Shown: positions 1 through 64,000 of the stretch, in pieces
Layout of the letters: each line of letters begins with the position of its first letter
How positions within the stretch are numbered: position 1 is the stretch's first letter
NCBI GenBank assembly: GCA_029167225.1
Contig: JARFNK010000002.1
Span: 310,001 to 374,000 of the forward strand
Source of the DNA: Sphingobium arseniciresistens
Lineage (GTDB): Bacteria; Pseudomonadota; Alphaproteobacteria; Sphingomonadales; Sphingomonadaceae
DNA length: 64,000 bases
Direction of reading: 5' to 3'
Program-made: the position numbers and the translations under genes
The notes under the pieces: model-generated
What the model saw: the letters and a program-made list of their open reading frames with translations, nothing else
What the model was told of the DNA's origin: nothing
Databases searched by the model: none

Positions 1-1
1 G

Positions 2-1585
2 CGGGAAGAGCCGCAGGAGGCGGGGGAGCGTCGCTATCTGGCGCTGTGGTTCCCCTTTCTGCCGTTCGATCGCCTGCGGATCGCGCGGCCTGAACTCTGG
101 GGTGGCGTGGGCGCTCATCACGCGCCGGCCATCATGGTGGAGAAAATACGCGGGGCCATGCGCCTGTCCGCCGCCGATGCCGATGCGCTGGCGCTGGGCC
201 TTGCGTCCGGCCTGACGCTGGCGGATGCGCGGGCGCAGGTGCCGGAGCTGCGCGTGTTCGATGACGATCCCCATGCCGATCAGGACTGGCTGGAGCGGCT
301 GTGCGACGGGTGCGGTCGCTATACGCCGATCGCGGCGCTGGATTGGCCGCATGGCCTGATGCTCGACATTGGCGGCTGCGCGCATCTGTGGGGGGGCGAA
401 GCGGCGATGGCCGACGCGGTGGTGGAGCGCTTCAGCCAGCGCGGCATCCTCGTGCGCCATGCCCGTGCCGGCACGCCGGAGGCTGCCCACGCCCTTGCCC
501 GCCATGCCGGGGCCTCCGCGCCAGACGAGACGGCAGCGATCCTGCGCCTGCCGGTCGCGGCGCTGCGGCTGGAGGATGAGGCGGAAGTGGCGCTGCGCCG
601 GGCGGGCCTGCGCAGCATCGGCGATCTCGCCTCGCGGCCGGCCTCCGTGCTTGCGGCGCGTTTCGGGGCGGAGGCGGTGACGGCGCTGGAACGGTTGCTC
701 GGCACCGCGGCCCGCCCGCTCGATCCGCGCCGCGCCGTGCCTTCGATCCTTGTCGAACGCCGCTTTGCCGAGCCGGTGGGCAGCACCGCCTATGCGCTCA
801 AGGCGATGGAGGGGCTGGTCGAAGAGGCGTGCGAACAGCTTGCCGAACGCGGGCTGGGCGGGCGGCGCTTTGCCGCGCTGTTCTTTCGCAGTGATGGCCT
901 CGCCTTTCCGCTGCGCGCCGAGAGCAGCCTGCCGCTGCGCGATCCGCCCTCGATCATGCGGCTGCTGCATGAAAGGATCGACAGCCTCAGCGACCCGCTC
1001 GATCCCGGCTTCGGCTTCGACATGCTGCGCCTTTCCGTGCCGGCGGCCGAAGCCCTCGCGCCCAGCCAGCTTGCGCTGGAAGGGGGCGCGGCGAAGCGGG
1101 AGGAGAGCGTCGCCGCGCTGGTCGATCGCCTCAGCATCCGCGCGGGGCGACGACGTATCCAGCGCCTCGTGCCGCAGGGCAGCCATATCCCGGAACAGGC
1201 GCAGCTGGCGCTTCCCGCCGTCGAGACCCGCACACCTGCGCCCTGGCCGGCACGGGAAGAGCCCGGCGATCCGCCGCTGCGCCCGATCCAGCTTTTCGAT
1301 CCGCCCCAGCCGATCGACGTGCTGGCCGAGGTGCCCGACGGCCCGCCCCACCGCTTCCGCTGGCGCCGCGCCCTGCATGAGGTGACTCGCTTCGAGGGGC
1401 CGGAACGGATCGCGCCCGAATGGTGGACCGCGCCCGATGGCGCGCTGGATGGCGGGGCGGGGCACACCCGCGATTATTTCCGCGTCGAGGATGTGCGCGG
1501 CCGCCGCTTCTGGATCTATCGCGACGGGCTCTATGGCAGCGAGGCGGTGAACCCGCACTGGTATCTCCACGGCCTGTTCGCATGA
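2..1585 (+). CDS. imuB: ImuB, inactive Y-family polymerase homologue of the DNA-damage mutasome (5' end outside window)
   Basis: The reading frame is open from base 2, so the true start lies upstream; 527 residues are visible. ImuB is a Y-family-like protein that lost catalysis and bridges DnaE2, RecA/ImuA and the beta clamp during SOS translesion synthesis. In the sequence, the N-terminal strand reads RYLALWFPFLPFDRLR, where an active Y-family enzyme would have its metal-binding Asp. The later motif LDIGGCAHLWGGEA is the ImuB form of the second catalytic block and lacks the Asp-Glu pair. The C-terminal third is Pro/Arg-rich and ends in a conserved-looking RDYFRVED...GRRFWIYRDGLY segment. Its stop overlaps the dnaE2 start (ATGA). 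ImuA, usually just upstream, would be off the left edge, so an SOS box cannot be seen here. Confidence 0.9.
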   Translation, partial: REEPQEAGERRYLALWFPFLPFDRLRIARPELWGGVGAHHAPAIMVEKIRGAMRLSAADADALALGLASGLTLADARAQVPELRVFDDDPHADQDWLERLCDGCGRYTPIAALDWPHGLMLDIGGCAHLWGGEAAMADAVVERFSQRGILVRHARAGTPEAAHALARHAGASAPDETAAILRLPVAALRLEDEAEVALRRAGLRSIGDLASRPASVLAARFGAEAVTALERLLGTAARPLDPRRAVPSILVERRFAEPVGSTAYALKAMEGLVEEACEQLAERGLGGRRFAALFFRSDGLAFPLRAESSLPLRDPPSIMRLLHERIDSLSDPLDPGFGFDMLRLSVPAAEALAPSQLALEGGAAKREESVAALVDRLSIRAGRRRIQRLVPQGSHIPEQAQLALPAVETRTPAPWPAREEPGDPPLRPIQLFDPPQPIDVLAEVPDGPPHRFRWRRALHEVTRFEGPERIAPEWWTAPDGALDGGAGHTRDYFRVEDVRGRRFWIYRDGLYGSEAVNPHWYLHGLFA

Positions 1586-4500
1586 GCGGGCGAGGCAAAG
1601 GCCCGGACCCGGCCAGGCCCCGATCCGCCGATCCGCGCGAGCGGGACCGGCAGGAAAAGGGGGGTGGGTCCGGGGCAGGATCGTCAGGACGTGATCCGCG
1701 CCCGAATGCGCCGCGCCCGAACGCTCCGCCTTTCGCCGAACTGGTGGCGGCCACCAATTTCTCCTTCCTGCGCGGGGCCTCCCATGCCGAGGACATGGTC
1801 TGCCGCGCGATTGCCCTTGGCTGCAGGGGGCTGGGCATCGCCGATCGCAACAGCGTGGCGGGGGTGGTGCGGGCATGGTCGGCGCTCGGGAAGATCAGGC
1901 AGGCGGCCCAGGCGGCGCTGCTGGAAGAAAAACAGGCGCGTGACGGCAAGGACGCCGTGCTCAGCGAGGATGAGGAAGCTGCCTGCATCCCGGAGCTTCG
2001 GCTGGTGACGGGCGCCCGGCTGGTCTTTGTCGACGGCACGCCGGACATCATCGCCTATCCGGCCACGCGCGGCGGATGGGGGCAGCTGACCCGGCTGCTG
2101 ACGCGCGGCAATCTGGCGGCGGTAAAGGGCGGATGCATCCTGCGCTTCGATGATCTTCTCGCGCATCTGGACGACCTGCTGCTGATCGTGCTGCCCTATT
2201 CGACGGCGGTCGATGAGCAGGTGCACGGCGATCCGCTGGCCTATGACTTCGCGGAACAGGCGGCGACAGGACCAAGGCTGGTGGCGTCCGCCCCGCCGGA
2301 CGATGTGGCGGAAACCCTGCGCCGCCTGCATGGGAGGATCGCGGGCCGGCTGTGGCTGGGCGTGGCCCATGGCTATGGCGGATGCGACCGGCGGCGGATC
2401 GCGCTGCTGGCGGCCATCGCCAAGGGGCAGGGCGTGCCGCTGCTGGCGACCAATGACGCGCTCTACGCTACGCCGGAAAACCGGCCGCTGCATGATGTGC
2501 TGACCTGCATCAGGGAAGGCACGACCATCGGCGAGGCGGGCCTGCGCCTGCATGCCAATGGCGAGCGGCATCTGAAGTCGCCGGCGGAGATCGCCCGCAT
2601 CTTTGCCCTTTATCCCGATGCGGTGGCCGAAAGCCTGCGCCTGCTGGCGATGATCCGCTTCGACCTGGGCGACCTGCGCTATGAATATCCGCACGAGCCG
2701 GTGCCGAAAGGCTGGACGCCACAAGACTGGCTCGCCCATCTCACCTGGGCGGCGGCGCATGAGCGGCATGGCCCCGACCTGCCGGAAAAGCTGGTGCGGA
2801 CGGTGGAGCATGAACTCGCCTTCATCGGCAGAAACGGCTTTGCCTATTATTTCCTGACCGTGCACGATATCGTCCGCTTCGCCCGCACGCGCACACCGCC
2901 CATCCTCTGCCAGGGGCGGGGCTCCGCCGCCAATTCGGCGGTCTGCTTCCTGCTGGGCGTCACCTCCGTCGATCCGATGCAGAACGACCTGCTCTTTTCG
3001 CGCTTCGTCTCGGAAGAGCGCAAGGAGCCGCCCGATATCGACGTCGATTTCGAGCATGAGCGGCGCGAGGAGGTGATGCAATATATCTATGAACGCTATG
3101 GCCGCCACCGCGCGGGCATCGCCGCGACCGTCATCCATTATCGTTCGCGCAGCGCCGTGCGGGAGGTCGCCAAGGCGCTGGGCCTGAGCGAGGATATTCC
3201 CGCCCGCATGGCCAGCACCGTTTGGGGCAGCTATTCCGGCGATCTGGGCGACAGGCGGATCACGGAGGCGGGCTTCGACCTCGACAATCCGGAAATCGCG
3301 CGGTTGCGGGCGCTGGTCGACCAGCTTCTGTGCAAGCCCTTTCCCCGGCACCTCTCCCAGCATGTCGGCGGCTTCGTGCTGACGCAGGACCGTCTCGACG
3401 AGACCGTGCCCATCCACAATGGCGCCATGAAGGATCGCAGCCATATCGAATGGGACAAGGACGATATCGACGCGCTCGGCCTGATGAAGGTGGATATCCT
3501 CGCGCTCGGCATGCTCACCTGCATCCGCAAGGCGTTCGACCTGATGCGCGACCATGGGCTGGGCGATCACCAGCTGACGGTCGACATCGATTCCGTGGAC
3601 GAGCATGTCTATGACATGCTGTGCAGGGGCGACAGCATCGGCGTGTTCCAGGTGGAAAGCCGGGCGCAGATCAACATGCTGCCACGCCTCAAGCCCCGTA
3701 CCCTCTATGATCTCACCATCCAGGTCGCGATCGTCCGCCCCGGCCCGATCGAGGGCGACATGGTGCATCCCTATCTGCGCCGGCGCTGCGGCGAGGAGAA
3801 GGTCATCTATCCCGCGCCTTCACTCGAACATGGCCCCAAGGATGAATTGTGGGCGATATTGCACAAGACCAAGGGCGTGCCGCTGTTCCAGGAGCAGGCG
3901 ATGAAGCTCGCCATCGTCGCGGCGGGCTTTACGGATGCGGAGGCGAACCAGTTGCGCCGGGCGATGGCGACCTTCCGCAATCTCGGCACGATCGACCGCC
4001 TGCACGACAAGCTGATCAACGGCATGACCGCGCGAGGCTATGAGCGCGATTTCGCCGAGCGCTGCTACAAGCAGATCGAGGGCTTCGGCAGCTATGGCTT
4101 CCCCGAAAGCCATGCCTTGTCTTTCGCGCGGCTCGTCTATGTCTCCGCCTGGATCAAATGCCATCACCCGGCGATCTTCGCCTGCGCGCTGCTCAATTCG
4201 CAGCCCATGGGCTTCTATGCCCCGGCGCAGATCGTGCGCGATGCCCGCGAGCATGGGGTTCCTGTCGCTGCGGCGGACGTGAATGGCAGCGCATGGGACA
4301 ATGGCGTCGATCCCGCCCCCGGCGTCCCCGGCGGCATGGCGCTGCGCCTTGGCTTCCGCCAGATCGACGGTTTCCGCGAAGCCTGGGCAGATGCGATCGT
4401 CCTGGCGCGGGGCGAGGGCGCCTTCGCCGATATCGAGGATCTGGCCCGCCGGGCGAGCCTGCCCGCCCGTGCGCTTCGCCTGCTTGCCGATGCCGATGCC

Positions 4501-5166
4501 TGCCGTTCGCTGGGGCGGGACAGGCGCACGGCCTTGTGGGAGGCGCGGCGCACGCCGTCGGGCGAACTGCCGCTATTCGCCGCCGCCCGGCAGCGGGATG
4601 AAGCCGCGCGGGAACTTGGGCCAGAGCCGGATGCGGCGCTCCCCGCTATGCCGCTCGCCGAGCATGTCGCCGCCGACTATCAGGTGACTCGCCTGTCGCT
4701 GAAGGGGCATCCGATGCAGTTCCTGCGCCCCGTCTTCCGCGCCGAGGGCGTGCTCAGTTGCGCGGAGACGACGGCGGCGAAGAACGGCATGCGGGTCCGC
4801 ACGGCGGGGGTCGTGCTGGTGCGCCAGCGGCCGGGCAAGGGCAATGCGATCTTCATCACCATCGAGGATGAAACCGGCATCACCAACATCCTGCTGTGGG
4901 CGCGGCTCTTCGAGATGCAGCGCCGGCCGGTCATGGCCTCCCGCCTGATGGTGGTGGAGGGGGAGGTGCAGCGGAGCAAGGAAGGCGTGGTCCACCTGAT
5001 GGCGAGCCGCGTGCATGATCGCACGGCAGAACTGGAGCGGCTTTCCGGCGGCCGCCCCACGGACATCGACCTCGCCCGCGCCGACGAATTGCGGCACCCC
5101 CAATATCCCCGCGGCCGCCATCCGCGCGATGTGCGCATCATGCCCAGATCACGGGATTTTCATTGA
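1582..5166 (+). CDS. dnaE2: Error-prone DNA polymerase DnaE2 (ImuC)
   Basis: A 1194-residue C-family DNA polymerase, the catalytic subunit of the ImuA-ImuB-DnaE2 mutasome that copies across lesions. I chose the ATG at 1582 because it overlaps the imuB stop by four bases; the frame stays open upstream but that part lies inside imuB. After a Pro/Arg/Gly-rich tail (about residues 1-48) comes the PHP domain (NFSFLRGASH, then IADRNSVAGVVRAW). The catalytic block PPDIDVDFEHERREEV lies near residues 483-498, the GSYGFPESHALSFA block typical of DnaE2 follows, and an OB-fold near residues 1070-1120 contains IFITIEDETG. A charged stretch of about 25 residues after the first PHP motif looks longer than in typical DnaE2. 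Co-transcription with imuB is expected. Convergent with the hydrolase gene downstream. Confidence 0.95.
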   Translation: MSGRGKGPDPARPRSADPRERDRQEKGGGSGAGSSGRDPRPNAPRPNAPPFAELVAATNFSFLRGASHAEDMVCRAIALGCRGLGIADRNSVAGVVRAWSALGKIRQAAQAALLEEKQARDGKDAVLSEDEEAACIPELRLVTGARLVFVDGTPDIIAYPATRGGWGQLTRLLTRGNLAAVKGGCILRFDDLLAHLDDLLLIVLPYSTAVDEQVHGDPLAYDFAEQAATGPRLVASAPPDDVAETLRRLHGRIAGRLWLGVAHGYGGCDRRRIALLAAIAKGQGVPLLATNDALYATPENRPLHDVLTCIREGTTIGEAGLRLHANGERHLKSPAEIARIFALYPDAVAESLRLLAMIRFDLGDLRYEYPHEPVPKGWTPQDWLAHLTWAAAHERHGPDLPEKLVRTVEHELAFIGRNGFAYYFLTVHDIVRFARTRTPPILCQGRGSAANSAVCFLLGVTSVDPMQNDLLFSRFVSEERKEPPDIDVDFEHERREEVMQYIYERYGRHRAGIAATVIHYRSRSAVREVAKALGLSEDIPARMASTVWGSYSGDLGDRRITEAGFDLDNPEIARLRALVDQLLCKPFPRHLSQHVGGFVLTQDRLDETVPIHNGAMKDRSHIEWDKDDIDALGLMKVDILALGMLTCIRKAFDLMRDHGLGDHQLTVDIDSVDEHVYDMLCRGDSIGVFQVESRAQINMLPRLKPRTLYDLTIQVAIVRPGPIEGDMVHPYLRRRCGEEKVIYPAPSLEHGPKDELWAILHKTKGVPLFQEQAMKLAIVAAGFTDAEANQLRRAMATFRNLGTIDRLHDKLINGMTARGYERDFAERCYKQIEGFGSYGFPESHALSFARLVYVSAWIKCHHPAIFACALLNSQPMGFYAPAQIVRDAREHGVPVAAADVNGSAWDNGVDPAPGVPGGMALRLGFRQIDGFREAWADAIVLARGEGAFADIEDLARRASLPARALRLLADADACRSLGRDRRTALWEARRTPSGELPLFAAARQRDEAARELGPEPDAALPAMPLAEHVAADYQVTRLSLKGHPMQFLRPVFRAEGVLSCAETTAAKNGMRVRTAGVVLVRQRPGKGNAIFITIEDETGITNILLWARLFEMQRRPVMASRLMVVEGEVQRSKEGVVHLMASRVHDRTAELERLSGGRPTDIDLARADELRHPQYPRGRHPRDVRIMPRSRDFH

Positions 5167-5171
5167 GGCTG

Positions 5172-5214
5172 CGAAGGGCGGATGGCGGAGATCATTTTCG
5201 CCATCCGCCCTTCG
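5172..5214. terminator. Bidirectional stem-loop terminator between dnaE2 and the tannase-like gene
   Basis: A perfect 16-bp inverted repeat, arms 5172-5187 and 5199-5214 (CGAAGGGCGGATGGCG and its complement), with an 11-base loop rich in T on the + strand. It begins 5 bases after the dnaE2 stop and ends 6 bases before the stop of the opposing gene. The flanks are short T-rich runs (CGTTTATTT on the + side). The symmetric position suggests one hairpin serving both transcripts. Confidence 0.85.
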
Positions 5215-5220
5215 GGACGT

Positions 5221-7407
5221 TTATTTCACGACGACCCGGACCCGGCCGAGATTCTGGATGCGACCGAAGGCCGTCTTCGCGTCGCCCTGCCGCTGGGAGA
5301 TGCCGCGCAGCGCCGGGAAATAGGTGCCGGGCTTGTCGAACCTGTGCGTGATCGTGACCGACGCGACCTTGAGCCCGCGCTTCAACGGCGAGGTAACGGC
5401 GAAGGCGCCGGCGCCCTCGAAATCCCATTCGGCGGCGATCACCGTGCCGGTGCCGGGCGGCACTTCGATGGTTCCGTTGAAGGTGACGGTCTGCCCTGCA
5501 GCGATCTCCGCGCGCGCGGCACCATTGGCCTTGAGCGTCACCACCGGCTGGATGCCATGGCGCTCGGCGGCCGTCGCGGGAACGATGATCTGCCCGTCAT
5601 CATAGCGGTAGCTAGTGGAGGCGGGCGGCGCGATACCCTTTTCCACCCATTGGGCAAGGTCTCGCAGGGCCTGGTTGAGCACCGGGACATAGCTGACGGT
5701 ATGGGTAGCATCCTCTTGCGTGTCGCTGTCGCCATGCAGGGCGTGGTCGGTGTACCAGAGCCGGAAATGATCGTCGGCCTTGGCCGCAGTCCCGAAATGC
5801 TTTTCCACCCGCGCCCGATACCAGTCGGCCGACCATGGATAGGCCTCGCGGTCCCACAGCGATTCCACCAGGATCATCTTGCCCTCGAAATTGCCCTCGG
5901 GGACTGAGCCGGCCGTGGCCTGCGTGAAGATCGGCCCCAGCAGCATCGGGCGCTGAGGGTAGAGCGGCTTGCCGTCGGCGCTCCGGAACTGGTCCCACAC
6001 CTTGAATTCCGGGCCTGGCATCTGATGGCGATGATAGGTCTGCGCGGCCAGGAAATTGCTGTTGTCGACCTGAACCTCGTCCCCTGCAGCGAGCTTTGCG
6101 GCGACGGTGGGATCGACGATGCCGAAAATCGCGATGTCGCCCTGGATCCGGCTGAGCGTCAGCCTTGCGCCCTTGGCCGCGCCCGACATGACGATCAGGT
6201 CGCCCCCCAGGAACTGCACGTCCGGCGGGGCCGAGGACAGCCGGACCGCGACGACATATTGCGCTTCCTTGCCCTGCAAGGCGGCAAAGCTGTCATCGAC
6301 ATTGCCCTCCACCTTGCCGCTCGTCACGCTGGTATTCAGCTTTTCGCGCGCGGCCTGCGCAGCGGTGATCGGTGCGGAGATCGTGGCCTTGTGCTGCAGG
6401 CGATAGCCGGTGAAGCTTTCCGGGTGATCGAAGCCCAAATAGCCCGGCTTCGTCCAGAAATCGGTGAAATATCCAGGGTCCGCCATCACCACGCCGCCAT
6501 AGAGCGCGGCAAAGCCATGGATGCCCATCGTCTTCCACCCGAACCAGGATTGCAGCGGAAAGCCCATGCGCGTCACTTCGCGCAGGGCCGACGCCTGCTC
6601 CGCGTTCAGCCCGGCATAGGGATCGCCGCTCCCGCCCGGCTCCATCGCATCGACAATTTGCGGGAACTTGTCATTGAGCAGGCGCATGGCGTGCATGCGG
6701 ATGGTGAAGCTGTTGGGGATCGCCATGCTGGAGCCCAGCACATGCGGCACCGCGCCGTCCCACACTCCGCGGGTATTCTCCATCGATCCGACCGTGCGAT
6801 AGGCGCCGCCGCTGCCGCCATAGGCATAGCCATAGGGGCGCTTGCCGCCATACATCTGCAAGGCGATGACACGCGAATATTGCGCGGCCGCCGCATTGGC
6901 GCGGTAGGCGCCGATCGTGGGATCCTTGGACCCGAAGCCGGCCACGGCGGGGCCGCCGCCATTGGTTTCGACGAAATAGCCGCCGCTCGCGATCGAGAAG
7001 CTGATCTTGTCATTGGCGGGCGAGGTGGGGCGCTGGGCCAGGTTCTCATTGTCCGGCGCAGGGGTGAAATGCTGGAAGAAGCGCCCCTGATATTGCGCCT
7101 TGGGCGGGAAATAGAAGGAAAAGCGGGTGTCGGTGCCCTTGAAGCCGCCATGGAGATAGCGGTGCCGGACCGGTGCGTCGCGCCATTCGTCGATGTCGAC
7201 ATAGGGTTGCGCGAAGGTCGGGTCAGGGGCGGGCGCGCTTTTGGCCGCGGTATTGGGCGCCGTATCGCGCGCAGTGCTGGTCTGGGCGGCGGTGCCGGCG
7301 GCAGCGCCCTGGGCGACGATGGCGGTCAGCGATGCCCCCATGGCTGGCATGAGAACAAGGAGGCGGCCCTTCCGACGTCCCCGAAGGGGTGATGCAGCGT
7401 TCTCCAT
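5221..7407 (-). CDS. Secreted tannase/feruloyl-esterase-like alpha/beta hydrolase with C-terminal PKD-like domain
   Basis: A 728-residue exported hydrolase. The start at 7407 gives a clear signal peptide: basic RGRRKGR, a hydrophobic core, then Ala-rich AQGAAAGT. The frame extends upstream to 7533 but that extension is Arg-rich and unconvincing. The nucleophile elbow YGGSGGAYR puts Ser at about 199. The late motif WYTDHALHGDSD supplies the likely catalytic His (about 558). The last 100 or so residues (GTVIAAEWDFEGAGAF ... THRFDKPGTYFPALR) look like a PKD/Ig-type beta domain. The substrate is unknown; ester cleavage on plant phenolics or polysaccharides is an inference from the family. It diverges from a ROK regulator, which may control it. 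Alternative: a related PHB-depolymerase-like esterase. Confidence 0.75.
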   Translation of the reverse strand: MENAASPLRGRRKGRLLVLMPAMGASLTAIVAQGAAAGTAAQTSTARDTAPNTAAKSAPAPDPTFAQPYVDIDEWRDAPVRHRYLHGGFKGTDTRFSFYFPPKAQYQGRFFQHFTPAPDNENLAQRPTSPANDKISFSIASGGYFVETNGGGPAVAGFGSKDPTIGAYRANAAAAQYSRVIALQMYGGKRPYGYAYGGSGGAYRTVGSMENTRGVWDGAVPHVLGSSMAIPNSFTIRMHAMRLLNDKFPQIVDAMEPGGSGDPYAGLNAEQASALREVTRMGFPLQSWFGWKTMGIHGFAALYGGVVMADPGYFTDFWTKPGYLGFDHPESFTGYRLQHKATISAPITAAQAAREKLNTSVTSGKVEGNVDDSFAALQGKEAQYVVAVRLSSAPPDVQFLGGDLIVMSGAAKGARLTLSRIQGDIAIFGIVDPTVAAKLAAGDEVQVDNSNFLAAQTYHRHQMPGPEFKVWDQFRSADGKPLYPQRPMLLGPIFTQATAGSVPEGNFEGKMILVESLWDREAYPWSADWYRARVEKHFGTAAKADDHFRLWYTDHALHGDSDTQEDATHTVSYVPVLNQALRDLAQWVEKGIAPPASTSYRYDDGQIIVPATAAERHGIQPVVTLKANGAARAEIAAGQTVTFNGTIEVPPGTGTVIAAEWDFEGAGAFAVTSPLKRGLKVASVTITHRFDKPGTYFPALRGISQRQGDAKTAFGRIQNLGRVRVVVK

Positions 7408-7820
7408 CTCTTCATGGCTCCTTGCGCAAGGCTGTTTGGTGGCATTGGTCCGGCGCTGGCCGGGCCGGGACGATGATGTCCTGGATTTCGCTCTGGCGCC
7501 CTTGCTGCCCGGCAGCGGACGACGTTTGCGCACGGCCCGGCACGATCAGGAACGCTGCCTTGGAAGCGCCCAGTAGTGCGCAAAGGCGCATGGAACATGA
7601 TGTCCTTTCATAGCCTCTCCTCTGATGCGGCGCCTTCGGACTGACGCCAGGTCGCCTTGCACTTCAATGTGCCAATGGCCCGCGCCGACAATCGGGAGGC
7701 GCTTCCCACCACTATCAAGTTACACATCAAGGCAGAGCCGTCATCTCATGTTATTTTATCAACTAAATTAAACGTCGCGGCGATGGTTGCAGGCCTCGGC
7801 GATCTGATAGAAGGAGCCCC
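7408..7820. other. Divergent intergenic region between hydrolase and ROK regulator
   Basis: About 410 bases between the two divergent starts. The half next to the hydrolase is GC-rich and may include an untranslated leader. The half next to the ROK gene is AT-rich and holds the candidate operator at 7751-7771. A good AAGGAG ribosome site sits just before the ROK start. No further gene was recognised. Confidence 0.6.
7751..7771. promoter_or_regulatory. Candidate ROK-family operator (imperfect palindrome)
   Basis: Arms TTATTTTA (7751-7758) and TAAATTAA (7764-7771) pair with one mismatch around a 5-base centre. It is AT-rich in an otherwise GC-rich region. NagC/Mlc-type ROK repressors bind AT-rich palindromes of this general form. 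It lies 50 bases upstream of the ROK start and between divergent genes, fitting autoregulation plus control of the hydrolase. Assignment is by pattern and position only. Confidence 0.5.
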
Positions 7821-8993
7821 ATGAGACTCTCGGATCAGGAATATAACCGGCTGTTGCTGCTCAAGAAGCTGCGCGCAAGCGAGCCTGTCGCTCGCACAGA
7901 TCTGGTCGGCCTGACCGGTCTTACGGGTGGCACGATTACGGCGATCACCGCAGATCTCGTTCGGCGGGGACTAGTGATCGAGGAAAAGGTCATATCGAAG
8001 ACGCTCGGTCGTCCCCGCGTCAATCTGCGGCTCAACCCCGCAGGCAGATATGTCATCGGATCGACTGCGACGACCGAGGGCGATCTGGTCGTCGAGATCG
8101 TCAACCTGCGCGGCGAAAGCATGGCGAGGTTTTCGTCCAGGCTGGCGCCGACGACGCGACTGGCTGATCTGGCCGGGCAGTTCGCTGATGCGCTCAACCG
8201 GGCACTGGATGAAAGCCCGATTGCGCGGGAGGCCATTTATCGCGTGGGGATCGGCCTTCCAGCGGTCGTCGACAATAGGGCAGGTGTCGTGGAATGTATG
8301 GCCACCTTCGATCCGGGACCATGCGACTTTGCCGCAATCGTCAAGGAAGCTGTCGGCATCCAGACCTTTGTCGACAATAACACCAACCTGCTTGCGCGCG
8401 CAGAGCACTGGTTCGGTGATGGGGCGGCCGATGAATTTACCCTGATCCTCGTGGATCTGGGCATCGGTGCAGCGCTGTACAAGGGCGGTCATCTGGTGAC
8501 GGGCGCGCATGGCATCGAATCCGAATTCGGCCATGTCAAAATCATGCCCGATACCGGCAGACATTGTCACTGTGGCGGCCGAGGATGCCTGCAGGCGCAC
8601 AGTTCGATCAGCGCGATCGTCGAACAATGCTGTGAAGCGCTTGGCGAGCCGATCCCCGACATCCCCGACATGCGCCCCTGTTTCGAGCATTTGATGCAGC
8701 GGCATCTAACCGGCGACACAAGGATAGAGGCGATTTTACAGCAGTCATGCCACTATCTCGGCATTGCTGTGGCGAACCACATTACCATGCAGGATCCCGA
8801 AGCGATCGTGATCCTGGGGCCTTCTGTCGAATATCTGGACGTTCTGCGCACATATTTCTTCAAATCTCTGGAAGAGAATGTCTTTCCTTCGCTCCGCCGT
8901 CGAACGCGGATCCACTTCAAGCACCCGGACCACGGGATATATGCCCGTGGCGCGGCGGCGATGGTGCTGGAGCATATCTATTCGGGGCGCTGA
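7821..8993 (+). CDS. ROK-family transcriptional regulator (NagC/XylR type)
   Basis: A 390-residue sugar-responsive repressor-type protein. Residues 1-75 form a winged helix-turn-helix (ARTDLVGLTGLTGGTITAITADLVRRGLV, then a wing GRPRVNLRLNP). The rest is the ROK sugar-kinase fold with FVDNNTNLLARAE, a phosphate-loop-like LVDLGIGAALYKGG, GIESEFGH, and the zinc-binding signature CHCGGRGCLQ. Because the DNA-binding domain is present, it is a regulator, not a glucokinase. The start is the ATG preceded by AAGGAG. The ligand is unknown; the divergent secreted hydrolase is the obvious target. A small hairpin overlaps its stop. Confidence 0.9.
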   Translation: MRLSDQEYNRLLLLKKLRASEPVARTDLVGLTGLTGGTITAITADLVRRGLVIEEKVISKTLGRPRVNLRLNPAGRYVIGSTATTEGDLVVEIVNLRGESMARFSSRLAPTTRLADLAGQFADALNRALDESPIAREAIYRVGIGLPAVVDNRAGVVECMATFDPGPCDFAAIVKEAVGIQTFVDNNTNLLARAEHWFGDGAADEFTLILVDLGIGAALYKGGHLVTGAHGIESEFGHVKIMPDTGRHCHCGGRGCLQAHSSISAIVEQCCEALGEPIPDIPDMRPCFEHLMQRHLTGDTRIEAILQQSCHYLGIAVANHITMQDPEAIVILGPSVEYLDVLRTYFFKSLEENVFPSLRRRTRIHFKHPDHGIYARGAAAMVLEHIYSGR

Positions 8994-9008
8994 ACCCGTG
9001 ATTCAGCG
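8988..9008 (+). terminator. Weak stem-loop at the end of the ROK gene
   Basis: Arms CGCTGAA (8988-8994) and TTCAGCG (9002-9008) pair perfectly across a 7-base loop and include the stop codon. Only two T residues follow directly, so it is at best a weak intrinsic terminator. Confidence 0.35.
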
Positions 9009-9215
9009 TTCACTTGTCCCCGGTGGATGGGAGGGGGCAGGCCGGAGTCCACGGCTCCCGCGTCGCGCGCCGGCGTCATGACGACATGGCGCGCATTTCA
9101 ATTCTTCCTGAAAGAAATGCCAGTCTACGCCGAGGGGTGGATGAAGGATGAATAGATGCGTTGCAATAACGTCCAGATTCAATAGGATATGGTGATCGCG
9201 TTTCGAGGTGCTATT

Positions 9216-10931
9216 ATGGATACCCTCTCTCAGATCACTTCCAGGTCAGAGGAAAAAGCGCTGGTAGCGCGCTGGGCACGTGCAGCAGAAGCGATAGAGA
9301 GCCTGTCAGGCGCGCGAAATCTGGATGACATCGTAGAGATATTGCGATCTTCCGCGCGGCGGATCGTGGGGGCAGATGGTATCGCCATCGTCCTGCGCGA
9401 CGGCGAGCAATGCCATTATATCGCGGAGGACGCGATGGAGCCGCTATGGGCGGGTCAACGCTTTCCCGCCGAAACCTGTGTTTCGGGATGGGCGATGCGC
9501 CATGGCGAGACCGCGTCGATACCGGATGTGTTTATCGATCGCCGGGTGCCGCAGGATGCCTATCGCCAGACCTTCGTGCGCAGCATGCTGATGGTGCCCA
9601 TCGGCCGCCCGGATGCTGTCGCTGCGGTGGGCGCCTATTGGTCGGACGTCGGCCGGCCGATCGCCAGCCAGATCTCCCTGCTGGAGGCCCTTGCCCGCGC
9701 CGCGTCCACGTCACTTGAGAACGGCCGTCTGTTCTCTTCGCTGGAAGCGCTGAACGGACAATTGGAACAGCGGGTGCGCGAGCGGACGGCCGAACTGGAA
9801 AACACGCAGGAGACGCTGCGCCAGATCCAGAAGATGGAAATCGTGGGCCAGTTGACCGGCAATGTCGCCCATGACTTCAACAATCTGCTTTCGCCGATCA
9901 TGGCCGGGCTGGACCTGGTGCTGGCGGGGCGAGCATCGGCGGATGCCGTCATGCGCAGCGCTTCTGTCGCGATGGAGGCGGCGGAAAACGCCCAGACGCT
10001 CGTCCAGCGGTTGCTCATGTTCGCGCGTCGCCAGCCCTTGACACGGACGACCTTCGACCTCGCCGATCTTCTGACCAATATGCGAGCACTGCTTCGCAGT
10101 ACGATCGGCCCGCGCATCAGTCTTGTCATGGATCTGGCGGGAAATCTTCCTGCCATCCATGCGGACCGGCATCAGATGGAACTGGCGGTCCTCAACCTTG
10201 TCGTGAATGCCAGGGACGCGATGCTCCAGGGCGGAACGCTTACTCTCTCCGCCGCGGCGGTCGATAGCGATCTCCCCTCCCAGCTGGCGCCGGGAACCTT
10301 CGTTCGTTTCACGATCGCCGATACCGGCATCGGCATGGACGCCGCGACCAAGGCGGCGGCGACGGAGCCCTTCTTCACGACCAAGCCGGCAGGACATGGG
10401 ACGGGGCTTGGCCTGTCCATGGTCCATGGACTGGCGGGGCAGTTGGGCGGCGCGCTGAATATCGAGAGTCAGGCGGGGAAGGGGACTAAGGTCAATCTCT
10501 GGCTGCCGGTTTCGCAGGCATCCGACGCGGCATCGCCTGCCAAGGACACGCAACAGGAGGGCGAGGGCGAGATCAGCCAGGGCAAGGTCTTCCTGATTGA
10601 CGATAATGTCCTGGTAAGAAGCAGCACGAGGGAAATGCTGGCCGACCTCGGCTATGATGTCACGGAATTTGCCGATGCAGGATTGGCCATCGCCATGCTT
10701 GACGAGGGGTTCCGCCCGGACATCGTGATCACCGATCATATCATGCCGGGCATGACGGGCGCGGAACTTGCGCTCAGATTGCGGGTCGATCATCCCAAAA
10801 TCGCGATCCTCATCATCTCGGGCTATGAAGGCATAGACCTGATCGCGCCGGATGTGGTGCGCCTGTCCAAGCCCTTCCGTCAGGGGCATCTCAAGGCCAG
10901 CATCGCGGCGGCATGTGCGAAGACCCCATGA
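9216..10931 (+). CDS. Hybrid sensor histidine kinase: GAF, HisKA, HATPase, receiver
   Basis: A 571-residue cytosolic-looking kinase with no membrane segment. I prefer ATG 9216 (GAGGTG five bases upstream) over 9189. Residues about 15-170 are a GAF sensor domain. A coiled linker (LEQRVRERTAELENTQETL) leads to the HisKA H-box VAHDFNNLL with His at 219. The ATPase shows NLVVNARDAM (N-box), ADTGIGMD (G1) and GHGTGLGLSM (G2). The C-terminal receiver has the acidic pair LIDDN, phospho-acceptor Asp 507 in ITDHIMPGMTG, and Lys in LSKPF. This layout suits phosphorelay to a separate partner. No cognate regulator is adjacent. The signal sensed is unknown. Confidence 0.9.
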   Translation: MDTLSQITSRSEEKALVARWARAAEAIESLSGARNLDDIVEILRSSARRIVGADGIAIVLRDGEQCHYIAEDAMEPLWAGQRFPAETCVSGWAMRHGETASIPDVFIDRRVPQDAYRQTFVRSMLMVPIGRPDAVAAVGAYWSDVGRPIASQISLLEALARAASTSLENGRLFSSLEALNGQLEQRVRERTAELENTQETLRQIQKMEIVGQLTGNVAHDFNNLLSPIMAGLDLVLAGRASADAVMRSASVAMEAAENAQTLVQRLLMFARRQPLTRTTFDLADLLTNMRALLRSTIGPRISLVMDLAGNLPAIHADRHQMELAVLNLVVNARDAMLQGGTLTLSAAAVDSDLPSQLAPGTFVRFTIADTGIGMDAATKAAATEPFFTTKPAGHGTGLGLSMVHGLAGQLGGALNIESQAGKGTKVNLWLPVSQASDAASPAKDTQQEGEGEISQGKVFLIDDNVLVRSSTREMLADLGYDVTEFADAGLAIAMLDEGFRPDIVITDHIMPGMTGAELALRLRVDHPKIAILIISGYEGIDLIAPDVVRLSKPFRQGHLKASIAAACAKTP

Positions 10932-10957
10932 ACAGAGCAAGCATGCACAGGGCCGCA

Positions 10958-10999
10958 GCCGGAGGCGCTTCGGCATAGAAAGGCGCCTCAGCTTCCGGC
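10958..10999 (+). terminator. Imperfect hairpin downstream of the hybrid kinase
   Basis: Outer arms GCCGGA/TCCGGC and inner arms GGCGC/GCGCC form a bulged stem about 30 bases after the stop. It is followed by GGGAAATTAA, without a proper T run, so termination activity is uncertain. Confidence 0.35.
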
Positions 11000-11039
11000 C
11001 GGGAAATTAATCTGATTCGGCGGATGGACGGGATGGGGG

Positions 11040-11261
11040 ATGCCTCGCTATCCGCGCCCGATGAGTATCGTAGCCACCATCATGAACACCGCAACCGGTC
11101 AGCCCATTCAGAAGATGACGTTCGGGCGCATGCCCAAGCCATGGATCACCTTCGTTCTGGAGAACGGCCAGCGTGCGACGGCCGAGCGCATCAATGTCGG
11201 CAAGCCCGCACCGGGGCAGTTCGCGGCGCCAGTGGAAATATGGGTGTCAGTGAAAAAATAA
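11040..11261 (+). CDS. Small hypothetical protein
   Basis: A possible 73-residue protein in the gap between the kinase and prkA. A G-rich GGATGGGG stretch precedes the ATG; an internal Met at 11061 is an alternative start. The product would be basic, with no membrane segment or Cys, and reads like a compact beta domain (ITFVLENGQRATAERINVG, FAAPVEIWVSVKK). I recognise no family. A perfect inverted repeat follows about 50 bases after the stop, which mildly supports a short transcript ending there. It may be spurious. Confidence 0.4.
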   Translation: MPRYPRPMSIVATIMNTATGQPIQKMTFGRMPKPWITFVLENGQRATAERINVGKPAPGQFAAPVEIWVSVKK

Positions 11262-11627
11262 TGCCTGTGGCGGGGTACTTCATCGCGCCCTGAAAAGACC
11301 GAATGACATGGATTATGATCCGTCCCAGTCGGACCGGATCATAATCCAGCCTTCGCTTCATATTGCCGTAGAAGGCGATCTATTCCCAATGATTGCCGCG
11401 ATTTTCCGCGTGCAGGCCGTCATATCTGCCCCCGGAAAAAAAGAAATGGGCGCGCCGTTTCTGCGAGGCTGAGACCATCCATGGCGGGCACCGCTGATGC
11501 CCCCGCTGTGCGCCGATTTTGGACAAGCAGCATAATTTCCCGAAACTGTGGCCCGATGGCACTGTCATTACAGACCGGATCGGAATATATTTCTTTGGGT
11601 GGCGACTGCTGATGCGGGAGTCGGTTA
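11262..11627. other. Intergenic region upstream of prkA
   Basis: About 365 bases. It contains the long inverted repeat at 11310-11347, an A-rich run near 11440, and the prkA ribosome site GGGAG at 11616-11620. I saw no convincing sigma-54 element (GG-N10-GC spacing with the usual flanks), although prkA operons in enterobacteria are nitrogen- or stress-regulated. Confidence 0.5.
11310..11347. repeat. Perfect 13-bp inverted repeat
   Basis: Arms GGATTATGATCCG (11310-11322) and CGGATCATAATCC (11335-11347) pair without mismatch around a 12-base loop. No T run follows on either strand within a few bases. It could be a Rho-assisted 3' end for the small ORF, an operator for the prkA operon, or a transcript-stabilising hairpin. 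Confidence 0.7.
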
Positions 11628-13571
11628 GTGACGAAAAATGAACTGTTTTCCAGTTTCATGCAGAAGTTCGACGATCGGCGTCAGGCCGAGATGTCTGTCG
11701 AAGACTATCTGCTGGGATGCCGTGACGATCCGCTGATGCACGCCTCGGCATCGGAGCGGCTGCTTGCCGCGATCGGCGAGCCGACCATCATAGATACGGC
11801 GCGCGATCAACGGCTCGGCCGTATCTTCATGAACCGCACGATCCGGCGGTATCCGACATTCGCGAACTTCTACGGCATGGAAGGGACAATCGAGCATATC
11901 GTCAGCTTCCTGCGCCATGCCTCGCAGGGGTTGGAGGAGCGCAAGCAGATCCTCTATCTGCTCGGCCCCGTGGGCGGCGGCAAATCCTCGCTTGCCGAAC
12001 GATTGAAGTCGCTGATGGAGGTGCATCCCATCTATGCGCTCAAGGCCGGCGAGGAGATCAGCCCCATCTTCGAGAGCCCGCTCGCGCTGTTCGATCCCGA
12101 GACGCACGGCGTGCTAATCGAGGATCTCTATGGCATTCCGCGCCGCCGGCTGACCGGCCTGATCAGCCCATGGTGCCGCAAGCGTCTCGACGAGTTCGGA
12201 GGGGACATTTCCCGCTTCTCCGTCGTCCGACTGATGCCCTCGCGGATGCGCCAGATCGCCATTTCGAAGACCGAGCCGGGCGACGAGAACAACCAGGACA
12301 TCTCCTCGCTGGTCGGCAAGGTCGACATCCGCAAGCTGGAGATGCTCTCCCAGAATGATCCCGATGCCTACAGCTATTCGGGTGGCCTCAACCGGGCCAA
12401 TCAGGGCATCCTGGAATTTGTCGAGATGTTCAAGGCGCCGATCAAGATGCTCCACCCGCTGCTCACGGCGACGCAGGAGGGCAATTATATCGGGACCGAG
12501 AATATCGGCGCCATCCCCTTCTCAGGGATCGTCATGGCGCATTCCAACGAGTCCGAATGGCAGAATTTCAAGAACAACAAGAATAACGAAGCCTTTATCG
12601 ACCGCATCTATGTCATCAAGGTGCCCTACAGCCTGCAGGCGACCGAAGAGCGGCACGTGTACGAGAAGCTGGTGCGCGAATCCGACCTGAGCAAGGCGCC
12701 CTGTGCGCCGGGCACGCTGGACATGCTGGCGCGATTTTCGGTGCTGACCCGGCTGCGGGAACATGAGAACAGCAGCCTCTATTCCAAGATGCGGGTCTAT
12801 GATGGCGAAATGCTGCGCGAGATCGACCCGCGGGCGAAGAGCATGCAGGAATATCGTGATGCCGGCGGCGTGGACGAGGGCATGTCGGGCATATCGACCC
12901 GCTTCGCCTTCAAGGCGCTGTCGGCGACCTTCAACCATGACACCAGCGAGATCGCGGCCGATCCGGTCCACCTGATGTATGTGCTGGAGGGGATGGTCCG
13001 GCAGGAGCAGTTTCCCGCCGAGGTCGAGGCCCGCTATCTTGAGTTTATCAAGGGCGAGTTGGCGCCGCGCTATGCCGAGTTCATCGGCAACGAGATCCAG
13101 AAGGCCTATCTGGAATCCTATAACGATTACGGCCAGAACCTGTTCGATCGCTATGTGGCCTATGCCGATGCCTGGATCGAGGATCTGGATTTCAAGGATC
13201 CGGACACCGGCCAACTGCTCGATCGCGAAGTGATCAATCAGGAACTCTCGAAGACGGAAAAGCCCGCCGGGATCGCCAATCCCAAGGATTTCCGAAACGA
13301 GGTGGTGAAATTCGCGCTGCGCATGCGCGCAAGCAACGATGGCCGCAATCCGTCATGGACGTCCTATGAGAAGATTCGCGAGGTCATCGAAAAGCGGATG
13401 TTCAGCCAGGTCGAGGATTTGCTGCCCGTCATCAGCTTCGGCTCCAAGAAGGACGGAGAGACGGCGAACAAGCATGACGAGTTCGTCGAACGGATGATCG
13501 AGCGCGGCTATACGGAGCGCCAGGTCCGCCGACTGGTCGAATGGTATATCAGGGTGAAGCAGGCAGGATAG
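11628..13571 (+). CDS. prkA: PrkA/YeaG family AAA+ serine protein kinase
   Basis: A 647-residue protein that follows E. coli YeaG nearly end to end from memory of that sequence. It has the AAA+ Walker A GPVGGGKSS, the blocks KTEPGDENNQDIS, KAPIKMLHPLLTATQEGNY and AHSNESEW, and a C-terminal kinase-like part (NPSWTSYEKIREVIEKRMF). PrkA/YeaG acts in stationary phase and nutrient stress, linked to YeaH. The start is GTG 11628 with GGGAG seven bases upstream. It is first in a three-gene operon with yeaH and spoVR, the order seen widely in proteobacteria. Confidence 0.96.
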   Translation: MTKNELFSSFMQKFDDRRQAEMSVEDYLLGCRDDPLMHASASERLLAAIGEPTIIDTARDQRLGRIFMNRTIRRYPTFANFYGMEGTIEHIVSFLRHASQGLEERKQILYLLGPVGGGKSSLAERLKSLMEVHPIYALKAGEEISPIFESPLALFDPETHGVLIEDLYGIPRRRLTGLISPWCRKRLDEFGGDISRFSVVRLMPSRMRQIAISKTEPGDENNQDISSLVGKVDIRKLEMLSQNDPDAYSYSGGLNRANQGILEFVEMFKAPIKMLHPLLTATQEGNYIGTENIGAIPFSGIVMAHSNESEWQNFKNNKNNEAFIDRIYVIKVPYSLQATEERHVYEKLVRESDLSKAPCAPGTLDMLARFSVLTRLREHENSSLYSKMRVYDGEMLREIDPRAKSMQEYRDAGGVDEGMSGISTRFAFKALSATFNHDTSEIAADPVHLMYVLEGMVRQEQFPAEVEARYLEFIKGELAPRYAEFIGNEIQKAYLESYNDYGQNLFDRYVAYADAWIEDLDFKDPDTGQLLDREVINQELSKTEKPAGIANPKDFRNEVVKFALRMRASNDGRNPSWTSYEKIREVIEKRMFSQVEDLLPVISFGSKKDGETANKHDEFVERMIERGYTERQVRRLVEWYIRVKQAG

Positions 13572-13590
13572 TGGAGGCGCACCAGCCGAC

Positions 13591-14901
13591 ATGCACATTG
13601 TTGATCGACGTCTGAACCCTGGAGGGAAGAGCCTGGTCAACCGGCAGCGTTTCTTGCGGCGGGCAAGGGCTTATGTGCAGCAGGCAGTGCGAGAGACGCT
13701 GAAGGATCGCAGCATCCGCGATCTGGACAGGGAGGGCAAGATATCCATCCGCCGCGACGCGATCCACGAGCCGACGCTGCATCGGGCGGGGCAGGGCGGC
13801 AATCGCGAGCGGGTGTTTCCCGGCAACCGCGATTATCTTGAAGGCGACAGGATCAAGCGTCCGGGCGCCGGATCTGGGAGCGGGACGAGTTCGGGGGATG
13901 GCGAGGGGGAGGATGATTTCCAGTTCGTGCTCACCCGAGAGGAGTTTCTGGATCTTTTCCTGGACGATCTCGAACTGCCGGACCTCGCCAAACGTCGCCT
14001 GATCGGGGGTGATGTCGAAGGGATCAGGCGCGCGGGCTATTCCACCGCCGGCAACCCTTCAAACCTGTCCGTGCCCCGAACCATGCAGAAGGCGATGTCG
14101 CGTCGCATTGCGCTGAAGCGGCCGAGCAGCGCGGATCTCAGGAAAATCGAGCAGGAGATTGCGGACATCGAAGCGCGCGAGCAGCCGTTGCCAGATGACG
14201 TCGATCGGCTTGCGCGGCTGCGCGAGGAGCATGCACATGTCACCCGCCGCCGGAACCTGATCGCCTATATCGACCCCGTCGACCTGCGCTACCGCCGCTT
14301 CGAATCCGTGCCGCGGCCCGTCGCGCAAGCGGTGATGTTTTGCCTGATGGATGTCTCGGGATCCATGAACGAGCATATGAAGGATCTCGCCAAGCGCTTC
14401 TTCGCGCTGCTCCATCTGTTCCTGACGCGCTGCTACGAGCATGTCGAAATCGTGTTCATCCATCACACGGACAAGGCGGCGGAAGTCGACGAACAGACCT
14501 TTTTCTACAGCACGGTCACGGGCGGGACGCTGGTTTCGAGCGCCCTGGAAAAGCTGATGGAGGTCGTTGCCGAGCGATATCCCCCAGACGACTGGAACAT
14601 CTACGTCGCGCAGGCCTCCGATGGGGATACTCTTGTGACCGACAATGCGCGCGTGGTGAACCTCATGCAGAACGCGATCCTGCCGATCTCCCAATATGTC
14701 GCCTATCTGGAGGTCGGTCGTGAGGAAGTGTCCGATGCCGAGGTGGTAGAAAGGCCGACCGGCCTGTGGCAGGCCTATGCGACCGTCATCGCCGCCCACG
14801 GCCATTTCGTGATGCGCAAGGTCGGGCATCGCCGCGAAATCTACCCGGTATTCCGCGAGCTGTTCCAACGCCAGCGTGCGGCCGAGCGGCGGCGCGCATA
14901 A
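13591..14901 (+). CDS. yeaH: YeaH/YhbH family protein (DUF444, VWA-like)
   Basis: A 436-residue partner of the PrkA kinase. The start matches the family (IVDRRLNPGGKSLVNRQRFLRR). A Gly/Ser-rich linker sits near residues 90-108. The C-terminal half is a von Willebrand A-like domain with the MIDAS motif DVSGSMNEHMKDLAKRF and the family blocks EVDEQTFFYS, GGTLVSSAL and QASDGD. It ends with IYPVFRELFQRQ, as in E. coli YeaH. The molecular role is not established. It starts 19 bases after prkA, and its stop shares bases with the spoVR start (TAATG). Confidence 0.95.
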   Translation: MHIVDRRLNPGGKSLVNRQRFLRRARAYVQQAVRETLKDRSIRDLDREGKISIRRDAIHEPTLHRAGQGGNRERVFPGNRDYLEGDRIKRPGAGSGSGTSSGDGEGEDDFQFVLTREEFLDLFLDDLELPDLAKRRLIGGDVEGIRRAGYSTAGNPSNLSVPRTMQKAMSRRIALKRPSSADLRKIEQEIADIEAREQPLPDDVDRLARLREEHAHVTRRRNLIAYIDPVDLRYRRFESVPRPVAQAVMFCLMDVSGSMNEHMKDLAKRFFALLHLFLTRCYEHVEIVFIHHTDKAAEVDEQTFFYSTVTGGTLVSSALEKLMEVVAERYPPDDWNIYVAQASDGDTLVTDNARVVNLMQNAILPISQYVAYLEVGREEVSDAEVVERPTGLWQAYATVIAAHGHFVMRKVGHRREIYPVFRELFQRQRAAERRRA

Positions 14902-16439
14902 TGAGCCGGTTTTCGCATCCTCCCCTGTTCGAGGGCAGCGACTGGGATTTCGATCTCATCAACCGAATCTATGACGCGATCGAGCCGATCGCGATCGGGG
15001 AGATGAAGCTCAACATCTATCCCAACCAGATCGAGATCATCAGCGCCGAGCAGATGCTGGATGCCTATTCGTCGATCGGCATGCCGCTGTTCTACAAGCA
15101 TTGGTCGTTCGGAAAGCAATTCGTCAGCAACGAGGCGCTCTATCGCAAGGGGCTGCGCGGGCTTGCCTATGAACTGGTCATCAATTCCGACCCTTGCATC
15201 AGCTACATCATGCAGGAAAACAGCGCGACGATGCAGACGCTGGTCATCGCCCATGCGGCCTTCGGGCATAATCATTTCTTCAAGAATAATTATGTCTTCA
15301 AGCAATGGACCGATGCCGAGGGCATTCTCGACTATCTCGAATTCGCCAAGCGCTACATCGCCGGTTGCGAGGAGCGCCATGGCCAGCTCGCCGTCGAGCG
15401 CGTGCTGGATGCCGCCCATGCGCTGATGAACCAGGGCGTCCATCGCTACCCACGCATCCGGCCGCGAGACCTGAAGAGCGAGGCGGCGCGTGAAGCCGAA
15501 CGTCAGGCCTATCGGGACCGTATCTACGACGATCTCTGGCGCACCGTGCCGACAGGGGCAAAGGCTTCCACGGTCAAGGATGACGAACGGCGGCAGGTGC
15601 TGGGGCTGCCGCAGGAGAACATCCTCTATTTCCTGGAAAAGTCAGGCCCGCGGCTGGAGCCCTGGCATCGGGAAATCCTGCGGATCGTGCGGCTGATCGC
15701 CCAATATTTCTATCCGCAACGCCAGACCAAGGTGATGAACGAGGGCGCCGCGACCTTCACCCATTATCGGATCATGACATTGCTGCACGAGCGCGGTCTC
15801 ATCACCGATGGCGCGTTCATGGAGTTCATCCAGTCGCATACCAACGTCGTCTATCAACCCAATTATGACTCCGGGCAGTTCGGCGGCTTCAATCCCTATG
15901 CGCTGGGTTTCGGCATCATGACCGACATCCAGCGGATCTGCGAGCGGCCGACGGACGAGGATCGGGAATGGTTTGGCGGCATTGCCGGCTCTGGCGATAC
16001 GATGGGAGTCCTCAAGGACATCTGGGCCAATTATCGCGACGAGAGCTTTGTCGCGCAGTTCCTCAGTCCCCACCTGATCCGTCGGTGGCGGTTGTTCAAG
16101 ATCGTCGATCAGGAAGGCGAGTCGGACCTGACCGTCGACGCCATTCATAACGAACGCGGCCATCGTCGCATCCGCCGGGCGCTGGCGCGCGAATATGACA
16201 TCGGGCAGCAGGAGCCTGATATCCAGGTCGTCGATGTCGATCTGGCGGGCGACCGCGCCCTCATCCTTGAGCATGTCGTGTCAAACGGCCTGCGCCTGGA
16301 TCAGTCAGATGCTGCCATGGTATTGCAAAGTCTCGCCAATTTATGGGGTTATGAAGTCGTCCTCAACGAAGTGGATGCCGAGACGCGCAAGGTGCTTAAC
16401 AGCCAGCGGATCCAGCCACGGCCTGACTGGCTCCATTGA
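14901..16439 (+). CDS. spoVR: SpoVR family protein (YcgB-like)
   Basis: A 512-residue SpoVR/YcgB homologue. Typical family blocks are SDWDFDLINRIYDAIEPIA, YKHWSFGKQF, AYELVINSDPCISYIMQEN, HAAFGHNHFFKNNY, KVMNEGAATFTHY and GGFNPYALGFGIMTDI. In Bacillus the protein affects spore cortex formation; in non-spore-formers it belongs with PrkA and YeaH in stress physiology. The biochemical function is unknown. I chose ATG 14901, which overlaps the yeaH stop; the frame extends upstream only inside yeaH. It is the last gene of the operon. Confidence 0.95.
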   Translation: MSRFSHPPLFEGSDWDFDLINRIYDAIEPIAIGEMKLNIYPNQIEIISAEQMLDAYSSIGMPLFYKHWSFGKQFVSNEALYRKGLRGLAYELVINSDPCISYIMQENSATMQTLVIAHAAFGHNHFFKNNYVFKQWTDAEGILDYLEFAKRYIAGCEERHGQLAVERVLDAAHALMNQGVHRYPRIRPRDLKSEAAREAERQAYRDRIYDDLWRTVPTGAKASTVKDDERRQVLGLPQENILYFLEKSGPRLEPWHREILRIVRLIAQYFYPQRQTKVMNEGAATFTHYRIMTLLHERGLITDGAFMEFIQSHTNVVYQPNYDSGQFGGFNPYALGFGIMTDIQRICERPTDEDREWFGGIAGSGDTMGVLKDIWANYRDESFVAQFLSPHLIRRWRLFKIVDQEGESDLTVDAIHNERGHRRIRRALAREYDIGQQEPDIQVVDVDLAGDRALILEHVVSNGLRLDQSDAAMVLQSLANLWGYEVVLNEVDAETRKVLNSQRIQPRPDWLH

Positions 16440-16608
16440 GCTGCGGATTCGGTCGTGCGGACAGCGTGCAAGATTCCGTTTTTCATCACGCGGCAAAAGG
16501 CGTAACTTGCGTCGCAGACTTTTTCGCGGGCCACGTCGTGTCCGATCGCTGGTGACTGGGATGTGATCGCATCGTGCTGCGTCCGTCGGGATAGCAGGAG
16601 TTGGGTTC

Positions 16609-16812
16609 ATGACGAATGCTCTAACTGCGGCAGAATGTCTCGAGCGTGCCAGAATGCATGAGCAGTTGGCCGTCACAACTGCCGATTCCTCCGCGCGCAT
16701 GATGCATCAGGCCATGGCCGCCGAATTCCGCCGACGGGCTGAAGCGGGCACGCTCGATACCTCATATCAGCCCAGCAACAAGCCCATGGCCGAGTTCTGC
16801 GCGATCCAGTGA
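16609..16812 (+). CDS. Small hypothetical protein
   Basis: A 67-residue protein with a good ribosome site (CAGGAG) before the ATG. The N-terminal two thirds are predicted helical (LTAAECLERARMHEQLAVTT, then MMHQAMAAEFRRRAEAG), with no signal peptide or membrane segment. Short helical proteins of this style are common in sphingomonads and unassigned. It stands alone between the prkA operon and the polysaccharide locus. Confidence 0.6.
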   Translation: MTNALTAAECLERARMHEQLAVTTADSSARMMHQAMAAEFRRRAEAGTLDTSYQPSNKPMAEFCAIQ

Positions 16813-16899
16813 CGTTGCGCCATGCGAACGTTCATGGGTATCCCGCCAGCCGCGATGGCCTCATCGCCACCGCTCAAGCATGATCGCGACCTGTTGACT

Positions 16900-16912
16900 T
16901 AGTTGTTAACTA
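16900..16912. promoter_or_regulatory. Short AT-rich inverted repeat upstream of the polysaccharide locus
   Basis: TAGTT-GTT-AACTA lies in an AT-rich patch that also holds TTGACT (16894-16899) directly before it. It is about 100 bases upstream of the polymerase-like gene. It could be a promoter or operator, but no well-spaced -10 element was found. Confidence 0.25.
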
Positions 16913-17014
16913 GAATCTGCCAATTTACATTCGCTGCCGTTCCCTTCGTTCGGGGACGATGAGCGAATTCGATTCTGCGTACTTCAAAGATAGCTATTTC
17001 TGCTCATCCACGAG

Positions 17015-18403
17015 ATGATAGCGATGTTTGACAGGCCGCTGGTTCGTGGGGGAAAGATGCGCGCAGTCTATGAGCGGGATAGGGAGGCGGCGGCGCTGGC
17101 TGCCCATCGCGCGCCCGATCTGACGCTGTTCGAAAGAAACGCTCGCGCGCACCTTTCGACAAGGGCGGTGGTCGGGCTTATTGATCGCTGCGTACTGGCG
17201 CTCTTCCTGCTCTATGCCGTCCATGTCGTGATCTCGCCGGTGGACAGCCAGGTGGCGGTCGAGCAGCATGTGATGAAGATCATGAACTATGGCCAGCTGA
17301 TCGACGGCACCTATGGCCAGCTGTTCTTCATATTCTATGTGGCGGCGCGGACGCTGTTCTTCCCCACCATCTATTACGCCCTGCTGAGCCCGCTTGGCGG
17401 ACTGGCGATCTTTGCGATGCTCTCGGCGCTCTGGTCGATCGATCCGCTCACGACATTGCATCGTGCGCTCGACCTGCTGCTATGCGTGCTGATGCCCGCC
17501 ATTCTCGTGCGGGGGCTGGGTTTTGCCGCCTGCGTCCGCGCCACCTGGATCATCCTGTCGGCTATCCTCCTTGTCTCGGTGGCCCTCGCGCTGGCGGGGG
17601 TCGACTATGCGCTGATGAAGGGCGAGCATCTGGGGCTTTGGCGCGGGCTGTTCGACCACAAGAACAGCTTTGCGCCCTTTGCGGCGATGCTGGCGATCCT
17701 GTCGTTCATGGCGCCTCCGTCGATCACCGGCTTCCGCTGGGTCGGACTGGCTGTTGCGGCGGTGGCGGTCGTCGCCGTGGCGTTTGCCGGATCGGCGACC
17801 ACCTATGTCGCGTTGACCGTCGGGGCGCTCGCGATCTTCCAGAACATGCTCTGCCACCGCCTGAATCTGTCGAATATCGCCAGTTTTCTCATCATGGCCG
17901 GATCGCTCGTCATCGGCTCTCTTCTTGCGCTTGGCGCTGCCGCGATGGTTCTGGAGATGCTGGGGCGGAGCATCACGCTCACCGGCCGCACGGGGCTTTG
18001 GGCCGGCGCGCTGCCGTTCACATTCACGCATCCCGTCGGCTATGGCTATGGCATGAGCGGCGGCGACGAGGTGATGAATGCCGCGCGCATCGCTGGCAAA
18101 TGGTTCGTCGCGCCAAGCCTTCACAGCGGCTATATCACGCTTGCCGTCGATCTTGGCTGGCTGGCCGTGGCCGTATTCTTCCTGTTTCTGCTGTCGAAGA
18201 TCGTCATCCAGGGCCAGCGGGAGAGGGGGACCGACCCTTATATGTTGATGCTGGCCGGCTTTGCCGCGCTGAACCTGAGCCTTGCGGCAACCGAGTCGCC
18301 CTTCGGCGCCTATCTCAGCGGCCCACTGGTGATGATCGTGATGATCGGAGAAGCGACGCGATCCCAGCGTCAGCGGAACGGTTTGCGGGTAGGTGCCGGT
18401 TAG
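17015..18403 (+). CDS. O-antigen ligase/ExoQ-like polysaccharide polymerase
   Basis: A 462-residue polytopic inner-membrane protein with about ten hydrophobic segments after a basic N-terminus. The block TGRTGLWAGALPFTFTHPVGYGYG is the periplasmic-loop signature of the Wzy/WaaL/ExoQ superfamily, so it probably polymerises repeat units or ligates the glycan. Start choice is uncertain: ATG 17015 is listed, while ATG 17057 has GGGGGAAAG just upstream and leaves all membrane segments intact. It converges with a flippase gene six bases downstream. It is one of two such proteins in the window. Confidence 0.8.
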   Translation: MIAMFDRPLVRGGKMRAVYERDREAAALAAHRAPDLTLFERNARAHLSTRAVVGLIDRCVLALFLLYAVHVVISPVDSQVAVEQHVMKIMNYGQLIDGTYGQLFFIFYVAARTLFFPTIYYALLSPLGGLAIFAMLSALWSIDPLTTLHRALDLLLCVLMPAILVRGLGFAACVRATWIILSAILLVSVALALAGVDYALMKGEHLGLWRGLFDHKNSFAPFAAMLAILSFMAPPSITGFRWVGLAVAAVAVVAVAFAGSATTYVALTVGALAIFQNMLCHRLNLSNIASFLIMAGSLVIGSLLALGAAAMVLEMLGRSITLTGRTGLWAGALPFTFTHPVGYGYGMSGGDEVMNAARIAGKWFVAPSLHSGYITLAVDLGWLAVAVFFLFLLSKIVIQGQRERGTDPYMLMLAGFAALNLSLAATESPFGAYLSGPLVMIVMIGEATRSQRQRNGLRVGAG

Positions 18404-18409
18404 GGCGCG

Positions 18410-19786
18410 TTACGTCCTCGGGCGCAGCAGATATGCGATCCCCAGGACAACAAGGCAGCCGATCGTGATCGCCGGAAGGGCGACCCACAGGCTCATCGCC
18501 GCAAGCTGCCCCGTGGTGGCGATGATGATCGCGATGACCGGTATCGAGAAAACGGCCATGCGCGCCCATGGGAAGCGGATGCCGAGATCCCGCGCCGTGC
18601 CCGCGCCCAGCACGAGCGTATAGGCGCCAAAGCCGATGGCACGCCCCCAGGCGACGCCGGTCGGCCCGAACTGGCTACCCAGGACAAGGCAGCCTGCCGC
18701 CATGACGGCCAGCGTGACGATCGTTGCGCGCAGTGCCTGCCAGGTCTTGCCCGGCCGCAGCGTGCCGACGCTCACCGGATTGCCCAGCGCGAAAATCATC
18801 TGGCCGACCAACAAGACGGCAAAGAGCGTCGCGTCGAAGGGCAGGGCGCCGAAGAGCGGGCGCCACAGCATCGGCGCGAGAAACCACATGCCAAGCGTCG
18901 CGCAGGCGTTCACCGCCTGGAAGGCATAGACGCTGCCGGAAAAAAAGCCGTGCGCGGCCTCGCCTTCGGGCAGGCGGCGGATCGCGACCGGCGCGAACCA
19001 AGTGAAAAAGGGAGCGAGGGCCGATCCCAGAATCTGGACCAGCTTGACCTGCGCGACATAGCCGCTGATGGCCGCGAGCGTGCCGAAATGCGCGACCGCA
19101 TAGCGATCGATCGTGGTGGTGAGCGACACCAGCACAGAGGCACAGACGATTGGAAAGCCGAAGCGAACGGCGGCCATCGCGTCCTGCGACGTGCCCCGAC
19201 CCATCGGCCGTATCACCGCAACCGCAAGAAGGATGGCGGCGGCGCCGACGCCGGCCCTCACCGCCATATAGGCTGGAACGGTTGAAATGAACGCGGGTGC
19301 CGCCATCCATGCCGCCGCCAGCAGCAGCACGACGATGGCCGCACGCCCGCCCTCTACCAATGCAAAGAAACCGGGGCGGTCGATCGTCCGCCAATAGGTG
19401 ATGAAGAGCGCGATCACGCCCTCCACCAGCACGATGGCGGCGCAGCGAAGGGCGACCGCTGGTGCCCAGCTGGCCACCGCGATGCCGCCGGCGATCAGCG
19501 CGACGAGCAGCGAAGCGGCGAGATGGAAGGGCAGCAGGCCGCCGATGACGCGCCGGGGGGCATCGGCGCGCTGGGCGACCGCCTGCATCAAACCGTAGTT
19601 GATCCCGAACCCCGCAATGGGGATCAGCGCGAGGACCAGTGGTTCAACCAGCGCCCAATGGGCAAAACCGGCAGGGCCAACGAGCGCGAGCAGCAAAGGC
19701 GCGGTAAGGAAATTGGAGCCGCTCGCCAGCGCAATGGCCAGCGCATAGCAGAGCAGGCTGAAAAGGGCCGACCGATCGATTTTCAC
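18410..19786 (-). CDS. Lipopolysaccharide/polysaccharide flippase (Wzx-like, MATE/MOP superfamily)
   Basis: A 458-residue protein with 12-14 predicted membrane helices and few charged loops, typical of Wzx-type flippases that move lipid-linked repeat units across the inner membrane. The GTG start (19786) follows the GT2 stop by 13 bases, so it is the third gene of the minus-strand unit GT26, GT2, Wzx. The ribosome site is weak, suggesting coupling to the upstream gene. A second flippase-like gene lies at 42.8-44.2 kb. Confidence 0.8.
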   Translation of the reverse strand: MKIDRSALFSLLCYALAIALASGSNFLTAPLLLALVGPAGFAHWALVEPLVLALIPIAGFGINYGLMQAVAQRADAPRRVIGGLLPFHLAASLLVALIAGGIAVASWAPAVALRCAAIVLVEGVIALFITYWRTIDRPGFFALVEGGRAAIVVLLLAAAWMAAPAFISTVPAYMAVRAGVGAAAILLAVAVIRPMGRGTSQDAMAAVRFGFPIVCASVLVSLTTTIDRYAVAHFGTLAAISGYVAQVKLVQILGSALAPFFTWFAPVAIRRLPEGEAAHGFFSGSVYAFQAVNACATLGMWFLAPMLWRPLFGALPFDATLFAVLLVGQMIFALGNPVSVGTLRPGKTWQALRATIVTLAVMAAGCLVLGSQFGPTGVAWGRAIGFGAYTLVLGAGTARDLGIRFPWARMAVFSIPVIAIIIATTGQLAAMSLWVALPAITIGCLVVLGIAYLLRPRT

Positions 19787-19799
19787 GGCAAAGGGTCGC

Positions 19800-20672
19800 T
19801 CAAAGTCCTGTCAGTCGCTTTGCATAGATGGTGCCCAGTTCGATCATACCCAGCACGCGGCCATGCCGCCACATGAAATGGCGCCAGGGACGGAATGGCA
19901 GGCCATGGGGCGTGTTGAGCGCGCGCCAGCGTTGCCGCAGATTACCCGGCGGCGTCGTCTTGCGGGATCGGGGATTGGAGGCGCATTCGCCCACCGGCTC
20001 CGGCGCGATCCACAGCCGCGCGCCGGCCTTCACCGCGCGATAGCCATAGTCGATGTCGCCAAGTTCGTGGATCAGAATCGGGTCGTTCGGCCCCACGGCC
20101 CGCGCGACGCTCTCCGGCAGGAGTACGACATTGCCGTGCATCGTGTCGCAGGGGTTGAGCGCGCCGTCGACCGGGCCGACCATGCGCAGCCAGACAGGGC
20201 TGATCCGCGATCGCCGCCGGTAGCCCGCATAGGAAATGACGGACGATCCCGGTTCGGTGACGGCACCGATGATGACATGGTCCAGCGCTTCCGCCTGGCT
20301 GCGTGCGCGCCGTTGCGCTTCGAACAGGATTTCGAGCGCGTCCGGGCGCAGATCGACATCGTCGTTCAGCCACAGGATGTCGTCGAAATTGCCGCGCCGC
20401 AGCGCCGCCTGCATGACCGCGTTCATGCCCCCGCCCCAAAAGGCCGTGCCGTCTCCCGCAATAATCTCCACCAAGGGAAATTCGCTGCGGACGGCGTCGC
20501 CCGTGCCGTCGCTGCACCCATCGTCGAACAGGATCACATGCAGGTCTATGGCTCCGGCCTGGGCATGCAGCGCGCGCAGGCACCGCAGCGTCAGTGCGCG
20601 GCGATTGTAGCAGGCGAGCACGGCGGTCAGGCGTCGCCGGCTGGCTGGCTTCAGGGCTGCCTCCATCTTCAC
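19800..20672 (-). CDS. Glycosyltransferase family 2
   Basis: A 290-residue GT-A fold glycosyltransferase. It begins TAVLACYNRRALTLRCLRAL, has the nucleotide-binding LFDDGCSDGTGDA, the metal-binding region WLNDDVDL and a later HELGDIDYGYRAV acceptor block. It resembles rhamnosyl- or galactosyl-transferases of the GT2 class. The donor cannot be told from sequence. Its start overlaps the stop of the WecB-like gene (ATGA). It probably acts in the cytoplasm on the lipid-linked repeat unit. Confidence 0.85.
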   Translation of the reverse strand: MKMEAALKPASRRRLTAVLACYNRRALTLRCLRALHAQAGAIDLHVILFDDGCSDGTGDAVRSEFPLVEIIAGDGTAFWGGGMNAVMQAALRRGNFDDILWLNDDVDLRPDALEILFEAQRRARSQAEALDHVIIGAVTEPGSSVISYAGYRRRSRISPVWLRMVGPVDGALNPCDTMHGNVVLLPESVARAVGPNDPILIHELGDIDYGYRAVKAGARLWIAPEPVGECASNPRSRKTTPPGNLRQRWRALNTPHGLPFRPWRHFMWRHGRVLGMIELGTIYAKRLTGL

Positions 20673-21463
20673 CGGCGACCCTTCAGGCTATCGAGAAGGA
20701 CGAGGGCGATGAACCGCGGTGCCAGGACCAGATAGCGCCGCCACAGCCGCCTTGGCTCCGAAATCAGCCGGTGCAGCCATTCCAGGCCGCTTTTCCGCAT
20801 CCACATGGGCGCGCGTTTCGCGCGGCCGGAATGAAAGTCGAACGCCGCGCCCACGCCCAGCAGCGTTGTGGGAAGCATGGCGTGATTGGCCAGCATCCAG
20901 TGCTCCTGCTTGGGGGTTGAAAGGCCGACCCATACGACATGGGCGCCGCTCTGCACAATCGCCTGCCGTGTCGTTTCGGCCTCCGTGTCGGTGGGGAGGC
21001 GGAAGGGCGGGCATTCCACGCCGACAATCTGGACGCCGGGAAACTTGCTTTCGAACGTTTCTTGCAGCAGCTCCGCGACTCCGGGCGCGCCACCATAAAG
21101 ATAGTGCCGAAGGCCATGTGCCCGTCCGGTATCCATGGCCGCTTCCATCAGGTCCGCGCCCGCCGTGCGTTGCACGGGGAGCCCACGCAGGCGTCCGATG
21201 AGAACCAGCGGCATGCCATCGGGCGTGACCATCGCGGCGGCATGGTGCGCAGCCATGATCTGCGGATCGTCATGCGCAAGCATGATGCCATGCACGTCGC
21301 GAATGCAAACAAAGCGTCCCTCGTCGTCGCACGACCAGAGAATGAGTTTGCGTACTGCATCATTTATCGAGGTGACCGATACCGGAACATCCAGAATGGA
21401 GTAACGCTCCGCCATCTGATCGGTGCGACGGTTGAACACCAACGCGTCACTTGCTCTGCCCAT
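20669..21463 (-). CDS. WecB/TagA/CpsF family glycosyltransferase (GT26)
   Basis: A 264-residue GT26 enzyme of the UDP-ManNAc(A)/glucosyl transferase class. The family shows in DVPVSVTSINDAV, MVTPDGMPLVLIGRL, the block YGGAPGVAELLQETF, and VVWVGLSTPKQEHWM, followed by GVGAAFDFHSGRAKRAPMWM and the terminal GLEWLHRL. The start at 21463 has GGGGGAG nine bases upstream. It is the first gene of a minus-strand unit reading into GT2 and Wzx, and it faces an AT-rich divergent promoter region. A paralogue lies at 37.3 kb. Confidence 0.9.
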   Translation of the reverse strand: MGRASDALVFNRRTDQMAERYSILDVPVSVTSINDAVRKLILWSCDDEGRFVCIRDVHGIMLAHDDPQIMAAHHAAAMVTPDGMPLVLIGRLRGLPVQRTAGADLMEAAMDTGRAHGLRHYLYGGAPGVAELLQETFESKFPGVQIVGVECPPFRLPTDTEAETTRQAIVQSGAHVVWVGLSTPKQEHWMLANHAMLPTTLLGVGAAFDFHSGRAKRAPMWMRKSGLEWLHRLISEPRRLWRRYLVLAPRFIALVLLDSLKGRR

Positions 21464-21786
21464 ATAACGACTCCCCCGAGTGGAAGTTGCGTATAAACGA
21501 ATGGGCGTTAAGGGAAGTATAATTTGGATGTGTTATAATTATTTGGTTACTACGATGCAGCGAAAATGTGATTGTTGGTCGCATTATCAAAAATTATTAT
21601 ATCGATTGCGGAATTTTGTATTTTTTGATGTCGTTTTGCTCTATAGTTTTCATGCTAGATATGTACTTTTGTACATATTGAGACGAAAAGATTTAACGAA
21701 TATTTATATTCATTTTTGTTTTCGATCTGCATGAGGCGAATGGTTGCTATCATCAGTTGTTTAAAAAACCGTGTTAAGAAACCTTG
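21464..21786. promoter_or_regulatory. AT-rich divergent promoter region in the polysaccharide locus
   Basis: About 320 bases, strikingly AT-rich against GC-rich neighbours. It holds two TATAAT hexamers (21518-21523 and 21534-21539), a perfect palindrome at 21659-21678, and many T runs. No coding frame is convincing. AT-rich promoters of exopolysaccharide genes in alphaproteobacteria are typical targets of MucR/Ros-type silencers; that link here is inference. Confidence 0.65.
21659..21678. repeat. Perfect AT-rich palindrome, candidate operator
   Basis: ATATGTAC (21659-21666) and GTACATAT (21671-21678) pair perfectly around TTTT. It lies about 110 bases upstream of the + strand GT4 gene and 200 bases from the divergent GT26 gene. 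The form suits a dimeric regulator; a hairpin in the leader is an alternative. Confidence 0.5.
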
Positions 21787-22950
21787 ATGCATATCCTTTT
21801 CATCACGACGACCTTGCCGCATCGCCTGACGAACGGGGGTGAGATCGCGACGCAAAACTTGATCCACGGGATCGAGCAATGCGGGCATCGCGTCGAAGTG
21901 CTGGGATATACCCGCCTTGGGGATCGGCCCGCGACACAGCCCAATTTCCACTCGGCGCGCGAATGGCCGATCGAAACCGAACTGGCCAAGCTGCGCAAAT
22001 GGAAATGGCTCGCGGAAGCCATGCTGACCGACGCGCCCTATGTCTGCGTCAAGTTCAAGACCGCGGCGATGCGGGATGCCGCGCGGGCCCTCTGCCGGGA
22101 GCATCGCTTCGACGCGGTGATCATCGATCATTTCCAGCTGGCATGGCTGGCCGATGAAGATTTCCTGCCCGCGCGCAGGATTGGCGTGGCGCATAATGTC
22201 GAGCATCAGATCCTGGCCATACAGGCGGCCGAGCCCTCCAATTCCCGCATGAAGCGCAGCATTTTCAGCCGGGATGCGCGTCGCATGAAAGCCATTGAGG
22301 CCGGGCTCGTGCGGTCATTGGCACAGGTCTGGGTGCTGACCGAGGAAGAGCGGGCCAGCCTTTCGGAGATCAGCGGCCGCGCGGACGGCCTGCATGTGCT
22401 GCCGCTCGCGGGGCAGGGCTTTGCCACCGCCGGGCCATTGCCCACGCCGGACATCGACGTCGTGATCCTTGGATCCTGGCTGTGGGAGGTCAACCGCAAG
22501 GGGCTGGAATGGTTCATGGCGGAGGTCGCGCCGCTGCTGCCGGTCGATCTCCGGGTCGTGATCGGGGGTAAGGGCAGCGATACCGTTCCGAACGGTTTCC
22601 CCAATATCACTTATGCCGGCTTCGTGCCGGATGCCGCCGAGTTCCTGCGCCGGGGCAAGGTCATATGTATCCCTTCGGTGATGGGGGCGGGCATCCAGCT
22701 CAAGACCATAGAAGGGATCGGGATCGGGCGGCCGATCGTCACGACCCGTCTGGGCCTTCGCGGTATCGGCGACATTCCTTCCCATGTGACTCCCGTGACC
22801 GATGCCAGCGACATGGCAGAAAGGATAACGGCCATGTCGAAGGCCGAATGCGTTGACTATTCGGCGCAGGCGGGCGCCTGGGCCAGGGAGAGGACCAGCG
22901 CCTTTCACACGATGCTCCGCAATTCCCTGGCGGATTTGCCCGCGCGTTAG
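21787..22950 (+). CDS. Glycosyltransferase family 4-like
   Basis: A 387-residue GT-B fold enzyme. It starts HILFITTTLPHRLTNGGEIATQNLIHGIEQCGH, the usual GT4 acceptor-domain opening. The donor domain includes DVVILGSWLWEVNRKGLEWF and IPSVMGAGIQLKTIEGIGIGRP, where a normal GT4 has the E-x7-E motif; only part of this motif is kept. ATG 21787 is preceded by an in-frame TTG and no strong ribosome site. It is a single gene downstream of the AT-rich region. Confidence 0.8.
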   Translation: MHILFITTTLPHRLTNGGEIATQNLIHGIEQCGHRVEVLGYTRLGDRPATQPNFHSAREWPIETELAKLRKWKWLAEAMLTDAPYVCVKFKTAAMRDAARALCREHRFDAVIIDHFQLAWLADEDFLPARRIGVAHNVEHQILAIQAAEPSNSRMKRSIFSRDARRMKAIEAGLVRSLAQVWVLTEEERASLSEISGRADGLHVLPLAGQGFATAGPLPTPDIDVVILGSWLWEVNRKGLEWFMAEVAPLLPVDLRVVIGGKGSDTVPNGFPNITYAGFVPDAAEFLRRGKVICIPSVMGAGIQLKTIEGIGIGRPIVTTRLGLRGIGDIPSHVTPVTDASDMAERITAMSKAECVDYSAQAGAWARERTSAFHTMLRNSLADLPAR

Positions 22951-23071
22951 GTCGAGCAGCGCAAGGCATGGAAATATCCTGAAAGTTCCGGTCGGGATAT
23001 CCACTCCATGGTCGTGACAGGCTGTGGGCAAGGCGCGCAGCCGTTAACTTCGGGCTTTCTCCGGCTATCAT

Positions 23072-24244
23072 GTGGAGCCCGCTGTGTCCCAACGTGCGAA
23101 TGCGTCGCCATGGCTCGTGCCATCCGACATGTCCCGGCCGGGGCCTAATAATTTCGACGCGATCCGGCTGGCCATGGCCTTGTTCGTCGTCTGGTCCCAT
23201 TGCTTCGCGATCTATTTCGGCACGGAAGAGAATGAACCGATTTCGCGCCTGCTGAACGGGCATTTCAATGCCGGAAATATTGGCGTGCGTGTCTTCTTCA
23301 TCATCAGCGGCTATCTGATCACGCGCAGCTATCTGCACTCCAGGGGCAATGCGGATTATCTCTTGAAGCGGGTGCGACGGATCTATCCAGGATTTTTCGT
23401 GGCGACGGCGATCTGTACATTCGTCGTCGTACCGTTGTTCGCCACGGCGGGATGGGCGCTGGTGACGCCGGCTGCCATCATGGGCTGGTTCGTGCGCGCG
23501 ATCACATTATACCAGGAGATCCCAAGTGCAGACGCTTTCGGCGGCAAGAACGTCAACGGCGCCTTGTGGAGCATCCGTTTCGAATTCTGGTGCTATATCG
23601 GGGTCGCCGCTCTGGGGATGCTGCGTCTACTGGACAAGCGGCGCCTTGTCCTGATGGCGCTGTGCGGGGTGATGCTGGTCAAATGCTGGCTCGATCTGAC
23701 GGGGCGCAGGCCGGGGGGCGGGCTGATCGAGCTGATCTTCGGCTGGCCCTATATCTGGTTCTCGATCGCGCCCTATTTTCTCGTCGGGATGGTCGCGTTC
23801 CTCTACGGCCCGCGCATTCCCCGGAAGCCTACGCTGCTCGCGGGGCTGGCAGCGATCCTGCTTGCCTCAGCCTATGTCCCCGGCAAGGCCAGCGTGCTTT
23901 TCGATTTGGTCGCGCCGTTCGTCTTTGCCTATATCGTCTTCTATCTTGCATTCAGCAGCCGCTTCCACCTGTCGGGCATCACCCGCTTTGGCGATCTTTC
24001 CTACGGTGTCTATCTCTATGGATTCCCCGTGCAGTTGATGGTGAAGGCGGAGCTGGACCTGTCTTTCCCGGCCTATATGGCGGCCTGCATGGCGCTGTCC
24101 GTCGGCGCAGGGATGCTGAGCTGGAACGTGGTGGAGAAGTGGTTCCTCAGGAAGCGGAAGCCCCGGCCGGCTGCGACCGTGGGCGCCGCACAGGGCGTCC
24201 TGCAGCCTGAAGCCGTAGAGCGGCTCAGGCCGGAACCTTCATGA
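23072..24244 (+). CDS. Acyltransferase family 3 (OafA/ExoZ-like O-acetyltransferase)
   Basis: A 390-residue integral membrane O-acyltransferase. The entry motif FDAIRLAMALFVVWSHCF includes the conserved His. Further family blocks are GVRVFFIISGYLITRSYL with the Arg-rich RVRRIYPGF, and GALWSIRFEFWCYIG. About ten membrane segments follow. Such enzymes acetylate or succinylate sugars of exopolysaccharides at the inner membrane. The start is uncertain: GTG 23072 is listed, ATG 23129 is equally possible and both lack a good ribosome site. It converges with the cell-wall hydrolase gene, leaving two bases between the stops. Confidence 0.85.
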   Translation: MEPAVSQRANASPWLVPSDMSRPGPNNFDAIRLAMALFVVWSHCFAIYFGTEENEPISRLLNGHFNAGNIGVRVFFIISGYLITRSYLHSRGNADYLLKRVRRIYPGFFVATAICTFVVVPLFATAGWALVTPAAIMGWFVRAITLYQEIPSADAFGGKNVNGALWSIRFEFWCYIGVAALGMLRLLDKRRLVLMALCGVMLVKCWLDLTGRRPGGGLIELIFGWPYIWFSIAPYFLVGMVAFLYGPRIPRKPTLLAGLAAILLASAYVPGKASVLFDLVAPFVFAYIVFYLAFSSRFHLSGITRFGDLSYGVYLYGFPVQLMVKAELDLSFPAYMAACMALSVGAGMLSWNVVEKWFLRKRKPRPAATVGAAQGVLQPEAVERLRPEPS

Positions 24245-24246
24245 TG

Positions 24247-25446
24247 TCAGGTGCCGCGGCGCAGGCACTGGCTCTGGTCGGCGCGGGGAAATTGCTGGCA
24301 GTTCCAGCGCGCCTGATCCGCAAGGCCCGGTGCGCTTCGCTGATAGGTGAAGGAGATCGCGTCGATGGCGCTGCCTGAGATCGGCAGGCGTTCCGCCACG
24401 CGGCGGGGATCGACCCAGCCGATGAACTTGCAATAATCCTTTCCGGCGCAGATGCGCTGCGCGAACTTCACGAAGCTCTCGGCGCTGCCGCCCGGATCGA
24501 GCTTCATGAGGAAGACGTCGGGATCCTGCCCCTGCATCTGCGTCGGCGTGATGTGGGCCAAGGGCCGCACATCGGCCGCAACGCTGGGCAGGGCGGGGGA
24601 GGGCACCGTCGCCTGGGCCAGCGCGAGGGCCGCAGCGGGCGACCCGGACTGATGCGCGGCGGAGAGAGAGGCCATGCTGGCGATCCGCGGCTCGCCCCCG
24701 GCATAATGCGCCAGAAAGGCGCCTGGGCGGCCGGCGCCATTGCGCCAGCGGAAGAACAGGTGGCTCTCGACAGCCGCCACCTTGTCCATCTCCAGGCTCC
24801 AGACCGGCAGCACCCAGTCGGTATGGTAGTGGGTCGCATAGCCGACATCGGGGTCGGACGATCCCTCCAGTGCCGCCTGGGCGACCTGCTGTGCCTCCTG
24901 CCAGGCCGCGGGCGAGGGGCGGCGCCTTGCCATGGCGCCGTCGCAGGTGAAGGTGAACTGGCAGCCTGTCGTTCGTTCCGAGCCCTGAAACACGACGCCG
25001 CAGACGCTGTGCGGAAAGATCGGATGACGCAGCCGGTTCAGCACGACCTGAACGACGGCGCGCTGGCCGACATGGCTGCGACCCGCTTCATAATAGGCCG
25101 CGGCCGCGAGGCAGTCGACCGCTCGCGCCCGGTCGGCTTTGTCGGCTTCGGGGAAGAAGAAGGGCGGCGCGCTGCCGATGTTGCCGGGGGCGAAGGCGCG
25201 CTGGCTGTTGAACAGGCGGATGGCCTCGGCATTCGGCCCCTGGATGGCCGGGACCGCGCCGTCAGGGGATGGACTCGTCGCCCGGCCGCCCCGAGCATGA
25301 GGAACGCCGCCATGGGGCAAGGTCGCAACACCATGCGCCCGCGGCTCGATGGCGGCATCGCCGCTTGAGAAACCAAGGGTGAGGGGCATGGCAAAGGCAC
25401 AGGACAACGCCAGATGCCGCCGCAGCGTTAGGGCAACCACCATCAT
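24247..25446 (-). CDS. Cell-wall hydrolase, SleB/CwlJ family
   Basis: A 399-residue exported protein. After a signal peptide (LRRHLALSCAFAMPLTLGF) and a low-complexity linker comes the SleB domain: CLAAAAYYEAGRSHVGQRAVVQVVLNR, then GVVFQGSE, CQFTFTCDG and THYHTDWVLPVW. The catalytic Glu is probably that in YYEAG. A C-terminal region with four Cys (CAGKDYCKFIGW, CQQFP, CLRRG) has no clear match. The start overlaps the decarboxylase stop, so it is the last gene of the GT61-acetyltransferase-ligase-ACP-decarboxylase operon. A peptidoglycan-opening role for polymer export is possible but not shown. Confidence 0.85.
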   Translation of the reverse strand: MMVVALTLRRHLALSCAFAMPLTLGFSSGDAAIEPRAHGVATLPHGGVPHARGGRATSPSPDGAVPAIQGPNAEAIRLFNSQRAFAPGNIGSAPPFFFPEADKADRARAVDCLAAAAYYEAGRSHVGQRAVVQVVLNRLRHPIFPHSVCGVVFQGSERTTGCQFTFTCDGAMARRRPSPAAWQEAQQVAQAALEGSSDPDVGYATHYHTDWVLPVWSLEMDKVAAVESHLFFRWRNGAGRPGAFLAHYAGGEPRIASMASLSAAHQSGSPAAALALAQATVPSPALPSVAADVRPLAHITPTQMQGQDPDVFLMKLDPGGSAESFVKFAQRICAGKDYCKFIGWVDPRRVAERLPISGSAIDAISFTYQRSAPGLADQARWNCQQFPRADQSQCLRRGT

Positions 25447-26717
25447 GCACGCTTGCGCAGCGGCTCCGGGCTGGCAATGGGCTCTGCCGGCGGATCGGCG
25501 AAGAACCGTGTCACGTCCCGGATCTGCTGTCCCTCGACCATCAGTTCGGTCGGTGGCGCGTGGCTGATGAAATGGATCGGGCTCGCCGTCAGTCCATAGG
25601 CGCCGCTATTGTGGACGGCGATCACGTCGCCTTCCGCGATCGGAGGCAGCATGACACCGCCCGCCAGCCGATCGATGGAGGTGCAGAGCGGGCCGACGAG
25701 ATCGACCTTCTCGCTCGGTTCCCCGCCGCCGACCTTGTGCATGGAATAGTTGCGGCGGATGACCATGCCGAAATGGCCGGACGCGGGCAGATGGTTGTTC
25801 ATGCCGCCATCGCAGATCGCAATGCTGACCCCGCGCGAGACTTTCGTTGAAACGACGCTGGTGAGGAAATAGCCCGCCTCTCCGACCAGATAGCGCCCGA
25901 GTTCGAGCACGAGGCGGGTGTCGTGAAAGGGGGCTGCTGCGCGGAACCGGTCGAGATCCGGTGCGATGGGCTCGGCGACCTCCGCCAGGTTCAGCGGCAA
26001 GTCGCCGTCATGATAGGGAATGCCGAGGCCCGATCCGAAGATCAGCTTTTCCGGCGCGACGCCATGTGTTGTGCAAAGCCGTTCGAACAGCGCCAGAAAC
26101 CCGCGATAGGTCTCGACGATCGCGGCAGGCCGGAGGCACTGGGTGCCGGAATAGATGTGGAGGCCCACCAGCTTGAGCGCCGGCATTGCGAGGATTTCTG
26201 CGAGCGCCTCGTCCGCGACGTCCATATCGATGCCGAATGGGCTGGGCCGCCCGGCCATCTGGTCTCCGAAGCCCTTGGGAACGCTGTCGGGCGCGATACG
26301 GACCAGCACCGGTTGTACGCAGCCGAGCCGGGTGGCGATGGCGTCCGCCATGCGGGCCTCGCGCAGGGATTCCAGGATCAACAGGCCTACGCCGCCGGCA
26401 ATGGCTTCGCGCAGTTCCGCCTCGCGCTTGGCGGGGCCGGTGAAGCTGATGAGGACGGGATCCCATCCCGCCGCGACAGCCAGCCGAAATTCACCGATCG
26501 AAGAGATGTCGAGATAGTCGATCCGGCCGTTCAGCCAGCGAAGCATTGCCGGGTTGGGATTGCTCTTCACCGCATAGCTGAGTGCGAAGCGATTGCCGAA
26601 GCTCTCGCGCAGAAGCGCGATCCGTTCCTCGATCCGGTCGGTGACATAGACGAATGATGGCGTGCCGAACTGCTCTGCAGCGCGCTGCAGGATCGTATCG
26701 GCCTCCGCTAGGCTCAC
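25443..26717 (-). CDS. PLP-dependent decarboxylase, LysA-like (exosortase-A-associated type)
   Basis: A 424-residue fold-type III PLP enzyme related to diaminopimelate/ornithine decarboxylases. The Schiff-base Lys is K51 in SYAVKSNPN. The alanine-racemase-like barrel has GLHIYSGTQ and FGSGLGIPY, and the C-terminal domain has LELGRYLVGEAGYF and GPLCTSIDRL, with the catalytic Cys. Enzymes of this subtype are annotated from exosortase-A/EPS loci, next to an acyl-CoA ligase, as here. The substrate is unknown; it may decarboxylate a carrier- or CoA-linked amino acid (inference). GTG start, overlapping the ACP stop. Confidence 0.85.
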   Translation of the reverse strand: MSLAEADTILQRAAEQFGTPSFVYVTDRIEERIALLRESFGNRFALSYAVKSNPNPAMLRWLNGRIDYLDISSIGEFRLAVAAGWDPVLISFTGPAKREAELREAIAGGVGLLILESLREARMADAIATRLGCVQPVLVRIAPDSVPKGFGDQMAGRPSPFGIDMDVADEALAEILAMPALKLVGLHIYSGTQCLRPAAIVETYRGFLALFERLCTTHGVAPEKLIFGSGLGIPYHDGDLPLNLAEVAEPIAPDLDRFRAAAPFHDTRLVLELGRYLVGEAGYFLTSVVSTKVSRGVSIAICDGGMNNHLPASGHFGMVIRRNYSMHKVGGGEPSEKVDLVGPLCTSIDRLAGGVMLPPIAEGDVIAVHNSGAYGLTASPIHFISHAPPTELMVEGQQIRDVTRFFADPPAEPIASPEPLRKRA

Positions 26718-26953
26718 GCGGCGCGCTCCATCGCGAAGCGGGAAATGCGCGCGACGGTATCGAAATTCTCCAGCGTCACCTCATCGGCTCGGATCTCGAT
26801 GCCGGTCTGCGCCTCGACAAAGGTGATGAGGTTCAGCATCGCCACCGAATCGAGCGCGCCCGAGGAAAAAAGCGGCGTGTGGGCATCGGCATCGATCTGC
26901 ATGTCGCTGAAATGCCGGATGTTCTGGATGATGATTGCTTCCGATAGTGCCAT
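26714..26953 (-). CDS. Acyl carrier protein
   Basis: A 79-residue stand-alone carrier protein. The phosphopantetheine attachment Ser is S36 in SSGALDSVAMLN, and the surrounding helices (IIIQNIRHF, LENFDTVARIS) fit the four-helix ACP/PCP fold. It sits between the acyl-CoA ligase (30-base gap upstream) and the decarboxylase (4-base overlap), so the ligase probably loads it. The phosphopantetheinyl transferase at 60.2 kb could activate it. Confidence 0.88.
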   Translation of the reverse strand: MALSEAIIIQNIRHFSDMQIDADAHTPLFSSGALDSVAMLNLITFVEAQTGIEIRADEVTLENFDTVARISRFAMERAA

Positions 26954-26983
26954 GAGAAATGCTCCCGTTGAGATGATGCCGGA

Positions 26984-28525
26984 TCAGGGCTGCAATTGCG
27001 CGATCCGCGTTTCGCAGCTCCGCACGACGTCGGGCCGCGCGAGCTTGCCGCTGGCGGTGCGCGGCATGGCGTCGGGCCAGATGTGGATGGTGCGCGGCAC
27101 CATATAGGCCGGCATGACCCGGCGGCAGTGCGCCATCAGCGCCTCCTGCGTAGCGCCGGGAAGCAGCGTGGCGGCGACATGCACGCATTGCCCGAGCAGC
27201 TCGTCGGCCACGCCGAAGGCCACGACATCGGTGGCGAGGCCACTGCGATGGGCCAGATCCTCGACATCGTCGGGGCTGACGCGGAAGCCGCTGGTCTTGA
27301 TCAGTGCGTCGTTGCGGCTGACGAACCAGAGGTCGCCATCCTCGTCGACCCGGACGATGTCGCCGCTATAGACGACGGGCTCGTCCCCGATGATCTCTGC
27401 CAATTCGGGACAGGGCCTGATCTTCTCGGCCGTCGCCTCCGGCCGGTTCCAGTAACCCTGACTGACCAGTGGCCCGCGATGCACCAGTTCCCCCTGCTCG
27501 CCGGGGCCGGCCACCCCCTCGCCATGCTTGATGACGTAGATTTCCGATCCGGGGATCGCCCGGCCCATGGAGCCCATCTTCGCCATGAATTTCGATGGCG
27601 AAAGGAAGGTGGAGCGGAAGGCCTCGGTCAGGCCGTACATCAGGAAGATCTGGCTGCCGGGAAAGACGCCGGGCATCTGCTGAAGGATGTTCTGCGGGAT
27701 CTTGCCGCCGGAATTGGTGACGAAGCGCAGCATCGGCAAGGATGCCGGCGCCGCTGCGAGCAGGCGAACGAGCTGGATCCAGAGCGGCGGCACGGCGGCA
27801 AGGCCGGTCACGCCATGGACCTGCATGGCGCGGACGATCTCGGTTGCCATGGTTACGGGCTGATGGACGACGGTGCCGCCGACCAGCATCATCGTGGTAA
27901 GCTGATTGAGGCCATAATCGAAGCTGTAGGGGAGCACGCTCAGCAGCCGGTCCTCGCCGTTCAGGCCAAGATAGCGGGCAACCGACCGTGCGCCGGCCAG
28001 GATGTTGCGATGGCTGAGCATCACGCCCTTGGGCTTCCCCGTCGATCCGGAGGTGTAGATGATCGCCGCCAGATCGGTATCGAGCCGCGCGACAGGCGCG
28101 GGGCCTTGGTCGTCGGCCGCAACCTCCATCGTCGCGGGAACGAGTATCGCCCGGTCCCCTACAGCATCCTGAGGCAGGTTGCGGGCCATGCCGGGCTCGA
28201 TCACCAGCGCGACCGCGCCGCTGTCCTGTGCGACATAGTCCAGTTGCTCCGCCGTCCAGGCGGTGTTGACGTTGACGACGACCGCCCCGATCCGGCTCGC
28301 AGCCAGCATCGCCGCGACCTCCCCGACGCCCTTGCGCAGCTGCACGATCACCCGGTCGCCCGCATTCACCCCGGACCGTGCCAATGCTCCGGCGATCCGG
28401 GCGATCTCGCCATCGACCTCGCCATAGGTCCAGCTGCGATCGGGATCGATCAGGAAGACCTTGCCGGAGCGGAGCGGCAGATTGTCTGCGAACAGTTCAT
28501 GGAAGGTGGTGGCGAGCGGGTTCAT
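26984..28525 (-). CDS. Acyl-CoA ligase/AMP-dependent synthetase, exosortase-A-associated type
   Basis: A 513-residue ANL-family adenylating enzyme. Motifs seen: AIIYTSGSTGKPKGVMLSH (phosphate loop), YGLTEAFRSTFL, YSGDIVRVDEDGDLWFVSR, and TSGFRVSPDDVEDL before the C-terminal Lys in RTASGKLARPD. The set of ligase, ACP and LysA-like decarboxylase is known from exosortase-A polysaccharide loci. It would activate a carboxylate and pass it to the ACP or CoA. The substrate cannot be read from sequence. Its start overlaps the acetyltransferase stop (ATGA). Confidence 0.88.
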   Translation of the reverse strand: MNPLATTFHELFADNLPLRSGKVFLIDPDRSWTYGEVDGEIARIAGALARSGVNAGDRVIVQLRKGVGEVAAMLAASRIGAVVVNVNTAWTAEQLDYVAQDSGAVALVIEPGMARNLPQDAVGDRAILVPATMEVAADDQGPAPVARLDTDLAAIIYTSGSTGKPKGVMLSHRNILAGARSVARYLGLNGEDRLLSVLPYSFDYGLNQLTTMMLVGGTVVHQPVTMATEIVRAMQVHGVTGLAAVPPLWIQLVRLLAAAPASLPMLRFVTNSGGKIPQNILQQMPGVFPGSQIFLMYGLTEAFRSTFLSPSKFMAKMGSMGRAIPGSEIYVIKHGEGVAGPGEQGELVHRGPLVSQGYWNRPEATAEKIRPCPELAEIIGDEPVVYSGDIVRVDEDGDLWFVSRNDALIKTSGFRVSPDDVEDLAHRSGLATDVVAFGVADELLGQCVHVAATLLPGATQEALMAHCRRVMPAYMVPRTIHIWPDAMPRTASGKLARPDVVRSCETRIAQLQP

Positions 28526-29145
28526 GAAAGCGGCCCCAGTCGTGGATAGATACGGGCGGGCGATCCGACCACGATCGAGTCGGACGGGATGTTCGTGGTG
28601 ACGGCGGTGTTGGCCGCGATCCTGACGCGGTCGCCGATGCGGATCGCCCCCAGGATTGTCGAGTTCACGCCGATGAAGACATCGTCGCCGATGACCGGGG
28701 CACCCGACCGCATGTTCGTGCCGATGGTGACATTGTGCATCACGCCCAGCCGATCGCCGATGATCGTCTCCGGGTGGATCGACAGCGATCCCTCGTTATT
28801 CACGATGTGCAGATCCTTGCCGATCGTCACGCGCGGCGGGATCCAGATCTTGGTGATGTTCGCCACGAAGAGATTGACGAAGCCATAGAGCTTGGAAACG
28901 ATGCCGCGCGCCAACGGATTGCGGCGCTGCGTGCCCCAATGCCCGAAGCGATAGACGCACAGGGAAATGAACGCGCCGTTCGTGAGTGACGATCCGTGTC
29001 GACGATAATCGGCGCGGAGGGTCTGCCATGCACCGGTCGGTTCGGCGCGAGGGGCGGCGGGGACGCGAGGACCGCTTTCGGAGACCGCCTCAGGCAAGAT
29101 CGAGGGTCCGCTCGATCTCTTGGGCGTCTGCATCGAAGGCTTCAT
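28522..29145 (-). CDS. Serine-acetyltransferase-like LbetaH acetyltransferase
   Basis: A 207-residue left-handed beta-helix transferase. The helical entry (FISLCVYRFGHWGTQRRNP) precedes hexapeptide repeats: GKDLHIVNNEGSLSI, TIIGDRLGVMHNVTIG, DDVFIGVNSTILGAI, GDRVRIAANTAVTTNI. It resembles CysE-type and colanic-acid WcaB-type enzymes; in this locus a sugar or amino-sugar acetylation is more likely than cysteine synthesis. I chose ATG 29145 (GGGAG upstream); the frame opens at TTG 29154. The first 56 bases overlap the end of the GT61 gene. Confidence 0.8.
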   Translation of the reverse strand: MKPSMQTPKRSSGPSILPEAVSESGPRVPAAPRAEPTGAWQTLRADYRRHGSSLTNGAFISLCVYRFGHWGTQRRNPLARGIVSKLYGFVNLFVANITKIWIPPRVTIGKDLHIVNNEGSLSIHPETIIGDRLGVMHNVTIGTNMRSGAPVIGDDVFIGVNSTILGAIRIGDRVRIAANTAVTTNIPSDSIVVGSPARIYPRLGPLS

Positions 29146-30229
29146 TTGTTCCAACTCCCACGACCAAGGAATAGTCCTGCCCCTGCCGGTCGGTGATCAG
29201 TTTGAGGGCTGATACGGCGCGTGCCGGTGGCTGGATGACGAGCGCCCGCGCTTCGGGCGGCATCATCATCAGGCCATGCACCAGGTGGCTTCCCTCGACC
29301 CCGGCGACCACCAGCGCCCCGGCGCAGGCGCGTACGATGCCGTCCACATCGGCCTTCATGGGATCGAGGATCTGAAATCCGCGCCGGGCCGCCAGATATT
29401 CGGCAATGGCGTTTTCATTGCGCAGGACGCGCTGGTCCCCGCTGGTCCCGCGCAACAGGAACACGCCGGGATGCCGAGGCGGTTCGTCGCCGATCAGGCG
29501 GCGGCGCATGTCCATGGCGCGCTCGCGCCTGTGGCTGTTGTGGGCATGATCGTCGAACAGCACCAGTTGTTCAAACAGCGCGGAAGACACGCGCGTCGTC
29601 TGAATGCCGAGACGCTGTTCATAGTCATATTTGTGACCGATGGCTGGCGTCGTCGTGAATGGCTGGGCGGCGGCTTCCGCGAGCCTGTAGGTCAGGCAAT
29701 CGTCGCTCAGCCAGTTGCCAAACCAGCGGTTGCCCAGCCAGCTCTCATACAGCGCCCCGCTGGCAATGGGGGCCGGCGTCCGACAGACCGGCAGGTGCGT
29801 GGTCCTCTGCTTGAGGTGGCGTGCCGCCTCGCCCGAATAGAGAACGCCGTCGAGCAACAGGACGTTTTCCATGCGATAGGCGATCGTCGCCGCCTGGATG
29901 GAATCGAAGCCTCCCATAAAATCGCGAACGACTTCATCGACCGTCCCGAACTCGGCGCCGCGGATGCGATCGAGTTGCCCCGCAAGCATTTTGGCGGGGC
30001 GCACGCTGATGGTGCTGCCGGGGGCGACCTGCCAGCGATCGACTGCCGTTGCCGTAATGTCGAGCCCAGATTTGCCCAGGAGTTTGCGGAACGCGGCGAT
30101 GCCCGGCCGGAAGGAGAAAAGCGATCGGGAGGGCGGTGCCGGCTTTATCATGCGCGCGTCGTGCATTCCTGCTGGTGGATAGGGGTCAGGATCTTGGACA
30201 AGGTGCACCGGTATCCTCCCCGCTTTCAT
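29090..30229 (-). CDS. Glycosyltransferase family 61 protein
   Basis: A 379-residue protein of the GT61 (DUF563) family. Characteristic regions are FDDHAHNSHRRERAMDMR and PGVFLLRGTSGDQRVLRNE, then FQILDPMKADVDGIVRACAG and VAGVEGSHLVHGLMMMP, ending in the regulatory-like C-terminus. I chose ATG 30229; a GTG at 30274 is in frame without a ribosome site. It heads the minus-strand operon that runs to the cell-wall hydrolase. In other bacteria GT61 enzymes add xylose- or hexose-like residues to surface glycans. Confidence 0.8.
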   Translation of the reverse strand: MKAGRIPVHLVQDPDPYPPAGMHDARMIKPAPPSRSLFSFRPGIAAFRKLLGKSGLDITATAVDRWQVAPGSTISVRPAKMLAGQLDRIRGAEFGTVDEVVRDFMGGFDSIQAATIAYRMENVLLLDGVLYSGEAARHLKQRTTHLPVCRTPAPIASGALYESWLGNRWFGNWLSDDCLTYRLAEAAAQPFTTTPAIGHKYDYEQRLGIQTTRVSSALFEQLVLFDDHAHNSHRRERAMDMRRRLIGDEPPRHPGVFLLRGTSGDQRVLRNENAIAEYLAARRGFQILDPMKADVDGIVRACAGALVVAGVEGSHLVHGLMMMPPEARALVIQPPARAVSALKLITDRQGQDYSLVVGVGTNEAFDADAQEIERTLDLA

Positions 30230-30510
30230 GAGGACGGATGACTCCCGGTCGACAAACGACGTTGCCGTTTTCACGTGTGATCGAGGTCATCCCAGCTCCC
30301 CTTGCTGACATCGGGCCCGTCAGAGGCGCTACGAGAAGGATCTACGGGCAGCTTCCAACGATAGGACCGAGCATCGCATGGGGCGCGGCCGGTTCGTATC
30401 CAGCGGATGCGGACCGGAGAGTCGGTAAGGCAGAAGGGCTAGGGAAAAGTCGGAATGCGCAGGGCGAGGCGTCGCCATTATGCTGTCACCGCTCAAAGGG
30501 GACGTCATGC

Positions 30511-31854
30511 ATGGATACGAATATTCTGGGTTTCCCGGGAGCGGGCCTTGGCGAGGCATCCGGTCGCACCGACCCTGTATCCGACCGCATGCTGAAATCG
30601 CACCTGCTTGAGCAGGGGCCGCAGACGAAGGCCCGCATCGCCTATCTCGTCAATGCCTACCCAAAGGTCAGCCACAGCTTCATCCGCACTGAGATCGCCG
30701 CGCTGGAGCGCATGGGCATCGCGGTGGATCGCTTCACCATACGCCGCTCACCAGAAGCGTTCAGCGACGATGAGGACAAGGCGGAGGCGATAAAGACCAG
30801 GGCGCTGCTGGACGGCAATGCGAGGGGGCTTGCGGCGGCCGTATCGCGCCGGTTCATCAGGCAGCCGCGCGGCAGCTTTCAAGCGTTGTTCAAGGCGCTG
30901 CGCAGCGGTAGGGCGCAGGGCATCGTCAAGTCCTGCGCCTATTTCGCCGAAGCGGCCGCCCTGGCCGATCATCTGGAGCGCAATGCCGTCCGGCATGTGC
31001 ATGTGCATTTCGGCACCAATTCCACGGCCGTCGCCCGGCTCGCCGCGACGATGACGGGGATCAGCTACAGTTTTACCGTGCATGGCCCCGATGAGTTCGA
31101 CGCGCCGCTCGCGCTCGATCTGCCGGGCAAGATCGCCGACGCAGCCTTCGTGGTCGGTGTATCGAGCTATGGGCGCGGACAGCTGATGCGCTGGGCCGGC
31201 CTTGCGCACTGGAGCAAGATCCATGTGGTGCGCTGCGCGGTTGCGCCGCATTTCCTTGCGAGCCGCCCGGCCGTGGCGATGCCCACGAACCGCCTGGTCT
31301 GTGTCGCCCGCCTGAGCGCGCAGAAGGGCTTGCCCCTGCTGATCGAGGCGGCGGCGCGGCTTGCGCCCTGCCGTGATTTCACCATCGACATCATCGGGGA
31401 TGGGGAGGGGCGCGCCGACATCGCGGCGCATATCGCGCGCCACGGCATGCAGAACCATGTCCGGCTGCTGGGATGGCGCACGTCCGATCAGATTCGCGGG
31501 GAACTGGAAGAGGCAAGGGCACTCGTGCTGCCGAGCTTCGCGGAAGGGCTGCCGGTGGTGCTGATGGAAGCATTGGCGGTGGGCCGGCCGGTGATCGCCA
31601 CGATCATCGCCGGCATTCCCGAACTGGTCGACGACGGCAATGGCTGGCTCGTCACATCGGGATCCGTCGATGCCCTTGTCGAGGCGATGGACGCCGCGCT
31701 CGATGCCTCACCAGCCCAGCTGGAGGCCATGGGCCAGGTGGGGCAGGATCGCATCCGCAAGATGCACAACCCGGACAGCAACGCTGCGCAGCTGGCGGCG
31801 CTGCTCATGTTCTTCGCGCGCACGTCCGATCATATCAACGGCGTCAAAGCGTAG
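30511..31854 (+). CDS. Glycosyltransferase family 4 (GT-B), colanic-acid-type
   Basis: A 447-residue retaining GT-B transferase. The N-terminus has RIAYLVNAYPKVSHSFIRTEI, then HVHVHFGTNSTAVARL and SFTVHGPDEFDAP, typical of WcaL/AmsK-like enzymes. The donor site has VARLSAQKGLPLLIEA, VLPSFAEGLPVVLMEALAVGRPVI with the E-x7-E motif, and IPELVDDGNGWLV. The start at 30511 follows AAAGGGGACG; the frame stays open upstream without support. Its 3' end overlaps the opposing PhyH gene by 11 bases. Confidence 0.88.
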   Translation: MDTNILGFPGAGLGEASGRTDPVSDRMLKSHLLEQGPQTKARIAYLVNAYPKVSHSFIRTEIAALERMGIAVDRFTIRRSPEAFSDDEDKAEAIKTRALLDGNARGLAAAVSRRFIRQPRGSFQALFKALRSGRAQGIVKSCAYFAEAAALADHLERNAVRHVHVHFGTNSTAVARLAATMTGISYSFTVHGPDEFDAPLALDLPGKIADAAFVVGVSSYGRGQLMRWAGLAHWSKIHVVRCAVAPHFLASRPAVAMPTNRLVCVARLSAQKGLPLLIEAAARLAPCRDFTIDIIGDGEGRADIAAHIARHGMQNHVRLLGWRTSDQIRGELEEARALVLPSFAEGLPVVLMEALAVGRPVIATIIAGIPELVDDGNGWLVTSGSVDALVEAMDAALDASPAQLEAMGQVGQDRIRKMHNPDSNAAQLAALLMFFARTSDHINGVKA

Positions 31855-32809
31855 CGGGCGGGATCATCCTGAGGGGAAGGGGCAGCTTGCGTCGCCACAG
31901 GACGCTGTCCCGCTGCCGTGGGGGCAGTTCCCGGGCCATGCGGTACATGTCGCTCCGGCTCATGCCCGTTCTTTCGCACAGGAAGGGATGCCGCGGATTC
32001 CTGGCGAAATAGCTGTAGAAGACGGCCGCGCGATCGCGCCCCGTCGCCGGCTTGCCGCGATGGAAGAAGCGGGCGGTGTCGGTAAAGATCACCGTGCCTT
32101 TCGGGCCTTCGCAGCTGACGATATCCTGGTTGAACGTCGGGCCGAAGCGGCGGCCCAATTCCATGTCCTCCGCTAGGTCATAGGAATAGCCGCCCTCGTC
32201 GCTCTGCTGGGCGTCCCTGCGGCTGATCATCTGGAACGGCCCGCCCGTCTCCGTCACGTCATGCAGATAGACCGCGACCTTGAGGATGCGGCGATCTTCC
32301 CAGTCCTGGTGCCATTTTCGCGTCGAAATCTCGCGCCCGTCCGCCACTGTGTAATTGATCGCGACGCCGTCATAGGCCGGGGGCAGGCCGATATAGGCTT
32401 CGGCAATGTCGAGCAGCCGATCCTGCAGGCCCCAGTAGAAGATGTTGGAATGGGCGACGATCTGCTCGGGCGGGATGATCATGAACTCCTTGCCCTTTGC
32501 CGACAGTGACCGCGCCTCCGCCGCAAAGCGCTCCGCCAGCATCAGGCCGTTGTCCATCATCAGGTCGCTGCCGTGCAGCCCCAGGGTTTCGATCGACGTC
32601 TTGCAGATGCCATGCTGGTTGATGGCATCGACAATCCGGCGCTGCGGCTCATCCAGGGCGGGAAGGTCGGGGTGGTGCCGCCGCAGATCCTGTTCATGGC
32701 GACGCCCCAGGATCGCGCGGACCTGGCGTTGATTGCAGAGGCGCAGGGCCGTTCTGGCGGGCAAGTCTTTCCACCAGCGCGCGCGGCTATCAAGGGTGTC
32801 TCGGATCAT
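31844..32809 (-). CDS. Phytanoyl-CoA dioxygenase (PhyH) family Fe(II)/2-oxoglutarate oxygenase
   Basis: A 321-residue double-stranded beta-helix oxygenase. The iron triad is H167 and D169 in KWHQDWED and H250 in FFHRGKPATGRDR, with a downstream Arg for 2-oxoglutarate. It is last in the minus-strand export unit (Wza, barrel, chain-length, kinase), after a strong stem-loop. PhyH-type enzymes hydroxylate small acyl or amino-acid substrates, sometimes carrier-bound. Here the substrate could be a sugar substituent or a carrier-linked acid; nothing in the sequence decides it. Convergent 11-base overlap with the GT4 gene. Confidence 0.8.
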   Translation of the reverse strand: MIRDTLDSRARWWKDLPARTALRLCNQRQVRAILGRRHEQDLRRHHPDLPALDEPQRRIVDAINQHGICKTSIETLGLHGSDLMMDNGLMLAERFAAEARSLSAKGKEFMIIPPEQIVAHSNIFYWGLQDRLLDIAEAYIGLPPAYDGVAINYTVADGREISTRKWHQDWEDRRILKVAVYLHDVTETGGPFQMISRRDAQQSDEGGYSYDLAEDMELGRRFGPTFNQDIVSCEGPKGTVIFTDTARFFHRGKPATGRDRAAVFYSYFARNPRHPFLCERTGMSRSDMYRMARELPPRQRDSVLWRRKLPLPLRMIPPATL

Positions 32810-32832
32810 GGAAGGGACTCATCGATAGGGAA

Positions 32833-32873
32833 GAAGAAGCGCCGCGACACAGGGAAGCGCGCGGCGCTGCTTC
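32833..32873 (-). terminator. Strong stem-loop between BY-kinase and PhyH genes
   Basis: Two 14-base arms (32833-32846 and 32860-32873) pair with a single mismatch around a 13-base loop. Read on the minus strand, the stem is followed by CTTCTTCCC, only partly T-rich. It lies between the kinase stop and the PhyH start, so it may reduce read-through and set unequal expression inside the unit. Confidence 0.6.
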
Positions 32874-32889
32874 AGGATGGATGATGTGC

Positions 32890-33681
32890 TCAGCCTCCGT
32901 CCCTGTCCTTTCGGACATCGCCGGGGTAGCGGTAATAGTTGGTGAGGTTGGGGTTGGAGATCGACTTGTTCAGCACCGACCCAACGACCGGCGTGGGGCT
33001 GAGCGAGGTGATGGTGTCCATCAGCGCCCGCTTGGACGTGCGACCTTCCTCGACGACCATCAGCACCCCGTCGATCGCCCGGGCAATCAGCATCAGGTCG
33101 TCGTTCACCAGCGCGGGCGGCGTGTCGATGATGCAGATCGGATTTCCGCTGGCGCTGCGGATCGCCTCGATCAGTTGCTGGAACTGGGGGGAGGCGAGCA
33201 GGTCCTCTGCATTCAGCCGGGGTTCCCGCACCCGATGAACGGTCAGGTCGAAGCCGTCGATCGCCATCGCGGTGTTCGCCCATCGGGCATCGCCGCTCAG
33301 GAAATCGTCGATGCCCGAATGCTGCATGTCCAGGCCAAGGCGGTGGCCGATCGACGGGCGCCGCAAGTCGAGTTCGATGAGCAGCGTGGGATGAAGGCGG
33401 CTGAGCGAGGCTGCCAGATTGGCTGCGACATGCGTCTTGCCATTGTCGGGCTGTACCGATGTCACGGCGAACACCTTCATGCCGGTGGCCTGCACATGCT
33501 TGAGCAGCTGGGAGCGCAATACCCGGAAGGGATGCGCCTGCTCATGCAGCTGGTCGAACCCGACGATCAGGTTGTCGGCCAGCATCTGGGGGTTCAGCCT
33601 GTGCCGCTTCAGGGAGCGCGCAGGACCGGTCATGATCCTGGATGGAGCGATCCGATCGCGTTCAAGATTAAGGCGCATCAT
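32890..33681 (-). CDS. CpsD/CapB-type bacterial tyrosine kinase (BY-kinase)
   Basis: A 263-residue P-loop kinase that controls polysaccharide chain length. The Walker A is the BY-kinase form PDNGKT (residues 78-83), Walker A' is LLIELDLRRPS, and Walker B is ICIIDTPP. A short Tyr cluster NYYRYPGD near the C-terminus is the likely autophosphorylation site. It is separate from the membrane co-polymerase, which lies one base upstream, as in gellan-type GelC/GelE. A good GGAG ribosome site precedes the ATG. Confidence 0.9.
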   Translation of the reverse strand: MMRLNLERDRIAPSRIMTGPARSLKRHRLNPQMLADNLIVGFDQLHEQAHPFRVLRSQLLKHVQATGMKVFAVTSVQPDNGKTHVAANLAASLSRLHPTLLIELDLRRPSIGHRLGLDMQHSGIDDFLSGDARWANTAMAIDGFDLTVHRVREPRLNAEDLLASPQFQQLIEAIRSASGNPICIIDTPPALVNDDLMLIARAIDGVLMVVEEGRTSKRALMDTITSLSPTPVVGSVLNKSISNPNLTNYYRYPGDVRKDRDGG

Positions 33682-33682
33682 G

Positions 33683-35149
33683 TTACTCCATAATCGCGGT
33701 AGCGTGCTGCCGCTTGGACCAGGGAAGCCGGAGCTGAGGGATCCATGACCGTTGGCGAGGCGATTTGATGACGGGGATGACCCCCATCGGGGGCGCGCCG
33801 AGCAGGCGGGTCAGGCTTTGCTCGCCATGGATGTTGCCGGCCAGAAATTCGAAGCCGATGATGATGGCCACGCCGATGCCCGCGCCCGTCAGCACGCCGC
33901 TCAGCAGGACAGCAAGGGGCTTCTTGCCAAGGGATTCGTGCGGCATGCTCGGTTCATCGACGATCGAGAAACGCTCGCCCTTGTCTTCGGACTGGAGGTT
34001 CGCGGCGACCTGGGCATCGAGCTGCTTCTCACGCAGCGATTCATACTGCCGCTTGATGTTGTCATATTCGCGCTCGATCATGTTGAGCTCATAGGATGCC
34101 TGCGGTGCTTGTGCCGCGCGGCTGTCCATGTGCGAGATGGTGGAAACCAGCTCCGCACGGCGCATGGCGAGCAACCCGACGCGCGAGCGGCCAGCGGCGA
34201 TCTCTGCCTCTATGACATTCGCGCCCCGGGGCGTGTCCGATTGCGCCAGCGCCTTGCGCTGCCGTTCGACCGTCGCGCGCGCCGCGATGACGTCGGGATA
34301 GTTGTCCGCATAGGTGGCGGAAAGCTGCTGCAAGCGTTCTTCCGCGCGGCGCAGCGCTTCCATGCCGGGCGTCGGCGCCATGACCAGTTCCTGGGCGCGG
34401 GTGGCGAGCAGGCTGTTCTGCTGCACCAGCCCCTGCGTTTCGGCGTCTATGCGAGAGACTTCCGCACGTAGGGAGGAACCGGATTGCGCGTTCAGCGAGA
34501 CCTGGCTGGGAAGGGCGCCGGCATATTTGGCTTCGACCGCCCGACGCTTCTCTTCCAGAGAGGTCAGCTGGCGCCTGTATTCCTCGGCCCGCCGGCCAAG
34601 GAAGGATGCGGTGCCGCTTGCCTGCGTGGTTCGAAACCGCTTGTCCGCGACCAGGAACATCTGGGTGAGGTCGCTGGTGACGGCACGGGCCATCGCCGCG
34701 TCTTCATAGGTGAAGGAAAGGGTGAAGGCGATCGTGTTGCCGCCGCCCGACGACCCTTCGTTCGCGCCGACCAGTTCCACGCCGATGGCGTGTCGCATCA
34801 CATCCAGGACGTTGGCGAAGTCCGTGGTGCTGCGCAGCTTGCTGTAGAGCGCATGGCGGGAGATCAGGGCCGTGAGGCTGTCCCGGCTGGTGATCTGCTG
34901 GCGGATTTTCGCGATCCGGTCATTGGCGAAATTGGTGAGGGGGGAAGGCACGACCGATGTCGGGATCTCCTGCGAATCGATCAGCAGCGTCGCCGAGGAT
35001 CGGTACATCGGCTTCTGGAGATAGATCATGGCGCTGGCGATGATCGCCCCCGCAAGGATCGGCAGGATGAGCCAGTAGCTGCGGCGATACAGTACCGCGA
35101 TGATCTCGCGGGGGTAAATGCCCAGCCCTTCCATTTCCTGTTGCGGCAT
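33683..35149 (-). CDS. Polysaccharide chain-length determinant (Wzz/GumC-like, PCP-2a without kinase)
   Basis: A 488-residue inner-membrane co-polymerase. There is a membrane segment near residues 25-43 (YWLILPILAGAIIASAMIYL), a periplasmic part with long coiled coils (FLGRRAEEYRRQLTSLEEKR; NMIEREYDNIKRQYESLREK), then the Pro-rich PSMPHESLGKKPLAVL and a second membrane segment. The kinase domain is a separate gene. I chose ATG 35149, overlapping the barrel-gene stop; an upstream frame extension to 35386 lies inside that gene and is rejected. Confidence 0.9.
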   Translation of the reverse strand: MPQQEMEGLGIYPREIIAVLYRRSYWLILPILAGAIIASAMIYLQKPMYRSSATLLIDSQEIPTSVVPSPLTNFANDRIAKIRQQITSRDSLTALISRHALYSKLRSTTDFANVLDVMRHAIGVELVGANEGSSGGGNTIAFTLSFTYEDAAMARAVTSDLTQMFLVADKRFRTTQASGTASFLGRRAEEYRRQLTSLEEKRRAVEAKYAGALPSQVSLNAQSGSSLRAEVSRIDAETQGLVQQNSLLATRAQELVMAPTPGMEALRRAEERLQQLSATYADNYPDVIAARATVERQRKALAQSDTPRGANVIEAEIAAGRSRVGLLAMRRAELVSTISHMDSRAAQAPQASYELNMIEREYDNIKRQYESLREKQLDAQVAANLQSEDKGERFSIVDEPSMPHESLGKKPLAVLLSGVLTGAGIGVAIIIGFEFLAGNIHGEQSLTRLLGAPPMGVIPVIKSPRQRSWIPQLRLPWSKRQHATAIME

Positions 35150-36312
35150 CAGCGGCGTCCTTCGAAAATCACGGTGAGGAAGAAGATTGCGGCCCCGGTC
35201 CGCTCGGCTGGCAGCCGCGTGCGGTGGAGATAGTTGACGCCGCCTCTCAGCGAGAAACGCTCGCTGAGGCGATGCTGGTAGGCGGTCGTCACACGGAACA
35301 CGTCCAGCGACCCGGTGGAAAGCCCCGTGCGTGCCCGGCGATAGTCCGATGTCAGCGACAGGCTGCTGCGCGGGCTCAGCGTCCACTGCGCCGTGGCGCC
35401 CACCGCGATTTCCCGCTGGAGGCCGTAGAGCGCGCTGAAATCGCTGCGCAGGGAGGCGTTGATGCAGGCGGACAGGCGTTCGGATTCATTGCATAGATTG
35501 GCGCTGCCGGTAAACCGCGCCCGCCGTTCGCGTTCGTCGCTCAGCGGTGTTTGCAGGCTGGTCCATTCGACGCCCATCTGGGCATCGGCGCGCCAGTGGG
35601 GCGACAGCCGCTGTGCCGCGGTGAGGCGGATCGACCTGGCTGTCTGCGTGCCCGCGCCGACGGTGTCGCTGACGACATATTGCCCCATTACGCCCAGTGA
35701 CGTGAAGGGGCTGACCTGCTTCCTGACGCCGAGCGCCACATCATAGCCATTGGTCGTCTGCAGCACCAATGAGCTTGGATAGGTGATGCGCTGGACGTTT
35801 GCGTCGGCATTGACGGTCGTGCGTGCGTCGGGCGACCAGTCGATGGATGCCTGCCCGGTATAGCTGATCCGCAGGCTGCGGGAATCGACGGCGGCATCGA
35901 CATTGTCCGTCAGTGCATCCGTGGGCAGTTCCCGCGCATAGCCGGCGGCGCCTTCCAGCGACAAATATTCGCTGTCGCGGTGGCGGACTCTGGCGCTGGC
36001 GCGGCCGGTCACGAAATCACCATAGAGGCGCTGATATTGCCGGAACCTGGCGACACCATCGACCTCCAGCGAAGAGGCGTGGCCGAGCGGTACCGTAAGC
36101 GTGGGCAGAACGCCCAACTCAACCGCCGCAGAGTCGCGATCCCTGCCAGCCAGGAGAAAAGGGTTTTCCGAGAGGTAGACGCTGGCATCCGTTTCCAGGC
36201 GAAACCGCGCCTGGGCCGTGACGCCATCGGAAAAGAGCATCGCGGGCAAGACTGCGATCGACGTGGCGAGGATGCGCGGAAGGCCTGTGCCATCACGGAA
36301 CCACAAGGACAT
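35149..36312 (-). CDS. Outer-membrane beta-barrel protein of the export module
   Basis: A 387-residue exported protein: a short basic start, a hydrophobic core (ILATSIAVLPAMLF) and cleavage near VTAQA. The rest alternates polar and aromatic residues in strands and ends FFLTVIFEGRR, consistent with an outer-membrane barrel of 14-18 strands. Comparable proteins accompany Wza in exosortase-A/EPS loci, where their role is unproved. It overlaps the wza stop by 20 bases and the chain-length gene by one base. ATG 36312 preferred over the preceding GTG. Confidence 0.75.
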   Translation of the reverse strand: MSLWFRDGTGLPRILATSIAVLPAMLFSDGVTAQARFRLETDASVYLSENPFLLAGRDRDSAAVELGVLPTLTVPLGHASSLEVDGVARFRQYQRLYGDFVTGRASARVRHRDSEYLSLEGAAGYARELPTDALTDNVDAAVDSRSLRISYTGQASIDWSPDARTTVNADANVQRITYPSSLVLQTTNGYDVALGVRKQVSPFTSLGVMGQYVVSDTVGAGTQTARSIRLTAAQRLSPHWRADAQMGVEWTSLQTPLSDERERRARFTGSANLCNESERLSACINASLRSDFSALYGLQREIAVGATAQWTLSPRSSLSLTSDYRRARTGLSTGSLDVFRVTTAYQHRLSERFSLRGGVNYLHRTRLPAERTGAAIFFLTVIFEGRR

Positions 36313-36958
36313 CACCGCTCAGCAGAACGGGTAGCGGCTTGTCGAGGTCGCCAGCCGACATGGCCCTTCTTCCCTTGAGGACGCGCGCGAGCTGCACCGG
36401 TTCGACGATCTGCCCACTGGGCGTCTGCCGCAGGACCACGGCATTTTTGAGGTCCGCGAACTCCGCGGGCCCGCCCGCGAGGCTGAGGGCCTGCAGGATG
36501 TTGATCGCGCTGCCGCTCGTATAGCTGCCGGGCGTCCTGACCTTGCCGATGACGTAGAAACGCATGCCGGTGGCCTCGCGCACCGAAACGGTGACATCGG
36601 GTGGACCGGAGCGGTAGTTTACGGAGATGCGCTCGCGGATTTCTGCGGCGATATCGGTCACGCTGCGGCCGGACGCCTTGATAGTGCCGGCCAGCGGGAA
36701 GGCGAAGGTGCCGTCGGGCTGCACGCGAACGGCGCGCTGCATCCGCTCTTCACCCCAGACGAAGACTTCGAGCTCGTCACCCGAGTTCACGTCATATTTG
36801 CTGATCGTGTCGGGTGCCGCGACGGTCGCCGCAACCGAGGTCGGCATCGTCTGCCCCGAAGCGGTGAATGAACAGGGGCCCGCCACCAGCGCGGCGATGA
36901 TCGCCGCTCGTCCGATGGCAGGGCCATGATGCGCAAAAAGGCGAAAAGCTGCAGACAA
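36293..36958 (-). CDS. Polysaccharide export protein, Wza/BexD family
   Basis: A 221-residue outer-membrane export protein. It has an N-terminal signal (AIIAALVAGPCSFTAS), the export domain starting YDVNSGDELEVFVWGEERMQRAVRVQPDGTFAFPLAG, and an SLBB-like region (FYVIGKVRTPGSYTSGSAINILQALSLAGG). It is shorter than E. coli Wza. The signal ends AGPCS rather than a standard lipobox, so lipidation is doubtful. The start is TTG 36958 with GGGGAG eight bases upstream; no ATG before the signal peptide exists. It is first gene of the minus-strand export unit. Confidence 0.88.
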   Translation of the reverse strand: MSAAFRLFAHHGPAIGRAAIIAALVAGPCSFTASGQTMPTSVAATVAAPDTISKYDVNSGDELEVFVWGEERMQRAVRVQPDGTFAFPLAGTIKASGRSVTDIAAEIRERISVNYRSGPPDVTVSVREATGMRFYVIGKVRTPGSYTSGSAINILQALSLAGGPAEFADLKNAVVLRQTPSGQIVEPVQLARVLKGRRAMSAGDLDKPLPVLLSGDVLVVP

Positions 36959-37346
36959 GATACCGACTCCCCAATGCTGATCTGAAGGCTAGTCCGTTGA
37001 ACTTGCATGTCCCATTCGCTGGTTCCCTTCCTCTGTTGAAGGTGGGGAGATTTGGGAGCGCATACCCGTCATGATTTTTCGCGCGTTGCCGATGGAGTCC
37101 TGCATGCCGTTTCCGGTTGGTGAAATTGCCCAATGAGTTCCCGGAGCAGATGCCAGTTTTCGACGGCGTATGATGGCATTCCGCGTCGGACCACAATCTC
37201 AGTTCCCCACTGACCGGTGCGCAGGGTTCACTGCCCCCAATACGGCCCTGCACCACCACCGGCGACGCGGACCAAAATTAGAAAATCTCTCGGGACGCTG
37301 CGGTGGGGGAACGGCATCGACGGAGGGATTAGAGAGGCCCGACCAC
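36959..37346. other. Divergent intergenic region between wza and the second GT26 gene
   Basis: About 390 bases separate the divergent starts, so it must hold promoters for the export unit and for the GT26/SGNH unit. Near the wza side is the ribosome site GGGGAG. In-frame extension of the GT26 gene to 37170 has no ribosome site and unlikely composition. I saw no strong palindrome or hairpin here. Confidence 0.5.
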
Positions 37347-38174
37347 ATGACCTATGTAGATATTCCGCAAAAGGTCCCTCCACCCCTCGCTCCGCCACGC
37401 GTGCGCGATGGCAGGAAGGGGCGCGAAGAGCGGTCGATCGTCCAGTTCATCGATGTTGCCTTTACGGCGAGCGCCGTGCCTTCCGTGATCGAGACGATCA
37501 CCGAGCGGCCGGCGGACGCGCCGTTCGCCTATATCGTGACGCCCAACGTCGATCATGTCGTCCGCCTCCAGCGCAGCCGCTCGGACCTGTGGCCGGCCTA
37601 TCGCAGCGCCTGGATGACGCTATGCGACAGTCGCATCCTGGCCATGCTGGCGCGCAGGGTGGGCTGCGCGCTGCCGGTGGTGCCCGGCAGCGACCTGACG
37701 GGCGAGATGTTCGCGCATGTCGTCCGCCCGACGGACAGGATCGCGATTCTCGGCGGCAACGAGCAGTTGATCGCTGACCTCGCCAGCCGATATGGCCTGC
37801 AGAACGTCGTCCATTATGATCCGCCAATGGGGTTCATCAAGGATCCGATCGAGATCGCCAAGGCCGTGCGTTTCCTGATCGAGGCGCGCGCGCGCTACAG
37901 CTTCCTTGCCGTCGGCTCCCCGCAGCAGGAAATCCTTGCCTATCGGGTGGCGCGGGCGGGTGGTGCCACGGGCATCGGCTTCTGCGTGGGCGCGAGCCTC
38001 GACTTCCTGACCGGGGTTCAGGTCCGGGCACCGCTGGCGATGCAGCATATGGGACTGGAGTGGCTTTACCGGCTGAGCAGCAACCCGCGCCGCATGTGGC
38101 GCCGCTATCTGGTGGAAGGCCCGGAAATCTTCCAGATCGAGAGAAGCTGGCGCCGGACGCATGCCGAACCGTGA
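37347..38174 (+). CDS. WecB/TagA/CpsF family glycosyltransferase (second GT26)
   Basis: A 275-residue GT26 enzyme. The family shows in DAPFAYIVTPNVDHVVRLQR, MTLCDSRILAMLARRVG, RIAILGGNEQLIADLASRYG, YSFLAVGSPQQEILAYRVARAGGATGIGFCVGASLDFLTG and HMGLEWLYRLSSNPRRMWRRYL. It is clearly diverged from the 20.7 kb copy, so the two probably make different linkages. ATG 37347 was chosen as the first credible start. The last 14 bases overlap the SGNH gene. Confidence 0.88.
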   Translation: MTYVDIPQKVPPPLAPPRVRDGRKGREERSIVQFIDVAFTASAVPSVIETITERPADAPFAYIVTPNVDHVVRLQRSRSDLWPAYRSAWMTLCDSRILAMLARRVGCALPVVPGSDLTGEMFAHVVRPTDRIAILGGNEQLIADLASRYGLQNVVHYDPPMGFIKDPIEIAKAVRFLIEARARYSFLAVGSPQQEILAYRVARAGGATGIGFCVGASLDFLTGVQVRAPLAMQHMGLEWLYRLSSNPRRMWRRYLVEGPEIFQIERSWRRTHAEP

Positions 38175-39321
38175 AGGGCGAAGCGCTTCCCGATGGCTGC
38201 TGCGATGCGGCGTGGTCCTGTTGTTGCCATGTCTGATGGGCGCCACGCCGCAACGCCATGAGCCGGGGAAATATAGCGTGCAGACGGCTTCCCCGGTGAT
38301 TGGCCCGCGCAGTCTGTTCATATCGGGGCACAGCCTTACTGCCCACCCCTTCGGCGATTTTCTCGAGGGGCTGGCGAAGGCGGATGGTGGCACGCTCGAC
38401 TGGAACATGCAGCATCTGGCCGGTTCCTCGATCAAGGCCCGAACCCGTGGAACCGGTGGCGGCGCCTGGTCGGGCTATCGCGCAGGGGAGGATCGCAACG
38501 GCAATCCCGTCAATGCCCTGCATGCGCTTGCCGCCGGGGCAGGCGGGCGGCCCTATGATGCGCTGATCCTCACCGAACTGCACAGCCTGCTCGAAAGCCT
38601 GATCTGGCATGACAGCATCGGGCATGGGCTCGACTATGACGCCCGCTTTGCCGCGACCAATCCGCAGGGCAGGACCTATCTCTACGCATCATGGCTGCAG
38701 ATCGACGATCCCGATCGGCCGGCGCGCTGGCTGGCCTATGAACGCAGCGCCGGGAATGTCTGGGATTGCACGGTCGCGCGGATGAACCTGCTTCTGGCGG
38801 AACGCGGCATCGACCGGCGGATCAGCCTGATCCCGGCCGCGCAGGGACTGGCGGCGCTGGTCGAGCGCGCCTGTTCGGAGCAGGGGCTTGCCGGCGTTTC
38901 GGGTGTCACATGCCGGGACACTTTGGCCGTGCTGTTCACCGACGACGTGCATCTGACGGCGGTGGGCGCCTATTATGTCGCGCTACTCTCCCATGATGTC
39001 CTCCACGGCAGCCCGCCACGGCAGGCGTGGTCGCCAGAGGGGATCGCGCCGGATCTCGCCGCGGCGCTCCGTACCTTCGCCGCGGCGTTCATGGCGCAAT
39101 GGCGTTCAAGGCCAGAGAAGGTTTCCGACGCTTGTTCTGGCAAGATCATGCAGGATTATGTGCCCGTGTACCTCGCCTATGTGCGCGATACCGGATGGCG
39201 GAGCGCGGGATGGTTCCGCGCGCACATCAGATGGATGCGCTATTCCATCGCCTGGCCACGACTGCTGCGGCGTGACCGCGCGGACAATCCATTCCGGCCG
39301 ATGCCGCTTGGCCCCGCCTGA
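38161..39321 (+). CDS. Exported SGNH-hydrolase-like protein (possible polysaccharide esterase)
   Basis: A 386-residue protein with a signal peptide (WLLRCGVVLLLPCLMGATP). The SGNH pattern is visible: block I as FISGHSLTAHPF, with Ser in GHS where GDS is usual, and block V as DDVHLTAVGAYYVAL with the Asp-x-x-His pair. A middle block LILTELHSLLESL may supply the oxyanion residues. It may deacetylate the extracellular polymer, complementing the acyltransferase-3 gene; this is inference. It overlaps the GT26 gene and precedes a glycosidase-like gene. Confidence 0.7.
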   Translation: MPNREGRSASRWLLRCGVVLLLPCLMGATPQRHEPGKYSVQTASPVIGPRSLFISGHSLTAHPFGDFLEGLAKADGGTLDWNMQHLAGSSIKARTRGTGGGAWSGYRAGEDRNGNPVNALHALAAGAGGRPYDALILTELHSLLESLIWHDSIGHGLDYDARFAATNPQGRTYLYASWLQIDDPDRPARWLAYERSAGNVWDCTVARMNLLLAERGIDRRISLIPAAQGLAALVERACSEQGLAGVSGVTCRDTLAVLFTDDVHLTAVGAYYVALLSHDVLHGSPPRQAWSPEGIAPDLAAALRTFAAAFMAQWRSRPEKVSDACSGKIMQDYVPVYLAYVRDTGWRSAGWFRAHIRWMRYSIAWPRLLRRDRADNPFRPMPLGPA

Positions 39322-39370
39322 CCTCCGGCCGAGGTCGCGCACTCTGGCCAGCAAAGCCGGTTCCCAAATC

Positions 39371-39386
39371 TGCCAATGCCTTGGCA
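39371..39386. repeat. Short perfect inverted repeat upstream of the glycosidase-like gene
   Basis: TGCCAA-TGCC-TTGGCA lies 53 bases upstream of the 39439 start and 50 bases after the SGNH stop. It may be an operator or a weak hairpin; no T run follows. Confidence 0.35.
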
Positions 39387-39438
39387 TCGCCCACGGCGCT
39401 AGAAAACGGTTGGGGGATCCTCGCCAAGGGAGAAGTTG

Positions 39439-41019
39439 ATGCCGCAAATGCCGCCCCGGAAGCAGTCTGGGCGTAGGTCGGCCCGGCTGTTGCTGATGGC
39501 AGCATCCGGCGTTGCCCTGCTTTGCGTCATCGGCATCGCAGCGGCTGGATCGGGCCGGGTCGCGCGGCTTTGGGAGAGCCGGACCGCAGCGCCCGTGCCG
39601 GTATCTGAGGGCAAGACCCGGATCGGCGTCAATCTCTACGGTTTGGCGACATTCAACCGCCAGCAGGTGTTCACCAACCTGATCAGCCAGAGCGAGTGGT
39701 TCTCGTCTCTGGGAGACGGGTGGCGGGTGTTCCCGGCCGAACAGCTGGATGCGCGCGGCTGGATCAAGTTCCTCGCTCCGGGCGAAACCGCACCCCGGCC
39801 GCTCATCTTGCCGCCGGCACCCTTTCGCCCCTCGGAGGTGAAATGCGTGTTTGAGGGCAAGGGGGCTCTTGAGGCCGGAGGCATCGCAAGCGTGCGAACA
39901 CGCGGCGATCGCATGGTCATGCTGGATCTCAAGCCGACGGGCGGCGACGAGGATGGCGCCTGGATCGAGCTGACCGAGACGGACCCGACCGATCCGCTGC
40001 GCGCTATCGACTGCCGCGAGGTCGATCGGCCAGCCGGCGAGCGGTTCCACCCGGAGTTCCTCGACTTCGTGAAGGGCTTCAAATTCGTGCGCTTCGTTGA
40101 CTGGCAGCGGACCAATGACAATGCGCCGGCCCGTTGGCGGGAGCGAACCTTGCCCGAAACGGCGTCTCAGGTCGGGCCGGGCGGCGCATCCATCGAGGAC
40201 ATGGTCGATCTCGCCAATCTCGCGAAGGTCGATCCATGGTTCCTGATGCCCTATAAGGCGGACGAGAATTATATCCGCGCCTTTGCGCAGCTCGTCCATG
40301 AACGGCTCGATCCGGCACGCACCGCCTATGTCGAACTGAGCAATGAGGTCTGGAACGACAATTTCGATGCGGCGCAGCAGGCGCAGCAGGAGGGCCTGGG
40401 CCTGCATCTGGGCAGTGGCGATCCGACCCAGGCGCAGATGATCCGCTACGCTCAGAAGACGCGGGCGGCGATGAAGGTCTGGACGCAGGTCTTCGCCGAC
40501 AGGCCCGGCCGGCTGGTCCGCATTGCCGCAAGCCAGAATGCCAACTCGGTCCTGGCCGAGATGATCCTTGGCGACGCGGATACCGCCAAGTGGGTCGATG
40601 CACTGGCGACCGCGCCCTATGTCTGGCTTGATATAGCAGGCTATACCGTCAGGGATGTCGACAGGCTGTACGGCCAGATACCGGGTGCGATCGCGAATGC
40701 CTGGACATTCGCCGAGCAGAACCGCGCCGTCGCGACGCGCTATGGCAAGCGCTTCATCGCCTATGAGGGCGGACAGCATCTGGTGACGGACGACCTCGAC
40801 CTCGCGCGCGCGATCCAGCGCGACCGGCGCATGGAGGGCGTGTATCGCCAATATCTCGCCGAATGGGACCGGCGGTTCGGAAGTGACATGGCGCTTTATG
40901 CGTCGACCGCGCCGATCGCCGGATATGGATCATGGGGCCTGCAGGAATATGCCGGGCAACCCATCGAACAGGCGCCCAAGCTCAGGGCCGTGCGACAATT
41001 TCTGGGGGAGCGTCGCTGA
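39439..41019 (+). CDS. Membrane-anchored clan GH-A glycosidase-like protein
   Basis: A 526-residue protein with an N-terminal membrane anchor or signal (LLLMAASGVALLCVIGIAAA). A beta-sandwich-like stretch precedes a TIM-barrel part. The clan GH-A acid/base motif is ELSNEVWND (E303), and a candidate nucleophile is E443 in IAYEGGQHL. Similar genes in EPS loci are often labelled cellulose-binding or hypothetical. It may trim or release the polymer during export. ATG 39439 has GGGAGAAG upstream; the TTG just before it is ignored. Its stop overlaps the next start (TGATG). Confidence 0.65.
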   Translation: MPQMPPRKQSGRRSARLLLMAASGVALLCVIGIAAAGSGRVARLWESRTAAPVPVSEGKTRIGVNLYGLATFNRQQVFTNLISQSEWFSSLGDGWRVFPAEQLDARGWIKFLAPGETAPRPLILPPAPFRPSEVKCVFEGKGALEAGGIASVRTRGDRMVMLDLKPTGGDEDGAWIELTETDPTDPLRAIDCREVDRPAGERFHPEFLDFVKGFKFVRFVDWQRTNDNAPARWRERTLPETASQVGPGGASIEDMVDLANLAKVDPWFLMPYKADENYIRAFAQLVHERLDPARTAYVELSNEVWNDNFDAAQQAQQEGLGLHLGSGDPTQAQMIRYAQKTRAAMKVWTQVFADRPGRLVRIAASQNANSVLAEMILGDADTAKWVDALATAPYVWLDIAGYTVRDVDRLYGQIPGAIANAWTFAEQNRAVATRYGKRFIAYEGGQHLVTDDLDLARAIQRDRRMEGVYRQYLAEWDRRFGSDMALYASTAPIAGYGSWGLQEYAGQPIEQAPKLRAVRQFLGERR

Positions 41020-42593
41020 TGCGTTTCGGTGTTCTTTACGGCTTCATCGCCATCGTCGCCCTGGGGCTGATCGCTCAGGCCTATATGACGATCAAGCCGG
41101 CGCTGCATGTAGCGGTGGTCAGCAGCATAGGCATCGGCCTCCTGCTCGTCAGCCTACGCGAACCGCAGCGCAAGGCCGTAGGGGCTCCGGCGCTTTTCTT
41201 GGCAATCGTCATGCCGTTGATCGGATGGTCCCTGACCAACATCTGGCTGTTATTTGCCGCCATGCTCGTTCTGGTGCCGCTTGTCGCCAGGCAGTTTCAT
41301 CAGATCGTCCCCGTCTATCTCTTCAGCATGCTGCTGCTGCCGGCGCTGGACATGCCGGTCATGATCGGAGGGCTCAAGCTGGTCGATATCAGCGTGCATG
41401 ATGCGCTGGCGATCGGCGCGGCCGCCGCCATCTGGTTCAACCCACGCAAGGCGCGGCCGCTGATACAATATGATGTCACCGCCTGTTCGGTGATCCTGCT
41501 GCTGGCCGCAGCCTTCGCGCGGGAAACCAGCTTCTCCAACCATGTCCGCTCGTCGCTGAACGTGCTCATCGACCTTGGCCTGCCCTATTATATCGCGAGC
41601 CGGGGGATCAGGAGCATCGATGATCTGCGGGCAGGGGTGCTGTGGATGGGCACGGGCGCCATGGCGCTTGCGGGGATCCTGATCTACGAACTGTGGAGGG
41701 TCTGGCCGGTCTACAACATGCTCTACGGCAACTACGGCCTGCCCTCGCTGCTGATGGTGAAGGCGCGAGGGGGCTATCTGCGCGCGAGCGGGCCCTTTGT
41801 GGAGCCAACCTCGGTTGCGATGGTGCTGGCCATCTGTGTCCTCGCGCTCTGGCTTTCGCGACATTATTTCCGGTCGCCGCGCTTTCATCTCCTGTGCATG
41901 AGCGTTGCGATCTTCGGCCTGTTCGCGCCGCAGTCTCGCGGCGCGTGGGTGGGGCTGCTGCTGGCGATCGGCATTGCCGAGGCGTTCAAGGGCAACCATG
42001 CGAGGCTTGCCCGCAAGATGATCGTCCTGGGCATCGCTGGTGCGGGCGTGCTTTTGGTCGCGCAGTCTTCACCGAAACTTTCCGAAAGTCTGGGGCTTTC
42101 GGGCGAATCCACCCAGACATCCGATTATCGCAAGATGCTGTTCAATCGCGGTGTGGAGGAATTTGTGAAGAGGCCTATTCTTGGCGCTTCGGTTCCGCAG
42201 CTGCTGGCGACCATGACGGACCTGCGACAGGGCGAAGGCATGGTCGATTTCGTCAATACCTATATCTGGATCTCCCTGATCTCCGGCATCGTGGGTCTCA
42301 TCATCTTCGTCGGCGCCTTCCTGTTCTTCATGGTGATGATCTGGCAGCGGCGACGACGCCTGCTCGCATGGACCAGCGCCGGAGAGGTGGCCACATTCCT
42401 GTTCGCCTGCCTGGCTATGGTACTGGAAATGCTGTTCTTCACCTCCTTCGGCACCCGGCCGGCCGTCTTCGTATTCGTGATCTTCGGATTTTCCGCCGCC
42501 CTGTTGGAAGTGTTCCGAAAGTCCGAAGCGGGTGCTCCTTCGCTGACAGCCGCAGTGGGTCAGGTCGGTCGGGTGGGCGCGGTGGCGCTGTAG
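41019..42593 (+). CDS. O-antigen ligase/polymerase-like membrane protein (second Wzy candidate)
   Basis: A 524-residue protein with about 12 membrane helices. The block FAPQSRGAWVGLLLAIGI, after a long loop with GGYLRASGPFVEPTSVAMV, is characteristic of Wzy_C/O-antigen-ligase proteins. A second loop (SDYRKMLFNRGVEEFVKRPILGASV) matches the GxG-type region of that family. ATG 41019 overlaps the glycosidase stop, so the two genes are coupled; an upstream frame extension lies inside the neighbour. It differs from the 17.0 kb copy in length and sequence. Confidence 0.8.
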   Translation: MRFGVLYGFIAIVALGLIAQAYMTIKPALHVAVVSSIGIGLLLVSLREPQRKAVGAPALFLAIVMPLIGWSLTNIWLLFAAMLVLVPLVARQFHQIVPVYLFSMLLLPALDMPVMIGGLKLVDISVHDALAIGAAAAIWFNPRKARPLIQYDVTACSVILLLAAAFARETSFSNHVRSSLNVLIDLGLPYYIASRGIRSIDDLRAGVLWMGTGAMALAGILIYELWRVWPVYNMLYGNYGLPSLLMVKARGGYLRASGPFVEPTSVAMVLAICVLALWLSRHYFRSPRFHLLCMSVAIFGLFAPQSRGAWVGLLLAIGIAEAFKGNHARLARKMIVLGIAGAGVLLVAQSSPKLSESLGLSGESTQTSDYRKMLFNRGVEEFVKRPILGASVPQLLATMTDLRQGEGMVDFVNTYIWISLISGIVGLIIFVGAFLFFMVMIWQRRRRLLAWTSAGEVATFLFACLAMVLEMLFFTSFGTRPAVFVFVIFGFSAALLEVFRKSEAGAPSLTAAVGQVGRVGAVAL

Positions 42594-42827
42594 GATGCCG
42601 GGGGAGGCCCGACATGGAAGGGCGCGCCAGGCGACTGTGCGCTTCGCGCTTCCTGCGGAAGACATCCACCGGTGATGGGCTGAAACAGGAGAGCCTGTGT
42701 TAGAGGCGAGGCTTAGATCAAAGGAATGGGGGCTGAGCCTGTCGACGCCCCGCACCCACTTGAAAGAGGAGCCTCGGGAGGCGTCCGGGCCGATGCTATC
42801 GCGTCCAACCCCGCTTCCGTGCTGCAA

Positions 42828-44210
42828 TCAGACCAGAATGGGATGAAGCAGAACATCGCCCAGCGCCCCCGTGGCGATACCGATCATGCCGGCAGCAACG
42901 AAGGACAGTTCCTGCCGCAGGTCGAGCAGGTTGACCCGGTGCATCTGAAACCATTTGAACAGCACCGCGGGCACTTCCATCAGGCCCACGGCAGCAACAA
43001 GGCCGATCGGTCCCCATTCCAGATAACCGGCAGGCCCGGCAATGGCGAGCCACAGGAGCTTGACCGCGCTTGCCTCGAAGGTGGCCCTGATCCGGCCCGT
43101 GGCGGTGAGGGCCTCGTTCGAGGCGTTGGACGCCAGCGCGAAGAGCGGCATCAGTGCCAGCAATTGGAGGTAGATCGTCGCGCCGGCATAGCGGTGATCG
43201 TAGAGTATGCCGATGACGAGCGGCGCGCTGCCGATCAGGCCGCCGGCCGCGAAGGTGTACGCCAGCGAAGGCAGGCGGCGCTTGGCATAGAAGAGCGCGC
43301 GCAGGTCGCTATATCCCTCGCGCCAGGCCTGTGAGTAGCTGGGATACAGCACGCGGCTGGCATAGGCGGAGGTAAAGGCAAGCGGCGCCGAAGCGAGGTT
43401 GCCGGCCAGGATATAGAGGCCGAACTGGTCCAGAGACATGAACCGCGCGAGCAGCAGCTTGTCGCACTGCATCAGCATCAGGGTGATGATGCTGGCGCCG
43501 GTGACGAAGCGCGCGAATGTCCACAAATCGCTGGCATATTTGCGGTCGAACGCCAGTCGCCGTCCCGATTGCGGGAAAAGCGCATAGCTCAGCGTCGATT
43601 TGAGCGCGCTGCTCGCCAGCATCGAGACGAGGATCGCCCATGGTGAACGCCAGAAATAGGCGAGTATGGAGGCCATCACGATCTGCAGCACGATCACCGC
43701 GATTTCGAGCAGCGAGAGCCGCAGGATCAGCCTGTGCCGCAGCGCGGTCAGGAGCGAAAGCGATGCCAGCCCCTCGATGACGAAGGTCAGCGCCGATACG
43801 GCGATGAGCGGCGCGAGATCGGGCTTGTGCAGCAACCCGGCGATCGGCTCCGACAGCGCGACCAGCAGAAATGTCAGGAAGGCGGCGCGGGCGAGGGCGA
43901 TCGTCCAGACGGTGTCGAGGAACCGGGGCTTGTCGCCATCGGGATGACGGACGACAAATGCCTGAAAGCCGAGATCCGATATCATCGCCGCCGTGAAGGC
44001 GACGGACCCCAGCACGCCCAATATGCCGAACACCTCCGGCATCAACAGCCGCGTCAGGATGATGCTACTGATCGCCCTGAGCAGGTTGGTCGCAATGACC
44101 GATCCGACCACGACATTGGTATCGCGCAGCGCGAAGGCGACGAGAAGCCTTAGCCTGGACCTGATGCTGGGAGAATGGGGGGCGGGGAGCGATGCGCCGT
44201 TCTGCGTCAT
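42828..44210 (-). CDS. Oligosaccharide flippase (second Wzx-like protein)
   Basis: A 460-residue polytopic protein, 12-14 helices, of the Wzx/MOP superfamily. It has LLRAISSIILTRLLMPEVFGILGVL near the N-terminus and LYILAGNLASAPLAFTSAYASRVLYPSYSQ in the middle, as in WzxC/AmsL flippases for colanic-acid-like polymers. It overlaps the upstream GT4 stop by four bases, so those two are co-transcribed. It converges with the polymerase-like gene across about 230 bases. Confidence 0.85.
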   Translation of the reverse strand: MTQNGASLPAPHSPSIRSRLRLLVAFALRDTNVVVGSVIATNLLRAISSIILTRLLMPEVFGILGVLGSVAFTAAMISDLGFQAFVVRHPDGDKPRFLDTVWTIALARAAFLTFLLVALSEPIAGLLHKPDLAPLIAVSALTFVIEGLASLSLLTALRHRLILRLSLLEIAVIVLQIVMASILAYFWRSPWAILVSMLASSALKSTLSYALFPQSGRRLAFDRKYASDLWTFARFVTGASIITLMLMQCDKLLLARFMSLDQFGLYILAGNLASAPLAFTSAYASRVLYPSYSQAWREGYSDLRALFYAKRRLPSLAYTFAAGGLIGSAPLVIGILYDHRYAGATIYLQLLALMPLFALASNASNEALTATGRIRATFEASAVKLLWLAIAGPAGYLEWGPIGLVAAVGLMEVPAVLFKWFQMHRVNLLDLRQELSFVAAGMIGIATGALGDVLLHPILV

Positions 44211-45427
44211 CGTCCCGAGGCCTCAAGCGTCGCCTTGTAGAAATCGAGCATCTGCCCTCCAACGGTTTCCACGCAAAAGGAATTGCGGCAGTTCTGCAGG
44301 CCGTTCTGGGCCATCTGCACGGCTTCATCGCGGTGACGGAAAATCCATTCGAGATTATTGGCCATCGCCTCGGGATCTCCCACCGGCGTCACCAGCCCCG
44401 TATGGCCGTGGACGATGATCTCGTCGCTGCCTGGCCAGTCGGTGCAGATCATCGGGCACCCCATCGCGAACCCCTCGAACAGGGCATAGGGGAAGATTTC
44501 GTAGCGGGAAGCGATGACGGTGACATAGGCGCTGCGCCGCAGCTTCGCGATCTGATCGGGGCCGAGCTTGCCCAGGAATGTCACGCGTTCGCGCGTGCGC
44601 GGCAACAGGCGGCTCTGCGCGAATGTCTCGAAATCGATGCTCTGGCCAGGCGCGATTTCCATGCCGGTGTCAGGGCCGACGATGGTGAGGCGGGACGAGG
44701 GGCGGCGTTCGAGCAGGCGCTCGAAAGCGAGCAGCATGGTATCCGCGCCCTTGCGATAGTCGAACCGGCCGACCATCAGGATATGGTCGGGGTCGCAGCC
44801 CTGCAGGCTCCAGCGCTGGTTTTCCGCGCTCAGCGAAATGGGGTTGGGGATGACGGCGCTCAGCGCGCCCCGCTCTCTGTCATATTCGGCGCAGGCCGCG
44901 TCCATGATCGCGCGGGTTGGAGCGGTGAGCGAACGCGCGGAGCGGACGGCGCGGCCTTCGGCGCGGCAGCGCTGCGAATCGAACCGCATCTGTCGCGATG
45001 TGCGCGGCACGGCCGGATTGAGGAAGAAGGGGCCGTGAAGGCGGGTGATGACGGGCACGCCGGTCGCGCGCCGCACCGTTTCTGACCAGCCGAAGCTTTC
45101 CTCCATCTCCAATATGTCGATCGGTGCGATGCTCTGTGCTTCGTTGACCTGTTCGGCGATCAGCCGGCCGACACCGGGCAGGTCGCCGCGATAACGGTCC
45201 AGTCGCTGGCTGATCCTGTCCCTTAGCGACATGAATGCGCCGCGACGATCATTTCGCTCGAACAGGGCGATCTCAACGCCGTTGCTGCGATAGATCCGCT
45301 CGTGCGAGATCACCGAAACGTCATGCCCTTGGGACATGAAATAATCGCGCAGCACGGACACGTAGCTGACGATGCCATTTGCGGCACCGGCGGGGGGCCA
45401 GTCAGGCGAACAAAAGCAGATATGCAC
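44207..45427 (-). CDS. Glycosyltransferase family 4
   Basis: A 406-residue GT-B enzyme. It opens HICFCSPDWPPAGAANGIVSYVSVLRDYFMSQGH, and has VPVITRLHGPFFLNP and the donor block LMVGRFDYRKGADTMLLAFERLL. The E-x7-E motif is in YEIFPYALFEGFAMGCPMICTDWPG, followed by EIIVHGHTGLVTPVGD. The GTG start has AGGAG nine bases upstream. It is followed by the flippase gene and diverges from the prolyl-hydroxylase-like gene. Confidence 0.9.
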   Translation of the reverse strand: MHICFCSPDWPPAGAANGIVSYVSVLRDYFMSQGHDVSVISHERIYRSNGVEIALFERNDRRGAFMSLRDRISQRLDRYRGDLPGVGRLIAEQVNEAQSIAPIDILEMEESFGWSETVRRATGVPVITRLHGPFFLNPAVPRTSRQMRFDSQRCRAEGRAVRSARSLTAPTRAIMDAACAEYDRERGALSAVIPNPISLSAENQRWSLQGCDPDHILMVGRFDYRKGADTMLLAFERLLERRPSSRLTIVGPDTGMEIAPGQSIDFETFAQSRLLPRTRERVTFLGKLGPDQIAKLRRSAYVTVIASRYEIFPYALFEGFAMGCPMICTDWPGSDEIIVHGHTGLVTPVGDPEAMANNLEWIFRHRDEAVQMAQNGLQNCRNSFCVETVGGQMLDFYKATLEASGR

Positions 45428-45611
45428 CCAACAAGACTCCTGTAATTCGGCACTTCTTGTCTATTCTGCGGGGCTAAACCCGTCGATCATGAGAACTCCC
45501 AAGGTGTTTTCATGCCTTGTTCGGCCCACGCCCAAAGCGCTTTATGCAGGCTTGGAAAATGAGCCTGCCGCACGCCGGCTCAACGGATGAATGACCCCGC
45601 AAGAGGTACGC

Positions 45612-46433
45612 ATGGCGCTGCTCAACTTTACGGATTTCAGTGGTTATCGCTGTCTCGACTTCGATCAGTGCCGCGATGCCGGAACGTCGCTGGCGGCGCG
45701 GTATCGGGAGGCATCGCCCTTTCCGCACATCGTGCTGGATGACTTCATCGATGCGGACCTGCTGCGCCAGGTCGTGGCGGAGTTCCCGGACAGCGCAGGC
45801 CAGCCCTGCTTCCTGCGCGACCAGGAGCGGCTGAAGTTCCAGTTCCGGCCGGATCAGTGCCCTGGCGCGGCCACGCGCGCGCTGTTCGCCGAACTCAATT
45901 CCCGCGCTTTTCTGGCCTTCCTGTCGGAAATGACGGGGATCGAAGGGCTGATTTGCGATCCCTATCATGCCGGCGCCGGACTGCATGAGATCAAGCGCGG
46001 AGGGCACCTGGGCATCCATGCCGATTTCCCCCGTCATGACATCATGAAGGTCGATCGCCGCCTCAACCTGCTCATCTACTTGAACGAAGACTGGGAAGAG
46101 GAATATGGCGGCGCGCTGGAGCTCTGGGATCGCCGGATGAGGCGGGCGGAGCGCAAGGTGCTGCCGGTGCTGGGGCGTGCGGTGGTGTTCAATACCGATC
46201 GCGATACTTTCCACGGCCATCCCGATGCGCTGACGTGCCCAGAGGGCCGCTCGCGCCGCTCCATCGCAACCTATTATTATACGGCGCGCCCGGCGGTGGC
46301 GACCAGGTTCGAGCGGACCACGGACTTTCGCCGCCGCCCCGGCACCGGCGACAAGCGCGACTGGCAAACGATATTGCAGCATCTGAAAGCCGACTGGCTG
46401 CCGCCCGCATTGCAGCGCCGCAAGAGCACGTGA
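45612..46433 (+). CDS. 2-oxoglutarate/Fe(II) oxygenase, prolyl-4-hydroxylase-like
   Basis: A 273-residue P4H-fold oxygenase. The iron ligands are H136 and D138 in LGIHADFPRH and a distal His in TFHGHPDA (about 203); the 2-oxoglutarate Arg is in EGRSRRSIATYYY. Related bacterial enzymes appear in sugar and secondary-metabolite loci. I prefer ATG 45612 because AGAGGT lies five bases upstream; 45591 is in frame but poorly supported. The next gene on the same strand is a membrane GT2, then the NRPS. Confidence 0.85.
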   Translation: MALLNFTDFSGYRCLDFDQCRDAGTSLAARYREASPFPHIVLDDFIDADLLRQVVAEFPDSAGQPCFLRDQERLKFQFRPDQCPGAATRALFAELNSRAFLAFLSEMTGIEGLICDPYHAGAGLHEIKRGGHLGIHADFPRHDIMKVDRRLNLLIYLNEDWEEEYGGALELWDRRMRRAERKVLPVLGRAVVFNTDRDTFHGHPDALTCPEGRSRRSIATYYYTARPAVATRFERTTDFRRRPGTGDKRDWQTILQHLKADWLPPALQRRKST

Positions 46434-46535
46434 ACCGGCTCTTGTGATTCTGCCCCGCTGATCATCCCGCCCGGTCGCAATGGTGCGGGGCGGTGGCAGG
46501 CGGACGAGGACATATATGTTGGGGGAAGCCGCGCG

Positions 46536-47711
46536 ATGTTGATGACGCTCACCTGGATCATCTGCCTTGGCATGGCCATCCCGGTCGCGGTTCTCGCGCT
46601 GGAATGCCTGGTCGGCGCGTTGCCATCCTTCCGACGAAATCCGGGGAACAACGCCCCCCCCTATATCGTACTGATGCCCGCGCATGACGAAGCGGCGGGC
46701 ATCGCGAAATCGGTGACGGACGTTCTGGCCCAGCTTCGTGCCTGTGACCGGCTGGTGGTGGTCGCCGACAATTGCACCGACAATAGCGGGGAGATCGCGG
46801 AACGGCTTGGTGCGACGGTGATCACCCGGACCGATCCGGCGCTGCGCGGCAAGAGCTATGCGCTGCAATTCGGCCGCGTCTATCTGGAAGCGGAGTTCCG
46901 CAGGCATGGCGAGGCGCAGGCCGTCATCATCGTGGTCGATGCGGACTGCTCGCCCGAACCGCGTGCGCTCGGCCGACTGGCTGCCACGGCCTTGCGCCGC
47001 AATGCCATCGTGCAGGGGGCTTATCTGCTGAGGCCGCCGGCCAATGCGACGGCCATCGTGCAGATGTCCTGCTTCGCCTTTCTGGTGAAGAACCTCGTCC
47101 GGCAGCTGGCGCTGCGCCGCCTTGCCGGCGCGGCATTGCTGCAGGGGTCGGGCATGGCCTTTCCCGCGCGTACCTTCATGCGGATCGACTGGAGCCCGAC
47201 ATCGCTGGTCGAGGATCTCGATCTGGGCCTCCGGCTGGTCCTTGCCGGCGACCGCGTGACCTTCGACCATCGTGCCCAGTTCTTCAGCGACGCCAGTTCG
47301 CAGGGCGGGACTGCCGGCCAGCGCCGGCGCTGGGAGCATGGCATGCTGCAGGCGATGGGGACGTTCGTTCCCCGGCTTGCCCTTGCCGCGCTGCTTGGCA
47401 GGCCCCGCCTGCTGTTCCTTGCGCTGGACCAGATCATTCCGCCGACCGTACTGCTCATCATGCTTGCGGCTGTGGGAACGGTGCTGTCGCTGCTGTTGGG
47501 AGGGTTCTCGCTGCCCGTGCTGATACTGCTGCTGTGCGACGTGGCGCTGTTCGTCGGGCTGTTCCTGGCCTGGCTTGCGCATGGCCGCTCGCTTCTGCCG
47601 GCGCAGAGCATCGTCGCGGGCCTCAAATATATCATCTGGAAGCTGCCCATCTTCGTGCAGTTCATCACGCGCCGACAGCGCCAGTGGATACGGACCGATC
47701 GCGCGCCCTGA
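46536..47711 (+). CDS. Membrane-bound processive-type glycosyltransferase family 2
   Basis: A 391-residue GT2 with one N-terminal and three or four C-terminal membrane segments. The cytoplasmic domain has PYIVLMPAHDEAAGIAKS, DNCTDNSGEIAERLGA, the DxD-like IVVDADC, SLVEDLDLGLRL, and GQRRRWEHG, which is the QxxRW motif of cellulose- and hyaluronan-synthase-like enzymes. A ribosome site GGGGGAAG precedes ATG 46536. It may polymerise a sugar or add one to a lipid carrier. Confidence 0.87.
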   Translation: MLMTLTWIICLGMAIPVAVLALECLVGALPSFRRNPGNNAPPYIVLMPAHDEAAGIAKSVTDVLAQLRACDRLVVVADNCTDNSGEIAERLGATVITRTDPALRGKSYALQFGRVYLEAEFRRHGEAQAVIIVVDADCSPEPRALGRLAATALRRNAIVQGAYLLRPPANATAIVQMSCFAFLVKNLVRQLALRRLAGAALLQGSGMAFPARTFMRIDWSPTSLVEDLDLGLRLVLAGDRVTFDHRAQFFSDASSQGGTAGQRRRWEHGMLQAMGTFVPRLALAALLGRPRLLFLALDQIIPPTVLLIMLAAVGTVLSLLLGGFSLPVLILLLCDVALFVGLFLAWLAHGRSLLPAQSIVAGLKYIIWKLPIFVQFITRRQRQWIRTDRAP

Positions 47712-47996
47712 TCGGGGAAGACTGGGCTGCATTTCTCGCCATCCTCGGTTTCCATCGCTTGCGCGGTGCCGATGCCCTGGTGGTTGCAGCCGGTCCTGCG
47801 GTCCTCATGACATTGCGGAATGTGCCGATCGGCAAAGCCGTATCGAATATTGGTGCAGTCATCGTCATTGGATTGAATGAAAGTAACCGCACCTATTCTC
47901 CGCGCACCGAATTACCCTCCCTATTTTGCCTACTGTGTTGTTGAAATAGCTGTGCTGCCGACCCTCTCCTAGGCTGCGTTCCAGAAGGAGAATGCC
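47712..47996. promoter_or_regulatory. Leader and promoter region of the NRPS/PKS operon
   Basis: About 285 bases, less GC-rich towards the NRPS start. It ends with a strong ribosome site (AGAAGGAG, five bases before ATG 47997). TTGAAT followed by TATTCT with a 15-base spacer is present near 47.87-47.90 kb, but the spacing is short, so the promoter is only tentative. Confidence 0.3.
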
Positions 47997-50900
47997 ATGG
48001 ATGGAATGGCTAGGCCGGACATCATTTTGTCCACGTCGCCGTCGGCTCTGGAAATATCTGGGGATCAGCATCAGGGGAGAATGCGCACGATCCTTGTTGG
48101 CGAGGAAACGCTTCTCGCCGCCTGCGCGGAATTGCTGCGCGCTAATGGACATGACATTGCTGCAGTCGTTGCCGGGCCGGGGCCTGCTGCGGACTGGGCC
48201 CAGCGTTCGGGGCTCGCCCTGTTCGGCAAGGCGCGCGCGCTGCTGAGCGCCGATCTTGGCCCTGTGGACTATCTTTTCAGCATCACCAATCTGTCGGTGC
48301 TTCCGCCCGAGGTGCTGGCGCTGCCGCGCTGCGCCGCGATCAATTTCCATGACGGCCCCTTGCCGACCTATGCCGGGCTCAACACCCCGGTCTGGGCGCT
48401 GCTGGCGGGCGAAAGCGCGCATGGTATCAGCTGGCACATGATGACGGACGCATTGGACGGCGGGGATATTCTCGCCCGCGAGGCCATCATGATCGATGAG
48501 GGCGAGAGCGCGGTTTCGCTCAACGCCAAATGTTTCGAGGCGGCGTTGCGCAGCTTTGGCGCGCTTGTGGGTGATCTGGACGCCGCCGTGGCTCAGGCTG
48601 TTCCACAGTCGCGCGGGCCGGAACGGCTGTTCGGCCGACGGGACCGGCCGGAGGCCGCCGCGACGATCGACTGGAGCACATCGGCGCAGGAGATCGCCCG
48701 CTTCGTCTCCGCGCTCGACTTCGGCAATTATCGCAATCCCATGGGCATGCCCAAGGCGCTGCTCGGCGACAGGCTGATCCTCATCCACGAGGTTACGGTG
48801 CTGGACAGCTGGTCCGGCGCCCGGCCCGGCACGATCCTGCAGGCGGGCACGCAGCCTGTCGTGGCCACGGGTACGACGGATGTGCGCCTTGGCCGGATTT
48901 CCGATGCGGACGGCCGGCCCATGGACCTGCCGGCCTCAGCGGTCGGCGGCCGCTTCGCCGCGCTGGACGAAGAACAGCGCAAGATGCTGAACGCCATCGA
49001 TTCCGCTGCCGGTCTCTATGAGGGCTGGTGGCGGCGCCGGCTGCTGGCGCGGGACAGCCTGCAGCTTCCCGCCTTCCGCGCGCCATTGCCGCTGGCTGGG
49101 GCCGCGCGGGTCGTGCAGGACCGCATCTTGCCGCCGGGCCGCGTCGGTTCTGAAGTGCTGACGGCGCTGGTCGCCTATCTCGGCCGTGTGGCGGACCGGG
49201 ATATGGTCGACATCGGCTATTCCGATCCGATCTTCAGCGCATGCCTCGACGGAATGGCGCCTTGGTTCGCATCGCAAATGCCGCTGCAGCTGCGGCTGGA
49301 CTGGAATCTGCCGCTTGAAGCTCTGCAGGATGGGCTGGAGCAGGAAATCGCGGCCATGCATAAGCGGGTCGCCATCGCGCGCGACCTGATCGGTCGCAGT
49401 CCCGAGCTGCGGGGCAGCGCACAGCTCGCGCATCCCGTCGCGATCCAGATGGTGGCCGCGCTCGACGACAGCGTCTGCGATGACGATACCGTCCTGACCC
49501 TGGCCATCCGCGCGGATGGCGGCGCCTGTCGCTGGACCTTCGACGGCAACCGGCTCGATCCGGCGGCCGCGGACGACCTGTGGCTGGGCTTCATGGCGTT
49601 CCTGGCGTCGGCCGAGGCAAGCCCGTCCTCTCCCATCGCGGAATTGTCGGTCCTTTCGCCAGCAGAGCATGCCATGGTGATCGGCGACTGGAACGCGACG
49701 CAGGCGCTGCGCCCAGAGGCACAAGCGATCCATCGGCTGTTTGTCGAGCAGGCGGCACGCACGCCCGGCAAGATCGCCGTGACGTCGCGCGGGGTTTCCC
49801 TGACCTATGCCGAGCTCGATGCCCGTTCCAACCAGATGGCGCGCCACTTGAGCGCTCTGGGCGTCGGGCCGGACGTGCTCGTGGGCATCAACCTCGAGCG
49901 CTCCGTCGATCTGGCGGTGAGCGTGCTTGCCGTCCACAAGGCGGGCGGGGCCTATGTGCCGCTCGATCCCGCCTATCCGCGGGACCGTCTGGCGCACATG
50001 GTGTCGGACTCGGGGCTCCGCGTCGTCCTGACCCAGGGCAGCCTGATCGGCGACCTGCCGGTCGAACGGGCGGAGATCGTGAATATCGACGAGGCGGGGG
50101 CGTTGCTCGCCGCTCTGCCGTCGACGGCCTTCGATGGCGGCGCGCGGCCGGAAAATCTTGCCTATGTCATCTACACCTCGGGATCGACCGGCCTGCCCAA
50201 GGGCGTGATGGTCGAGCATCGCAACGTGCTGAACTTCTTCGCCGGCATGGACCGCAAGCTGGAGCCCGATGGCGTCTGGCTTGCCGTCACTAGTCTCAGC
50301 TTCGACATTTCCGTGTTGGAACTCTGCTGGCCGCTGACCCGCGGCTATCATGTCGTGATTGCCACGGAGCGGGAAGTGCGGGGCGACGTCTCCGCCTCGG
50401 TCCGAGTGAAGCCGGTCGATTTCAGCCTGTTCTACTTCGCCAGCGGCGACGCCGGCAGCAATGCCGACCAGTATCGCCTGCTACTCGACGGCGCACGCTT
50501 CGCCGATGCCAATGGCTTCTCCGCGATCTGGACGCCGGAGCGGCATTTCCACGCCTTCGGCGCGCCCTATCCTAACCCTTCGGTGACATCGGCCGCGATC
50601 GCCGCCGTGACCTCGCGCATCAAGATCCGCGCCGGCAGCGTGGTCGCGCCGCTCCATCACCCGGTACGGATCGCCGAGGAATGGGCGCTGGTCGACAATC
50701 TCTCCAACGGCCGCGTCGGCATCGCCTTCGCGTCTGGCTGGCAGCCCGACGACTTCCTGCTCAATCCGCAGAATTTTGCCGATCGGCGCGGCGTGCTGAT
50801 GCGCAGCATCGAGGATGTCCGGGCGCTGTGGCGGGGCGAGAAGCGCAGCTTTCCGGGGCCGCTCGGCCATGACGTGGAGGTTGCGGTCTATCCGCGCCCG

Positions 50901-52685
50901 GTCCAGCCCGAATTGCCCTTCTGGATCACATCTGCCGGCAATGCGGACACCTTCGCCGCCGCCGGCCGGATCGGGGCCTGTGTCCTCACGCATCTCCTGG
51001 GGCAGACGGTGGAGGAGGTGGGCGAAAAGGTCGCCGCCTATCGCGCAGCCTGGCGCGAGGCCGGCCATCCCGGCGACGGGCATGTGACGCTGATGCTGCA
51101 CAGCTTCGTCGGCACCGATGCAGAGCGCGTGCGGGAGATCGTGCGCCAGCCGCTGATCGATTATCTGCGCACGTCGACCGATCTGGTGAAGCAATATGCC
51201 TGGTCGTTCCCGGCCTTCAAGCATCGTCCCGGCGCCGACTCCGCGCAGGATCTGAACATCAGCGACCTCAGCGCCGACGAAACAGACGCGCTGCTGGACT
51301 ATGCCTTCGAGCGCTATTTCGAGAGTAGCGGCCTGTTCGGCACGGCCGAGCATTGCGCGGCGCTGGTCGAGCGGGTGGTCGGGGTCGGCATCGACGAGAT
51401 CGGATGCCTGATCGATTTCGGCATCGCCGTCGATACCGTGCTGGAGCATCTGCCCGCGCTCAACCAGTTGCGGATGCAGGTGCAGGCCCGGTTCGACGGG
51501 ACCGAGAGCACCCTGCCGGAGCTCATGGCCCGCCATGGCGTCACCCATCTGCAGTGCACGCCCTCGCTGGCGCAGATGCTGACCATGGATGAACCGGCAC
51601 GGCCACGGCTCGCCTCGCTGCGGCGGATGATGGTGGGCGGCGAAGCCTTCCCGCCGCCCCTGGCGCGCGATCTTGCCGGGCTGGTGGGTGGTGCGGTCAT
51701 GAACATGTATGGCCCCACGGAAACGACGATCTGGTCCGCCGTCCATGAACTGGAGGCGAATCCGGAGACCCCGCCGCTGGGGAAACCGCTCGTCAACCAG
51801 CAGATCTACATCCTCGACCGGCGATTGCAGCCGGTTCGCCCAGGCACGCCGGGCGAACTTGTCATCGGCGGCAACGGTGTCGTGCGCGGCTATCTCGGCC
51901 GGCCGGAACTGACGGCGGAGCGCTTCATCGCCGATCCGATTGCCGCCGTGGGAAGCGCCTATCGCACCGGGGACATCGCCCGGCAGCGTGCCGACGGCAC
52001 GCTGGAGTTCATGGGGCGGCTGGATCATCAGGTGAAGATCCGCGGATACCGGATCGAGCTTGGCGAGATCGAGGCGGCGCTGGCCGCCTATCCCCAGGTG
52101 CACGAGGCCATCGTCATCGCGCAGGGGGAGGGGGCCGGGACGCGCCTGATCGCCTATCTCACCTGCGAATGGATGCTGGCGCCGACGCCCGACATGCTGC
52201 GCGAGCATCTGCGCGCGGGCCTGCCGGACTTCATGATCCCGTCCGCCTTCGTCATGCTGCCGGCCCTGCCACGCACGCCCAATGGCAAGATCGACCGCAA
52301 GGCGCTGCCCGCGCCCGACACCATCGTCGTCGAGCAAGTGGAGGACGAAGGGGGCGCAGAGCCGGCCAGCGCACTGCAGGAGCAGATACTGGATGTCTGG
52401 CGCGACCTGCTGAAGGTGCCGCGCGTTGACCTTCGCGACAATTTCTTCGACCTGGGCGGTAACTCGCTGCTGGCGGTGCAGATGCATCGCCGGCTTTCGA
52501 CGATGATCGAGCGGCCGCTCGCGCTCACCGACATCTTCCGCTTTCCCACCATCGCCTCGCTCAGCAGCCAGTTGTCGGATCCGGGTGCGCAGCCCGCCGC
52601 CGCGCGCGAGGGGCTGGACCGGGCGCGCAGCCGGCGGGCGGCGCTCCAGCGGCGCAGTGCTACTCGTCCTCTCGTACGGAATTGA
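47997..52685 (+). CDS. NRPS: formyltransferase, remnant C domain, A domain interrupted by luciferase-like monooxygenase, PCP
   Basis: A 1562-residue assembly-line protein. Residues about 29-330 are a formyltransferase with N116-x-H118 and D154, the same spacing as in methionyl-tRNA formyltransferase. About 340-560 resembles the C-terminal half of a condensation domain but has no HHxxxDG. The adenylation domain begins with LTYAELDARSNQMA, has YVIYTSGSTGLPKGVMVEH and FDISVLE (D770). An FMN-dependent luciferase-like domain of the MupA/Atu3671 type is then inserted (about 804-1165). The A domain resumes with MYGPTETTIWS, YRTGDIAR and PNGKIDRK. The carrier Ser is S1490 in DLGGNSLLA. Specificity residues read D-I-L-Q-M-G-M-I-W-K, close to the glycine code DILQLGLIWK. 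The PKS gene follows after three bases. Confidence 0.93.
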   Translation: MDGMARPDIILSTSPSALEISGDQHQGRMRTILVGEETLLAACAELLRANGHDIAAVVAGPGPAADWAQRSGLALFGKARALLSADLGPVDYLFSITNLSVLPPEVLALPRCAAINFHDGPLPTYAGLNTPVWALLAGESAHGISWHMMTDALDGGDILAREAIMIDEGESAVSLNAKCFEAALRSFGALVGDLDAAVAQAVPQSRGPERLFGRRDRPEAAATIDWSTSAQEIARFVSALDFGNYRNPMGMPKALLGDRLILIHEVTVLDSWSGARPGTILQAGTQPVVATGTTDVRLGRISDADGRPMDLPASAVGGRFAALDEEQRKMLNAIDSAAGLYEGWWRRRLLARDSLQLPAFRAPLPLAGAARVVQDRILPPGRVGSEVLTALVAYLGRVADRDMVDIGYSDPIFSACLDGMAPWFASQMPLQLRLDWNLPLEALQDGLEQEIAAMHKRVAIARDLIGRSPELRGSAQLAHPVAIQMVAALDDSVCDDDTVLTLAIRADGGACRWTFDGNRLDPAAADDLWLGFMAFLASAEASPSSPIAELSVLSPAEHAMVIGDWNATQALRPEAQAIHRLFVEQAARTPGKIAVTSRGVSLTYAELDARSNQMARHLSALGVGPDVLVGINLERSVDLAVSVLAVHKAGGAYVPLDPAYPRDRLAHMVSDSGLRVVLTQGSLIGDLPVERAEIVNIDEAGALLAALPSTAFDGGARPENLAYVIYTSGSTGLPKGVMVEHRNVLNFFAGMDRKLEPDGVWLAVTSLSFDISVLELCWPLTRGYHVVIATEREVRGDVSASVRVKPVDFSLFYFASGDAGSNADQYRLLLDGARFADANGFSAIWTPERHFHAFGAPYPNPSVTSAAIAAVTSRIKIRAGSVVAPLHHPVRIAEEWALVDNLSNGRVGIAFASGWQPDDFLLNPQNFADRRGVLMRSIEDVRALWRGEKRSFPGPLGHDVEVAVYPRPVQPELPFWITSAGNADTFAAAGRIGACVLTHLLGQTVEEVGEKVAAYRAAWREAGHPGDGHVTLMLHSFVGTDAERVREIVRQPLIDYLRTSTDLVKQYAWSFPAFKHRPGADSAQDLNISDLSADETDALLDYAFERYFESSGLFGTAEHCAALVERVVGVGIDEIGCLIDFGIAVDTVLEHLPALNQLRMQVQARFDGTESTLPELMARHGVTHLQCTPSLAQMLTMDEPARPRLASLRRMMVGGEAFPPPLARDLAGLVGGAVMNMYGPTETTIWSAVHELEANPETPPLGKPLVNQQIYILDRRLQPVRPGTPGELVIGGNGVVRGYLGRPELTAERFIADPIAAVGSAYRTGDIARQRADGTLEFMGRLDHQVKIRGYRIELGEIEAALAAYPQVHEAIVIAQGEGAGTRLIAYLTCEWMLAPTPDMLREHLRAGLPDFMIPSAFVMLPALPRTPNGKIDRKALPAPDTIVVEQVEDEGGAEPASALQEQILDVWRDLLKVPRVDLRDNFFDLGGNSLLAVQMHRRLSTMIERPLALTDIFRFPTIASLSSQLSDPGAQPAAAREGLDRARSRRAALQRRSATRPLVRN

Positions 52686-52688
52686 GCC

Positions 52689-55600
52689 ATGTATCACTAT
52701 TCTGACCCTTCTCCCTCTGGCGACGACGATGCGGGCGAAACGGCGGTTGCGATTGTCGGCATGGCCTGCCGCTTCGCGCAATCGCGGGGACTGGATGCCT
52801 ATTGGTCGCTGCTGAAGGAGGGCAGGGAAGCGATCTCGACCTATGACGAGGCGGCGCTGGTCGCGGCGGGCGTGAACCCTGCCTTGCTGCGCAATCCCAA
52901 TTATGTGCGATCGGGGGCACCGATCGAGGATATGGAATGTTTCGACGCGGGGCTGTTCGGCCTCAGCCCGCGCGATGCAGCGATCATGGACCCGCAGCAC
53001 CGCCATTTCCTGGAATGCACGTGGGAAGCGCTGGAGAATGCCGGGCACACGCCGCAGCGCTTTGAGGGCGTCGTCGGCGTGTTCGCGGGCTCGGGGCACA
53101 ATGCCTATATGCCCTATAACCTGCTGACCAACGCGAAGCTGGTCCGCGACGTCGGCCTGTTCCTGCTCCGCCACACCAGCAACGACAAGGATTTCCTGAC
53201 AACCCGGGTATCCTATCTGTTCGACCTCAAAGGGCCGAGCATCAACATCCAGACGGCTTGCTCGACATCGCTGGTGGCCATCCACATGGCGGCGCAGAGC
53301 CTGCTGAACGGCGAATGCGACATGGCGCTGGCTGGCGGCGCCTCGATCGAGCTGCCGCACCGGCAGGGCTATCTGTATGAAGAGGGAGAGATCCTTTCGC
53401 CGGACGGCCATTGCCGTCCCTTCGACGTCCAGTCGCAGGGCACGGTGTTCGGCAGCGGCGCGGGCGTGGTCGTGCTGCGGCGGCTGGCCGATGCGATTGC
53501 CGATGGCGATCATATCTATGCCGTGCTGCGCGGTTCGGCGATCAACAATGATGGCGCCGGCAAGGTCGGCTATCTCGCGCCCAGCGTCGATGGGCAATCC
53601 AAGGTCATTGCCGAGGCGCTGGCGATCGCCGGGGTCGAGGCGGACAGTATCGGCTATGTCGAGGCGCATGGCACCGGCACGCCGGTCGGCGATCCTATCG
53701 AGGTTGCGGCGCTGACTGCAGCGTTCCGCCAGTCGACGGACCGCGTCGGCTTCTGCCGGCTTGGATCGGCAAAGGGCAATATCGGCCATACCGACACGGC
53801 CGCGGGGGCCGCCGGCGTCATCAAGGTCGCGCTCGCGCTCCATCATGGCGAGCTGCCGCCGTCGCTCAATTTCGATGCGCCCAATCCGGCCTGCGCGCTC
53901 GAGCAGAGCCCCTTCGTGGTCCAGGCCAGCCGGTCGCAATGGGTGGCGGCAATTGGCCAGCCGCGCCGCGCGGGGATCAGCTCGCTTGGCGTTGGCGGAA
54001 CCAACGCCCATGTCGTGCTGGAGGAAGCACCGCTGCGGCTGGAAAGCGGGCCGAGCCGGCGGCGGCAACTGCTCCTCTGTTCGGCCAAGTCCGCCACGGC
54101 GCTCAGCGCCAACGCCTCTGCGCTGGCCCAGCATCTGGTGGTCAATGCCGACATGAGCCTGCCCGACGTGGCCTTCACGCTCGCGACCGGGCGACAGCAT
54201 CTGCCCCTGCGGCGTTTCGTGGTCGCCGATGATACCACAAGCGCTGCGGCCGCATTGCTGGCGGACGACACCAAGGCCGCGCCGGGCGCCTGCATCACCG
54301 ACCGGCCTGTCGCCTTCCTCTTCTGCGGCGCCGGCCCCCAGCATATCGACATGGCGCGCGGGCTCTACGAGACCGAGCCGGGCTTTCGTGCTGATGTAGA
54401 CCAATCGCTGCAGATATTGAACGGCCTTGGGGTTGCCGAGGTGCGGCGTTGGCTGTTCCCCACGGACGCCGACCGGGCGCAGGCCGTGCTGGAGATGGAA
54501 CGTCCCTCGATCGCTCTGCCGGCCCTGTTCATCATCCAGACGGCGCTGGCGCGGCACTGGATGTCGATCGGCGTCCGTCCATCTGCAATGATCGGCCATA
54601 GCTCAGGCGAATATGCCGCAGCCCACCTGGCCGGGGTCATCGATCTTCAGGCCGGCTTGCGGATCGTCAGCGGCCGTGGCCGCCTGTTCGAGACGATCAA
54701 GGATGGCGGCATGCTGAGCGTGCCGATGTCGGAGGCCGAGCTGTCGCCGCTGCTGCCGCCGGAACTGACCATCGCTGCCATCAATGCGCCGCGGCTCTGC
54801 GTCGTCTCCGGGCCGGGCGAGGCCGTGTCGCGCTTTCATCGTCAGCTCGAAGAGCAGGACATCGAGGCGCAGATCCTGAAGATTTCCGTGGCTGCGCATT
54901 CGCCGATGCTCGACCCGATATTACCGCAATTCCGCGCATTGATGGAGAAGGTCGAGCTGCGCTCGCCCGAGATTCCTTTCGCCTCGAACCTGACCGGGGA
55001 CTGGGTTTCCGCCCGCGATGTGACTGACCCCGAATATTGGGTGCGACACCTGCGCCAGGCCGTGCGTTTTACCGATGGCCTGCAGCGCCTGCTGGTCGAT
55101 CCCGACCGCGTGCTGCTGGAAGTGGGGCCGGGCAGGAGCATGTCCAGCCTCGCACGGCAGCACCCGGACCGTCAGCGCGCCCAGCCGGTACTGAACTCCC
55201 TGCGGCATCCCGACCAGGCGGTTGAGGATGACGCCTATTGGCTCGACGTTCTGGGCCAGCTGTGGAGCCTTGGTGTCGAGATCGACTGGGATGCCTATTG
55301 GGGCGAGGAGCGCCGGCTGAGGGTGCCTCTGCCAACCTATCAGTTCGACCGGCAGCGTCACTGGATTGAGCCGGGCGCCGCCTTCGCCGCATCCGATGTC
55401 GATCCTGATGGCCCGGTTGAGCGCGCCCCGGTGAGCGACTGGCAGTTCGAGCCGATCTGGACCCGCAGCACGATGCCGGTCGCGACAGTGCGCGAGGGCG
55501 CCGCGCTCATTCTCGCCGACGAAACCGGGCTTGCCGATCGCATCGCCGACCAGCTTCGCGCCGCGGGGCGCAGCGTCGTCATGGTGCAGCCGGGCAACCG

Positions 55601-58600
55601 GTTCCAGCGGCTGGGCCATGATAGGTTCGCGCTCGATCCGGCGAGTATGGCGGACTATGCCCATCTGTTCGACTGCCTGAGTGCCGATGGCACGCTTCCG
55701 ACGCAGATCTATCATTGCTGGCTGGTGACGGGCGACAGGATCGGACGGCGGGATGCCGGTCGTCTCATCGATCGCGGCTTCCACAGCCTGACCGCGATGG
55801 TGCCGGAACTTGCGCGGCAACTGGGCGAAAAGCCTGTCGAGGTGGCCGTCATCACTGATCGCGTGCACCGGGTCACGAACGAGGCCGATCTCGTGCCGCA
55901 AAAGGCGACCGCGCTTGGGGCCGCGAGCGTGATCGGCACGGAATATCCCAACCTGCATGTCCGCTGCATCGATGTGCAGGTTCCGGCCACGATCCATCGC
56001 ACCACGCTGGATGCGCTCGCCCGCGACCTGATAAGCGAAGTGTCCGCGCCATGTGAGGCGGGCGCAATCTGCCACCGCAATGGCGAGCGTTGGGTGCTGG
56101 AACATCAGGCGATCGCCGGCGACAGCGCGCGGGAGACTGGCGCGTTCTCCAATCTGCGGCCCGGCGCCACCTATGTCATTACCGGCGGACTTGGCGGACT
56201 GGGGCTCGCGCTTGCCCGCCATCTCTCCCAGTGGGAAGGCGTGAAGATCGGCCTGCTGACGCGAAAGGGTCTGCCGTCCCGCGAGCAATGGGCCGAGCTT
56301 CTTGCCAATGGCGCCGTCGAACAGGAAACGGCGGACAGGATACGCAAGCTGCTCGCGCTCGAAGCCGGTGGCGCGACGGTCGAGATCGTCGTCTGCGACG
56401 TCGCCGATGCGCGGGCGATGCAGCGCGCCATGAAGCAGGTCGCGTCGAAGCTCGGCCCGATCACCGGCGTCTTCCATGCGGCGGGTACGCTCGACGACGG
56501 CCTGATGGAAACCAAGAGCCGCACGGCGATGGATGCCGTGCTCCGCCCTAAGGTGGATGGCACGCTCGCGCTGGACGCGGCGTTGCGGGGGCATCGCGTC
56601 GATTTCATCATGCTGTTCTCGTCGATCAGCGCCTTTGCCGGGATCGCAGGTCAGGCGGACTATGCCGCCGCCAACGCCTTCCTCGACTGCTATGCCCAGT
56701 CGCGCCGGGGTGATCCGGTAACGCAGGTGATCTCGGTCGCGTGGAGCCAGTGGCGGGAGGTCGGCATGGCCGCGGGGCTGCAGCGGCAGGCGGAAGTGGT
56801 TGCCGGCCCGGCCGAAAAGCTGGGTGAGGGCAAGCCTGTCGATCATCCCTTCTTCGACCGGCTGCATAGCATTTCGGTCGACGACTATGTGGTGTCGGGC
56901 ATATTGACGCCCGAAACGCACTGGGTACTCGACGAGCACCGGGTCGTCGGCGGCGACGCCCTGATGCCTGGCACCGGCTATCTCGAGCTGGCCCGCGCTG
57001 CGCATGCGCTGGTCGATCATGGCCCGGCGGTGCTTTCCGACATCACCTTTCTGACGCCATTCTCCGTGCCTGATGGGACGGCGCGGGAACTGCGTGTCAG
57101 CCTGCGCCGCCGGGTCGGCAATGACTGGCGGTTCGTGGTGCTGGGGCGCCCGGTTGGCGCGAGCCAGATGGAATGGACCCAGCATGCGGAAGGCGCTGTA
57201 TCGGCCCGGTTGACGACGGAATTGCCGGAAATGCTGGATATTGCCGGCATCCGGGAACGTTGCGACACGGTTGTCCAGGGGCGCTGCGATACCGGGCCGA
57301 CGATGCAGTTCGGCCCGCGCTGGGACACCATTCAGCAGGTCGCGCTGAACAGTGAGGAGGCGCTGCTCTACCTCGCCATGGACCCGCTATTTCACGCCGA
57401 ATGCAGCACGTTGCAACTGCACCCGGCGCTGCTCGATTTCGCGACCGCCGGCGCGCAGATGCTGATCCCGGACTATTATGCGAGCCGGGATTTCTTTGCG
57501 CCCTTCTCCTATCGGCGGGTCATCCTGCACGCACCCCTGCCGCCCGTCGTGGTCAGCCATGTACGCTATCGCCCGCGTGCCGGCGCTTCGGGATCCACCG
57601 CCGTCTTCGATGTGACGATCGTCGATCCCTTTGGTCAGGTGCTGGCGGAGATCAGTGAGTTCACCATGATGCGCGTGCGCGATGCATCCGTGCTGTCCCG
57701 CAGCAGCGGGAAGTCCCTGGCGCTCGCCCAAACCGATGGAGCGGCTCCTGCCGAAGTCTCCGCAATCCCAGATGGCATCCTGCCCGAGGAAGGGCTTCAG
57801 GTCATCGACCAGATCCTGGCCGGCCGTTCGCGCGCCCATGTCGTGATCTCGCCCTATGACCTGCGCGCCCATCTGGCGAAACTTCGTGCGCCCAGAAAGG
57901 CGCCGAGGCGCGTCGCATCCAGCGATCGGGAGGGCGGTGACGATCAACTGCCGGCGACCGCCACGGAGCAGGTGATCGCGGCCCTGTGGTCCGATCTTCT
58001 GGGCGTTGACCCGATCTACCGAAACGACAATTTCTTCGATCTGGGCGGCCATTCATTGCTCGCGGTGCAGTTCACCAATCGGCTGCGCAAGAAAACCGGC
58101 AAGATCCTGCCCCTGGCCGCGATGATGGACACGCCGACCGTCGCCAACCTCGCCAGGGAGATCGACCCGGATTCCGCGATCGCGGTCGTGGACGGCGAGC
58201 AGGGCGCTGCGTCCTCGTCGCTGCCGGCGCGGGACATCGTGACGATCCGTGGCGGGGGCACGCAGACGCCGATCTTCTTCGTGCATGACGGTCTTGGCGA
58301 GACGCTGCTGTACCGCGGTCTCGCGTTGCGCCTCGATCTTGCGCGCCCGATCTACGGCATCGAGCCTTTGCGCACGCCATCGGGCAACTTCGCCCATACG
58401 AGCATCCAAGAGATGGCAGCCAATTATGTCGGGCGCATCCAGACGGTTCAGCCCAAAGGACCGTATCTGCTGGCGGGCCTGTGTGCCGGTGGCGTGATCG
58501 CCTTTGAGATGGCGCGGCAGCTGCAGGATCAGGGACAGAGGGTCGCCTTTGTCGGGATTATCGACGCGGCCGATGTCGCATTGGCCAAGCGGCCATTCTA

Positions 58601-59183
58601 CATCACGCGCACGCGGCTCCGGCGGATCAAGAGCCTGGTCGGGCAGGGCGACCTGCTGCACCTGCTGCCGGCTATCGTGAAAAAGTCGTTCAATGCGGTA
58701 CGGTGGGAAATCGCCTCGCGGCTTCAGGAGGCGCATAACCGGCGGGTCGTGCAGCGCATCGGCCATGCCAATGCCAATGGCAATGCCGTCGACCATGCCG
58801 AGGCGGTGCATCACGACCCCGCGGCGATTTCCTTCCTGAAACTCTACGAGGTCGCCCATCAGGCTCATCGGCCCGAAGGAGTGTTCGAAGGCGGCGTCGT
58901 TGCGCTCTTCAAGGCGAACGAAGGCAATGGCCAGGTCGAGGACATCCCCTATGCGCAGGTCTACAATGACTTCGCGCTCGGCTGGGGGCGCCGTGTTTCC
59001 GACGATGTCACCGTGGTATCGGTGCCCGGCGGGCACAGCACGGTCCTGCAGGAACCGCATGTCGGCACGCTCGCATGGGTTTTCCAGGAAGCGGTGGATT
59101 GCGCGACGTCGTCCATCGACATGCAGACAGCGCCAGAACCCAAGCCCGTGTTCACCGCACCGATGGAGGTTGCCGCCGAATGA
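52689..59183 (+). CDS. Type I PKS: KS-AT-KR-DH-ACP-TE
   Basis: A 2164-residue single-module PKS. KS: TACSTSLVAIH (C191), EAHGTGTPVGDP and KGNIGHTDTAAG. AT: GHSSGE (S638) and, at the specificity site, VAAHSPM, neither HAFH nor YASH; malonyl is likely. KR: GGLGGLG (from residue 1166) and Y1325 in GQADYAAANAF. DH: after KR in sequence, with H1417 in DEHRVVGGDALMPG, one residue longer than HxxxGxxxxP, and D1583 in HPALLD. ACP: S1789 in DLGGHSLLA. TE: a Cys (C1932) sits in GLCAGG where Ser is usual, with His in PGGHSTVLQ. It would extend the NRPS-bound glycine by one C2 unit, reduce it and perhaps dehydrate it, then release it. The ATG is three bases after the NRPS stop; its stop overlaps the GT2 start. 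Confidence 0.94.
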   Translation: MYHYSDPSPSGDDDAGETAVAIVGMACRFAQSRGLDAYWSLLKEGREAISTYDEAALVAAGVNPALLRNPNYVRSGAPIEDMECFDAGLFGLSPRDAAIMDPQHRHFLECTWEALENAGHTPQRFEGVVGVFAGSGHNAYMPYNLLTNAKLVRDVGLFLLRHTSNDKDFLTTRVSYLFDLKGPSINIQTACSTSLVAIHMAAQSLLNGECDMALAGGASIELPHRQGYLYEEGEILSPDGHCRPFDVQSQGTVFGSGAGVVVLRRLADAIADGDHIYAVLRGSAINNDGAGKVGYLAPSVDGQSKVIAEALAIAGVEADSIGYVEAHGTGTPVGDPIEVAALTAAFRQSTDRVGFCRLGSAKGNIGHTDTAAGAAGVIKVALALHHGELPPSLNFDAPNPACALEQSPFVVQASRSQWVAAIGQPRRAGISSLGVGGTNAHVVLEEAPLRLESGPSRRRQLLLCSAKSATALSANASALAQHLVVNADMSLPDVAFTLATGRQHLPLRRFVVADDTTSAAAALLADDTKAAPGACITDRPVAFLFCGAGPQHIDMARGLYETEPGFRADVDQSLQILNGLGVAEVRRWLFPTDADRAQAVLEMERPSIALPALFIIQTALARHWMSIGVRPSAMIGHSSGEYAAAHLAGVIDLQAGLRIVSGRGRLFETIKDGGMLSVPMSEAELSPLLPPELTIAAINAPRLCVVSGPGEAVSRFHRQLEEQDIEAQILKISVAAHSPMLDPILPQFRALMEKVELRSPEIPFASNLTGDWVSARDVTDPEYWVRHLRQAVRFTDGLQRLLVDPDRVLLEVGPGRSMSSLARQHPDRQRAQPVLNSLRHPDQAVEDDAYWLDVLGQLWSLGVEIDWDAYWGEERRLRVPLPTYQFDRQRHWIEPGAAFAASDVDPDGPVERAPVSDWQFEPIWTRSTMPVATVREGAALILADETGLADRIADQLRAAGRSVVMVQPGNRFQRLGHDRFALDPASMADYAHLFDCLSADGTLPTQIYHCWLVTGDRIGRRDAGRLIDRGFHSLTAMVPELARQLGEKPVEVAVITDRVHRVTNEADLVPQKATALGAASVIGTEYPNLHVRCIDVQVPATIHRTTLDALARDLISEVSAPCEAGAICHRNGERWVLEHQAIAGDSARETGAFSNLRPGATYVITGGLGGLGLALARHLSQWEGVKIGLLTRKGLPSREQWAELLANGAVEQETADRIRKLLALEAGGATVEIVVCDVADARAMQRAMKQVASKLGPITGVFHAAGTLDDGLMETKSRTAMDAVLRPKVDGTLALDAALRGHRVDFIMLFSSISAFAGIAGQADYAAANAFLDCYAQSRRGDPVTQVISVAWSQWREVGMAAGLQRQAEVVAGPAEKLGEGKPVDHPFFDRLHSISVDDYVVSGILTPETHWVLDEHRVVGGDALMPGTGYLELARAAHALVDHGPAVLSDITFLTPFSVPDGTARELRVSLRRRVGNDWRFVVLGRPVGASQMEWTQHAEGAVSARLTTELPEMLDIAGIRERCDTVVQGRCDTGPTMQFGPRWDTIQQVALNSEEALLYLAMDPLFHAECSTLQLHPALLDFATAGAQMLIPDYYASRDFFAPFSYRRVILHAPLPPVVVSHVRYRPRAGASGSTAVFDVTIVDPFGQVLAEISEFTMMRVRDASVLSRSSGKSLALAQTDGAAPAEVSAIPDGILPEEGLQVIDQILAGRSRAHVVISPYDLRAHLAKLRAPRKAPRRVASSDREGGDDQLPATATEQVIAALWSDLLGVDPIYRNDNFFDLGGHSLLAVQFTNRLRKKTGKILPLAAMMDTPTVANLAREIDPDSAIAVVDGEQGAASSSLPARDIVTIRGGGTQTPIFFVHDGLGETLLYRGLALRLDLARPIYGIEPLRTPSGNFAHTSIQEMAANYVGRIQTVQPKGPYLLAGLCAGGVIAFEMARQLQDQGQRVAFVGIIDAADVALAKRPFYITRTRLRRIKSLVGQGDLLHLLPAIVKKSFNAVRWEIASRLQEAHNRRVVQRIGHANANGNAVDHAEAVHHDPAAISFLKLYEVAHQAHRPEGVFEGGVVALFKANEGNGQVEDIPYAQVYNDFALGWGRRVSDDVTVVSVPGGHSTVLQEPHVGTLAWVFQEAVDCATSSIDMQTAPEPKPVFTAPMEVAAE

Positions 59184-60190
59184 CCCAGCCCCATGCAGAC
59201 CTGCCGACCATCGATGTCATTATCGTCAACTACTGCACCGGATCCTTGGTCGTTGCCTGCCTGGAAAGCCTTGAGGAGGAACTGAAGAACCTCCCCAATA
59301 TGCGCGCGATCGTCGTCGACAATGCGTCGGGGGATGGCTCGGCGGATTTGATTGACGCCGTGGTGCGCAAGCGCGGCTGGGATTGGGTCACGCTCATGCG
59401 GGCGGGCGCGAACCGGGGGTTCGGCGCCGGCAACAATCTTGGCATCAGCTGGGCGCTGGACCGTCCCTCGCCGGCGGATCTGCTGTGGCTGCTCAATCCC
59501 GATACCCAGGTGCGCCCGACCGCAGGCTTCGCCCTGGCGCGGTTCATGGCGGCGCATCCAGCGGCGGGCATCGCGGGAAGTGCGCTGCTCGAAAGCGATG
59601 GCAAGCTCTGGCCATTTGCCTTTCGCTTCCCCAGCATCCTTGGCGAGATCGAGCGGGGCGCGCGCTGGGGGGTGGTCTCCCACCTGCTCCGCAAGAATTC
59701 GACGATGCTCCATATGCAGGATCGTTGCGAGAAGGTGGATTGGGTTTCCGGCGCGAGTTTCGTTGTCCGCCGCGAATTGCTGGAGGCTGGGCTCCGCTTT
59801 GATGAGGGCTATTTCCTCTATTATGAGGAAACCGATTTTTGCCTGAACGCCAGCCGGAGCGGGTGGGAATGCTGGTATGTGCCCGACGCCGTGGTCCTGC
59901 ATATTGCGGGGCAGAGCAGTGGCATCACGGGCAAGCAACTCCAGTTGCGGCGGCTGCCCTCCTATTGGTTTCGTTCCCGGCATCGCTATTTTACCAAGAA
60001 CCACGGCGTGCTGTACGGGATGATGGCCGATCTGGCCTGGGTGGGAGCGCACCTGCTTGCGCGGATAAAGCATCTTCTGCGCGGAACGCCCGATCCTGAT
60101 CCGCCAAACCTGCTGACCGATTTTCTCCGCCATTCCGCATTATGCCCGCTCAAGCGGCCAAGGTCGCCAAATGACGCTCTTACTGGCTGA
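59180..60190 (+). CDS. Glycosyltransferase family 2 (rhamnosyltransferase-like) in the NRPS/PKS operon
   Basis: A 336-residue GT2. It begins IDVIIVNYCTGSLVVACLESL, with IVVDNASGDGSADLI, AGANRGFGAGNNLGISWAL and WLLNPDTQVRP (metal site). SGASFVVRRELLEAGLRFDEGYFLYYEETDFCLNA follows, all typical of dTDP-rhamnosyl-transferase-like enzymes. The ATG overlaps the PKS stop (ATGA), so it is translated with the assembly line. That makes glycosylation of the NRPS/PKS product, or transfer involving the adjacent glycan, plausible. Its last 20 bases overlap the PPTase gene. Confidence 0.88.
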   Translation: MTQPHADLPTIDVIIVNYCTGSLVVACLESLEEELKNLPNMRAIVVDNASGDGSADLIDAVVRKRGWDWVTLMRAGANRGFGAGNNLGISWALDRPSPADLLWLLNPDTQVRPTAGFALARFMAAHPAAGIAGSALLESDGKLWPFAFRFPSILGEIERGARWGVVSHLLRKNSTMLHMQDRCEKVDWVSGASFVVRRELLEAGLRFDEGYFLYYEETDFCLNASRSGWECWYVPDAVVLHIAGQSSGITGKQLQLRRLPSYWFRSRHRYFTKNHGVLYGMMADLAWVGAHLLARIKHLLRGTPDPDPPNLLTDFLRHSALCPLKRPRSPNDALTG

Positions 60191-60908
60191 GAGCCTGGGC
60201 CTCCAGCATCGGCTTGCAGCCATGGGGATCCGGTGCGTGCCGATTGGTGGGGGCACTGCGCCTTATCCGATATGGCTGCTGGGCATGGAGGATCTGCCGT
60301 CCTCGGCTGCGATCGGCCTGCTCTCGTCGGAAGAATGGGAGAGAGCCCAGCGCTTCGGGTCACAGAAATTGCGCAGTCGCTATGTCGCGGCACATGCGGG
60401 CCTGCGTCTTCTGATCGCCGAGCAGTTCGATATTCCGCCCGGCTCGCAGCAGTTCGCGCGCAACGCATTCGGCAAGCCGCAACTGGCGGGCAGGCCGGAC
60501 ATCAGGTGCAGCATCAGCTATTCGGGAGATTGCGTGCTGATCGGGCTGTCGCAGGGCGCGGAAATCGGCGTGGATGTGGAAATCCTGCGGCCGATCGAAG
60601 ATGCGCTGGCATTGATCGAGACTCAATGCTCGATCGGAGAGCAGAAGGCCCTGCGGCGCGCCTGGACGATGGGGAGGGGTTTTGACCGGGGTTTTTTGAG
60701 GGTGTGGGTCAGGAAAGAGGCCTGCGTGAAGGCACTTGGCTGCGGACTTTCAATCCCTCTTGCTGATATTGAATGCGGCATGGGGCGTAGAATGACGACG
60801 GTGAAGTTTGGTAGAAGACAAATCCTCACCGACGTCATTCATGCGAGCGACCATTGCATTAATTTTTCTCCGTGCGACCTTATCATTGGCTGGGCCCAGC
60901 TTTGCTGA
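60171..60908 (+). CDS. 4'-phosphopantetheinyl transferase, Sfp type
   Basis: A 245-residue enzyme that installs phosphopantetheine on carrier domains. The magnesium motif is IGVDVE (D135, E137), and the second motif is VWVRKEACVKALG (E183, K187). RSRYVAAHAGLRLLIAE and FGKPQLAGRPDIRCSISYSGD are as in Sfp, except that the usual SH pair is SY here. It is probably dedicated to the PCP (52.46 kb), the PKS ACP and the stand-alone ACP at 26.7 kb. It ends the operon. Confidence 0.92.
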   Translation: MTLLLAESLGLQHRLAAMGIRCVPIGGGTAPYPIWLLGMEDLPSSAAIGLLSSEEWERAQRFGSQKLRSRYVAAHAGLRLLIAEQFDIPPGSQQFARNAFGKPQLAGRPDIRCSISYSGDCVLIGLSQGAEIGVDVEILRPIEDALALIETQCSIGEQKALRRAWTMGRGFDRGFLRVWVRKEACVKALGCGLSIPLADIECGMGRRMTTVKFGRRQILTDVIHASDHCINFSPCDLIIGWAQLC

Positions 60909-60934
60909 GCAATCTTTTTATCTTGTGCGAACCC

Positions 60935-61192
60935 TTAAGAAACCGAGCGAACATCGCCCCCGTTGAGATCGGCTCTGCGGAGCAAACCTTCCTGGATGAC
61001 ATGCGCGATCATGTGCGCGCGGTTGCGCGTACGTGTCTTCAGTCGAACGTTCTCAATGTGACGTTCTACCGTGCATGGCGCGATGGCAAGTTCGAGCGCA
61101 GCTTCCTTGGCGGAAAGTCCAAGAGCCACCAAGCTCAACACTTCGTGCTCTCTTCCAGTTAACTGGATGAGTTCCTGCATGTTTCTAGCCAT
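60935..61192 (-). CDS. Orphan LuxR-type HTH protein
   Basis: An 85-residue protein that is essentially only a GerE/LuxR DNA-binding domain: LTGREHEVLSLVALGLSAKEAALELAIAPCTVERHIENVRLKTRTRNRAHMIAHVIQEGLL. There is no receiver, autoinducer or ATPase domain. ATG 61192 is preferred (GTGGAG eight bases upstream); the frame also opens at GTG 61204. Single-domain proteins of this kind act as regulators of neighbouring operons. It converges with the PPTase gene, 26 bases between stops. Confidence 0.85.
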   Translation of the reverse strand: MARNMQELIQLTGREHEVLSLVALGLSAKEAALELAIAPCTVERHIENVRLKTRTRNRAHMIAHVIQEGLLRRADLNGGDVRSVS

Positions 61193-61669
61193 TAAGGTCT
61201 CCACTTTTCCCTGAAGTGACCAATATGATCACAGAAGCATACTCGCCCCAATCAAAAGAAGAGTCTCGTGCGATTTTGGGTAATTGGTAAAGCTGACGGT
61301 TACCTTTTTCCCAAAATGAAACATGCTACAGGCGCATATGGGTAGGGAACTTGATAACCAGCCAGCCGATGTTGACATTTACCTTAATCATTCATGCCTG
61401 GAAAAAACATCCGAATCGGTGTTAATGCCCGCTTTCGCAACGTTCCGGTGTCTCGATGGATGTGGAAACACCCTGTGGAGCGGCACATATGATGCTTTTG
61501 ATCCACAAAAATCTTGCGGTCTCGACGATCGGTTCCAGGTCACAATGGCGCTGGGCTATAGAATGGCATGTAGTGCCAGATACTTGCCCGATATTTCCAA
61601 TAAAGCCGGCCTATATTTCATGCGATCATGAAATTCCGGGATCCTCTCGCATAGCCTGGAATGATGTCG
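61193..61669. other. Region between the two LuxR-type regulator genes
   Basis: About 475 bases of lower GC than the flanks. An ORF at 61323-61631 (102 residues, six Cys) is possible but has no ribosome site and uses rare codons (AGA, AGG, TTA, CTA) unlike its neighbours. Near 61.29 kb a short GGTAA/TTACC repeat flanks the probable promoter of the orphan HTH gene. I do not call a gene. Confidence 0.4.
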
Positions 61670-62419
61670 TCAGGTCAGGACAGGCGCATAATCGACGGAT
61701 TGAGAGACCGTTGCGGCGAGAACCAGCAGCGTGTAGGCAACCTTCTTGTCCAGGCCATTGAGCCTGTGGGCAATCATGCCGCATTCGCGTGCCATGATCG
61801 CGGCCTGTGTCCGATTTTTTACCGACAGTTTGCGAAAGATCGATTTTACGGACACCTTGACCGTTGCTTCGCTGATCTCAAGTTCTCTTGAAATCAGCTT
61901 GTTGGGTTGTCCCATCACCAGGCGTTCAAGAATATCTTGTTCCCTGACGTTCAGGCCATAATCGAGACCGGAATCATTATCGGCAAAATGGCTCCCTTTG
62001 AACGTCGAGCCGCCACCCATCATGTCGATGAGATTAGAGGGCGCGACCTTCTCGTCCATGAGGACCAGATGCATTTTCGCGACAAAAGCCTGATAGGCGA
62101 TGTCTTTCAGGATATACCCATGTGCGCCGGCCGAAAATACCCGAGCCATGACATCAATGTCAAAGTCGTCCTTCAGGATAACGAGCTTGGAAGCAGGAAA
62201 TCGTTCGAGCAGGTCATGAATGTCGGGGGCCATCTTGTGGTCTTCCCACGCGTAATCGACGACGATGATATGCCGCTCCTGGTCACCGCAATCGACCAGC
62301 TCGTCCAACGTCGCGATAGACTGGACGATCCTGAAGCCGCTGTCCGAGAGGATCCTGCTCAGTCCTTCTCTGGTTAAAGCGTTGGATATCACCAACGACG
62401 CTGAACCTGATAATTCCAT
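61670..62419 (-). CDS. LuxR-family response regulator with atypical receiver
   Basis: A 249-residue regulator. Residues 1-125 fold like a receiver: D55 (IIVVDYAWED) and K105 (HGYILKDI) are kept. The N-terminal acidic pair is replaced by S12-N13 (VISNALTREG), and the switch Thr/Ser position is K83 (VILKDDF). The C-terminal HTH is LNVREQDILERLVMGQPNKLISRELEISEATVKVSVKSIFRKLSVKNRTQAAI. Phosphorylation by a standard kinase is therefore doubtful. It is a candidate regulator of the NRPS/PKS or polysaccharide genes. Twin palindromes lie upstream of its start. Confidence 0.88.
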   Translation of the reverse strand: MELSGSASLVISNALTREGLSRILSDSGFRIVQSIATLDELVDCGDQERHIIVVDYAWEDHKMAPDIHDLLERFPASKLVILKDDFDIDVMARVFSAGAHGYILKDIAYQAFVAKMHLVLMDEKVAPSNLIDMMGGGSTFKGSHFADNDSGLDYGLNVREQDILERLVMGQPNKLISRELEISEATVKVSVKSIFRKLSVKNRTQAAIMARECGMIAHRLNGLDKKVAYTLLVLAATVSQSVDYAPVLT

Positions 62420-62529
62420 GCACCGTCGCCCTTGTCTTGCTGCCCGGTTGGATGCAGCGCCAAATAGCGGCCCGCTGGGATCAATCGGCAGATATCGCTC
62501 TATTGACTCTGGTTACGAATCGTAAAGTA

Positions 62530-62544
62530 TATCCATTATGGATA
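62530..62544. promoter_or_regulatory. Palindrome 1 upstream of the LuxR-type regulator
   Basis: TATCCA-TTA-TGGATA is a perfect inverted repeat 111 bases upstream of the regulator start. A related half-site arrangement follows at 62558-62570, with centres 27 bases apart. This spacing suits two dimers on nearly the same DNA face, so autoregulation is plausible. Confidence 0.5.
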
Positions 62545-62557
62545 GATTGCAACTAAA

Positions 62558-62570
62558 TGGATAATGTCCA
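62558..62570. promoter_or_regulatory. Palindrome 2 upstream of the LuxR-type regulator
   Basis: TGGA-TAATG-TCCA shares the TGGATA core with palindrome 1. The pair is the clearest operator candidate at the right end of the window. Confidence 0.45.
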
Positions 62571-63243
62571 CAGAACATTCGGCTGAACATTGGGTATTTT
62601 TAGTCGGTGGTTTATTGAACAGCCTTGCTCGCTCCGATTGTTGCTTACCCTTACCATCCGCATGGTTCGTATATGGTTAATTCTGTACCATGTTGAAAAT
62701 GTTGATTTTCCGGAACCTCTGGCGATTGGTGTCCGAAGAAGCTGTGTTTCTTCTCTTTTTCTGTCCTATATTACTTTTGTTAACTGAGGAATTCATGAAA
62801 ATCATTGCGAAAGCGCAATGGATATACTTTTGGCATGTGAAACTGGGCGCGGATCGATGCGGCTCCCATGCCTATCGAACCATGTGAGGCCGTGGCTCCT
62901 CATCCGGCAGATGGAGGTGGGCGTCGATGCCATTATGCCGCAATCATTGTTCCGGATTTAAGAAAAACGGTACCGTCACAACCGTTGTGGAACCGAAGGT
63001 CGTTCCTTGAAGTTGAGCATGCAGGATGGCCTTTGCATCTCGCTTTGATCAGGATTCTAGCGAAGGTGGGAAGGCGTCTGCCTGAGGTCGAGCTAATAGT
63101 CTTGGATGCGTTCTCTCATGAAAGGGCAAGCATTCCCGTTAATCCATTCAACCGAGGGGATGCACGATCAGACTGAAACACGTTGTCAGGGTGAAACGGC
63201 TCAGCTTGGGAAATCGAAGGGGGCAAACAATAAGGAGCTTTTA

Positions 63244-63546
63244 ATGTCGCAGCCTCTCATCAAAATCGCCCCGGCCGTCATGGTTCTTGTGGGTGCCCTC
63301 GGCCTTGGTGGTTGTGCCACCAAAGGATTCGTGCGGGAACAGGTTGCAACCGTGAACCAGCGCGTCGATGCGCTCGATGCGAGATTGCAGACCACGGATG
63401 GAACGGCCAAGCAGGCCCTGGCAGAGGCGCAGTCCGCGTCCGGCCAGGCTCAGAATAACGGCCAGCGCCTGGATCAGCTGAACGCCCGTGTGGACGGCGT
63501 CGAGCAGAAGATGCAGGAAAACCAGCGCAAGCGCGCGCGTAATTGA
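63244..63546 (+). CDS. Small coiled-coil lipoprotein (Lpp-like alanine zipper)
   Basis: A 100-residue exported lipoprotein. The signal peptide ends in the lipobox LGGC with Cys 24. The mature part is a heptad-rich, Ala/Gln-rich helix (VNQRVDALDARLQTTDG, ALAEAQSASGQAQNNGQRLD) ending with a basic NQRKRARN. It resembles Lpp-type outer-membrane lipoproteins in architecture, though the basic tail differs from the Lpp C-terminal Lys attached to peptidoglycan. AAGGAG precedes the ATG. The next gene encodes an L,D-transpeptidase, an interesting pairing because such enzymes link Lpp to peptidoglycan. Confidence 0.85.
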   Translation: MSQPLIKIAPAVMVLVGALGLGGCATKGFVREQVATVNQRVDALDARLQTTDGTAKQALAEAQSASGQAQNNGQRLDQLNARVDGVEQKMQENQRKRARN

Positions 63547-63586
63547 TATCTGAAATCATCGATGCCACTTTGGCAGCGATTTTCGC

Positions 63587-63617
63587 GCCGGCGCCCTTTT
63601 GGGCGCCGGCCTTTATT
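63587..63617 (+). terminator. Rho-independent terminator after the lipoprotein gene
   Basis: Perfect 10-bp stem GCCGGCGCCC/GGGCGCCGGC (63587-63596 and 63601-63610) with a TTTT loop, followed by CTTTATT. It sits 41 bases after the lipoprotein stop and just before the next start, so it should isolate the lipoprotein transcript. Confidence 0.85.
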
Positions 63618-63631
63618 GAGTGCATGCCCAG

Positions 63632-64000
63632 ATGAACAAAATCCTTGTGGCGCTTGCCGGGGTTGCGCTTTTTGGATCGACGCCGGCCCTGGCGGCAAAG
63701 AAGGTCAAGGCACCGGCCCCCGCGACGCCTCGGGAAGAAAGTCAGGCCGACAAGGTAGAGCTTGTCCGATCGGAGGCGGCGACGCGCGTCGCTAACTGGA
63801 TCGCCGGCACTGGTGACAACCGATCTCTGCCTTATGTCATCATCGACAAGAACGCGGCCCATGCCTTTCTTTTCGACGGCGAAGGGAAATCTCTCACCAG
63901 TGCGCCCGTCCTGATCGGCATAGCGACGGGGGATGACGCGACGCCAGGGATTGGGAACAAAAGCCTTGCCGAGATTGGCCCAGCCGAGAAGACGACACCC
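63632..64000 (+). CDS. L,D-transpeptidase (ErfK/YbiS/YcfS/YnhG-like), 3' end outside window
   Basis: The first 123 codons of an exported protein. The signal peptide is NKILVALAGVALFGSTPALA. The YkuD-type domain starts YVIIDKNAAHAFLFDGEGK, with VLIGIATGDDATPGIGNKSLAEIGPAEKTTP, the usual N-terminal block of this family. The catalytic His and Cys would lie beyond the window edge. These enzymes cross-link peptidoglycan or attach lipoproteins to it. The start is ATG 63632, 15 bases after the terminator. Confidence 0.85.
   Translation, partial: MNKILVALAGVALFGSTPALAAKKVKAPAPATPREESQADKVELVRSEAATRVANWIAGTGDNRSLPYVIIDKNAAHAFLFDGEGKSLTSAPVLIGIATGDDATPGIGNKSLAEIGPAEKTTP

Follow-up and report, generated by a model that had tools for sequence, protein, structure and literature searches.

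Known assembly lines and polymer-decorating systems

LgrA of linear gramicidin combines an N-terminal formyltransferase with an A domain and a carrier (F-A-T). The NRPS described here, found in a 64,000-nucleotide stretch of the Sphingobium arseniciresistens genome (the window, to which all positions refer), has the same elements and retrieves LgrA in PDB comparisons; however, its formyltransferase is closer to ArnA and Fmt, its best PDB relatives, and the NRPS further retains a condensation C-lobe, has a monooxygenase inside its A domain and is followed by a PKS, all within a polysaccharide locus. This luciferase-like (LLM) domain belongs to the MupA/Atu3671 monooxygenases (TIGR04020), such as the PuwE domain, scoring 505.8 bits against a curated cut-off of 244.45, and its closest solved structure is PuwE (6ket, E 1.2e-110); what sets it apart is its position inside an A domain of glycine type, in a predicted formylating module.

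In the D-alanylation of teichoic acids, a surface polymer is acylated by way of adenylation and a carrier thioester (DltA/DltC). The present locus is alike in outline and is not counted as a member. D-alanylation involves neither a PKS nor a formyl step. XrtA/PEP-CTERM exopolysaccharide systems are echoed by the Wzz-, kinase- and Wza-like proteins, an acyl ligase and a PLP decarboxylase of the window, whose matches to models TIGR03007, 03018, 03027, 03098 and 03099 all fall below the cut-offs; in contrast to the present locus, those five models include no multidomain NRPS/PKS. The mycobacterial sulfolipid is a glycolipid made by PKS/NRPS enzymes. For the mycobacterial glycopeptidolipids, one paper describes an assembly line serving a glycoconjugate (PMC3537567). 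Both mycobacterial products are lipids, whereas the locus described here would serve a Wzx/Wzy polymer, and the enzymes differ.

An NRPS/PKS operon with a formyltransferase domain

The four genes of the operon and their domains are as follows.

47997..52685, forward strand: NRPS, 1562 aa, FT - C-lobe - A(LLM) - T
48288..48932, forward strand: formyltransferase domain, aa 98-312, motif NFHDGPLP (Pfam PF00551/PF02911)
48984..49730, forward strand: condensation-domain C-terminal lobe (profile of 26 relatives)
49743..50375, forward strand: adenylation domain, N-terminal part, FDISVLE
50421..51473, forward strand: luciferase-like monooxygenase that interrupts the A domain, aa 809-1159 (TIGR04020)
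51501..52307, forward strand: adenylation domain, C-terminal part, glycine-like code DILQMGMIWK
52380..52568, forward strand: carrier (T) domain (PF00550)
52689..59183, forward strand: type I PKS, 2164 aa, KS-AT-KR-DH-ACP-TE
52743..54032, forward strand: ketosynthase (PF00109/PF02801)
54309..55157, forward strand: acyltransferase, GHSSG and AAHS (PF00698)
56166..56759, forward strand: ketoreductase (PF08659)
56844..57686, forward strand: dehydratase (PS-DH), after the KR (PF21089/PF14765)
57972..58160, forward strand: acyl carrier domain (PF00550)
58269..59180, forward strand: thioesterase with Cys nucleophile, GLCAGG (PF00975)
59180..60190, forward strand: GT2-family glycosyltransferase, 336 aa (PF00535), adjoining PKS/NRPS in many related loci
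60171..60908, forward strand: 4'-phosphopantetheinyl transferase, PPTase (PF01648)

The sequence-only reading had proposed the order NRPS, PKS, GT2 and PPTase with minute gaps or overlaps, which is borne out for all four genes at their positions. Between the NRPS and PKS open reading frames there are 3 bp. With the ATG at 59180 as its start, the GT2 shares 4 bp (ATGA) with the end of the PKS, and a further 20 bp are common to GT2 and PPTase. The GT2 frame that begins at the first ATG (59075) probably overestimates the gene, whose likelier extent is 59180-60190; the same 4-bp overlap with the PKS is seen in the ORF coordinates of four related loci (L011, L013, L017 and L021). The proposed placement directly after an oxygenase and a membrane GT2 holds in part: both lie upstream, but 285 bp separate the NRPS from the EpsU-like GT2, the last gene of the polysaccharide locus. 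No promoter-like site was detected between 47700 and 48050 in a sigma-70 consensus scan, a result of little weight in this group of bacteria. The length of the ORFs, the scores of their domains and the conservation of motifs among relatives rule out a chance or annotation artefact. The PPTase protein has a single match in its own genome at E 0.001, in an assembly with 6% contamination.

Conservation in the NRPS was followed in an alignment of 92 of the 96 contexts, which required one alignment piece of more than 900 aa and left out G043, G123, L055 and L082; G043 and G123 were examined apart. The active site of formyltransferases is Asn-His-Asp, of which Asn and Asp are kept in 92/92 rows and His in 91/92, and this domain precedes an A domain and a carrier, as expected for a formylating NRPS initiation module. 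The stretch that follows, aa ~330-575, had no Pfam match up to E 10 in a single-sequence search; as a profile of 26 relatives it matches PDB 6p1j (E 3.3e-22) and the C domains of Txo2, Txo1, McyB and PvdL. A complete condensation domain comprises both lobes with HHxxxDG, and is ruled out here, since the profile covers only the C-terminal part of the solved C domains; the N-lobe is absent and the formyltransferase sits in its place. The residues D, I, L, Q, G, W and K of the A-domain code, mapped by motif alignment, and the Ser of the T domain are each kept in 92/92 rows. The code resembles DILQLGLIWK, a Gly-type specificity code, and lends support to the earlier proposal of a glycine start.

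The PKS is a type I reducing module with a release domain, in which all domains carry their active-site residues, the Ser of the thioesterase being replaced by Cys. The Cys-His-His of the ketosynthase is kept in 74/77 rows, with gaps in the other three, and the thioesterase nucleophile is Cys in 14, Ser in 57 and Asp in one of the 77 rows (five gaps).

A stripped form of the line is found in the genus g44, in the same polysaccharide context. It lacks the monooxygenase and the DH and has also lost the active-site Ser and His of the AT and the Tyr and Asn of the KR, so that the remaining motifs are those of loading, formylation, relay (KS, ACP) and release (TE). These residue losses rule out that only monooxygenase and DH are missing and that the product is 4-formamido-3-hydroxybutanoyl. 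The simplest prediction would be an N-formylglycyl group, unless the line is decaying, as it may be, or is served by a separate acyltransferase.

The neighbouring polysaccharide locus

Upstream of the operon, Wzx, Wzy, Wza, Wzz and glycosyltransferases occur together, as in Wzx/Wzy-dependent polysaccharide loci.

32890..36958, reverse strand: tyrosine-kinase-like, Wzz-like, DUF481 and Wza-like genes
37170..38174, forward strand: WecG/TagA/CpsF glycosyltransferase (PF03808)
38161..39321, forward strand: candidate SGNH-like acyltransferase or esterase, GHSL ... DxxH (motifs from alignment)
39436..41019, forward strand: glycosidase-like protein with conserved Glu motifs
40932..42593, forward strand: Wzy-like polymerase, Wzy_C (PF04932)
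42828..44210, reverse strand: Wzx-like flippase, clustering with a PF13440/PF01943 protein
45591..46433, forward strand: 2OG-Fe(II) oxygenase (PF13640)
46536..47711, forward strand: EpsU-like membrane GT2 (NF041865, 148 bits, under the cut-off of 700)

Three of the four genes at 32890..36958 match XrtA-system models under the model cut-offs, and the Wzz-like protein scores slightly under its Pfam cut-off. Gene counts were made by direct searches after an initial clustering, in which the 2OG oxygenase and EpsU genes had been displaced by long antisense ORFs. The glycosidase-like protein, for which no match was found in Pfam, NCBIfam or the PDB, occurs in 37/397 family genomes, including all ten that carry the NRPS. 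The 2OG-Fe(II) oxygenase was rejected as a line-specific partner, being present at E 1e-40 in 36/367 family genomes, seven of them NRPS-positive. The SGNH-like gene (E 1e-10) is confined to four of 397 family genomes, all NRPS-positive, and was not found in the other six of the ten; it also adjoins the NRPS in Rhodobacterales and Rhizobiales loci. Its product has no Pfam match and its profile gave meaningless weak matches in the PDB, while GHSL and DxxH are conserved. A second GT2 family (E 1e-30 or better) was found in 44 of the 96 contexts, with related loci sampled as the 80 top-ranking out of at least 589, and lies directly upstream of the NRPS in all nine other NRPS-positive family genomes; in the window it is absent beside the NRPS, and a relative is located on another contig of the same genome.

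Recurrence of the pairing

The line is rare overall (10/397 and 10/385 sampled genomes) and was found in one of eleven sampled genomes of its own genus. Where the FT/C-lobe NRPS occurs among the 397 sampled family genomes, polysaccharide genes adjoin it in 10/10 cases; the same holds for 4/4 Rhodobacterales-like (f22) genomes of the class sample, in whose nine other genomes the flanks of G643 and G629, mainly formyltransferase matches, were left out. A polysaccharide context was assigned to 63 of 85 classifiable loci, a label given by similarity to genes of the window that includes a kinase/ATPase marker, which may catch generic ATPases, with relatives sampled as the best 80 of at least 589, so that deeply branching forms and those lacking the monooxygenase are underrepresented. 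At 12 of the 85 loci all ten neighbour families were absent, eight of these loci being from other phyla; within the same best-80 sample, deep-branching relatives lie mostly outside polysaccharide loci, and in the Chloroflexota locus L023 a further NRPS module takes the neighbouring place.

In 12 of 16 genomes WecG and the NRPS are no more than 25 kb apart, against 0.26 expected from random placement in genomes assumed independent and of rounded size, with G043 and G123, of the same genus, both counted; WecG and Wza were searched in 17 genomes, of which G700 (a 10.3-kb contig with no match) was left out. Wza was discarded as a general neighbour, occurring in 9/16 genomes, yet in 0/4 f22 genomes. 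The gene order varies, with NRPS-PKS-GT2 in sphingomonads, PKS-GT2-NRPS in Rhodobacterales and a mostly divergent arrangement in Rhizobiales, while the context is constant, and two annotated plasmids independently show the pairing.

Co-conservation across the family, the class sample and related loci thus supports the sequence-only reading in assigning the assembly line to the polysaccharide locus, and homologues were not found mostly in unrelated contexts (10/10 family genomes, 4/4 f22 genomes, 63/85 loci). The formylation, oxidation, C4 product and polymer attachment that it proposed would agree with the domains. Its statement that polysaccharide loci normally lack such lines has to be amended: among the sampled Rhodobacterales, Rhizobiales and sphingomonads the line usually sits in such a locus, even though few genomes have it. 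That the pairing had not been described agrees with the matches listed in a search of open-access literature, which is a part of all literature.

A proposed acyl-building branch and its alternatives

Within the exopolysaccharide pathway, the four genes probably form a branch dedicated to building an acyl group, which, judged from its domains and motifs, would decorate the polymer with a small formylated amino-acyl unit. The PPTase would arm the carriers; glycine would be loaded on the NRPS and then N-formylated from formyl-tetrahydrofolate, and the inserted monooxygenase would oxidise the glycine unit, probably at the alpha carbon. Addition of probably one malonyl unit by the PKS, followed by reduction and dehydration, would yield a formamido-C4 acyl group, which the Cys thioesterase may release or transfer. 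The group would decorate a repeat-unit sugar before Wzx/Wzy export; the likeliest partners are the GT2 enzymes, together with the SGNH-like protein in genomes that have it.

This branch is favoured because polysaccharide genes adjoin the NRPS in every family and f22 genome that carries it, because WecG lies near it far more often than expected, because the context stays constant despite differing gene orders and on both plasmids, and because the SGNH-like gene is restricted to NRPS-positive family genomes and the second GT2 family recurs at the NRPS. It is further favoured because most sampled linked genomes have no other large KS: in frames of more than 525 aa, no second KS was found in 8/10 family and 4/4 f22 NRPS-positive genomes. 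However, G734, which lacks any polysaccharide link, likewise has this PKS as its sole large KS, so KS exclusivity alone proves nothing. Also against the branch stand the 12 loci without neighbour families, the NRPS module in L023, the absence of the operon GT2 from the fetched Rhizobiales flanks and of the SGNH-like gene from six family genomes, and, in the window, the missing adjacent upstream GT2 and the 285-bp gap, as well as the possible decay in g44.

The thioesterase could, moreover, simply free an acid. It is conceivable, if rather unlikely, that the product is a small molecule such as a siderophore, signal or antibiotic, which stays free and may be glycosylated, and that the operon only happens to reside in polysaccharide islands, these being hot spots of exchange. 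The terminal thioesterase of the PKS, the deep-branching relatives outside polysaccharide loci and the scarcity of the line in its own genus would fit such a product, as would roseobacter genome papers that class PKS/NRPS clusters, not necessarily this one, as secondary metabolism (PMC4337385, PMC11225332). A context kept over three alphaproteobacterial orders with differing gene orders speaks against it, as do the co-occurrence of the SGNH-like gene and the fact that no dedicated exporter was noticed within the four-gene operon. The recurrent pairing in related orders suggests a slime-polymer decoration rather than an ordinary secondary metabolite.

There is little to commend the idea of a product that acts as a primer or lipid-linked group, acylating a glycolipid or an undecaprenyl-linked start sugar that the GT2 extends: the GT2/PKS overlap shared with L011, L013, L017 and L021 and a weak match of the GT2 to a rhamnosyltransferase model fit it, but the predicted acyl group is short and polar, and the flanks fetched for Rhizobiales loci showed no operon GT2. 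Least probable of all is a signal that controls polysaccharide synthesis and is sensed by neighbouring LuxR-type regulators, since, although two GerE proteins lie just downstream (60935-61204 and 61670-62419) and relatives of the second are near the operon in L021, L085, G057, G013 and G112, these searches revealed a neighbour of this kind in few other loci, the second regulator shows a weak match to a response-regulator domain, and the linkage to Wzx, WecG and glycosyltransferases is broader.

Implications for alphaproteobacterial exopolysaccharides

Taking the acyl-building branch further, the chances seem about even that there is a recurring type of exopolysaccharide in which the repeat unit bears a non-sugar group built by a dedicated formyl-NRPS/PKS line, probably an N-formyl amino-acyl group, and that lineage-specific lines, with Cys or Ser thioesterase and in full or stripped form, change the decoration. 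If so, thiotemplate assembly lines and polysaccharide assembly, two fields annotated apart, would be joined, and a new class of N-formylated polymer substituent would be predicted. The locus would also offer a genetically tractable route to how the decoration of biofilm polymers arises, with the g44 line as a natural comparison. Recurrent orphan clusters of Alphaproteobacteria would gain a function, and in roseobacters, rhizobia and sphingomonads many of the orphan NRPS/PKS clusters would be polymer genes rather than antibiotic genes.

The assembly line and its polysaccharide locus

The four open reading frames that the sequence-only reading had described as a formyl-NRPS/monooxygenase/PKS operon are all present in the window, complete and tightly packed:

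47997-52685 (+): NRPS, 1562 aa, with formyltransferase, condensation-domain C-terminal lobe, adenylation domain interrupted by an inserted luciferase-like monooxygenase (TIGR04020), and carrier
52689-59183 (+): PKS, 2164 aa, KS-AT-KR-DH-ACP-TE, with the DH placed after the KR and the serine of the thioesterase (TE) replaced by Cys
59180-60190 (+): GT2
60171-60908 (+): PPTase

The GT2 probably starts at 59180 rather than at 59075, with an ATGA overlap with the PKS stop; GT2 and PPTase overlap by 20 bp, and 285 bp separate an EpsU-like GT2 from the NRPS. A search of the own genome returned no second PPTase match. Two LuxR/GerE regulators lie directly downstream (60935-62419, minus strand), where the G+C content falls to about 0.54. 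In loci L021 and L085 and in three further family genomes, relatives of the second regulator occur near the operon.

The polysaccharide locus occupies about 18-48 kb of the window, upstream of the NRPS, and comprises Wza-, Wzz- and tyrosine-kinase-like genes, Wzx, Wzy, two WecG-type transferases, several GT2/GT4/GT61 transferases, an acyl-AMP ligase and a PLP decarboxylase. Five of its proteins match XrtA/PEP-CTERM models, every score being under the model cut-off. The PLP decarboxylase and the acyl-AMP ligase (25443-28525) are related to the exosortase-A-associated TIGR03099/TIGR03098 and constitute a second amino-acid/acyl-activating pair of this locus.

Catalytic motifs and predicted product

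The adenylation specificity code of the window NRPS is DILQMGMIWK, for which we take the glycine code DILQLGLIWK to be the comparison standard; its residues D, I, L, Q, G, W and K are invariant in all 92 aligned NRPS relatives, as are Asn and Asp of the formyltransferase, whose His is found in 91. The nearest solved structure of the monooxygenase is PuwE (6ket; E 1.2e-110). Among the 77 aligned PKS rows, the KS residues are conserved in 74 and the carrier Ser in 73, the remaining three and four rows being gaps; AT Ser and His are present in all 77, KR Tyr in 76 and KR Asn in 72, DH His in 76 and DH Asp in 74. The TE nucleophile is Cys in 14 rows (sphingomonads and Caldimonas L013) and Ser in 57, a difference that might change the release chemistry. 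Judged from these motifs, the predicted product would be a C4 amino-acyl group that is N-formylated and possibly oxidised at the alpha carbon.

A stripped line is found in genus g44 (G043, L091-L092; G123, L103-L104), in which the NRPS lacks only the monooxygenase insert. From the PKS, the DH region is missing, together with about 70 aa of the AT including the active-site His, the AT Ser, and Tyr and Asn of the KR. Formyltransferase, glycine code, carrier Ser of both proteins, KS Cys and His, TE Cys and His, the GT2 and the polysaccharide context are kept. The alternative reading is decay; the simplest functional reading is that this line would load, formylate, relay and release glycine. Since both genomes belong to one genus, the loss counts as one event.

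Co-conservation with polysaccharide genes

The formyltransferase/C-lobe region was found in 10 of 397 genomes of the family sample. Flanks were fetched for the nine other positive genomes, and the proposed tie to polysaccharide genes held throughout: all ten loci, the window included, have the NRPS, the PKS, the operon GT2 and polysaccharide genes nearby. In G057, the PKS is split, with the KS in a separate 521-aa frame. Within its own genus, the NRPS is confined to the own genome (1 of 11 sampled), which points to patchy gain or loss.

The class sample gave matches in 10 of 385 genomes, own genome counted. Four belong to one family, f22, placed among named Rhodobacterales in the NRPS tree, and each of the four carries PKS-GT2-NRPS along with genes related to those of the window's polysaccharide locus. 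G676 and G734 have NRPS-PKS and lack the operon GT2; the G676 flank holds two GT4-like genes and one Wzz-like gene, with WecG 30 kb off, and flank and WecG searches in G734 revealed no GT4-like, Wzz-like or WecG gene near the NRPS. In G700, the match lies on a short contig with more assembly-line pieces; G643 and G629 were left out of the context comparison.

WecG occurs in at most three copies per genome (genome-wide search). Using 16 of 17 searched genomes (one dropped) and assuming random placement, 12 of the 16 have it <25 kb from the NRPS vs 0.26 expected (P about 1e-19), and 9 of 16 have Wza there vs 0.77 expected; the four f22 genomes all lacked a Wza near the NRPS.

The main rival explanation is that the line makes a free metabolite, whose genes travel along with polysaccharide islands. 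Beyond the locus's own, a search at E 1e-40 showed no ketosynthase match in a frame >525 aa in eight of the ten family genomes or in any of the four f22 genomes; G043 and G123 have one more each and G676 has three more. However, G734, which has no polysaccharide link, likewise has none, and this exclusivity therefore supports dedication only jointly with context. Roseobacter genome papers class PKS/NRPS clusters as secondary metabolism (PMC11225332, PMC4337385).

Wider relatives and plasmids

A scan of genome contigs, of which the best 80 of at least 589 relatives were taken as loci, gave 96 contexts together with 15 genomes and the window; 92 were aligned and 85 had enough flank for classification. 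Polysaccharide genes related to the window's are present in 63 of the 85 contexts drawn from these best 80 and the 16 others. Of the other 22, ten gave one or more hits of the neighbour profiles to a glycosyltransferase, Wzy or Wzz relative, some with just one GT4, and 12 gave none for the ten neighbour families tried; L019 (Myxococcales), one of the 22, combines two GT4 genes with a UDP-sugar dehydrogenase.

In the NRPS tree, the window's group comprises 13 sphingomonad rows, each of them polysaccharide-linked (SH-aLRT 90), and adjoins Burkholderiales. In a second large group (Rhizobiales, Rhodobacterales, Hydrogenophaga; SH-aLRT 100), 47 rows are linked and 2 are unlinked, with 3 unclassified. 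Most unlinked members among the 92 rows come from Myxococcota, Planctomycetota, Chloroflexota, Gemmatimonadota and Ramlibacter. L025, titled Comamonas sp. KCTC 72670, is very close to Myxococcus, and its label may be wrong. In L012 (Rhizobacter) and L014 (Aquincola), the NRPS is 54% identical to the window's and the PKS just 40-43%, so the two genes may reassort; the TE of L014 has Ser, and L012 is cut off.

Two annotated plasmids provide independent instances of the assembly line among polysaccharide genes. That of Ruegeria conchae carries a rhamnose operon, exosortase XrtD, sugar transferase, PKS, GT2, NRPS, PPTase, 2OG oxygenase and flippase, and that of Parasedimentitalea marina CpsD, sugar transferase, WecG, PKS, GT2 and NRPS. 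In the former (L132), XrtD adjoins the rhamnose genes and the assembly line. Related formyl-NRPS genes (about 31-33% identity; among 30 of 72 matching records) are found on large plasmids of Bradyrhizobium, Rhizobium and Sinorhizobium, many of these records being root-nodule isolates.

Partner genes

An additional GT2-family gene, distinct from the operon GT2 (PF00535 in 10 of 10 scanned members), is conserved directly upstream of the NRPS in L002-L007, L010, L011, L021 and others. Its own profile matches 44 of 96 contexts at E 1e-30 or better and 57 at E 1e-6. In each of the nine other NRPS-positive family genomes, the gene precedes the NRPS by no more than about 400 bp (on the opposite strand in G339); many Rhodobacterales loci have it at another place in the flank. 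The profile found no copy in the window, including the 285-bp gap before the NRPS; the best own-genome relative, 55% identical, sits on a different contig (C55:42818-43762).

An SGNH-like gene (38161-39321), a candidate acyltransferase/esterase, was found at E 1e-10 in four of the 397 family genomes, each of them NRPS-positive (hypergeometric 2e-7). In loci of Rhodobacterales and Rhizobiales it adjoins the NRPS. A glycosidase-like gene is present in all ten NRPS-positive family genomes and in 27 others. The 2OG oxygenase was rejected as an assembly-line-specific partner, being common in genomes without the NRPS.

Proposed role

Among the matches listed for the open-access literature (titles and abstract openings; subscription journals and bioRxiv preprints outside scope), no description of an assembly line of this kind within a polysaccharide locus was found, and a word search of a paper on Sphingomonadaceae polysaccharides (PMC5399355) gave no polyketide, nonribosomal, adenylation or NRPS. 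The D-alanylation of teichoic acids is alike in outline, in that an activated acyl group on a carrier is passed to a polymer; the window line, however, is not assigned to that family. The acyl group made by the NRPS/PKS line would serve to decorate the polysaccharide, and the simplest account is that the four genes form a dedicated branch providing an acyl decoration for the polymer.
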